Shown here piece after piece: positions 1 to 28,431 of a stretch of 28,431 bases of DNA (positions within the stretch are counted from its first letter, which is position 1; every line of letters begins with the position of its first letter). Position numbers and translations under genes: made by a program. The notes below the pieces were generated by a model. It was not told the DNA's origin and did not search any database. It worked only from the letters and a program-made list of their open reading frames with translations. This stretch comes from a virus, in IMG/VR virus record IMGVR_UViG_3300034101_005340, positions 1 through 28,431 of that record. One strand, 5' to 3'.

Positions 1-29
1 CACCGCCGCCTGTTAATCGAATGAGTGAT

Positions 30-52
30 CCCGCCTACAGTAGAGAGGCGGG
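30..52. other. GC-rich hairpin in the 3' flank of the Gly/Met-rich gene
   Basis: CCCGCCT (30-36) and AGGCGGG (46-52) form a perfect 7-bp stem around a 9-nt loop, which is GC-rich for this AT-rich DNA. It lies about 30 nt beyond the stop codon of the minus-strand gene ending at 83. Neither strand has a U-tract after it, so it may be a transcript-end or RNA-stability structure rather than a classical intrinsic terminator. Bases 1-29 are too short to assign to a gene. Confidence 0.4.
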
Positions 53-82
53 AAGAGTTCAATAATTAATTAAATTTACAAA

Positions 83-781
83 TTACATTCCGCCGTAGCC
101 GCCACCCATTCCAGTGCCGCTACCGCCGCCTTGACCGCCGCCACCCATTCCAGCACCCATACCACCGCCCATGCCGCCCATGCCACCACCAAAGCCGCCA
201 CTCATATCACCAGAGCCTTGATCTGCGCCACCTGCTCCTGCGCCGCCACTCATATCACCACCTGTTGGCGGTGCGCTTACATTTGGAGCGCCTTCAGGAG
301 AACCTTCTTCTCCACCTTCTTCTTCTCCACCCTCTTCTTCTCCCTCTTCTCCTTCTTCATCTTCTCCAGAAATACTCTTGATAAGATTATCGAGTTGATT
401 TAAAAGATCTTCAATTTGTCCACCCTTGTCTTCATCTTGACTCTTGAAATTTTCAATTTGATTTTTAAGAGTTTCAATAGCTGACTTAGTGCTTTCTGTA
501 TCTGATCCACCTTCGCTTGGTGCAACATTTGATTCATCGGTGTCTGCTGGCGCATCACCTTGTTGACCTTGTTGATTTTGGAAAGTATTCATTTGATCTT
601 GTGGGATCTGTGCTTGTGCAGAAAAATCTGGTTGACCACCAGCAGGAGGAGCGCCAGCATTGCCACCACCCATGGGGTTAGGATTTTGCATCATACCGGG
701 CATCGGCATGCCACCTGCATCTTGTTCTCTAAAAACCCTTTTGTTTTCAAGAATTCTGTACATCTCATAAAAAGTCTTCAT
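83..781 (-). CDS. Gly/Met-rich acidic protein with capsid-targeting-like N-terminus
   Basis: This 232-aa protein was not recognised as a known family. It begins MKTFYEMYRILENKR, an amphipathic peptide much like the T4 capsid-targeting sequence, with RILE|N as a possible prohead-protease site. A Met/Pro/Gly/Gln-rich stretch follows, then a predicted coiled coil (about residues 98-138), a Glu/Gly block (about 140-165), and a tail of Gly-Gly-Met type repeats to the end. The start has a good ribosome site (TAGGAG, 6 nt upstream). It sits 8 nt downstream of the gp14-like neck gene on the same strand, so the two are probably co-transcribed. Composition and context suggest a virion or prohead-core component, but this is inference. 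The low-complexity tail makes distant homology searches unreliable. Confidence 0.8.
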   Translation of the reverse strand: MKTFYEMYRILENKRVFREQDAGGMPMPGMMQNPNPMGGGNAGAPPAGGQPDFSAQAQIPQDQMNTFQNQQGQQGDAPADTDESNVAPSEGGSDTESTKSAIETLKNQIENFKSQDEDKGGQIEDLLNQLDNLIKSISGEDEEGEEGEEEGGEEEGGEEGSPEGAPNVSAPPTGGDMSGGAGAGGADQGSGDMSGGFGGGMGGMGGGMGAGMGGGGQGGGSGTGMGGGYGGM

Positions 782-789
782 ATTTACTC

Positions 790-1326
790 CTAAACTATCT
801 TAAAATCAGCGTTTTCAGTCTTTCCAACAGATGAACCACTAACAGTATCTTCTTGGAATCTCTGACAAATAAGTTGTAGTCTCAATGCATTATATAGTTT
901 AAACTCACCTAATTTTCTTTCAATAATGACCCAATCTTCATTTAAAAATGGAGTCTTGACTCTACTACCTATTTTAGGTGGGTGACCAAGATCCCTTAAA
1001 ACTGCACGATAGTTCAAATCAAATGTCATTTCATCAGGTGAATCTATACCAAAAGCAGTTTGCATATTTTGGGAAGGAATTGGTTCGTATACACACCATA
1101 GTTGTATAGGATTTTGACTATAAATTTTTGCTCTTGATTCAACATAAAGAGGATCAATATTATTTGCATCTATGAAAAGTTCATAATAGAACAATGGTGA
1201 TCCGCCCAGACGGATTGTTTCTTCATCATAAAGATCAAACAAGCTTCTTTCTGGCAATCCATCATCGAATTGCTGCAAGCTTCCTGTGGGACAATATGGT
1301 TTTCCATCTGGTTTATATATTGTCAT
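790..1326 (-). CDS. Putative neck/head-completion protein, T4 gp14-like
   Basis: 178 aa. The C-terminal half (from about residue 95) reads DEMTFDLNYRAVL, then PPKIGSRVKTPFLNEDWVI, then a run ending in LQLICQRF. This has the layout of T4 gp14: DEVTLSIN, then EPKEGDLIYFP, then SLFEI and a closing strand. The protein is shorter than gp14 (about 256 aa), mostly at the ends. In T4, gp14 with gp13 forms the neck that closes the DNA-filled head and receives the tail; a gp13-like gene lies at 4338-5225 on the other strand, which supports the reading. The start has AAGGAAAAA just upstream of ATG and lies 7 nt after the preceding gene. A different head-tail connector family remains possible. Confidence 0.6.
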   Translation of the reverse strand: MTIYKPDGKPYCPTGSLQQFDDGLPERSLFDLYDEETIRLGGSPLFYYELFIDANNIDPLYVESRAKIYSQNPIQLWCVYEPIPSQNMQTAFGIDSPDEMTFDLNYRAVLRDLGHPPKIGSRVKTPFLNEDWVIIERKLGEFKLYNALRLQLICQRFQEDTVSGSSVGKTENADFKIV

Positions 1327-1333
1327 TTTTTCC

Positions 1334-1738
1334 TTAAGTACAACTGTTAAGAGAAATTTGTGCTGTAATCAGGATCTGTCCACCACTTCCGGGCAATTGA
1401 AAAGGAGCAGCGGTAAATCTTTCAATCCATAGTAAATCACCACCGACATTTGTAATATAATATCCAAAAACAGTTGCAGCTGCTGTAATATTAAATGTTT
1501 GTTCTGGATAGCTTGCAGTGGTAACACCAGAAGTTGTTGCAACTGTCCAAGTTGCTGCTGTTAGAGTGATGCCTGCATATCCAGTAGCAGTAACTTGTGT
1601 TATATCACCTAACACAGTAGTTGAGCTTGGTGTTAAATTATTTGAGTAAAGACGCAACACAGTATTTGTTGGTGCTACCTTATTAAGCATATTGCTTAAA
1701 AGAACTACTTCGCCAACATCTGGAATTACTAATGCCAT
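1334..1738 (-). CDS. Small virion structural protein, Ser/Thr-rich beta fold
   Basis: 134 aa starting MALVIPDVGEVVLLSNML. The pattern is an N-terminal helix, then 'VLRLYSNNLTPSSTT', a GYAG turn, alternating Thr/Ala/Val strands and a closing GGQILITAQISL. I recall this architecture from a family of small phage structural proteins of unknown exact position, but could not check it. No signal peptide or catalytic motif is visible. The ATG has a strong ribosome site (TAGGAG) and a TATATATA element about 27 nt upstream, consistent with late expression. It leads the minus-strand set that continues with the gp14-like gene and the Gly/Met-rich gene. It could be a head decoration, neck or tail surface protein. 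Confidence 0.75.
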   Translation of the reverse strand: MALVIPDVGEVVLLSNMLNKVAPTNTVLRLYSNNLTPSSTTVLGDITQVTATGYAGITLTAATWTVATTSGVTTASYPEQTFNITAAATVFGYYITNVGGDLLWIERFTAAPFQLPGSGGQILITAQISLNSCT

Positions 1739-1758
1739 GAAAAACTCCTAGTTAATTC

Positions 1759-1772
1759 GATCTATATATATT
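1759..1772. promoter_or_regulatory. Shared TATA-type element between divergent genes
   Basis: An AT-rich block reading TCTATATATATTTAG on the plus strand, and CTAAATATATATAGA on the minus strand, separates the divergent genes at 1738 (minus) and 1776 (plus). It resembles the T4 late-promoter core TATAAATA on both strands. It lies about 27 nt from the minus start but only about 4 nt from the plus ATG, so the plus transcript would have almost no leader. No -35 box is evident. Inference only. Confidence 0.35.
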
Positions 1773-1775
1773 TAG

Positions 1776-2375
1776 ATGGTAATTCATAAAAAAGATGGAA
1801 GTGTTTTTAAATTAAATGGACCTAATGAAATTATGTTCACACAGGAATCGTGGAGTGCCTTCAAAACACACAATTTATCAAACTTATCAAATTGCAAAAT
1901 GGAATCAAATATTCCTCATGTTATTTTAGGAAAGAAGAAAATTGTTGAAGAAAATAAGGTAATTGAACCAATTAAAGAAGAAATTGTTGAAGAAGAAATT
2001 GTTATTGAAGAAACTCCTGAAGAAATTGTCGTTGAAGAAGTTGTTGAAGATAAAAAGAAAACAAATGAATTTGATAATTTTAAAAAAACTATTATGCATT
2101 GTGCTTTAGCAAAGAAAATAGAAGTGAAAGATGATTTGTATGGTGAAACTGCATTAAAGGTAAAATTTATTGATAAATTTACATTTGAATCTATAGTTAT
2201 GAACAAAAATGATTTTGTACTTATATTTTGGACAAAACTAGATAATTTGACAATTGGATCTGTGTTATATCCACAAGATGATTCAAAAAGATGGTGGGAA
2301 GTGAGAGAAATTGAGGATGTTCCCGGTGGTCACAAGATTACTTGTTGTATCACCAGAAACACCCCTGCTTTTTAA
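1776..2375 (+). CDS. Hypothetical protein with Glu/Val/Ile-rich linker
   Basis: 199 aa, not recognised. An N-terminal segment (about 1-55, MVIHKKDGSVFKLNG) is followed by a strongly acidic Glu/Val/Ile linker (about 56-95). A compact C-terminal domain (about 98-199) follows, with alternating hydrophobic strands (FVLIFWTKL, SVLYPQDDSKRWWEV, HKITCCITR). The two-domain plan joined by a charged stalk suggests an assembly or adaptor protein. There is no obvious ribosome site; a TATA-type element abuts the ATG. The last 4 nt overlap the convergent 641-aa gene. Confidence 0.75.
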   Translation: MVIHKKDGSVFKLNGPNEIMFTQESWSAFKTHNLSNLSNCKMESNIPHVILGKKKIVEENKVIEPIKEEIVEEEIVIEETPEEIVVEEVVEDKKKTNEFDNFKKTIMHCALAKKIEVKDDLYGETALKVKFIDKFTFESIVMNKNDFVLIFWTKLDNLTIGSVLYPQDDSKRWWEVREIEDVPGGHKITCCITRNTPAF

Positions 2376-4297
2376 GTTATTGCTTTATCCATCATCTCAC
2401 CTATTGCTGCTCGAACAGCAGCAGCATCAGCATCTTTGCCAAATCTTTTTCTCATTGTTCCAGAAACTCCTAAATTCTTTTTATATAATACATAACTTAG
2501 GCTACTCATTAAACTTCTCAAGGTTTGTGAAATGACAGTTTGTGCAAGTCTTGTCGCTATTGGACGAGTTAAATTAAAAAGTCTTAAATTCCTTAAAGCT
2601 TTATCTTTTATTAGATTTTTAAAAGCTAAATATGTTGTTGGCGATATGATTCCTTCTTCAGGATCATAAAATGTTTTCAAGAAAATATTAAATCTTCCCT
2701 CATAATTTTCTTTTACGAATTTTTTAACAAGTTCATCAAATAAATCATCATCACCCATTACAAGCATAAGGTTTTCTAAATTTTGATTTAAATCTTGTCT
2801 GCCCGGTCCTGCTTCATATTCAGATGATTTATTTGGGTATACACCTCCCGCCAATGTTCTATCTCTTTTGTCTAAATCTTCTGGAACATCTCTTTCATTA
2901 TCAAATTGATAAAATATTGGTTTTCTTTTTCGATTTGCAGCAGGTTGTTCTATATCTCTTGGATCATAATGATGTCCAACTCTACGAGTTGCTTCCAAAT
3001 TTCTGATCAGATCTCCTAATCTTTGAACTTCTTCTGGATCTTCTTTTGCTTCTGCGTCTGCAACTTTTTTTTGTAATTTTTCTATTGTTTGATTAATGTT
3101 AAAAAGTATTTTACCCGGAAGCAATTCTGGCATCGTTTGACCGGGATGATGAGGATTAGCTACTGTAGGATGTCTTAACTTTGAGAAAGACATTGTATCA
3201 AAGTCTTCACCATGATAATTTTGTATTGGATATGTGATTAAATCTATATCAACTAAAGCATCAATTAATTTTTCTTCAAATTTAACACTGTGTTCAGCAT
3301 GTTGAACAATATGTGATAAATTGTTAAATGTCATTTTATGTGGATTTCTTATATTGACTTCCTTTCTTAAATCATCAGCAAATCTAGCTCGATTTGCTAA
3401 TAAGTACGAATATATATCAGTATTTGGTTTCTTAAGTTGAAATTTTTTATTTAAAATGGTTACATCTTTTTGTGTAAGTGCTTTTTTAATAAATTTTTCT
3501 TCTAATTCTTTTATGTATTTTGCATACTTGTTGTACAATGGTGTCCTATAGATATCTCTTTCTATTTCTTCTTCTGTAGCTTCAGTGTTTGCAGCATATT
3601 CAGTTTTTGATCTTTCTCTGTGTGTTTTTGGATCTATAGTATTCGGTGCATGTAAAAGTCCTTGTGAGGCATATGTTACCCAAGATTGTAAATTGTTTGA
3701 AATTTGTTTTACTTGTGGACAAGTAAAACCAATAGTGTACCAGTTACCAACTGGATTTTCAGGATCGAAATTTCTAATTTTGCTTAAATCAAAACCAACT
3801 GCACTTGCTCCTCTTGGTCCTTCCAGTCTATCAACTAATTCTCTAATATAATTATTTTTTATTGTTGTAGATGTTGCTCGTTTTCTAATAACGAAACTAT
3901 ATTCTGTTCTTGGATAATTGATGTTCATCCAAGCTCCACCACCATCTGGTCTTTGTGCCAATTCACTATCAATAAAGTTTTTTGCATTATTATATGCACT
4001 TTCTCTGATTCTTGTTACTTCTTCAGGCTGATTGCCTTTGTAAGTCAATCCTTGATATATTCCGTCTGCTGCATCTTGTATTGTTTCGTAATAACCTTTA
4101 CTGAATCCTTTAATTTTTTTCTTTCTAGCTTCTTCTCTCTGCGTAAGTGCTGCGGGTAAATCAAGTCCATATCGCTCTTCAATGGCTCTTGCCCATACAG
4201 ATTGTGGAAATTGATGTAGAAAATCCATATCATCGTTTCCGAACAGATGAAAGTCGTGACTTACATGTCCAGAAAAGTATTCACTAAAAAGTTTCAT
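2372..4297 (-). CDS. Large hypothetical protein, probable virion or internal protein
   Basis: 641 aa, unrecognised. It begins MKLFSEYFSGHVSHDF, matching the M-K-x-F-x-E-Y opening shared by several proteins here, though no clear L-x-E cleavage site follows. The sequence is soluble, charged and mostly helical, with Lys/Glu-rich helices around residues 225-290 and 385-440, and no transmembrane segment or known catalytic motif. The C-terminus (about 560-641) is basic and Ala-rich. The start has TTGAGG 7 nt before the ATG and a TATATATA element about 30 nt upstream, so strong late expression is likely. Its place among neck genes and its size suggest a structural or capsid-internal role, but that is inference. 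Confidence 0.75.
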   Translation of the reverse strand: MKLFSEYFSGHVSHDFHLFGNDDMDFLHQFPQSVWARAIEERYGLDLPAALTQREEARKKKIKGFSKGYYETIQDAADGIYQGLTYKGNQPEEVTRIRESAYNNAKNFIDSELAQRPDGGGAWMNINYPRTEYSFVIRKRATSTTIKNNYIRELVDRLEGPRGASAVGFDLSKIRNFDPENPVGNWYTIGFTCPQVKQISNNLQSWVTYASQGLLHAPNTIDPKTHRERSKTEYAANTEATEEEIERDIYRTPLYNKYAKYIKELEEKFIKKALTQKDVTILNKKFQLKKPNTDIYSYLLANRARFADDLRKEVNIRNPHKMTFNNLSHIVQHAEHSVKFEEKLIDALVDIDLITYPIQNYHGEDFDTMSFSKLRHPTVANPHHPGQTMPELLPGKILFNINQTIEKLQKKVADAEAKEDPEEVQRLGDLIRNLEATRRVGHHYDPRDIEQPAANRKRKPIFYQFDNERDVPEDLDKRDRTLAGGVYPNKSSEYEAGPGRQDLNQNLENLMLVMGDDDLFDELVKKFVKENYEGRFNIFLKTFYDPEEGIISPTTYLAFKNLIKDKALRNLRLFNLTRPIATRLAQTVISQTLRSLMSSLSYVLYKKNLGVSGTMRKRFGKDADAAAVRAAIGEMMDKAIT

Positions 4298-4322
4298 TCA
4301 TGTTCCTCAATTTGACTGTTAC

Positions 4323-4336
4323 TTTATATATATAAA
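4323..4336. promoter_or_regulatory. Palindromic TATA element, candidate bidirectional late promoter
   Basis: TTTATATATATAAA is a perfect 14-bp palindrome in the 40-nt gap between the divergent starts at 4297 (minus) and 4338 (plus). Both strands read TATATATAAA, close to the T4 late core TATAAATA. On the minus side there is a leader of about 30 nt with a GAGG ribosome site. On the plus side the ATG follows one base after the palindrome, without a ribosome site. No -35 box is visible. Confidence 0.45.
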
Positions 4337-4337
4337 C

Positions 4338-5225
4338 ATGTCATATTCTTGTGCTTCAAATACTATGTATTTTCCCCGTCCAAGTGCGGAGTCGCAAAAT
4401 TGTAGTACTAATAATTTCAATCTTGGGGTTTCTGATCCCCTTGATATTGCTCAATTATCACCAAGACCAAACAGAACAAAAGTAAAAGCACAAATTAGAG
4501 ATTATATTCTTTTAATGCTTGGTGCTCCAGTAGTTACAATTGAATTAGATAGTCAACAACTTGATGCTGCTGTTGATTTATCTCTTCAGATTTATGAAGA
4601 ATATGCACCAAGAGAATTCTTTAAATACCATGTGTTCCAGACAATTCCCGGTAAAAGCATTTACACAATGCCTCCAGATATTGGTTATGTAAGAAATGTT
4701 TTTTACAAACAAATGGCAACATTTAGTTTTAGTTCTTCTGACCTTGGTGGAGCTATTCCTATTGAATATTTTTATCCGGGTGGAGCATATGCTTCTATTA
4801 CAGGTGGTATGATTGATAGTGTGACTCCAATTTGGGGTCGAGTTGGAGAATGGAGTCTTTACAAAGAATATGAAAGAACTTATGCTCGTAGTGCAAGTAA
4901 TTTAGGTGGTTGGGAATGGCTTGGTGGTTATCAAAATATTAAATTATATCCAATTCCGAGAGCACCAACTGCTGTTATTGTTCATTATTTGCAAAAAAAC
5001 AATGATTGGCAGAGAGTTAATCAGGCTATGCAAGAAGGTGCTTTAGCGCATGCAAAGATTATGTTAGGAAGAATTAGAGGCAAATATACAACATTGCCCG
5101 GTGCTCAGGGTGGAGTTCAGTTAGATGGAGCTACTTTGTTGACAGAGGGGATTCAAGAAAAGAAGGATTGGGAAGAAAGATTGATTACCAGATATGGCGA
5201 TATTCCTTTCATTTCAATGGGATAA
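4338..5225 (+). CDS. Neck/head-completion protein, T4 gp13-like
   Basis: 295 aa. After an N-terminal extension of about 45 residues comes the segment 'IRDYILLMLGAPVVTIELD' with QLDAAVDLSLQIYEEY. This parallels the T4 gp13 opening (LKD-ILRRLGAP, VELT-DQI, AL-LYGEYH), and the next strand ends in YHVF as in gp13. The C-terminus has the gp13-type LPG-GG-V-LDG motif followed by a Glu-rich helix (about 250-285). gp13 joins the portal side of the packaged head to the tail with gp14. The start lacks a ribosome site and follows a TATA palindrome; the downstream gene begins 3 nt after the stop. Confidence 0.75.
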   Translation: MSYSCASNTMYFPRPSAESQNCSTNNFNLGVSDPLDIAQLSPRPNRTKVKAQIRDYILLMLGAPVVTIELDSQQLDAAVDLSLQIYEEYAPREFFKYHVFQTIPGKSIYTMPPDIGYVRNVFYKQMATFSFSSSDLGGAIPIEYFYPGGAYASITGGMIDSVTPIWGRVGEWSLYKEYERTYARSASNLGGWEWLGGYQNIKLYPIPRAPTAVIVHYLQKNNDWQRVNQAMQEGALAHAKIMLGRIRGKYTTLPGAQGGVQLDGATLLTEGIQEKKDWEERLITRYGDIPFISMG

Positions 5226-5228
5226 TAC

Positions 5229-5861
5229 ATGAAAACATTCAAAGAATATGTCGAATTAAGAGAAACAAAAACAAATTTGCTCCAGCAAGGAAAAGGTTGG
5301 CTTGGTGGACTTGTAAAATCTGCTGGTAAATTTGCAGCTTCATTTATTCCGGGCGCAGACGCAGCAAGTGCAGCTGTGGATATGGCTACACAAATATATA
5401 ATGTCAAGAAGCAAAAAGGAAAAGTAAATGAATTAATTAGAAAAGCAGCATCTTTACCAGATAATAGTAGAGGATCTGTAAAGAATGGAGATATTTTTGA
5501 TGTTTCTGACACTTTGTGGAATACAGTTAATAAAGACTCTCAAGATAAAATTATAAATATTGTTGACAAAAATTTAGATAGATATATTGCAGCTAATCAG
5601 ATGCCTAAACCTAGTTTTGCTGACATGCTTGCTCACAAGTATGTTATTGGTAAATTACCAAGAGCAACATCTAAAATAGTTCCTGTACAAGGACAAGCAG
5701 CGCCACAACAAGGTCAAGCTGCACCACAACCACAACAAGCAGCACCACAACAAGGACAGCAACGTCAAGCTGCACCACAACAACCACAACAACCACAGCA
5801 ACGTCAAGCTGCACCACAACAACCACAACAACCACAGCAACGTCAAGCTGTTCGTCGTTAA
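5229..5861 (+). CDS. Targeting-peptide protein with Gln/Pro/Ala repeat tail
   Basis: 210 aa. It opens MKTFKEYVELRETK, close to the T4 capsid-targeting peptide MKTYQEF, with ELRE|T as a possible cleavage site. Residues about 22-60 are Gly/Ala-rich and helical (KGWLGGLVKSAGKFAASF). Residues about 60-150 form a conserved-looking helical domain (SDTLWNTVNKDSQDKIINI, MPKPSFADMLAHKYVIGKL). The tail from about 157 is built of QAAPQQ/QQPQQ repeats ending in VRR. Function is unknown; a capsid-internal or DNA-associated structural role is inferred. It lies directly behind the gp13-like gene and probably shares its transcript. Confidence 0.8.
   Translation: MKTFKEYVELRETKTNLLQQGKGWLGGLVKSAGKFAASFIPGADAASAAVDMATQIYNVKKQKGKVNELIRKAASLPDNSRGSVKNGDIFDVSDTLWNTVNKDSQDKIINIVDKNLDRYIAANQMPKPSFADMLAHKYVIGKLPRATSKIVPVQGQAAPQQGQAAPQPQQAAPQQGQQRQAAPQQPQQPQQRQAAPQQPQQPQQRQAVRR
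5697..5850 (+). repeat. Gln/Pro/Ala-encoding tandem repeats
   Basis: Degenerate CAA/CCA-rich repeats encode the tail of the gene at 5229. The clearest part is a 39-nt unit starting CAACGTCAAGCTGCACC at 5760 and 5799, with a partial third copy at 5838. Such in-frame repeats can change copy number without breaking the gene. Reverse-strand reading frames here (Leu/Trp and Val runs) are shadows. Confidence 0.8.
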
Positions 5862-5891
5862 AAATATTTAGCATTAAAGATAAATAACAAT

Positions 5892-6350
5892 ATGATCAAT
5901 TATAATGAGTTTATAAAAGCATTGAATGAAGGCTCACAGAATATGAGATATTCTGTTGAGGTTAATTTCGATACACCTAAAGAAGATTGTTTAGTTTCTT
6001 ACGCAAAAATAGTTCTTGGTTATGTTAGTGCAGCAATGAAGAAGATGGATTATCATGTTAAGCTTGTGTTTTCACATAAGCCATTAAGATTGATTGTTGC
6101 TTCTAGAAATTGGGATGATGGGGAATGGGTTGGGATGATTTCTTACAATGAAGAAAAAGATCATTTCACTTTATCAAAAGGTTTTTATAACAAACTTAAG
6201 AAAACAGTTGCAGTTCAAGACACTAGTACAATAAGTGATCCCGTAAATGCAAAGATATTATCTTACAAATTACGGGATTTAATGAAAGATTTAGAGGGCA
6301 AAAAGGATCGATTTGCCCCCGAATTTAGAAAATTAAGAATCAATCTTTAA
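5892..6350 (+). CDS. Hypothetical protein with near-consensus capsid-targeting peptide
   Basis: 152 aa, unrecognised fold. The opening MINYNEFIKALNEGSQ is the best match in the window to a T4-type targeting peptide: it has the hydrophobic spacing and then ALNE|G, fitting the gp21 rule (L/I-x-E before a small residue). The rest is an alpha/beta domain (about 18-152) with a basic C-terminus. Cleavage after Glu13 would leave a mature protein of about 139 aa. GATAAATA, a good T4-late-type core, sits 8 nt before the ATG and there is no ribosome site. The 3' end overlaps the convergent gene by 11 nt. Confidence 0.75.
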   Translation: MINYNEFIKALNEGSQNMRYSVEVNFDTPKEDCLVSYAKIVLGYVSAAMKKMDYHVKLVFSHKPLRLIVASRNWDDGEWVGMISYNEEKDHFTLSKGFYNKLKKTVAVQDTSTISDPVNAKILSYKLRDLMKDLEGKKDRFAPEFRKLRINL

Positions 6351-6708
6351 TAATTTTAATATTGGAGCAAGGACTTTCGACTAGAAGAACTTCATCTAGA
6401 TGTTCTTGTTCGCCTTCCTTAAGGATCTTCTTCTTGCTGGTTTGACCTGCTGCAACGTGTTCAACCTTGCCTTCATTTGTTACGATAGGTGGTTGGTCAA
6501 GAATAAGCTTACTTTCCACGATTACCTCTTTCTGCTTATAGGGTCCAATAAAACGAATCATACCAACTTTGACAAATTCGAAAAAATCTTTTTCTGCCAA
6601 GAATTGTCCTCTTGGCTTAATCATTTCCAGACCCTTATAAGCAGGTCTAGAAAGTTTTAAATCATAGTTGTGATGATTTTCAAAAAGAAACAGTTCTGGG
6701 ATATTCAT
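6340..6708 (-). CDS. Hypothetical protein
   Basis: 122 aa counted from ATG at 6708 (MNIPELFLFENHHNYDL). An upstream in-frame ATG at 6768 would add a hydrophobic stretch reaching into the divergent gene and is less likely. The N-terminal part looks beta-rich (PRGQFLAEKDFFEFVKVGM, IRFIGPYK). The C-terminal half is charged (GKVEHVAAGQTSKKKIL). No family recognised, no membrane segment. Only 15 nt separate its start from the divergent winged-helix gene. Confidence 0.7.
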   Translation of the reverse strand: MNIPELFLFENHHNYDLKLSRPAYKGLEMIKPRGQFLAEKDFFEFVKVGMIRFIGPYKQKEVIVESKLILDQPPIVTNEGKVEHVAAGQTSKKKILKEGEQEHLDEVLLVESPCSNIKIIKD

Positions 6709-6723
6709 AACTATATTATAGTA
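6709..6723. promoter_or_regulatory. Compact shared promoter between divergent starts
   Basis: Only 15 nt (core CTATATTATAG, a near-palindrome) separate the start codons at 6708 (minus) and 6724 (plus). Neither gene has a ribosome site in this gap. If transcription starts here, at least one mRNA would be leaderless; alternatively promoters lie inside the opposite coding region. Inference from spacing and base composition. Confidence 0.3.
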
Positions 6724-7059
6724 ATGAATAATAAAAAAATGCCAAACTGGTATGAAATATATCCCCAAGGAACACCTGAAGGGGAAGAAGAAAAGAAATT
6801 TTTCTTATCTTTGATTAGGAATAAAAAATATAAAAATTGGCGTAGCGTGTCTGCTATTTCAAAAGAATCAGGATTGACAGAAGAAAAAATTGAACAAATT
6901 ATATTCAAATACCATAAAATTGGACTTATAATTCAAAGCCCCGCTAACTCAGAGTTCTGGGGTTACTATTACAATAATTTAGAAGATGTTAAAGAAGATC
7001 CAATTTCTGTAATCGAAGAAGAAAGAAAAAAAATTCTTAAAAAAGCTAAAAATCCTTAA
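6724..7059 (+). CDS. Predicted small winged-helix protein
   Basis: 111 aa from ATG at 6724 (MNNKKMPNWYEIYPQG); ATG at 6739 (MPNWYEIY) is an alternative. After the WYEIYPQGTPEGEEEKKFF start comes an arrangement typical of a winged helix: a helix (KKFFLSLIRN), SAISKESGLTEEKIEQII as the helix-turn-helix, then KYHKIGLIIQSP with WGYYYN as the wing. The C-terminal 25 residues are a charged helix. This suggests nucleic-acid binding, perhaps as a small regulator or adaptor; the target is unknown. The final 4 nt overlap the minus-strand remnant gene ending at 7056. Confidence 0.75.
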   Translation: MNNKKMPNWYEIYPQGTPEGEEEKKFFLSLIRNKKYKNWRSVSAISKESGLTEEKIEQIIFKYHKIGLIIQSPANSEFWGYYYNNLEDVKEDPISVIEEERKKILKKAKNP

Positions 7060-7195
7060 GCCATTGGTATAAAACAACTTTCATAATAATAAAAACGGAT
7101 ATAGGCATCGGAACAAACCCAATGCGCTATACCAGTTCTTCTTATGTTTTCAAAAATATTTTATCTCTTGATTCGAGATATTCCATAAACTTCAT
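7056..7195 (-). pseudogene. Frameshifted tandem paralogue of the 66-aa gene at 7195-7395
   Basis: The ATG at 7195 overlaps the TAA of the upstream gene (TAATG), which suggests translational coupling. Frame 0 reads MKFMEYLESRDKIFLKT then stops. After a one-base shift at the T5 run (about 7149-7153) the sequence continues ENIRRTGIAHWVCSDAYIR and runs to PMA and a stop at 7056. That part aligns with NAKRGGIATWAYPDAYAR of the neighbour, sharing N, R, GIA, W, DAY, R, Y, F and P. The restored product would be 46 aa. The N-terminus is again of the targeting-peptide type. The break could be a real indel, a homopolymer assembly error or a programmed -1 shift; the slippery site is not canonical. Confidence 0.65.
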
Positions 7196-7395
7196 TACTT
7201 GGAATTAACTTTTCTTCCAATTCCCAACTTAAATGCCGCATCAGCTGCTATTGGCATAAAGTAGTTAGAAGGATACTGACCTCTTGCATAAGCATCAGGA
7301 TAAGCCCAAGTAGCGATACCGCCTCGCTTGGCGTTCTCGTTAACAGTAGGAACCTTCAAGTTATTTTCAGTTGCCCAATCGGTAAATGTTTTCAT
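7195..7395 (-). CDS. Small targeting-peptide protein
   Basis: 66 aa. It begins MKTFTDWATENNLKVPTVNE, with the shared M-K-T-F-x-D-W opening and TVNE|NAK as a possible cleavage site. The remaining core (about 27-66) contains RGGIATWAYPDAYARGQYPSN and a basic end (KLGIGRKVNSK). It is small, basic and aromatic after the putative cleavage, as expected of a packaged internal peptide, but the function is unknown. A GTGAGGAC ribosome site precedes the ATG, and a CTAAATA element lies about 31 nt upstream. It is followed, with a 1-nt overlap, by a related frameshifted copy. Confidence 0.75.
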   Translation of the reverse strand: MKTFTDWATENNLKVPTVNENAKRGGIATWAYPDAYARGQYPSNYFMPIAADAAFKLGIGRKVNSK

Positions 7396-7425
7396 TTATG
7401 TCCTCACAAAAAGTCATCCTTTACT

Positions 7426-7434
7426 TATTTAGAT
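7426..7434 (-). promoter_or_regulatory. Candidate late promoter (CTAAATA type)
   Basis: On the minus strand ATCTAAATAAG lies about 31 nt before the ATG at 7395, with a GAGG ribosome site between. CTAAATA also occurs upstream of the minus-strand genes starting at 1738 and 25260, and resembles the T4 late core TATAAATA. Confidence 0.35.
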
Positions 7435-7469
7435 GTGTGCTCACATTTTTTAATTAAAATGACTAAAAA

Positions 7470-8021
7470 ATGACCAAAAAATTAATACCGATTATTGTTA
7501 CATCAATTCAAGAAATATCCCAAGAAAACGCATTTGAATCGAGTATCTTATGTAATTGCTGTAAAACAATTTCTCGGATGGTTAATGATTCTGGATTATG
7601 TGCGTTTTGTTTTAAAAAAATAGAACAATTTAACAACATCAAGGTTTTTAACTTTAAACCTTGTTATTATCTTTTTATGAAAATTGGCATTCAAAAAACA
7701 ATAATGGAAGAAATTGAAGCAGAACAAACGAATATTGGTTTGTTTACGAATTATATGGAATACAGTCCAAATAATATGATTTGGTATGTATACAGAGATA
7801 TAGAACCGAAAGAATTGTTTACTAAAGTTGAAGAAATGTACAATTTGTTTAAACAGACAGGATTGTTTGACAAATCTTTCTATAAACTAAATATTGAAAA
7901 AACAAGAAGTTTATTTTTTAATAAAAATAAATTTATTTGCATAGGATTTAATTTTGCAGAACTATCTGATGACAATTATTTATCAGCAAGTTTTTTTGAT
8001 AAAGAGCGGATTTTCTTGTGA
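7470..8021 (+). CDS. Hypothetical protein with N-terminal zinc-ribbon-like Cys cluster
   Basis: 183 aa, no family recognised. Residues about 28-47 hold C-N-C-C followed 13 residues later by C-x2-C (CAFC), a plausible zinc-binding knuckle. The rest is an alpha/beta domain rich in Phe, Tyr, Asn and Lys (MEYSPNNMIWYVYRDIEPK, FICIGFNFAEL). No membrane segment is evident. There is no clear ribosome site at 7470; a nearby ATG at 7460 opens a frame that stops at once. Confidence 0.7.
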   Translation: MTKKLIPIIVTSIQEISQENAFESSILCNCCKTISRMVNDSGLCAFCFKKIEQFNNIKVFNFKPCYYLFMKIGIQKTIMEEIEAEQTNIGLFTNYMEYSPNNMIWYVYRDIEPKELFTKVEEMYNLFKQTGLFDKSFYKLNIEKTRSLFFNKNKFICIGFNFAELSDDNYLSASFFDKERIFL

Positions 8022-8045
8022 TTTTTCTTAAAAGTATGCTATTTT
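8016..8045 (+). promoter_or_regulatory. Sigma70-like promoter with extended -10
   Basis: TTGTGA (8016-8021), an 18-nt spacer, then TATTTT (8040-8045) preceded by TGC give a host-type extended -10 promoter ahead of the gene at 8089. The same ATGCTAT extended -10 occurs before the gene at 19915. Together with the strong ribosome site downstream this predicts high expression. Confidence 0.4.
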
Positions 8046-8088
8046 AATTATGCAGATGTTGTTAAGTTTTTTGTTAAAGGAGCGTCAG

Positions 8089-8451
8089 ATGAGCGAAGCT
8101 AAGACCAAGAGTGCTACAAAGTCAACCACCAAGACTTCAGTGCCAGCAAATTCCATTCGTTACAAGATTGTAACGAAGCTTTCTGGTGTTAACGAAGTTT
8201 ATGAAGCAACGGCTGAAATTTCCGGCTTCAAGGCTACAAAGGTTACCCGACAGGATGGCACTACTGCCTTCACTACTCGTTCCGCTCTTACTAAGGCTTG
8301 CAAGGATCGTGCAGCTTCCCTCAAGCGTATTCCAATCTTTGATCTTGGTTCTGCAACTGTTGCACCTAGCAAGAAGGCAAAGGCACCAAAGGCTGGTAAG
8401 GTTGTTACCTTCTGCTCAACTGGTTGTCCAGTAACGGGCGCATGCTCTTAA
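8089..8451 (+). CDS. Small basic Lys/Ala/Thr-rich protein, apparently highly expressed
   Basis: 120 aa from the ATG at 8089, which has AAAGGAG 5 nt upstream; the longer frame from 8050 lacks this and is rejected. The N-terminus is a Lys/Thr/Ser tail (MSEAKTKSATKSTTKTS). It is followed by a compact domain (about 20-90) with IRYKIVTKLSGVNEVYEATA and a Lys/Arg-rich helix, then a Lys/Ala/Pro linker and a Cys end (CSTGCPVTGACS). Codons such as AAG, AAC and GTT dominate, unlike the AAA/AAT-rich neighbours, which suggests translational optimisation. Composition suits a nucleic-acid-binding protein, but no family was recognised. A strong terminator follows. Confidence 0.8.
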   Translation: MSEAKTKSATKSTTKTSVPANSIRYKIVTKLSGVNEVYEATAEISGFKATKVTRQDGTTAFTTRSALTKACKDRAASLKRIPIFDLGSATVAPSKKAKAPKAGKVVTFCSTGCPVTGACS

Positions 8452-8465
8452 GTTAATTTAAATTT

Positions 8466-8517
8466 AAAAAAAACAAGACCTAATCGTAATTTTTAATGAT
8501 TAGGTCTTGTTTTTTTA
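8466..8517 (+). terminator. Strong intrinsic terminator
   Basis: AACAAGACCTAATC (8472-8485) pairs perfectly with GATTAGGTCTTGTT (8498-8511) around a 12-nt loop, preceded by A8 and followed by a T-run. The A/T flanks extend the stem. It closes the gene at 8089-8451 and could act on either strand. Confidence 0.85.
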
Positions 8518-8545
8518 TTATTATTCATGAATTGTATTCTTACTT

Positions 8546-8569
8546 GATATATAATATTAAATGGAGGCG
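8546..8569 (+). promoter_or_regulatory. TATA element and ribosome site before the CGCG gene
   Basis: GATATATAATA (8546-8556) resembles the other TATA-type elements of the window. A strong GGAGGCG ribosome site (8563-8569) sits just before the ATG at 8572. The element follows the terminator at 8466-8517, so this gene probably begins its own transcript. Confidence 0.4.
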
Positions 8570-8571
8570 AT

Positions 8572-8790
8572 ATGGGTTGCGGATGTGGTGGTAAAAAAGG
8601 CACAATGCCCAACAGAAACGTAGTTAGAAACACTTCTATACAACAAAATATTGTCAGATCTATTGGAACTGGAGTTACTGAAGCTTTAAATCAACAAATA
8701 ACAACACCAGTTGGTATGGACAAAAATCGTTTAGAAGTTGAAAAAAAAAGAAGAGAAGCTATTAAAAAGTCTCTAGGAAAAATGATCTAA
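8572..8790 (+). CDS. Small CGCG-motif hypothetical protein
   Basis: 72 aa beginning MGCGCGGKKGTMPNRN. Two closely spaced cysteines (C3, C5) within a Gly-rich start are followed by a basic, mostly helical body (VRNTSIQQNIVRSIG) and a Lys/Arg-rich C-terminal helix (NRLEVEKKRREAIKKSLGK). The Cys pair could bind a metal. Function unknown. Strong GGAGG ribosome site. It precedes the acidic protein by 39 nt. Confidence 0.75.
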   Translation: MGCGCGGKKGTMPNRNVVRNTSIQQNIVRSIGTGVTEALNQQITTPVGMDKNRLEVEKKRREAIKKSLGKMI

Positions 8791-8793
8791 GTA

Positions 8794-8809
8794 TCTATAT
8801 ACAATAAAT
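8794..8809 (+). promoter_or_regulatory. TATA-type element before the acidic protein gene
   Basis: TCTATATACAATAAAT lies about 21-36 nt upstream of the ATG at 8830, with TTTGGAG as ribosome site in between. It fits the window-wide pattern of a T4-late-like core followed by a leader of 20-35 nt. Confidence 0.35.
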
Positions 8810-8829
8810 TGTATTTTTGGAGAACCAAC

Positions 8830-9870
8830 ATGCTCAATTATGAAAAGTGGAAGAAACTCAATGAGAGCTTTATGATGTCATCACCAATTGGTGGCATTAC
8901 CCATAACAATGGGTTCCTTGCTTATAGTCCTCTCTCTGAAGCCGAAATGGACAGAGATGAAGATGAAGACATGGAAGATGAAGACATGGAAGACGAAGAC
9001 ATGGAAGACGAAGATATGGAAGATGAAGACATGGATGATGAAGATATGGAAGATGAAGATATGGAAGATGAAGATATGGATGATGAAGATATGGATGATG
9101 AAGATATGGATGATGAAGACATGGATGATGAAGACATGGATGATGAAGATGATGGAGAAATGGAAATTCAAGATGATGCTGGAGAAATTGAAGAAATAGA
9201 AGATGGTGATGAATCAGAAGATTCTGATGACGGTGCTGTTCATCATCATCACCACCACTACCATGGTCATAAGAATAAAGAAGCATATAGCGATGATGCA
9301 GATGAAGAAGCTGGCAATGAGATGATGTGCAAGCGTTGTGGTTCTTACATGGCTAACGAAAATCATGATTGTGGCATTGATGAGTGGGCTGCTAGTGTTA
9401 AGTCTTTGATTAATCCAGTTATTTTACAGAAGCTTAATGGTAAGATTTTGACTGAAGCATCATTCAAGGGTGCTAAAATTGATATTAAAGATGGTGAAGT
9501 TGGTTCTGTTGGTGCTGTAAAGTCTAAATTAAAAACTTTCCTTGATGGTGTCGAAAGTCAAATTGACAGCATGACTGATAGACAAAGATATTCAATTCTT
9601 TCCAGTGTTGTTAACGCTTTGGTTACCGATGCTGAACTTCCTGACTTCTTGAAGTTTATCAAAATGGAAAAAAGTTCAATTGTGAAGAGTGACCCAAAAG
9701 AAACAGAAGAAAAAATGTATAAGGGTAGAGTCTCCAAGAAGAAAAGTGGTCCATGCAAGAAGTGTTCAACTAGCATGAAATTTATGCCAGCAAAATCAGG
9801 CAAGTATGCTGGCAAAAATATGCCAACAAAATCAGGCAAGTATGCTGGCAAAAAAATGAAAAAGAAATGA
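8830..9870 (+). CDS. Targeting-peptide protein with acidic pentapeptide repeats, His run and zinc knuckle
   Basis: 346 aa from ATG at 8830; GGAG lies 7 nt upstream, so the start at 8809 is rejected. Order: targeting-like MLNYEKWKKLNESF with KLNE|S; acidic EDMED/EDMDD pentapeptides (about 41-107) and more Asp/Glu to 135; a His run HHHHHHYHGH (138-147); a CKRCG...H-D-C knuckle (C167, C170, H179, C181); a helical domain (about 190-290); and a basic tail with CKKC and twice KSGKYAGK. Acidic prohead-core proteins such as T4 gp67 are similarly charged, so a scaffold or packaged internal protein is plausible. The very acidic middle and very basic end may allow self-association or DNA contact. Exact function unknown. 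Confidence 0.8.
   Translation: MLNYEKWKKLNESFMMSSPIGGITHNNGFLAYSPLSEAEMDRDEDEDMEDEDMEDEDMEDEDMEDEDMDDEDMEDEDMEDEDMDDEDMDDEDMDDEDMDDEDMDDEDDGEMEIQDDAGEIEEIEDGDESEDSDDGAVHHHHHHYHGHKNKEAYSDDADEEAGNEMMCKRCGSYMANENHDCGIDEWAASVKSLINPVILQKLNGKILTEASFKGAKIDIKDGEVGSVGAVKSKLKTFLDGVESQIDSMTDRQRYSILSSVVNALVTDAELPDFLKFIKMEKSSIVKSDPKETEEKMYKGRVSKKKSGPCKKCSTSMKFMPAKSGKYAGKNMPTKSGKYAGKKMKKK
8958..9152 (+). repeat. 15-nt acidic-pentapeptide tandem repeats
   Basis: About 13 degenerate copies of a 15-nt unit (GAAGATATGGATGAT type) encode Glu-Asp-Met-[Glu/Asp]-Asp. They stay in frame, so unit gain or loss would change only the length of the acidic arm. Reverse-strand open frames here are shadows. Confidence 0.85.
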
Positions 9871-9886
9871 GGTAGCACTTAACTAC

Positions 9887-10786
9887 TTAGCCTCCCATGC
9901 AGTTTGCATGGGAGGCTATTTTTTTTGCATCATTGATTTGCTGAACCAAATCATTAGGCATAAAATTAAAAATAAAACCAAGAAGTCTATCAGCTTCAAA
10001 TTTATTACAATTATTAATTGCATCTTTGATAATATTCACATCATAACCAAAACAATTATATGAAATCTTATCACCAATTGTAACAGTCCAGAATTTTTCC
10101 CAAATCTTTTCGATCATTTCATTGTAAACGAAATCAGTTAAAGAATAAACCAATGCTGTATATTCTGGTTTGCCAATCCACCAAGAACTCAAAACTCTAT
10201 ATTCAATTCCATAATTCTTTGGTCTAAAAGATCCAGCTCTACCAAAAACCTTCCTTCTATCAATTTGACTTAAATCATTGTCTATAGCAACAGACGTTAA
10301 ACCTAAAAATAAATCAAGCATGTAAACAAACAAAGGTTTAATAATCGGATCAAGCAGAATTTCATCTCCAACAGATCCAATGTGCAAATGTCCACCTGAA
10401 GTCCTTACAGAACTATTTTTAATAAAGTTTTTAGGTTCTGTGTTTATCATCAACGTATATGCGTTGTATTCGTCGTCACAGCCACTTTCTTTTGCATTAG
10501 CATCTTGCAGCACACTTTGCTCAATGATAGCAGCAGCTGTCAAATCGACCTTATAAGGAGATGCTAGTTTTTCTAACAGATAAACGCCGTTTGTGATATT
10601 TGTGATAAATTCTCGTGCATTATTGCATGGAGGAATATTAAATTCTGCTAAAATATTATCATAATATATTTTTATTTTTTGTTTTTTGTAAGGATTATCT
10701 TTGTCATGTGTAATATGCTTTGCAGCATTAATTACTTGATCAGAAGAATTGCGTAGGAAACACTCTACATCTGATCCTATTTGCAC
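9887..10786 (-). CDS. Phage COOH-NH2 amidoligase, phiEco32 type
   Basis: 299 aa. The order of motifs matches the glutamine-synthetase-fold COOH-NH2 ligases first described in phage phiEco32: IGSDVECFLR (3-12), DNILAEFNIPP (43-53), GCDDEYNAY (102-110), RTSGGHLHIG (128-137) and RRKVFGRAGSFRP with YGIEYRVLSSWW (177-203). Such enzymes use ATP to join a carboxylate to an amine; the natural substrate of the phage members is unsettled, with wall peptides or virion proteins suggested. GTG start with GAGG 8 nt upstream. Length is normal and all recognisable motifs are intact. It is followed by the ADP-ribosyltransferase-like gene further upstream on the same strand. Confidence 0.85.
   Translation of the reverse strand: MQIGSDVECFLRNSSDQVINAAKHITHDKDNPYKKQKIKIYYDNILAEFNIPPCNNAREFITNITNGVYLLEKLASPYKVDLTAAAIIEQSVLQDANAKESGCDDEYNAYTLMINTEPKNFIKNSSVRTSGGHLHIGSVGDEILLDPIIKPLFVYMLDLFLGLTSVAIDNDLSQIDRRKVFGRAGSFRPKNYGIEYRVLSSWWIGKPEYTALVYSLTDFVYNEMIEKIWEKFWTVTIGDKISYNCFGYDVNIIKDAINNCNKFEADRLLGFIFNFMPNDLVQQINDAKKIASHANCMGG
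9888..9926 (+). terminator. Intrinsic terminator embedded in the end of the convergent gene
   Basis: AGCCTCCCATGCA and TGCATGGGAGGCT form a perfect 13-bp stem with a 3-nt loop, followed by T8. It ends the plus-strand gene stopping at 9870. The same bases encode the last codons (HANCMGG) and stop of the minus-strand amidoligase gene, so terminator and coding sequence are superimposed. There is no T-run on the minus strand. Confidence 0.9.
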
Positions 10787-10860
10787 AACAAAATCCTCTG
10801 ATGATAGATGATACTAATAAATTAGAATCATTGAATAATTAATTAAAGAAAATATAATTA

Positions 10861-11763
10861 CTAGTCATCATTTCCATATGTTTCTAAAAGCCAAGACAAT
10901 GCTCTAGCATATTGTTTTGGATATAGATAATAATGGAATATTTTAATAAATTCTTGTGCAATGCTTTCTGATCTAATAATTTGATTTGTTATTTGTTTCA
11001 ACGCACTTGTTGCCCTTATTGCAGATTTTGTGACTTTCTCAGCTAATCTTTTTACAAACTCATCAGCATCAAAATCGTCTTCAGGCAAAAACAATTTATC
11101 CTCATGCTTCAACATACTGTTTCTGTTTTGATATGTTTTGTCACTTTTAAGATCTATATCTTTATACTTTTCAAGAAATTCTTCTAAATTAATTTTTTCC
11201 CAATTATTATCTCTTTCTGAAAATGAAATAATTTTATCTGGATTTAAATTTCCAGTAAATAAAGCTTGATATTCAGAACTATCAAAAAGCACTTTAGTCA
11301 TATAGGGATTATCACTAGATTTAACAAATTCAGGTTGGTTTTGATCATTTCTTATTTCGTTTTCAAATCTTTTTTTAGTTGCCAATCTTTCAACCTTGCT
11401 TCTAAATGTTGGCATATAAGAACCTTGTGTACCATATGATCCCTGTACCCAAACTGGTGGTTCTAGATCTTCGTATTTTGCAATAAATTCTACAACGCAC
11501 CCATCAAGAGCAAAATCTCTAGCTGTTTTTTCTGATATTGTGACAAATAGTCCTTTAGGATTTGTGTTTGCTTCATAAGAATATTTCCTAGCGGGTCTTA
11601 ACTGTCCTGAAATGCCATATCTAGCTGCAATTATTGCTTCTGTGACATTGTCAAACCCATGGAAAACTCTTACAGTGTCTCCTCTTTTCAAAGGTTCAAA
11701 ATCACCTCGCATGTTGTCATATTTGTGCAAATGCTCGTTTAGCCAATCATAAAATGTATTCAT
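10861..11763 (-). CDS. Putative ADP-ribosyltransferase-like protein with targeting peptide
   Basis: 300 aa from ATG at 11763; the longer frame to 11808 adds a hydrophobic extension and lacks a ribosome site. It opens MNTFYDWLNEHLHKYD (WLNE|H). Residues about 31-35 give RVFHG, then PKGLFVTISEKTARDFA (about 73-89) with VVEF. Later comes SSEYQALFTGNLNPDKIISF (about 167-186). This order, His-Gly, then a [FY]-x-[ST] strand with helix, then a Glu-bearing strand ahead of 'P-x-x-I', resembles ADP-ribosyltransferases of the H-Y/F-E kind. The C-terminal third is helical and basic. T4 Alt is a packaged, injected ADP-ribosyltransferase, so a similar role is attractive. Not proven: the catalytic Glu is not certain. 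Confidence 0.6.
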   Translation of the reverse strand: MNTFYDWLNEHLHKYDNMRGDFEPLKRGDTVRVFHGFDNVTEAIIAARYGISGQLRPARKYSYEANTNPKGLFVTISEKTARDFALDGCVVEFIAKYEDLEPPVWVQGSYGTQGSYMPTFRSKVERLATKKRFENEIRNDQNQPEFVKSSDNPYMTKVLFDSSEYQALFTGNLNPDKIISFSERDNNWEKINLEEFLEKYKDIDLKSDKTYQNRNSMLKHEDKLFLPEDDFDADEFVKRLAEKVTKSAIRATSALKQITNQIIRSESIAQEFIKIFHYYLYPKQYARALSWLLETYGNDD

Positions 11764-11768
11764 AATGC

Positions 11769-11776
11769 TATTTATG
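11769..11776 (-). promoter_or_regulatory. CATAAATA late-type core
   Basis: The minus strand reads GTCATAAATAG just 5 nt before the ATG at 11763. It differs from the T4 late core TATAAATA at one base. No ribosome site lies between, so transcription from here would give a nearly leaderless mRNA. Confidence 0.35.
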
Positions 11777-11852
11777 ACTGCGTTTAATAATATTATCGTT
11801 CCAAGCATTTGTTTCTGAATAATTAATTAATTAGAAAAGGCTGGTTTTAACT

Positions 11853-11868
11853 CTATATATTGTATAAT
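11853..11868 (+). promoter_or_regulatory. TATA-type element before the virion protein operon
   Basis: CTATATATTGTATAAT lies about 17-32 nt before the ATG at 11885, with a weak TTGGA ribosome site in between. It heads the three overlapping genes 11885-13490. The rest of the 121-nt divergent gap is plain AT-rich sequence. Confidence 0.35.
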
Positions 11869-11884
11869 TTGATTGGAAAAAATA

Positions 11885-12688
11885 ATGATAACAGCAAATG
11901 ATATTGTTTTTGTTTTTAGTGGCAGTACAGGCAACTATGATCCTTTCGAAAGTTTGGGTGGCGATCCTTCTAACGTAGAAATTGCCGACATTTCTCAAAA
12001 CCTGTTTAACTCTCTCACAGACTCACAACTTAAAACAGGGCTGGTAGACTATCGTTGTTTTTATATATTTAATCAAAATGACACCGAAACTCTTTATGAT
12101 GTATCAATTTACGTTCAAAACACCACTGCTACATCATGTTTGATTGGTGTTAACAAACAAAACGACACACAGAAGATAACGCTTAGTGGTCCTGCAACAG
12201 GTGGCAACTTAGTTCTTAGTTATGAAGATCAGACTTTTACAGTTGCCTTCTCTGTGAACATGACCACATTAGCAAATAATTTTGTTTCAGCATTGAATAA
12301 TATTGGTTTGCTTGGTGTTACGGCAGTAGCAGAAGCAAACACAGGTTACTACACAGTTACAATAGTATTTGAAGACGATTCAGGTTACAAGTACCATCCT
12401 TTACTTGAATTAGTAGACAACAATTTAACACCAGCTACTGATTTCTTTATTAGTAAAACTCAAAATGGTTCACCTATAAATATTATTACTCCTAAAACAG
12501 CAACTGTTTTAATCAAACCAGAAAATATACAATTTGCTAGTTTTGCAGAAACACAACCATTAACTTTGGGAAGCTTAAGACCTTTTGAAGGATTTCCCGT
12601 TTGGTTGCAAAGAACTATAGAACCGGGAACATCTAAATCCGATAATCAAACATTTACTTTCAAGATTGCAGGAAAGGTTATAACTTGA
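11885..12688 (+). CDS. Virion structural protein, beta-sandwich type
   Basis: 267 aa from ATG at 11885 (a TTG at 11873 is possible). The N-terminus has FVFSGSTGNYDPFESLGGDP, then DYRCFYIFNQNDTETLYDV, and the C-terminus ends FPVWLQRTIEPGTSKSDNQ followed by FTFKIAG. This plan, a Gly-rich opener, an RC-IY-N strand and a closing 'W-x-R-T-x-x-G' segment, is one I associate with minor virion proteins of large aquatic phages. A middle region (about 100-190) appears to be an inserted beta domain. No enzymatic motif. Its stop overlaps the next start (TTGA). Confidence 0.75.
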   Translation: MITANDIVFVFSGSTGNYDPFESLGGDPSNVEIADISQNLFNSLTDSQLKTGLVDYRCFYIFNQNDTETLYDVSIYVQNTTATSCLIGVNKQNDTQKITLSGPATGGNLVLSYEDQTFTVAFSVNMTTLANNFVSALNNIGLLGVTAVAEANTGYYTVTIVFEDDSGYKYHPLLELVDNNLTPATDFFISKTQNGSPINIITPKTATVLIKPENIQFASFAETQPLTLGSLRPFEGFPVWLQRTIEPGTSKSDNQTFTFKIAGKVIT

Positions 12689-12975
12689 AAAATAAGAAAT
12701 GTCCAAGTTGTAATATAGATTATTCATTTATAAGTGAAAAACATCGACTTGGATGTTCTTTTTGTTATTTCGCATTCAGAAAAGAAATGCTTTATGTTTT
12801 TGAGTACAAACAAGATAATAATTATAAACATGTTGGAAAAATTCCTAAGAAATACGATAATCCTGTTGTGTTGTTTGTAAATGATTTGATTGATGAAAAA
12901 ATAAAAAATGAAAATGTTAAAAAAGATTTAAAAGACAAGATGCAGATAAACGCAAGTATTGGAGAACAATTATGA
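12685..12975 (+). CDS. McsA-like zinc-finger protein
   Basis: 96 aa. Residues 6-9 CPSC, then RLGCSFCYFAFRKEM (22-36) and KHVGKIPKK (48-56), reproduce the second zinc domain of McsA, where C-x2-C and GCS-CY-AF are followed by 'H-x-G-K-x-P-K-R'. McsA activates the protein-arginine kinase McsB in Firmicutes. The C-terminal helix (NDLIDEKIKNENVKKDLK) occupies the place of the usual UVR helix but is not a clear match. TTG start with AGGAAAGG 7 nt upstream. It overlaps genes on both sides by 4 nt (TTGA, ATGA), so it is translated with two virion proteins. Role in the phage unknown. Confidence 0.65.
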   Translation: MKNKKCPSCNIDYSFISEKHRLGCSFCYFAFRKEMLYVFEYKQDNNYKHVGKIPKKYDNPVVLFVNDLIDEKIKNENVKKDLKDKMQINASIGEQL

Positions 12976-13490
12976 AAAATTGGCATGGCATAATGAAAAT
13001 TGAAGAGATAATTCACAGTGATGCGAATGGCAAAGAACTTTATAAAGAAGAAAATGTTTATAACATTTTACATGGTCAAGGAGAAGAAACAATACTTTCT
13101 GCTATTTTTGCAGGTGGTCCTAACAATAACGCATATATCCCTATTAACTATTATCTTGGCTTAGACAATAGAGCAACTATAAGTGAAGGGCAAACTCTTG
13201 CAAGTCTTGTAGGAGAACCAAGCGGTAATGGTTATAGTAGACAGCCAGTAAGCTCAACTACTGGATTTACTATAATAAACAATGGTGGCGTGTATCAAGC
13301 TAGAAGTAATGTTGTAATTTTTGCAGCTGTAACTGGATCATGGGGTCCAGTTGTCAATATATTTTTAACAAATTCTAGTTCTGGAACAACTGGCAAGCTG
13401 TATAGCACAGCAGTTTTATCAGCACCAATTGTACTCAGTGCTGGAGAAAATGTAAGCGCAAGATTTTCAATGGCTTTGAGAAACTGCTAA
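12972..13490 (+). CDS. Virion structural protein
   Basis: 172 aa. After a short strand-rich start (MKIEEIIHSDANGKEL) come YNILHGQGEETILSAIFAGG, then YYLGLDNRATISEGQTLASL with GEPSGNGYSRQPVSS, and a closing GSWGPVVNIFLTNSS with 'LSAGENVSARFSMAL'. The LGLDNR...GEPSGNGY-RQ...SWG-V-N-FLT pattern is one I recall from phage minor structural or tail proteins; location in the particle is uncertain. ATG overlaps the previous stop (ATGA), with GGAG 7 nt upstream. The 3' end overlaps the convergent gene by 24 nt. Confidence 0.75.
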   Translation: MKNWHGIMKIEEIIHSDANGKELYKEENVYNILHGQGEETILSAIFAGGPNNNAYIPINYYLGLDNRATISEGQTLASLVGEPSGNGYSRQPVSSTTGFTIINNGGVYQARSNVVIFAAVTGSWGPVVNIFLTNSSSGTTGKLYSTAVLSAPIVLSAGENVSARFSMALRNC

Positions 13491-13871
13491 TTCATCAACA
13501 AAAATATAATTTTTTTCTAAAACAGATTTATCTGTTATGCAAATAAAATGCATTTCTTTTTTGCCTTTTATAATAAATTTTAATTTTTCTTTTCCACCAT
13601 TTTCTTTATCTAAAATGTCATCAATATCGACATTTACTTTTTTTGGATTAAAATTTATATTGATGTGTTCAAGTTTATCAACAACTTCTGTTTTTTTTGA
13701 ATTTGAATCAAGTTCATACAATGTGACATGTTCTTCTATGAATGAGAATTCTATGTTAAATTTATCTTGATTTATTTCTGTGAGAAATCCTTCTGCCATA
13801 ATTTTGTTGCCTATGTTAAGTTCGTTTCTTCCATTAGCGTCAACAAATATTTGGTGATTATAAATCTTCAT
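13467..13871 (-). CDS. Hypothetical protein coupled to the nuclease
   Basis: 134 aa from ATG at 13871 (MKIYNHQIFVDANGRNE), whose first base is the last base of the nuclease stop (TGATG). It is beta-rich and charged (KFNIEFSFIEEHVTLYELD, KEKLKFIIKGKKEMHFICI), without cysteines clustered or membrane segments. Not recognised. Tight coupling suggests it works with the RecB/Cas4-type nuclease, or simply shares its early transcript. Confidence 0.7.
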   Translation of the reverse strand: MKIYNHQIFVDANGRNELNIGNKIMAEGFLTEINQDKFNIEFSFIEEHVTLYELDSNSKKTEVVDKLEHININFNPKKVNVDIDDILDKENGGKEKLKFIIKGKKEMHFICITDKSVLEKNYIFVDELAVSQSH

Positions 13872-14626
13872 CACGCATTTCTTCCATAAGGACATATGTT
13901 TTGGAAATCACATCTTCTACAATGATTGCCAATATTTGGTCGTGCTTGGCTTTCATCTGTAGATTCTATTATGTTATAGTTTTCTCTTAAAAATTCAATA
14001 GCACTTTCCATTTGTTTTTCTGTATAATTTGTACAAACCAATTTTTTATTTTCCAAATAATAAAGGCAACAAAAAACACTTTCTGGCTTTAAATTAAATT
14101 TCTTACAAATATAATAAGCATAAGTTCTAAGTTGCAAATCTTCTTTTATAGTTGTGTTGTTCTTCTGATAGAATCCAGCTTTAGTTGTTTTATAATCAAG
14201 TATCATAGTTTTATCTTCTTTGAAGATAATTCTATCAACATATCCAAGCAAATATTTTTCATTTGGTGGCAACATGTCAAGCTTTATTTCATATTCAAGC
14301 AAACCTTCATACCCAATATTTGTTGTTATTTTTTCAATATTATCAAGATGTATCGGAAGCTTATCTTTATATTCTTTGCTTAATTTTAAATTCTTGAATT
14401 CTTCTGTATGCAAACCTGTTAACAAATCAGATGCTATTTTTCTAATTGGCAATGTGCCTTTTTCTTTAACATAAATTTCTGCTGCTTTGTGTACAAGTTT
14501 ACCATAAGCAAAGTAAGGTGGTTCTGGCTTTGTTGGTAATACTTCTAAATGATATTTATAACGATACTTTACTTGACATTCTTCCCAAACACCAGATCTA
14601 GAAATTGATATATGTTTGATTTTCAA
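13871..14626 (-). CDS. PD-(D/E)XK nuclease, RecB/Cas4 type with probable Fe-S cluster
   Basis: 251 aa. The RecB/Cas4 motifs appear in order: GKLVHKAAE (His46), GYVDRI (Asp131), ILDYKTT (Asp144, Lys146) and the QLRTYAYY motif (Gln165). C17 at the start and C236, C239 and C245 (HCRRCDFQNICPY) at the end are placed as in Fe-S-binding Cas4/AddB nucleases. The enzyme should cut DNA ends or single strands with metal ions, in phage recombination or replication. TTG start with AAGG 6 nt upstream. It is divergent from the primase gene, which supports a DNA-metabolism role. Not a CRISPR component: no cas1 or cas2 nearby. Confidence 0.87.
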   Translation of the reverse strand: MKIKHISISRSGVWEECQVKYRYKYHLEVLPTKPEPPYFAYGKLVHKAAEIYVKEKGTLPIRKIASDLLTGLHTEEFKNLKLSKEYKDKLPIHLDNIEKITTNIGYEGLLEYEIKLDMLPPNEKYLLGYVDRIIFKEDKTMILDYKTTKAGFYQKNNTTIKEDLQLRTYAYYICKKFNLKPESVFCCLYYLENKKLVCTNYTEKQMESAIEFLRENYNIIESTDESQARPNIGNHCRRCDFQNICPYGRNA

Positions 14627-14634
14627 CTTGCACC

Positions 14635-14662
14635 TTGACTTTTTATCTTACTCCATTAATAT
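14635..14662 (+). promoter_or_regulatory. Sigma70-like promoter of the primase gene
   Basis: TTGACT (14635-14640), a 16-nt spacer and TAATAT (14657-14662) form the best host-type promoter in the window, ending about 30 nt before the primase ATG at 14693. This suggests early transcription of replication genes, in contrast to the TATA-only elements by structural genes. Confidence 0.55.
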
Positions 14663-14692
14663 AGCAAAACCAGCTGCTTTTGGAATAATATT

Positions 14693-15646
14693 ATGATTAA
14701 TGATCAACTTTTTTTTAAATGGGCTGAGAAAAAATTTGGTCAACCACTTGTCAAAGGAGATCAGATAAGATTCAATTCTCCTTTCTGCGAAGACTCAAAA
14801 CATCATCTTTATTGCAATATTAAAAAGTTTTGGAAAGGAGTTTTTAATTGTTTCAAAAGCAACAACAAAGGAACTGTCGTTGCTCTTGTAATGAAAGTAG
14901 AAGATTGTCAATTCAACAAAGCAATGCAAATACTAGGAATCACTGGAAAAGAAAGCTCTGATGAATTTTTCCAAGATGAAAATTCAATAGACTATGATTC
15001 GCTTAATAAGGAAGAATTTGAAACTATAAAAATGCCAGAAGGCGCTGTTAAAGTTAACTCTGCACCAAGATGGTGGAAAGATATGGCAAACAATTACTTG
15101 AACAACAGAAATATTAATAGTGATTTGTTTTTTGTTGGCATAGATGGCAGGATGAAATCAAGAATTGTAATCCCATATTATGACAGAAAAGGCAATTTGA
15201 TTTATTACAATGGTAGAGCATTGTTTCAAAGCAAACTAAGATATCTTGGTCCTCATAAAGATGAATGTAATGTGGGCAAAGCAGATGTCATATTCTTTCG
15301 TAAGTGGAACGAAAATAATCAGAAAATTTATGTATGTGAAGGTGAATTTGATTCTATGTCTTTAACAGAAGCAAATATTATGTCATGTGCTGTTGGTGGC
15401 AAATACATTTCAGTAAAACAAGCCACTGTCTTAGCTAATAAAGAAATATGCTTGGCTTTTGATAACGACGAAGCAGGAAAAAGTTCTGTAGAAAATTCTT
15501 TTAAATTATTAAAATCTTTTGGATGTCAAGTTACCAAGGTCTGTCCACCTTTAGATATCAAGGATTGGAATGAATTCCTTGTTAAATTTGACAAAAATAT
15601 GTTGTATCAGTATATTAAATTAGCTGAAACTCAAATGGATGGTTAA
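14693..15646 (+). CDS. DNA primase with zinc-binding and toprim domains
   Basis: 317 aa. The N-terminal domain carries a degenerate CHC2-type zinc site (C32, H38, C41, C53, within RFNSPFCEDSKHHLYC and VFNCFKSNNKG). The toprim core follows: RIVIPYYDRKGNLIYYNGRA (157-176), IYVCEGEFDSMSL with Glu216, and CLAFDNDEAGKSS with Asp257 and Asp259. It would make RNA primers for the lagging strand, as T4 gp61 does with the gp41 helicase. Length is close to gp61 (342 aa). The start has only a weak GGA site. The next gene begins within 2-8 nt of its stop. Confidence 0.87.
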   Translation: MINDQLFFKWAEKKFGQPLVKGDQIRFNSPFCEDSKHHLYCNIKKFWKGVFNCFKSNNKGTVVALVMKVEDCQFNKAMQILGITGKESSDEFFQDENSIDYDSLNKEEFETIKMPEGAVKVNSAPRWWKDMANNYLNNRNINSDLFFVGIDGRMKSRIVIPYYDRKGNLIYYNGRALFQSKLRYLGPHKDECNVGKADVIFFRKWNENNQKIYVCEGEFDSMSLTEANIMSCAVGGKYISVKQATVLANKEICLAFDNDEAGKSSVENSFKLLKSFGCQVTKVCPPLDIKDWNEFLVKFDKNMLYQYIKLAETQMDG

Positions 15647-15647
15647 C

Positions 15648-15950
15648 ATGGATAACAGAACAACAATTACAAGATTACAACACTTTATTGGAAAACCATG
15701 TAGTTTTTTTACATCTTTGCATCAAAGAAATCTTAAAGATGAACAACAAATTGTTTATTTTATAGGTTTCCCCACAGAAATTAATCAAGATGGAATTTTC
15801 TACAAATCCTATAAAGGAGAAAAAATGAATTTTATAAACATTAATCACCTTGTTTCTATTTGTGAGGAAGAACTAGTAGCTCAACCTCAACAAAAAGCAC
15901 CAGATAATTTGAGTGATTTAGAAAGAATGATGTCTAAAAAATCTTCTTGA
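15648..15950 (+). CDS. Hypothetical protein downstream of primase
   Basis: 100 aa from ATG at 15648 (MDNRTTITRLQHFIG); ATG at 15639 (MVNMDN) overlaps the primase stop and is an alternative. It contains a beta-rich domain (GKPCSFFTSLHQRN, QQIVYFIGFPTEINQDGIFY) and a short charged helical end (NLSDLERMMSKKSS). Not recognised. It probably shares the primase transcript. The last 17 nt overlap the convergent duplicated-domain gene. Confidence 0.7.
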   Translation: MDNRTTITRLQHFIGKPCSFFTSLHQRNLKDEQQIVYFIGFPTEINQDGIFYKSYKGEKMNFININHLVSICEEELVAQPQQKAPDNLSDLERMMSKKSS

Positions 15951-16362
15951 GAGACATTAGCTTGCTGTCAAAATTGTGGAATTCACTTCCACTGTATTGC
16001 ATGTTGATTTCCCTAAATTGAGTTTCTTCTAGTTCTGATGAAACATCAAAGTAAAAAAATCTATTTTTCTTTCCAAGTAAAATAAACTTGTGCATCAAAA
16101 TATAAGCTGCACAACCTAGATCGTTTGTAAAACAATTGCTTTTAATTTCAAATGGATATTCATCAAGTTTCTTCAAACTCATTAAACATGAATCGAAATG
16201 ATGAAATTCACTTGATAAATAACTTATTTTTAAATCTTCAAACTTTTTATTTTCATCTGAAACAACTTCAAACAAAAAACTTTTATCTTTTTTATCACGC
16301 AGTTTGTATTCATGCATAACAAGATAAGCAGCAATTCCAATATCTCTAATTTCTTTTAACAT
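15934..16362 (-). CDS. Tandemly duplicated small domain protein, DUF5659-like
   Basis: 142 aa made of two copies of a 65-70 aa unit. Copy 1 has IGIAAYLVMHEYKL, then SFLFEVVSDENKKF and SSEFHHFDSCLMSLKKL. Copy 2 has LGCAAYILMHKFILLGKK, then RFFYFDVSSE and GSEFHNFDSKLMSLKKI. Each unit, AAYL helix, hydrophobic strand, then F-x-x-FD-x-LMSLKK, resembles the small DUF5659-type domain scattered in phages. Function unknown. The ATG overlaps the stop of the actin-like gene (TGATG), so the two are translationally coupled; a role with the filament protein is possible. Confidence 0.75.
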   Translation of the reverse strand: MLKEIRDIGIAAYLVMHEYKLRDKKDKSFLFEVVSDENKKFEDLKISYLSSEFHHFDSCLMSLKKLDEYPFEIKSNCFTNDLGCAAYILMHKFILLGKKNRFFYFDVSSELEETQFREINMQYSGSEFHNFDSKLMSLKKIF

Positions 16363-17363
16363 CAGTTAGAATTCTCCGCTGCTATTAAACAGCCTTTGGC
16401 AATTGTGTAAGTTGCATTATCTGCTCTTGTAATATCTCCAAGTTCAATACTTAAGCCAGCACTCTTCATTGCATCTCTAAATATTACATCAAACCCAGCA
16501 ATACATGATGTGCCACCAGCAACAACAACATCAACTGCGCCAGCAGACCTAACATTTGTTTTTGCGTTTGCAAGCCCGTTTTTGATGCCTTGGACGGTCT
16601 TTTCAATCATGATCCTATATTGGGTGCCAATTGCCCTTTCAATCATGTTTGTTGGTTCTTTGCTCAAATCAACTTTCATCTTTTCTTTATTGATAACTGT
16701 AGTGCTTTCACCAGTTGCTTTGGCTGATTGTTTGTCAATCCAATCACCTGAATTTACAATTGCAAATTGGAATACTGGATTACCATACATTGCGTAGCAG
16801 ACGTTTACCATTCCACCTCCGCAAGATATTCCAATCCCTGTATAAGCCTTCTTTTGCATTTCTGCATAGATGATAGCTAAAGCTTCATTGATTGGACTTG
16901 GATTTAGTTTATAACCAGCTTCGCTTCTATAACTCTTAAATATGCTGTGAAGAATTTTTTGATGGTAATCTGCATCTGTTTCTGTGTTTACGGCATTTGC
17001 AGGAACACAATAATAGATCTTTTCATCATCTTTATCAATTTCGCCAATCAATGAATGAATCATGATCTGCAAGATTTCAAATGCACTTTTTTCTTTTGGA
17101 TTAACGCATCCTTCTGACATTGGACGCTTTAGTTCTAAAGAAGCTAATGTGTAAGCCATATTTACAGCAGCTTCACCAAGAACATAACCCATATTGTCCC
17201 TTTCAATCAAAGGAACACCAGAGTTTTTCATCATGTTAAATAAGAAACGATTTTCTAAAGGAATTTCAACAAATGAATTGATTCCCTTGTTGAATTCAAT
17301 TTCTTTCTTGTTTCTTTTGGCGCAAATCAAAGAAAACGTACCAACATCAAATCCGAGACTCAT
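16362..17363 (-). CDS. Actin-like ATPase (ParM/Alp type)
   Basis: 333 aa with the actin-ATPase motifs in order: phosphate-1 GFDVGTFSLICA (4-15), connect-1-like PINEALAIIYAE (157-168), phosphate-2 GIGISCGGGMVNVCYAMYG (176-194) and adenosine VVVAGGTSCIAGFDVIF (279-295). It should bind ATP and may polymerise like plasmid ParM or phage AlpC/AlfA, for example to position DNA in the cell; a single-copy sensor or chaperone-like ATPase is also possible. Size fits ParM (about 320 aa). ATG overlaps the upstream small gene (ATGA), and the next gene overlaps its stop (TGATG), giving a three-gene coupled unit. Confidence 0.87.
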   Translation of the reverse strand: MSLGFDVGTFSLICAKRNKKEIEFNKGINSFVEIPLENRFLFNMMKNSGVPLIERDNMGYVLGEAAVNMAYTLASLELKRPMSEGCVNPKEKSAFEILQIMIHSLIGEIDKDDEKIYYCVPANAVNTETDADYHQKILHSIFKSYRSEAGYKLNPSPINEALAIIYAEMQKKAYTGIGISCGGGMVNVCYAMYGNPVFQFAIVNSGDWIDKQSAKATGESTTVINKEKMKVDLSKEPTNMIERAIGTQYRIMIEKTVQGIKNGLANAKTNVRSAGAVDVVVAGGTSCIAGFDVIFRDAMKSAGLSIELGDITRADNATYTIAKGCLIAAENSN

Positions 17364-17593
17364 GACTGCTCCTTATTTCCAAATTTTATTTTTGGGACAC
17401 TGTTGAATTCGGGTATTTCCCAAAGCGTTTGTTTTTCTTCTTGCTTTACTTTTTTTTCTTCTTGTTTCGACTCAACAGTAGTATTTACAACACCTTGAGT
17501 CAAATTAATATTAATATCTAGTTTTAAATTGACTAGAACTTCGCCATTAACGGTTTTAACACTAATTTCTGTTGGTTTTATTAATTGTGCCAC
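17360..17593 (-). CDS. Small protein preceding the actin-like gene
   Basis: 77 aa from GTG at 17593. The first half is strand-rich (MAQLIKPTEISVKTVNGEV, LVNLKLDININL). The second half is Lys/Glu/Gln-rich (SKQEEKKVKQEEKQ) and ends in a hydrophobic-basic tail. No family recognised. It overlaps the actin-like start by 4 nt, so it may be its partner, comparable in position to the small adaptors of plasmid actin systems, though ParR normally lies downstream of ParM. Only 14 nt separate it from the glycosyltransferase upstream. Confidence 0.7.
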   Translation of the reverse strand: MAQLIKPTEISVKTVNGEVLVNLKLDININLTQGVVNTTVESKQEEKKVKQEEKQTLWEIPEFNSVPKIKFGNKEQS

Positions 17594-17607
17594 AAATTAA
17601 CATAGTT

Positions 17608-18567
17608 TTAAACGCAAAATTTGTTTAAAAAATAGTTTAGTTTATCGTTTACAATATCCATTGGTAATTCTATTGAACATTTTAATTGTTTGTCAATTAA
17701 AGGATAAGGACATCTTCCCATGTTATTACAAGGTCCGCATGTCCAATTTTTATCATTTGATGAATCTTTTTGAATAACTGTTAAGTTTTTATAATGTTTA
17801 CCAACAACATGTCCATTTGTGTAATTAAAAAATCCTAGCAAAGGTTTGTTATATCCACCAGCGCAATGTAAATGACCTGTGTCTGTTGATATTACCATGT
17901 CTGAAAAATATATCATACTCATTGCTTCAATAAAATTTCTACATGCTATTAGTGGAAATTTTAATTGATCTAATGTTGGAATATTATGCATATAAAAACA
18001 GAAAGCATTAGTTTCTAATAATCTTTTTTCTACAAGTTCACGATGTTTTTGCATTATATGTCTAGTAGGGACTGCGCTATATGGTGTAAATGCTATTATT
18101 TTTTGACCTTCTTTATATCCACCTTGTTTAAATAAAGAAAAAATATAATCTCTATTTTTTTCTAAACTAGGTAAATGCATGTTATGATTGTCTAATGTAA
18201 GTCCAAATGATTCAGCCCAAATATCACTGCGATTTTTAACACATTCTTTGTTGTAGAAAGCTTCATGTCTTGAGCAATGATGTGTTATATTAAAAACTTG
18301 CCTATAATTATTATAATCAATGTCTTTATGATCTATTACTTCATCAATATATTTATGATCTTTTATTACTTGAAAATAAGCTTGAGGTAGAGCATATGTT
18401 ATTTTAAAATCAGGATATTGCTTTTTTAGATCTTCAAATATCATTCTAGACATTAAAATGTCGCCGTATCCACCACATAAACGTAAAATGCAAATATTAT
18501 TTTTTATTTTATTGTAATGTTTGATTCCTTGTGCCTTTTTAGGAGGCATTTTAATAATTAGTTTCAC
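17608..18567 (-). CDS. Glycosyltransferase family 9 (heptosyltransferase-like)
   Basis: 319 aa from GTG at 18567; ATG at 18549 is also possible, as neither has a ribosome site. The GT9 signatures are present: ILRLCGGYGDILMSRMIFEDL (27-47), IAFTPYSAV (158-166), and DMVISTDTGHLHCAGGYNKP (223-242), the sugar-nucleotide-binding loop. A cysteine group (C277, C280, C286, C297) near the C-terminus matches a variant common in environmental GT9 enzymes. It would transfer a sugar to a glycan, protein or lipid; in a phage it may modify virion proteins or the host surface. It starts right after the terminator of the abundant virion protein gene. Confidence 0.85.
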   Translation of the reverse strand: MKLIIKMPPKKAQGIKHYNKIKNNICILRLCGGYGDILMSRMIFEDLKKQYPDFKITYALPQAYFQVIKDHKYIDEVIDHKDIDYNNYRQVFNITHHCSRHEAFYNKECVKNRSDIWAESFGLTLDNHNMHLPSLEKNRDYIFSLFKQGGYKEGQKIIAFTPYSAVPTRHIMQKHRELVEKRLLETNAFCFYMHNIPTLDQLKFPLIACRNFIEAMSMIYFSDMVISTDTGHLHCAGGYNKPLLGFFNYTNGHVVGKHYKNLTVIQKDSSNDKNWTCGPCNNMGRCPYPLIDKQLKCSIELPMDIVNDKLNYFLNKFCV

Positions 18568-18571
18568 AAAA

Positions 18572-18610
18572 TAAAAATAGTGCTCGCAATTTAAATTGCA
18601 AGCACTATTT
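18572..18610 (-). terminator. Intrinsic terminator of the abundant virion protein gene
   Basis: AAATAGTGCT and AGCACTATTT flank a second pairing GCAATTT/AAATTGC, giving a long, almost perfect stem with one C/A mismatch. On the minus strand it is followed by TTTTTATTTT. It closes the gene 18631-19239 and stands just before the glycosyltransferase start. Confidence 0.85.
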
Positions 18611-18630
18611 ATTAATTTTTAATAATTAAG

Positions 18631-19239
18631 TTAGCTGTTGCATTGAGAAACAACAGAATAAAGAGCTTCGATGTTGAATGTGCCAAATACGCCTGTTGCA
18701 CCAGACATCTGAGGCTGAACAGCGACTCTATTGATAGAAATATCGCCACCATTGAATACCTGAGTGCTGCCAGCTTCAAGGACAAAGATAGCGCCAGAAC
18801 TACCGTTAAGCTGAACAATTGCATTGTTACCAGAAGCAAGAGCACCAGCATTGGTAAGCTGCATAAAGGAAGCAAAGCTGCCAGTGTCGCCAGCAATGTC
18901 GATAATGTTGCCAGAAGAAACAAGAGTCTTACCAGAAGTAAGGGTGATGTTTGTTACTGCTGGATAGGTATTTTCGCTAGCAATGTCGCTGTAAACGCTA
19001 CCATCATCAGTAACAACTTCGATGAAAGCATCATCAACAGATACAGCTGGAACTGCAAATTGCTTCCAGTAGTTGCAATCGGTGAAGGTTGTACCGTCAG
19101 CGATCTCACGAATTTTGCCATTTGGTCCAGTTACAAACATAGTGCGCTGAACGCTAGTGGAGAACTCAACACCAGTAGCTGGATCAATGTCGAGAGTGCC
19201 CTGATTTCCCTGATTTAATTTTACTCGAAATACACTCAT
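18631..19239 (-). CDS. Abundant virion structural protein (decoration or appendage type)
   Basis: 202 aa. It starts MSVFRVKLNQGNQGTLDIDP, continues VQRTMFVTGPNGKIREIADG with TFTDCNYWKQFAVP and AFIEVVTDDGSVYSD, and has a long Ser/Gly/Ala/Thr beta-rich second half (about 90-202). I associate this layout with structural proteins of marine and freshwater phages. The gene has GAAGGAG as a strong ribosome site, its own TATA-type element, a strong terminator and a codon choice unlike the AT-rich neighbours, all signs of high output. It could decorate the capsid or form part of the tail. No enzymatic motif seen. Confidence 0.8.
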   Translation of the reverse strand: MSVFRVKLNQGNQGTLDIDPATGVEFSTSVQRTMFVTGPNGKIREIADGTTFTDCNYWKQFAVPAVSVDDAFIEVVTDDGSVYSDIASENTYPAVTNITLTSGKTLVSSGNIIDIAGDTGSFASFMQLTNAGALASGNNAIVQLNGSSGAIFVLEAGSTQVFNGGDISINRVAVQPQMSGATGVFGTFNIEALYSVVSQCNS

Positions 19240-19246
19240 TTTTAAA

Positions 19247-19283
19247 CTCCTTCATATGAAGATTTACTTACTATATATATAAT
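19247..19283 (-). promoter_or_regulatory. Strong ribosome site and TATA element of the abundant virion gene
   Basis: On the minus strand TATATATATAG lies about 36 nt upstream of the ATG at 19239. The ribosome site GAAGGAG lies at 19247-19253. CTTCATATGAAG (19250-19261) is a 12-nt palindrome overlapping the ribosome site; its 4-bp stem is weak but could modulate access. Confidence 0.4.
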
Positions 19284-19357
19284 CGTAGCTATATTTTTTT
19301 CTGCTTTGGAAACATTTTTAAAAATAATCCACTACAGTTTCCATTATTAGTTATTGC

Positions 19358-19385
19358 AGATACTAATAAATTTTTATTAGTATCT
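19358..19385. other. Perfect 13-bp inverted repeat
   Basis: AGATACTAATAAA and TTTATTAGTATCT form a 13-bp stem with only TT between, in the 171-nt gap between 19240 and 19410. Neither strand has a U-tract just after it, so it may be an operator-like palindrome or RNA end structure. The rest of the gap holds nothing else I can identify besides the promoter of 18631-19239. Confidence 0.5.
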
Positions 19386-19410
19386 TAAAAAAATTGACAA
19401 TACTATTATA

Positions 19411-19731
19411 TTATTTAAATTTTATATCATTTTTATCAAAATAATCTTTTATTCCATTGCCTTTGGGGTTGATATAAATTTCTTCACAAACGGCAAAATT
19501 ATTTTTATTCTTTTCCATTTCTTCTAGACTAATAAAATTACTTGGTAGTTTTAAATCTTTTATTACATTGTTAGTAAAAGCAAAGTAAAAATTAATTTCA
19601 GGATATTTTTCTTTTATATTTTCTTGTAATATATTTAATTGGATTGCATATTCTAAGTTATAGACAGATAGATATATGCAATAATTGTTTGTAATTTTTG
19701 AAAGGATTTTAATTGTGGAAGAATCAGTCAC
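19411..19731 (-). CDS. Hypothetical small protein
   Basis: 106 aa from GTG at 19731 with GGAG 8 nt upstream. It has an alpha/beta look: NYCIYLSVYNLEYAIQLN, then KYPEINFYFAFTNNVI and VCEEIYINPKGNGIKD. This resembles half of a nucleotide-sugar-binding (Rossmann-like) fold but is too short to call. Its first 17 nt overlap the start of the divergent small gene at 19715. No family recognised. Confidence 0.6.
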   Translation of the reverse strand: MTDSSTIKILSKITNNYCIYLSVYNLEYAIQLNILQENIKEKYPEINFYFAFTNNVIKDLKLPSNFISLEEMEKNKNNFAVCEEIYINPKGNGIKDYFDKNDIKFK

Positions 19732-19870
19732 AAATCCATCTCCAGATGAAAAGTCAAAAATTGAAGATTCTCTAGATGCTATGCAAAAGTTTTCTGCAAG
19801 TCTAGGACCAAATGATATTTACAGTCAAATTTTGATTGAAGAACTTTTTAAGGTTTTATGCAAAAAATGA
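19715..19870 (+). CDS. Small acidic helical protein
   Basis: 51 aa from GTG at 19715, with GAAAGG about 10 nt upstream; the frame extends to 19685 but without a ribosome site. Sequence MEESVTNPSPDEKSKIEDSL is followed by a helix (DAMQKFSASLG) and DIYSQILIEELFKVLCKK, an acidic, amphipathic protein. Function unknown. It overlaps the divergent gene's start, so one of the two starts may be misplaced. Confidence 0.55.
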   Translation: MEESVTNPSPDEKSKIEDSLDAMQKFSASLGPNDIYSQILIEELFKVLCKK

Positions 19871-19872
19871 TC

Positions 19873-19900
19873 TTGATTTGTTAATAATCCATGCTATAAA
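19873..19900 (+). promoter_or_regulatory. Sigma70-like promoter with extended -10
   Basis: TTGATT (19873-19878), a 16-nt spacer and TATAAA (19895-19900), preceded by TGC, lie directly before the ATG at 19915. TATAAATG also resembles a late core. Same ATGCTAT extended -10 as upstream of 8089. Confidence 0.45.
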
Positions 19901-19914
19901 TGAGTTAACCAGTA

Positions 19915-20442
19915 ATGAACTGGATTCAAGCCGCCCACATGGAGGATGTTGCTGTGAGACTTAGATACGTTTGGACATTGGTAGCTTTCGGTGTTATTTT
20001 CTCTTTGGGTGCTGTTAATTTTTATCAGTACAACAATGTCAGGAAATTAGAATTTTTCATGGAATGTGAAAGAGAACGAGCACGGATCAATGATGATCAG
20101 CTCAGAGAAAACACAATGAGAATGATTTCTGATTTAAGAGATCAAAACATTGAAAGTGCTAGATCGCAAGGCAGGCTTGATGGCATTATTAGTGCTATCA
20201 ATAACCTTAAGCTTTCTGAAGACAACGAATACAACAAGATTTGGCATGCCGGATATTATAACGGCACTGAAACACACAAACAACTTGTTGATGCTGCTTA
20301 TGAAAACGGATATCATAAAGCAACAGAAGATGGTGCATGCACGGCTAAGGTAGATGCTAAGAAAGCTGCTGAAGCTAAAAATAAACCAGAAGTTGCTCCG
20401 CAGAAGAAGCCAGCAAATTCAGACATGACTACACAGAAGTAA
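19915..20442 (+). CDS. Membrane-anchored coiled-coil protein
   Basis: 175 aa. A single membrane segment (about 18-38, YVWTLVAFGVIFSLGAVNF) follows a short charged N-terminus. Then comes a long helical, coiled-coil region (about 42-105, ECERERARINDDQLREN, MRMISDLRDQNIESA), a Tyr/His/Gly part (IWHAGYYNGTETHK) and a Lys/Ala/Pro tail. The layout resembles an inner-membrane spanin (one N-terminal anchor, periplasmic coil), but no outer-membrane partner or lysin lies nearby, so lysis function is only a guess. A strong terminator follows. Confidence 0.75.
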   Translation: MNWIQAAHMEDVAVRLRYVWTLVAFGVIFSLGAVNFYQYNNVRKLEFFMECERERARINDDQLRENTMRMISDLRDQNIESARSQGRLDGIISAINNLKLSEDNEYNKIWHAGYYNGTETHKQLVDAAYENGYHKATEDGACTAKVDAKKAAEAKNKPEVAPQKKPANSDMTTQK

Positions 20443-20462
20443 AAGTGTTGTTCATTTTGTAG

Positions 20463-20495
20463 CCACCTGCACTAATAGTGCAGGTGGTTTAGTTT
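20463..20495 (+). terminator. Intrinsic terminator
   Basis: CCACCTGCACT (20463-20473) and AGTGCAGGTGG (20477-20487) form a perfect 11-bp stem with loop AAT, followed by TTTAGTTTT. It ends the membrane protein gene. The T-rich tail overlaps the stop of the convergent gene at 20489. Confidence 0.88.
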
Positions 20496-20767
20496 TCTAT
20501 AATATCATTTATGTTAAGATAAAATCTGCCTCTTGCAGACTTAATTAACACTTGATTTTCGATAATCTCTTCTACTGTTCCACCATTCTTGATAAAATCT
20601 TTTCCAATTTTTAATGAATTACCAATTATGATATCTGCTACTTCGCAAAAGTGTTTTAGTGATAAATTTGTTGTAACGCTATTACCGATCAATTTTTTAT
20701 TTTCATTGATCTCGTTTTGAGCTTTTAGCCATTTCTTAAAATCGTAAACAAATTTGTTATTGTTCAT
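20489..20767 (-). CDS. Hypothetical small protein
   Basis: 92 aa. It opens MNNNKFVYDFKKWLKAQNEI, a possible variant of the targeting-type start but with a shifted spacing. The rest is helical then strand-rich (LSLKHFCEVADIIIGNSLK, NQVLIKSARGRFYLNINDI). No family recognised. The ATG lies inside the end of the upstream gene (11-nt overlap), so they are co-translated. Confidence 0.7.
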   Translation of the reverse strand: MNNNKFVYDFKKWLKAQNEINENKKLIGNSVTTNLSLKHFCEVADIIIGNSLKIGKDFIKNGGTVEEIIENQVLIKSARGRFYLNINDIIEN

Positions 20768-21662
20768 AAAATTTTTCTAAATTGTTTGGTTCAATATAGT
20801 TAGCAAACAACAAAGAATTTTTTATTCCAATGTAAGAAATATTTGTGTTTGAATTTCCAAGTTTTTGCCAGAATAAATTTGCATCAATAATATTTTTTGC
20901 AATTTTCTGTTGGGGATAGAAATGAAAATTTGTATCTTCTATTTTCTCTGTCCCCGGTCTTTGTTTTTCATAAGCATTTATTGGATAAGCAATGCATAAT
21001 TTTTCACATTTCATTTTAGATGCTAATATTATTGCAGCAGATATTGAACTTCTGTATTCATCAATATAATCAGCACTTTTGTGACTAATTGGACTTTCAT
21101 AATTCTCATCTGGAGTTGTATTGTATCTAAATATTTTGTTTGGATATCTTTTAATAAATTTGTTGCATGATCTTGAACTTGCTATAAGGAATGGAAATAT
21201 TCTTTCAGGCAGACAGGTTAAAGAATCTTCAAATGGATTAGTAAAAACCATATAGTCTGGTAATCTTTTAGATTTCCAAAATCTGCTAGCACCATAAACT
21301 GTGATAATTTTTACATCTTTTGGCAATTGATCTAACCATGCGGTTGAATTAGAAAATCCAAATCCATCTGATATTATTAATATTTTTTTGTGGATTATTG
21401 TTTCACTAAAAAAATCAAGCATTTGCATTTCTTGATTTTTCATTTCATTGTCTAGAAGAGTCTTCACTTCTTCTTTGCCATAAAATCCATTAATGTCTTT
21501 TGGCACAACATTTGGTTTCAAAAAATTCCTTACCCAAATGTTTTCATCAGTTAAATAATAATCATTCTTGTTTTTATGCAATTTGATTGTAACATTTTTC
21601 TCTTTATTGTTCGGCAGATTTACTTTAAAACTCTTGTAACTCTGCATGTTATTTTCTATCAT
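20757..21662 (-). CDS. Possible DUF115/MptE-like glycan-related protein
   Basis: 301 aa. The central part reads KKILIISDGFGFSNSTAWLD, then VKIITVYGASRFWKSKRLPD with YMVFTNPFEDS. This strand, Gly-x-Gly-x-S, then 'PDYMV-x-x-x-P', is the general form of DUF115/MptE-like Rossmann domains found in Maf-type glycan and pterin enzymes. A later AAIILASKMKCEKLCIAYPI may be the second half of the fold. Assignment is tentative. It overlaps the giant appendage gene by 14 nt, so it may modify that protein or its glycans. No membrane segment or signal peptide. Confidence 0.65.
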   Translation of the reverse strand: MIENNMQSYKSFKVNLPNNKEKNVTIKLHKNKNDYYLTDENIWVRNFLKPNVVPKDINGFYGKEEVKTLLDNEMKNQEMQMLDFFSETIIHKKILIISDGFGFSNSTAWLDQLPKDVKIITVYGASRFWKSKRLPDYMVFTNPFEDSLTCLPERIFPFLIASSRSCNKFIKRYPNKIFRYNTTPDENYESPISHKSADYIDEYRSSISAAIILASKMKCEKLCIAYPINAYEKQRPGTEKIEDTNFHFYPQQKIAKNIIDANLFWQKLGNSNTNISYIGIKNSLLFANYIEPNNLEKFYEQ

Positions 21663-24600
21663 TGAATTCTGTTGATTCCCTTTCTGAGTCCTGTATTTTG
21701 TTAAATACAGTTTCTGCTTTAATCATATTAATTATTGGAGTTACATTGTTCTCAATATTAACTACACTTTGGTTAACAACAGGTTCAATATCAATTTTTT
21801 CTATCTTAATTTCTTCTGTAACTGAATCGTTCTCAACAAAATTTATGTTTTTGACTTCTTCTTTTTCACTCTTAGAATCCTCATATATTTCTACTATTTG
21901 AGGAATATTATCAATATTAATTGATTTAGAATCAGATTCTGTAACATTGTCTTTAGCAACTGGGGTAAAGAGCGTAGCTTCTTCTATATTAGTATTAATT
22001 TTTTCAATTTCTTTACTTGAATTCAATTCTGACAATTTCAAAAATTTCATTTCTGTTTTTTTGCTTTGATTGTAAACTTCGATTCCAAAATTAACATTCT
22101 TCATTTTGTCTTTAGCTTTTATCAAATGTAAATTTGATTTTTCACAAAAACGATTGCAATCTCTAAGATTGTCAAATAATCCTAAGTTTTCAAAATAAAG
22201 ACCAGCATTATCAATGTTTATACTCAAACATTCACACTTGTTGTTGGTTAATAAAGGATCTTTTACTGCAAAATAAATGTTGCTTTCAGTTGCGTTGAAT
22301 GCAAAGGATGGTACAGGTTGACAGTTGATATCGTTTTGTTCTTCGCCCTCAGTCGGGCACGCTTCACCTAATCCGGGACAATTACAAGATGCAGTACAAC
22401 CTAAAGGAGTGGGTGGTGACAAATTACAGGGTGATGTAGCAACCCATATACCAGCACTACATATTTTGCTACAAAAACAAGATAAACAATTACCTACTGG
22501 AGCAGAAGGTGTAGGCGGTGTTGGTGCAGTTGGTGTACACGAAGGATCTTTTTTACATGGTCTGTAAACAACCTGACCACTTATGCCTCTATTAGAAGGA
22601 GGTGGAGAAGTTATGCAAACATCAGGACAGTCATCGCAACAAATACATTTGTCGTTATCAAAAGTTTCATAGTTCCAACAAGTATTTATAGAAAACCATC
22701 TATTGTCTTGTACAGACCATTGGCACTGACAAGAACACTCGTTTTTTTCGCTTAGAACATCAGTGCAGTCGTTAGTTGGATCATGTTCAGTACATACAGT
22801 AAATCTTTGATAGTCGCCCGGTTGAGTCGGTGCTTGTAAATCCTCTAAACAATAACATTCACAATTACCAATACAGTTAGAAATTTTTCTCCAGTTTGGA
22901 TTTGGTATATCTGGGTGACAAGGAGTTCCAAGTCCGGGATCATATTGCCATTCACATTGGTTAGGACATCCGGGATCTTTAAAACAACCAGTTGAAGCAA
23001 GTTCACCATCAGTTGTTCCGGGATTCTTTGGATGTGTGCAAGAACAACTAACATTAAAACAGCCTATTTGTTTAGGCATCCATTCTTCAAGTATTGAACT
23101 CCATTCCCAGAGACAATTTTCACCACAATAAGATTTACATCCAATATGGATTATATCACCAATAAATTGAATTGGTGAAATTGGAATTTCCGATCCATCT
23201 CGACATACACAATCTCCATCACATGGTTGATAAATAAACGCACCATCAGCAGGTTGTCCATATTTCCTACATCCAGCATTATTACCAGTTGCCTGTGCCC
23301 ACGAAGCAATACCTGAAGAATTAATTCCAAAAATGTATCTACACATACAATTTTTGCAGTTTGAAGGATAATATGGATAAAAAGATGGAGTAAGATATAT
23401 TGGTGTAATACTTGGAGTTAATGGCGCTGTTGGATTAGGAGGTCCGGGTGGTAAAAATCCGGGAGATGCTGGAACTGGTGGGAAAGCTGGTCCCGGTGGA
23501 ATTGGTCCTGATGCCGGTGATGCTGGTCCTGATGCCGGTCCCGCCGCTGGTCCGGGATTAAATATTGGCGATGATGGCGAAGCTACCGGAGCAGAAGCTG
23601 GCGATGATGGAGCAGTCGGACCAAAACAAATATTATCTGAAACGCATATGTTTATTAAAGCTCTACCAATAATACCAATTTGGTCGCATGTATCATATCC
23701 AGTATCATTGTTAAATTTTTGGACATACATCTCGTATTGTCCATCTGGATTAATATTTTGAAAAGAAGATAAACCTGTTTTGTATGGAGCAGGTGGAGCA
23801 GGAGCAAGCAAACTGATATTTTCATGTCCATTTGGAGATGGATGATAAGTTCCAGATAACAAAGGAGTGTTAGTACTAACAGGTAATATATAATTTGTAC
23901 TACTATCATCAAATGTTATATCAACATAATCAGCAATAGTATATGCGTTTGCGCCAATTGCTAATAATAATACAGCTGTTCCGTCTGGTCCAACCACTAA
24001 TATTCTTACATCACCTAATCTTTTACTTGGTTTGAAAATTTTTAAAGATTCAATTTCCACTGTCATTTTACTTATTGATGGCGTTCCATTACATAAAGAT
24101 CCTGCAATAGTAAAATTAGCTGGATAAGGATTTGCTGTACAATTTGACCTAATATTTATTCCACCCGTTCTTATTGTAAAACAATCATTAAAATCAAAAT
24201 TAACATTACCACCAATGGTTATTGGCGTAACACTTATCAAACTTGGGATATTTGGGAAAGGACTAACAGAAATAAATGAAGGAATGTTTGGAAACGGAGT
24301 TACTGTAATCACTGAAGGAATATTAAGATCTGGAGTTATATTAATAGTTGATGGTATAAATATAGGTCCAATATTAGCAAAAAAGTTTGGAAATACAATC
24401 GGAGGAAAGTTAATAATAACAGGATCACAATTTGCCGTAACAATCGGAAAAGGACCGGGAGTCAAAGCAGTTGGAATAGGTAAAGTAGGAACAGTTGCAG
24501 GAGTTCTAGCATCAATTAAATTTCCAGCGCCACCAACATTGTTTCTTACTATGCCAGATACAACTGTAGAACAATTTTGATTAACTACCGTTAAAACTGG

Positions 24601-25260
24601 ATCAACAACAAAGTTTGGTGGATAAATATGAGTGCCAATTAAACTGTTTGCATCAGATGTACCATCACCAAAATCTAAAATAAAACTATTAATATTTCCA
24701 TTGATTATAATTTCATATGATATTTCAGTTCCAGTAACTGGACTCGAAGAAATAGTAGTATAATAAAATGTTACATCAGGACAACCAGAGTCATCTCCTA
24801 TTTGCGGTAAACCTGCTAAATTTCTAACTCTCCAGTCAACAGTAGCTTGATCTGGATTCTCCGTATAACCAATAAAATTTTCAGTGTTTACAATCGCTCT
24901 GGCAAGCTGATTGTGATGTTCTGCCATCACAAATCCACGAATATCTGTACCAGCAGCATTAAACTTGGAAGACTTTCCACCAATATTACGCAAACAATTC
25001 AACAAACCATTCACTTTACTTGTATATTGGTCTTTGCTTACATTTTCGTAATAAAGAACTTCACCAGATATTGTGGCGTATCCATTATCTGCCCAAACTT
25101 CTGGTTTATCAGCATCAACAGGTTTGATATACAATGTTGTATCAAATTGTTCTGCTGATTTTGTTAGTATACTTTCAGTTGTGTTGTATACGTTAAGGAG
25201 TGTATAATCAGAATCATAGTTCTGAGGATATTGTGACGTTGGCGGAAATACTTGCTTCAA
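21649..25260 (-). CDS. Giant modular appendage protein (PKD, P-domain-like, Pro-rich stalk, Cys-rich modules)
   Basis: 1203 aa from TTG at 25260 (AGGTAGGG ribosome site). Modules: an N-terminal domain with VMAEHHNQLARAIVNTENFIG (111-131), shared with the next gene; a PKD-like domain with LDFGDGTS (195-202); repeats of the type NIPSxIxVxP (about 312-346); a beta-sandwich like a proprotein-convertase P-domain (about 398-540, with VRILVVGPDGTAVLLL); a Pro/Ala/Gly/Ser stalk (about 548-632); a Cys-rich region with 48 Cys in residues 635-1040; and a charged Glu/Lys/Asn-rich end. It is probably a tail or head appendage for host contact. No signal peptide. It is coupled to the gene at 20757-21662. 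Confidence 0.82.
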   Translation of the reverse strand: MKQVFPPTSQYPQNYDSDYTLLNVYNTTESILTKSAEQFDTTLYIKPVDADKPEVWADNGYATISGEVLYYENVSKDQYTSKVNGLLNCLRNIGGKSSKFNAAGTDIRGFVMAEHHNQLARAIVNTENFIGYTENPDQATVDWRVRNLAGLPQIGDDSGCPDVTFYYTTISSSPVTGTEISYEIIINGNINSFILDFGDGTSDANSLIGTHIYPPNFVVDPVLTVVNQNCSTVVSGIVRNNVGGAGNLIDARTPATVPTLPIPTALTPGPFPIVTANCDPVIINFPPIVFPNFFANIGPIFIPSTINITPDLNIPSVITVTPFPNIPSFISVSPFPNIPSLISVTPITIGGNVNFDFNDCFTIRTGGINIRSNCTANPYPANFTIAGSLCNGTPSISKMTVEIESLKIFKPSKRLGDVRILVVGPDGTAVLLLAIGANAYTIADYVDITFDDSSTNYILPVSTNTPLLSGTYHPSPNGHENISLLAPAPPAPYKTGLSSFQNINPDGQYEMYVQKFNNDTGYDTCDQIGIIGRALINICVSDNICFGPTAPSSPASAPVASPSSPIFNPGPAAGPASGPASPASGPIPPGPAFPPVPASPGFLPPGPPNPTAPLTPSITPIYLTPSFYPYYPSNCKNCMCRYIFGINSSGIASWAQATGNNAGCRKYGQPADGAFIYQPCDGDCVCRDGSEIPISPIQFIGDIIHIGCKSYCGENCLWEWSSILEEWMPKQIGCFNVSCSCTHPKNPGTTDGELASTGCFKDPGCPNQCEWQYDPGLGTPCHPDIPNPNWRKISNCIGNCECYCLEDLQAPTQPGDYQRFTVCTEHDPTNDCTDVLSEKNECSCQCQWSVQDNRWFSINTCWNYETFDNDKCICCDDCPDVCITSPPPSNRGISGQVVYRPCKKDPSCTPTAPTPPTPSAPVGNCLSCFCSKICSAGIWVATSPCNLSPPTPLGCTASCNCPGLGEACPTEGEEQNDINCQPVPSFAFNATESNIYFAVKDPLLTNNKCECLSINIDNAGLYFENLGLFDNLRDCNRFCEKSNLHLIKAKDKMKNVNFGIEVYNQSKKTEMKFLKLSELNSSKEIEKINTNIEEATLFTPVAKDNVTESDSKSINIDNIPQIVEIYEDSKSEKEEVKNINFVENDSVTEEIKIEKIDIEPVVNQSVVNIENNVTPIINMIKAETVFNKIQDSERESTEFNDRK

Positions 25261-25293
25261 TTTTATGCCCTACCTATTAATATTTAGTTTAAT

Positions 25294-28200
25294 TTAAAAT
25301 ATATTACTATGCCATTGAGAAGAATTTACCCTTTTTGGCAATCTACTGAATGTTAAAGTTATATCACTAAACTGAATGAATGAATTGTCTGTGTAGTCAA
25401 AGCTAACATATGCTATGTGGTCATTATCAGAACATGCAACAAGAGTATTTGCTGGATTATTATAATCTGGCTTGGTAGTATCTTGCATTCCTTTGAATGC
25501 AAGTGAATTGATACCCGGACCACCAGTTTGCCAAACAGCATTGTTTGGATTATAAGCTGAAACACTTCCTGTGTTATTAAAGAAGTACAAACCAGATGAA
25601 AGATTAACAAGACCGCCTTCTAATTTTTCTGGTCCAGCAATATCAGCTAATTTTTCAAAGTAATAAATAAGGTTAACACCATCTTCTTTTGTTTTATAGA
25701 AACTATTTATTTTAAAGAAATCTCCAATACCACTGTTCCTAAGAATATAACCATTTCTGCCATTAAATGCAGTTCTGTATACTGAGAAATAACCATAAAG
25801 ACTTGTTCCATCATCAAATTGTGATGGATTTTGTTTCAATTCTCCAGAAGAACCTAAGTACTGAATCCCTGATATTGTTGATGTTGAATATGAATTTGAT
25901 ATCAAATCATGTTGAAGAATCTGTTGATTTGTCAAAGAAAGACCAGCAGGTTGAGTTAATGGATTGCCAAATAGATAATAAATATTATTTTCAAAGCCAT
26001 AAGCTATCCAGTTCCAAGGTCTGTATGTTGCATTAAATGCATTATAAGTTTCATTAAATGCATTATAATTTATAGAAATTATCTTTTCTAAACTAACAGG
26101 ATCAACGGCATCTCTACCTGTCGCATAATTCAACAGAAGACTGCCACCATAACCACTTGAATAAACACTATTAAGTGTAGAAAAACTATTTCTAGAAAAT
26201 TCTCTAATTGCTTGAGTGTCATTTTCTGTGCCTTGCAAGAAATTATCATTAATGAAAACTTCTTGACCAGTAGATTGTGTTGTTTTAAATGTGTGACTTA
26301 AAAGACCAAATTCGTTTGCGTAAATATAATTTGAATTGGCTCCATAAGTAAACAAATAATAGTTCTTTAATTCTATTACATTAATATAATTTGCTTTTTG
26401 TGTTATTCTATAAGAACCATTTTCTGTCAAGCATTGAAGAACTAGATCATAGACTCCACCAATAGGATAACTTATATTTGTGTAAGAATTATTTGGGTGA
26501 GAAAGAACATCGCTTAGTATCCAATTGTATTCTGTCACTGGATCAATTGCGTTTTCTCCATTGTCTGTAACTACAACGTAAAGATTAATATTGTTTGGTG
26601 TCTTTACTTGTCCATTTATTTCTATTTGATAAGTGTTTAATTCTGGAACAATTGTTGCAAAATCTGGAGCTTCATATCTTGCATTGATATAATCTGGGAA
26701 TTCTGAAACATTTGTGCCAAATTCATTGGTAACAGTTAATGTTACAGTATAAATTCCCGGATTTTGATATGTGTGCGTTACATCAGCTGAAGAGTTTTTG
26801 GTGGAATAATTAATAACTTTTGTTGAACCATCTCCAAAATCCCATGTGTAAGTTATATCATTTCCCCGTAATTCTTTTCCAGAATTAAAACTTAAATCTG
26901 TAAAATAAACTTCTAAAGGAACAATTCCTACTGTTGCGTTTGCGTTAAACCAAGGTTTTGGATTATAAGCAATACTTCTAATGTAATTAATTCTCTGTTC
27001 AATCGTACCAACCAGAGGTTTAGTAGCAATTTGATTAGCAACACCAACATAATTCTGAATTGTTTTTAATGCGTTTTTAACAGCATTATGGTGTTGAGCA
27101 ACAACATTCAATGTGACATTGGTTACATTTTTAGGTTTGTAGGAATCAACAAATTCATCTAAAAGTTTAATTCCTTCAAATGTAGTGTTTGTTTTTGATG
27201 TGTAATAGAAAGAAATTGCTCTAAATTCAGGTTCACTACAGTTTTCTGTTAAAGTTATAATCCCTGCATCAGGGAACAAAGCCATCATAATTGGATTGTT
27301 CTCAACCACAACTGATATGTCACCAAGATTGTAATCTTGCGCCAACATTAATCTCAAACTATCTTTTGTAGCATAAAGATTAGCATCGCTATCATATTGT
27401 GTTGGGAAGTTAATAGCTGGTAAAACTGCACTTACTTCTGGAGCAACTGGTGCTACAGGAACAATAGGCGGTAATGGTGTTGCTGGTCCTGCTATTGGTG
27501 TCGTAGGTGCAATCGGACTTGGTATTGGAGTCGGTGTCGGTGCAGGTGTTGGAACGGGAATAGGTGCAGGAACTGGAATTGGCGTTACTGTAGGCGTTGC
27601 TGGTCCTACTGCTGGTGTTGCTGGTCCTACTGCTGGTGTTGCTGGTCCTACTGCTGGTGTTGCTGCTGGTGTTGCTGCTGGTGTTGCTGGTCCTACTGCT
27701 GGTGTTGCTGGTCCTACTGCTGGTGTAGCTGGTGTAAAGCTTGGTGTTGCTGGTGTAAAGCTTGGTGTTGTTGGTCCTGCTGGTGTAAAGCTTGGTGTTG
27801 TTGGTCCTGCTGGTGTAAAGCTTGGTGTTGTTGGTCCTGCTGCTGGTGTAAAGCTTGGTGTTGTTGGTCCTGCTGCTGGTGTAAAGCTTGGTGTTGTTGG
27901 TCCTGCTGCTGGTGTAAAGCTTGGTGTTGCTGGTGTAAAGCTTGGTGTTGCTGGTGTAGCTGATGGTGTAGGTGTTGTTCTTGATACGCAACTAGTTGTT
28001 GCTTCCTGACCTATATAATCGCCTGAATATGTGGGTTGTGCATTCTCGCACCAGCATTCTGTCGTGCATGAGTTGTTTATCAATAGCCAATAAGAAAAAC
28101 CACCCGCTTGAAACCACTGCCAAAAACAACTGCCACATACTGGTGTTGCTGGTGTTGCTGGTGTTGATGGTGTTGCTGGTGTTGATGGTGTTGCTGGTGT

Positions 28201-28431
28201 TGCTGGTGTTGATGGTGTTGATGGTGTAAAGCTTGGTGTTGCTGGTCCTGCTGGTGTAAAGCTTGGTGTTGCTGGTCCTGCTGGTGTAAAGCTTGGTGTT
28301 GCTGGTCCTGCTGGTGTAAAGCTTGGCGTTGCTGGTCCTGCTGGTGTTGCTGGTGTTGCTGGTCCTGCTGGTGTTGCTGGTGTTGCTGGTGTTGCTGGTG
28401 TTGCTGGTGTTGCTGGTGTTGCTGGTGTTGG
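25294..28431 (-). CDS. Giant appendage protein with Pro/Thr repeats and PKD domain, 5'-truncated by the window
   Basis: The frame stays open from the stop at 25294 to the right edge (at least 1045 codons). A TTG at 28083 is only an internal Leu codon, because Pro/Thr repeats in the same frame continue upstream. From the edge: ATP/AGP-TPSFTP repeats; a Cys/Trp module with VCGSCFWQWFQAGG and NSCTTECWCENAQP; more TPSFTP repeats; an N-terminal-type domain with VVAQHHNAVKNALKTIQNYVG, paralogous to the neighbour; a PKD domain with YTWDFGDGS; a second PKD-like unit; and a 400-residue beta-rich end (YRPWNWIAYGFENNIYYLFG) that could be a propeller-like receptor domain. Likely a fibre or adhesin of the particle. 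Confidence 0.82.
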   Translation of the reverse strand, partial: PTPATPATPATPATPATPATPAGPATPATPAGPATPSFTPAGPATPSFTPAGPATPSFTPAGPATPSFTPSTPSTPATPATPSTPATPSTPATPATPVCGSCFWQWFQAGGFSYWLLINNSCTTECWCENAQPTYSGDYIGQEATTSCVSRTTPTPSATPATPSFTPATPSFTPAAGPTTPSFTPAAGPTTPSFTPAAGPTTPSFTPAGPTTPSFTPAGPTTPSFTPATPSFTPATPAVGPATPAVGPATPAATPAATPAVGPATPAVGPATPAVGPATPTVTPIPVPAPIPVPTPAPTPTPIPSPIAPTTPIAGPATPLPPIVPVAPVAPEVSAVLPAINFPTQYDSDANLYATKDSLRLMLAQDYNLGDISVVVENNPIMMALFPDAGIITLTENCSEPEFRAISFYYTSKTNTTFEGIKLLDEFVDSYKPKNVTNVTLNVVAQHHNAVKNALKTIQNYVGVANQIATKPLVGTIEQRINYIRSIAYNPKPWFNANATVGIVPLEVYFTDLSFNSGKELRGNDITYTWDFGDGSTKVINYSTKNSSADVTHTYQNPGIYTVTLTVTNEFGTNVSEFPDYINARYEAPDFATIVPELNTYQIEINGQVKTPNNINLYVVVTDNGENAIDPVTEYNWILSDVLSHPNNSYTNISYPIGGVYDLVLQCLTENGSYRITQKANYINVIELKNYYLFTYGANSNYIYANEFGLLSHTFKTTQSTGQEVFINDNFLQGTENDTQAIREFSRNSFSTLNSVYSSGYGGSLLLNYATGRDAVDPVSLEKIISINYNAFNETYNAFNATYRPWNWIAYGFENNIYYLFGNPLTQPAGLSLTNQQILQHDLISNSYSTSTISGIQYLGSSGELKQNPSQFDDGTSLYGYFSVYRTAFNGRNGYILRNSGIGDFFKINSFYKTKEDGVNLIYYFEKLADIAGPEKLEGGLVNLSSGLYFFNNTGSVSAYNPNNAVWQTGGPGINSLAFKGMQDTTKPDYNNPANTLVACSDNDHIAYVSFDYTDNSFIQFSDITLTFSRLPKRVNSSQWHSNIF
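27721..27963. repeat. TPSFTP-encoding tandem repeats, each with AAGCTT
   Basis: Eight copies of GGTGTAAAGCTTGGTGTTG, spaced 15-33 nt apart by variable GGTCCTGC(TGC) pieces, encode TPSFTP(A)(A)GP-type units on the minus strand. The adjacent GTTGCTGGTCC-type repeats (27590-27720) encode TPAVGPA units. Reverse and shifted frames here are shadows. Confidence 0.88.
28139..28431. repeat. 9-nt and 30-nt tandem repeats reaching the window edge
   Basis: GGTGTTGCT/GAT 9-nt units (28139-28225 and about 28340-28431) encode TPA/TPS triplets. Between them four perfectly spaced 30-nt units carry GTAAAGCTTGG, with AGCTT-related GCTTGG at 28231, 28261, 28291 and 28321. The array continues beyond the window; its true length may be collapsed in assembly. 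Confidence 0.88.

Follow-up and report, generated by a model that had tools for sequence, protein, structure and literature searches.

Seven genes in a 28,431-nucleotide stretch of virus DNA (IMG/VR record IMGVR_UViG_3300034101_005340, positions 1 to 28,431; the whole stretch is called the window) begin with the same kind of short N-terminal tag, and with high probability these tags act as capsid-targeting sequences of the T4 type for a large set of cargo proteins, are cut off by a gp21-family protease and leave the body in the head. What is established is the tag with its statistics, the conservation of the junction Glu, the presence of the protease and of T4-type head genes in relatives, and selection at the protein level. 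A broader proposition is finely balanced: huge T4-type phages may bring with them dozens of ready-made proteins for injection. These would comprise Acb1-like counter-defence proteins, enzymes acting on RNA ends and nucleotides (kinase, poly(A)/CCA-type polymerase, NUDIX) and effectors with ankyrin repeats; all would be recruited by a short removable tag, many would be produced late from promoters near the ATG, and the set would attack the next host before phage genes are read.

In the proposed mechanism, the N-terminal tag would bind the prohead core during head assembly, after which the gp21-family protease would cleave behind the Glu of [LIVM]-x-E, usually 10-24 residues in. The freed body would remain in the head with the DNA and would presumably be injected at the next infection, where its targets could be the defences of the host, RNA or nucleotides, at a time when no new phage proteins exist.

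Tagged genes in the window

In its broad form the tag reads M-x(1-2)-[FY]-x-x-[FYW], most commonly MKTFx[ED][WYF], and gene starts were taken from a home-made caller. Tagged ATG starts lie at 781-, 4297-, 5229+, 5892+, 7395-, 8830+ and 11763- (the sign gives the strand), six of them matching the strict motif M..[FY].[ED][FYWM] and one being the Lys variant MLNYEKW. The earlier note on this DNA had listed two further openings, the second with a 'perhaps'; that at 7195- belongs to a frameshifted remnant, and that at 20767- (MNNNKFVYDFKKWL) lacks the spacing of the tag and was not supported. The features are as follows.

83..781, minus strand: tagged gene, 232 aa, Gly-rich and acidic body; tag MKTFYEMYRILE at 781-746
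2372..4297, minus strand: tagged gene, 641 aa; start MKLFSEYF
4338..5225, plus strand: T4 gp13-like head-tail adaptor, untagged context gene (PHROG 211 and phmmer)
5229..5861, plus strand: tagged gene, 210 aa; tag MKTFKEYVELRE at 5229-5264
5881..5886, plus strand: TAAATA box, T4-late-promoter-like, 5 nt upstream of the ATG at 5892
5892..6350, plus strand: tagged gene, 152 aa, RYSVEVNY core; tag MINYNEFIKALNE at 5892-5930; predicted cut between E13 and G14
7056..7195, minus strand: frameshifted remnant of a second, differently tagged paralog (MKFMEYLESR...), intact in L099
7195..7395, minus strand: tagged gene, 66 aa; tag MKTFTDWATENNLKVPTVNE at 7395-7336; predicted cut before NAKRGG
8830..9870, plus strand: tagged gene, 346 aa, acidic repeats; tag MLNYEKWKKLNE at 8830-8865
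10861..11763, minus strand: tagged gene, 300 aa; tag MNTFYDWLNE at 11763-11734
11769..11774, minus strand: TAAATA box, 5 nt upstream of the ATG at 11763

Starts of the form MK[TSN]F[FY]E[MF][YW], resembling that of the 83..781 gene, occur in relatives such as L003, L008, L012, L016, L031 and L038, the likeness being one of starts. The M[KQR]LF start of the 641-aa gene is retained in L003, L008, L012, L014 and L025, with lengths of 664-885 aa, and is lacking in a G019 homolog; [LIVM]-x-E is absent from residues 8-30 of the window product. The adaptor gene matches PHROG 211 ('head-tail adaptor Ad2') at E=4e-16 and T4 gp13 by phmmer at E=1e-6, and the 5229+ counterpart in the sister record G001 reads MKTFKEYVELRE followed directly by A. 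The 152-aa protein was modelled by AF2 with a pLDDT of 82, residues 11-18 falling below 50; Foldseek with this model gave no PDB or BFVD match at E<=0.001, a search against PDB sequences gave no convincing match, and close homologs in G003 and G020 retain the core behind an untagged start. At 7195-, the MKFMEYLESR frame is only 17 codons long. This opening represents a decayed tagged gene, because the second paralog is intact in L099 (MKFMEYLESRDKKLFE followed directly by TIRRTGIAHWAYP...) and the window copy of its body persists in another frame, with stops.

Enrichment of the tag at gene starts

The strict motif was scored at plausible start ATGs against internal ATGs. In the window it occurs at 6/69 starts and 1/121 internal sites (p=0.0098), a partly circular statistic, as the motif was derived from the very genes counted. 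Across nine related records, which are partly non-independent (G001 is nearly identical to the window across the overlap), the figures were 87/3917 and 9/8137, a 19-fold enrichment (p=7e-33). The 381-kb record G023, which lay outside the motif definition but had been fetched via a relative of the 66-aa gene, gave 10/761 against 1/1528 (p=1e-4). Under a looser criterion, 159 of 2257 clade genes were marked, with about 11 expected; tagged genes numbered 7-33 per fragment or record, and the highest share in one record was 28/187 called genes, about one in seven. These tag counts retain SpoVR, ferritin-like and glycosyltransferase bodies, which are probably false calls.

The enrichment disappeared (0.8-1.3-fold) when the aromatic residue at position 4 or 7 was exchanged for small or aliphatic residues, and a motif lengthened by one residue was not enriched either (10/3917 against 13/8137). 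The strict motif was not enriched at starts in five reference phages; polar tag variants were mildly enriched in these phages when pooled (2.4- and 2.9-fold, p=0.01). Two 40-kb samples of other huge phages showed no tag enrichment, and the strict tag was absent from starts in the first 200 kb of phiKZ. The earlier note had named, as evidence against its reading, a motif equally common in non-virion proteins. The reading was not refuted by the comparison made: the tag occurs in one of the 163 clade genes with homologs in the five reference phages, a mix of virion and non-virion genes, against 158 of the 2094 others.

A glutamate site behind the tag

[LIVM]xE lies within residues 8-20 in 47/84 tagged against 445/2039 untagged proteins (p=3.5e-11), whereas [LIVM]xD is found there in 4/84 and 320/2039, respectively. 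No enrichment behind the tag was observed with K, Q or R in place of E, or for [LIVM]xE at residues 41-61. In alignment A3 of the 5892+ family, E13 is invariant in 24/24 rows. All 41 sequences of the 66-aa family with a recognised core have a Glu 3-6 residues ahead of it, and the residue two before this Glu is L, I or V in 33, Q or H in 6 and F in 2. In the 8830+ family, L/V-x-E12 is seen in the start from the window and in nine similarly patterned starts from the clade, so that the junction Glu is present in 10/10. In the clade's major capsid proteins (MCPs), L-[IMF]-N-E aligns with F-L-T-E of T4 gp23 in seven of seven.

Protease and head genes in relatives

The gp21-type prohead protease that the earlier note expected outside the window was not found in the 28-kb fragment (control genomes were equally silent in one search, and a second search agreed) or in the window's 91-kb sister contig, itself a fragment, but PF03420 exceeds its cut-off in 6/19 related records and in 4/10 further relatives. 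It was also detected in 3/5 contigs retrieved by a DNA pattern of the tag (TAAATA-box pattern 2/4, control-box pattern 1/1). The earlier note's refuting condition of a genome lacking the protease therefore did not refute its reading either. In G023, neither the protease nor gp20 and gp23 were found. H85, S140 and D168 are common to eleven gp21 sequences, and GELDHP and GxSSRGxG are retained in the seven of these that come from the clade. Homologs of gp17, gp20 and gp23 are present in the clade, the latter two near the protease; a clade search for T4 gp22, gp67, gp68, gp14 and gp19 returned no homolog, and homology to T4 gp22 was undetectable for the gene at the gp22 position. As judged from sequence, the aromatics at positions 4 and 7, the Glu site, the gp21-family protease of relatives and the T4-type head genes support the T4-like cargo tag that the earlier note had proposed.

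Proteins behind the tag

The recognised tagged bodies include NUDIX, AAA_33 kinase, PolyA_pol, Acb1-like (2H phosphoesterase) and ankyrin proteins, and most bodies fall in no recognised family. The gene at 209286-209843 in G016 encodes a candidate Acb1 anti-CBASS nuclease, its profile match lying over the curated cut-off (PF23474, E=1.5e-8, 34.9 bits against 27); PF13563, the wider 2H family, gives a slightly higher score, a sequence search against PDB Acb1 gave only E=0.86, and a W01 homolog has an untagged start. The tag behaves like an add-on in the case of one tagged kinase: its homologs listed from other phages (8 of 417) are aligned only from residue 11 or 14 of the query onwards, and the CDS in Vibrio phage Gary begins at that alignment point and has no tag. 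T4 proteins were the best match of none of the tagged bodies, and in a phmmer comparison of five reference proteomes with clade genes a single tagged gene was matched, its best match being in PA5oct.

The ADP-ribosyltransferase reading of the 300-aa 11763- protein was a by-eye resemblance that profile and PDB-sequence searches did not support: there was no Pfam ADP-ribosyltransferase match and nothing convincing among PDB sequences, and its AF2 model, built from two near-identical sequences, had a pLDDT of 33. PDB-sequence searches with three other tagged proteins with ADP-ribosyltransferase-looking starts, and with a fourth, yielded nothing useful, the best hint being an RNA 2'-phosphotransferase at E=1.8. 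A Thg1-like body in G014 was discarded as cargo, since its true start may be an in-frame internal ATG and its homologs are untagged.

Alternative explanations

A tentative alternative, which overlaps the preferred explanation and does not exclude it, is that the tag serves for transport to the prohead core while cleavage affects only some members of the set, some tagged proteins being core, scaffold or structural components instead of injected cargo. This would suit the 26 of 84 strict-tag proteins without [LIVM]xE in residues 8-28, the Gly-rich acidic 83-781 product, which could be a core component, and the small tagged proteins whose genes, in several records, are flanked by those for the portal and the protease (W01 528598-528945, G016 190454-190855, G011 68563-68871). 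Five structural PHROG names, with one member each, also occur among the 25 families listed for 142 tagged proteins (baseplate wedge twice, portal, tail sheath, minor head). However, the junction Glu is conserved in three families, and the NUDIX, kinase, PolyA_pol and Acb1-like bodies are unlike scaffold. That the tag sends proteins elsewhere, for example to a membrane or to a compartment built by the phage, with no head packaging, is improbable: short aromatic stretches at the N-terminus could also work in other kinds of targeting, but the aromatics coincide with the T4 targeting positions, the Glu-specific site resembles that of the clade's own MCP, and relatives possess a gp21-type protease. 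Descent from one paralogous family, with bodies diverged past recognition and the shared start reflecting ancestry, is very improbable. Small tandem paralog families do exist, the 66-aa family among them, yet two of its paralogs share a body behind different tags, the bodies at large belong to unrelated families (ankyrin, NUDIX, P-loop kinase, PolyA_pol, 2H phosphoesterase), and the kinase body is untagged in other phages.

A near-negligible probability is assigned to the motif being a by-product of a DNA or RNA signal, that is, a late promoter or translation-start element extending into the coding region. T4-late-like boxes precede 44/87 tagged against 285/2053 untagged genes, a point in favour of the preferred explanation; against it, they reach p<0.05 singly in 4/9 records, and T4 itself stands at 0/5. 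TAAATA-type boxes 3-6 nt upstream are enriched ahead of tagged genes. In favour of a DNA or RNA signal, a number of tagged ATGs have such a box at 4-5 nt, and ACA is preferred at codon 3 (25 against 15.4 expected). A DNA pattern of tag plus box retrieved four contigs and a changed-box control one, too few for the pattern search to prove the box. Against such a signal, W, F and Y swap at almost equal frequency at residue 7, and the codons of F4, E6, F7 and Y7 match genome usage (for F4, TTC 25 and TTT 49 against 29.6 and 44.4 expected); codon choice thus points to selection on the protein and disfavours a DNA signal.

If the cargo-tag explanation is true, a label readable from sequence would mark the huge-phage genes delivered into the host at the start of infection, and a sizeable share of dark genes could be tested one by one as coding for injected proteins, probably directed against defences. 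The T4 cargo principle would then extend far beyond the close relatives of T4 and scale to dozens of cargos.

Comparison with known systems

The capsid-targeting sequence (CTS) of T4 IPI, IPII and IPIII shares with the clade tag a short N-terminal peptide with aromatics at positions 4 and 7, an L/I-x-E-type site, unrelated bodies behind a common leader, a gp21-family protease and T4-type head genes, the last two being seen in relatives of the window in the case of the clade. Published work holds residues 4 and 7 of IPIII mainly responsible for head targeting (PMC9026906) and describes the leader as all that Ip1-3 have in common (PMC12373910). By the criterion that gives 7-33 tagged genes per fragment or record in the clade, T4 has five; the tagged starts identified there are IPI-III, gp61.1 and 57B, of which 57B may be a chance match. 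Unlike T4, the clade is a distant huge-phage lineage with enzyme and ankyrin bodies, its tag often has Trp at position 7 and a one-residue-shorter form, and TAAATA boxes lie near some ATGs. T4 Alt, a packaged and injected ADP-ribosyltransferase (PMC9026906), is a precedent for an injected enzyme, whereas the clade's tagged proteins yielded no supported ADP-ribosyltransferase.

In phage P1, an N-terminal signal loads the antirestriction protein DarB into the head; the source gives the Dar N-termini as lacking a consensus, unlike the clade tag, and reports no separate scaffold (PMC9024508). Head and ejection proteins are cleaved in the giant phages phiKZ and SPN3US, with propeptides that are mostly long (PMC5694885), and a PF03420 search of phiKZ returned nothing. 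Among the papers seen in searches of the open-licence PMC literature, none described a tag set of this kind in huge phages like these. The new cargo repertoire suggested by the earlier note holds for scale and lineage and not for the principle, which is that of the known T4 capsid-targeting sequence; it is the scale, the cargo and the lineage that look new.

Tagged gene starts in the window and its relatives

The 28,431 bases of the window are the record in full. Relatives of its gp13-like protein turned up in 39 viral loci as well as in LR756511.1, an uncultured phage of 595 kb. Besides the tagged genes, the following features were assigned:

4338-5225, T4 gp13-like neck protein
5881-5886, plus strand, TAAATA box 4-5 nt before an ATG
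9887-10786, minus strand, COOH-NH2 ligase-type protein of a phiEco32-like family
11769-11774, minus strand, TAAATA box 4-5 nt before an ATG
16362-17363, minus strand, phage-encoded actin-like protein matching Volactin (Pfam, E=5e-68, full length), which we take to be an archaeal actin family
21649-28431, minus strand, two very large proteins rich in Pro/Thr over some stretches, with ATPSFTPAGP-type repeats

The earlier note claimed a common start motif for nine openings, the ninth tentatively. Seven of them begin at a genuine ATG and carry either the motif or MLNYEKW, its variant with Lys; the shared-start observation in the window is real. The opening at 7195 (minus strand) is not an intact gene but what is left of a second paralog with a tag, which is whole in a relative (L099). 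The ninth, at 20767 (minus strand), does not fit the motif.

Long records of relatives were cut into slices, in which a simple codon-usage caller predicted the genes. Because start choice is uncertain, plausible starts (every in-frame ATG from the called start to 30 codons beyond it) were compared as a set with ATGs deeper in the same genes. In nine related records, the strict form M..[FY].[ED][FYWM] occurred at 87 of 3917 plausible starts versus 9 of 8137 internal ATGs; these records are related to one another, and tag counts are non-independent events. Enrichment of 4- to 8-fold was seen as well when the motif was shortened by one residue or had a different polar residue at position 6, and an apolar residue there gave 1.9-fold (p=0.03). 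With a small or aliphatic residue at position 4 or 7 the enrichment was gone (0.8-1.3-fold). Codons at residues 4, 6 and 7 match genome usage, and the motif is therefore selected as protein.

In a reference pool of KVP40, PA5oct, S-PM2 and 200 kb of phiKZ, the strict form showed no enrichment (5/1774 versus 10/4044). Two polar variants were enriched in this pool (16 versus 15 and 12 versus 9; 2.4- and 2.9-fold, p=0.01), and are therefore less specific than the strict form. T4 itself gave 5/439 versus 3/875 (p=0.09), with IPI, IPII and IPIII among the five matches. The 381-kb record G023, to which a relative of the 66-aa gene had led, gave 10/761 versus 1/1528 for the strict form; for the broad form the counts were 45 and 15. 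No enrichment was noted in 40-kb samples of LR745206.1 and LR756502.1, and Munch gave 2/976 versus 2/1945. When a gene was counted as tagged on either the strict form or the broad form together with [LIVM]xE, 159 of 2257 genes in the clade of huge T4-type phages qualified, with about 11 expected from internal ATGs. Records ranged from 8/86 (G011) to 28/187 (G020), LR756511.1 having 33/919; KVP40, with 8 versus 1.5 expected, may hold a smaller tagged set.

Upstream boxes

A T4-late-like box lay within 45 nt upstream of 44/87 tagged versus 285/2053 untagged genes, reaching p<0.05 in four of nine records taken singly; in T4 it preceded none of five tagged genes. TAAATA stood 3-6 nt ahead of the ATG in 16/131 tagged versus 49/2010 untagged genes, and 4-5 nt ahead in 7/26 versus 13/857 in LR756511.1. 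These boxes agree with late expression, and a TAAATA so close to the ATG would perhaps yield nearly leaderless late transcripts.

Prohead protease and probable cleavage signal

The earlier note proposed looking for a gp21-type protease outside the window, and PF03420 scored over cut-off in 6 of 19 related records, in 4 of 10 further relatives and in 5 of 6 reference phages, phiKZ being the negative one. It was also present in three of five contigs retrieved with the tag DNA pattern (TAAATA box, 2/4; changed box, 1/1). Counting against the capsid-targeting interpretation, no such protease was detected in the window, in its 91-kb sister contig or in G023, where gp20 and gp23 were not detected either. 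H85, S140 and D168 (T4 numbering), presumably the catalytic residues, are common to eleven gp21 sequences, seven of them from the clade. Homologs of gp20, gp21 and gp23 lie within about 14 kb of one another, and seven clade major capsid proteins carry L-[IMF]-N-E at the place of F-L-T-E, where we take T4 gp23 to be cut. Clade homologs of T4 gp22, gp67, gp68, gp14 and gp19 were not found. In LR756511.1, a second, diverged S77 peptidase match lies at 242621-242989 (E=3.5e-9), the main match being at 526118.

Of the strict-tag proteins, 84 with distinct starts were compared with 2039 untagged ones: [LIVM]xE occurred at residues 8-20 in 47 of the former and 445 of the latter. In the same comparison [LIVM]xD was depleted, [LIVM]x followed by K, Q or R was not enriched, and neither was [LIVM]xE at residues 41-61. 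Against cleavage as a general rule, 26 of the 84 have no nearby [LIVM]xE.

Three families show the Glu itself. In homologs of the 152-aa protein starting at 5892 (plus strand), all 24 aligned rows (24 of 53, cut down to the matched part) have Glu13 ahead of the RYSVEVNY core, while the residues before it vary; some close homologs (G003, G020) have tagless starts. In the predicted model of this protein the core is confident and residues 11-18 are poor, which is compatible with a removable leader. The family of the 66-aa gene comprises 43 distinct sequences, whose paralogs share a body and differ in tag; all 41 with a recognised core have a Glu 3-6 residues ahead of it, preceded two residues earlier by L/I/V in 33, Q or H in 6 and F in 2. 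For the gene at 8830 (plus strand), the window start and nine similarly patterned starts from the clade all retain Glu12; one more listed row, the eleventh, is a 110-aa G020 gene and was set aside as a different gene.

Putative cargo bodies

The cargo scan covered 142 tagged proteins, 136 by criterion and 6 hand-added from G020; G001, G003 and four genes split at slice borders were left out. Pfam returned 31 families at E<=0.001 with one or two members each, and the 25 listed include ankyrin, NUDIX and Acb1-like 2H phosphoesterase. PHROGs returned 30 families, five of the 25 listed being structural by name. Some tag calls appear false, which counts against the capsid-targeting interpretation, and tagless clade NUDIX homologs also occur. 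A fold search with the 152-aa model gave no significant match, and no support was found for an ADP-ribosyltransferase identity of the protein starting at 11763 (minus strand).

In G020, 13 of 15 consecutive genes at 42656-58729 match the tag pattern while their bodies differ; the run may be a cargo island. At 226185-227908 in G023, a tagged AAA_33 P-loop kinase and a tagged PolyA_pol-head protein overlap by 4 bases, and are possibly an injected RNA-repair pair. Among the 8 listed of 417 records with kinase homologs, the alignment begins at query residue 11 or 14, and the untagged Vibrio phage Gary CDS starts at that point.

Comparison with the T4 system

PolyA_pol homologs of two other huge phages, LR745206.1 and LR756502.1, start with MILKKYKMFLESRES and MIITKYAKFLESIQ, which may represent another leader of this kind; both phages gave S77 matches only below cut-off. 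In T4 (NC_000866), CTS-like starts were also seen in the 54-aa gp61.1 (18966-19130, minus strand; MKTFKEFIKEDMVAGD), weakly similar to gp23, and in 57B (73952-74410, minus strand; MMEFKDFSTG), which we take to be Acb1.

Residues 4 and 7 of T4 IPIII are reported to govern targeting chiefly, and 8 and 10 processing (PMC9026906). T4 Ip1-3 are reported to have only the leader in common and to block one GmrSD restriction enzyme each, a different one in every case; related phages have at least ten reported Ips (PMC12373910). The T4-like capsid-targeting interpretation ranks as the best available explanation: the tag set is probably the known T4 capsid-targeting system in a new form, in which lineage, scale and cargo are new.
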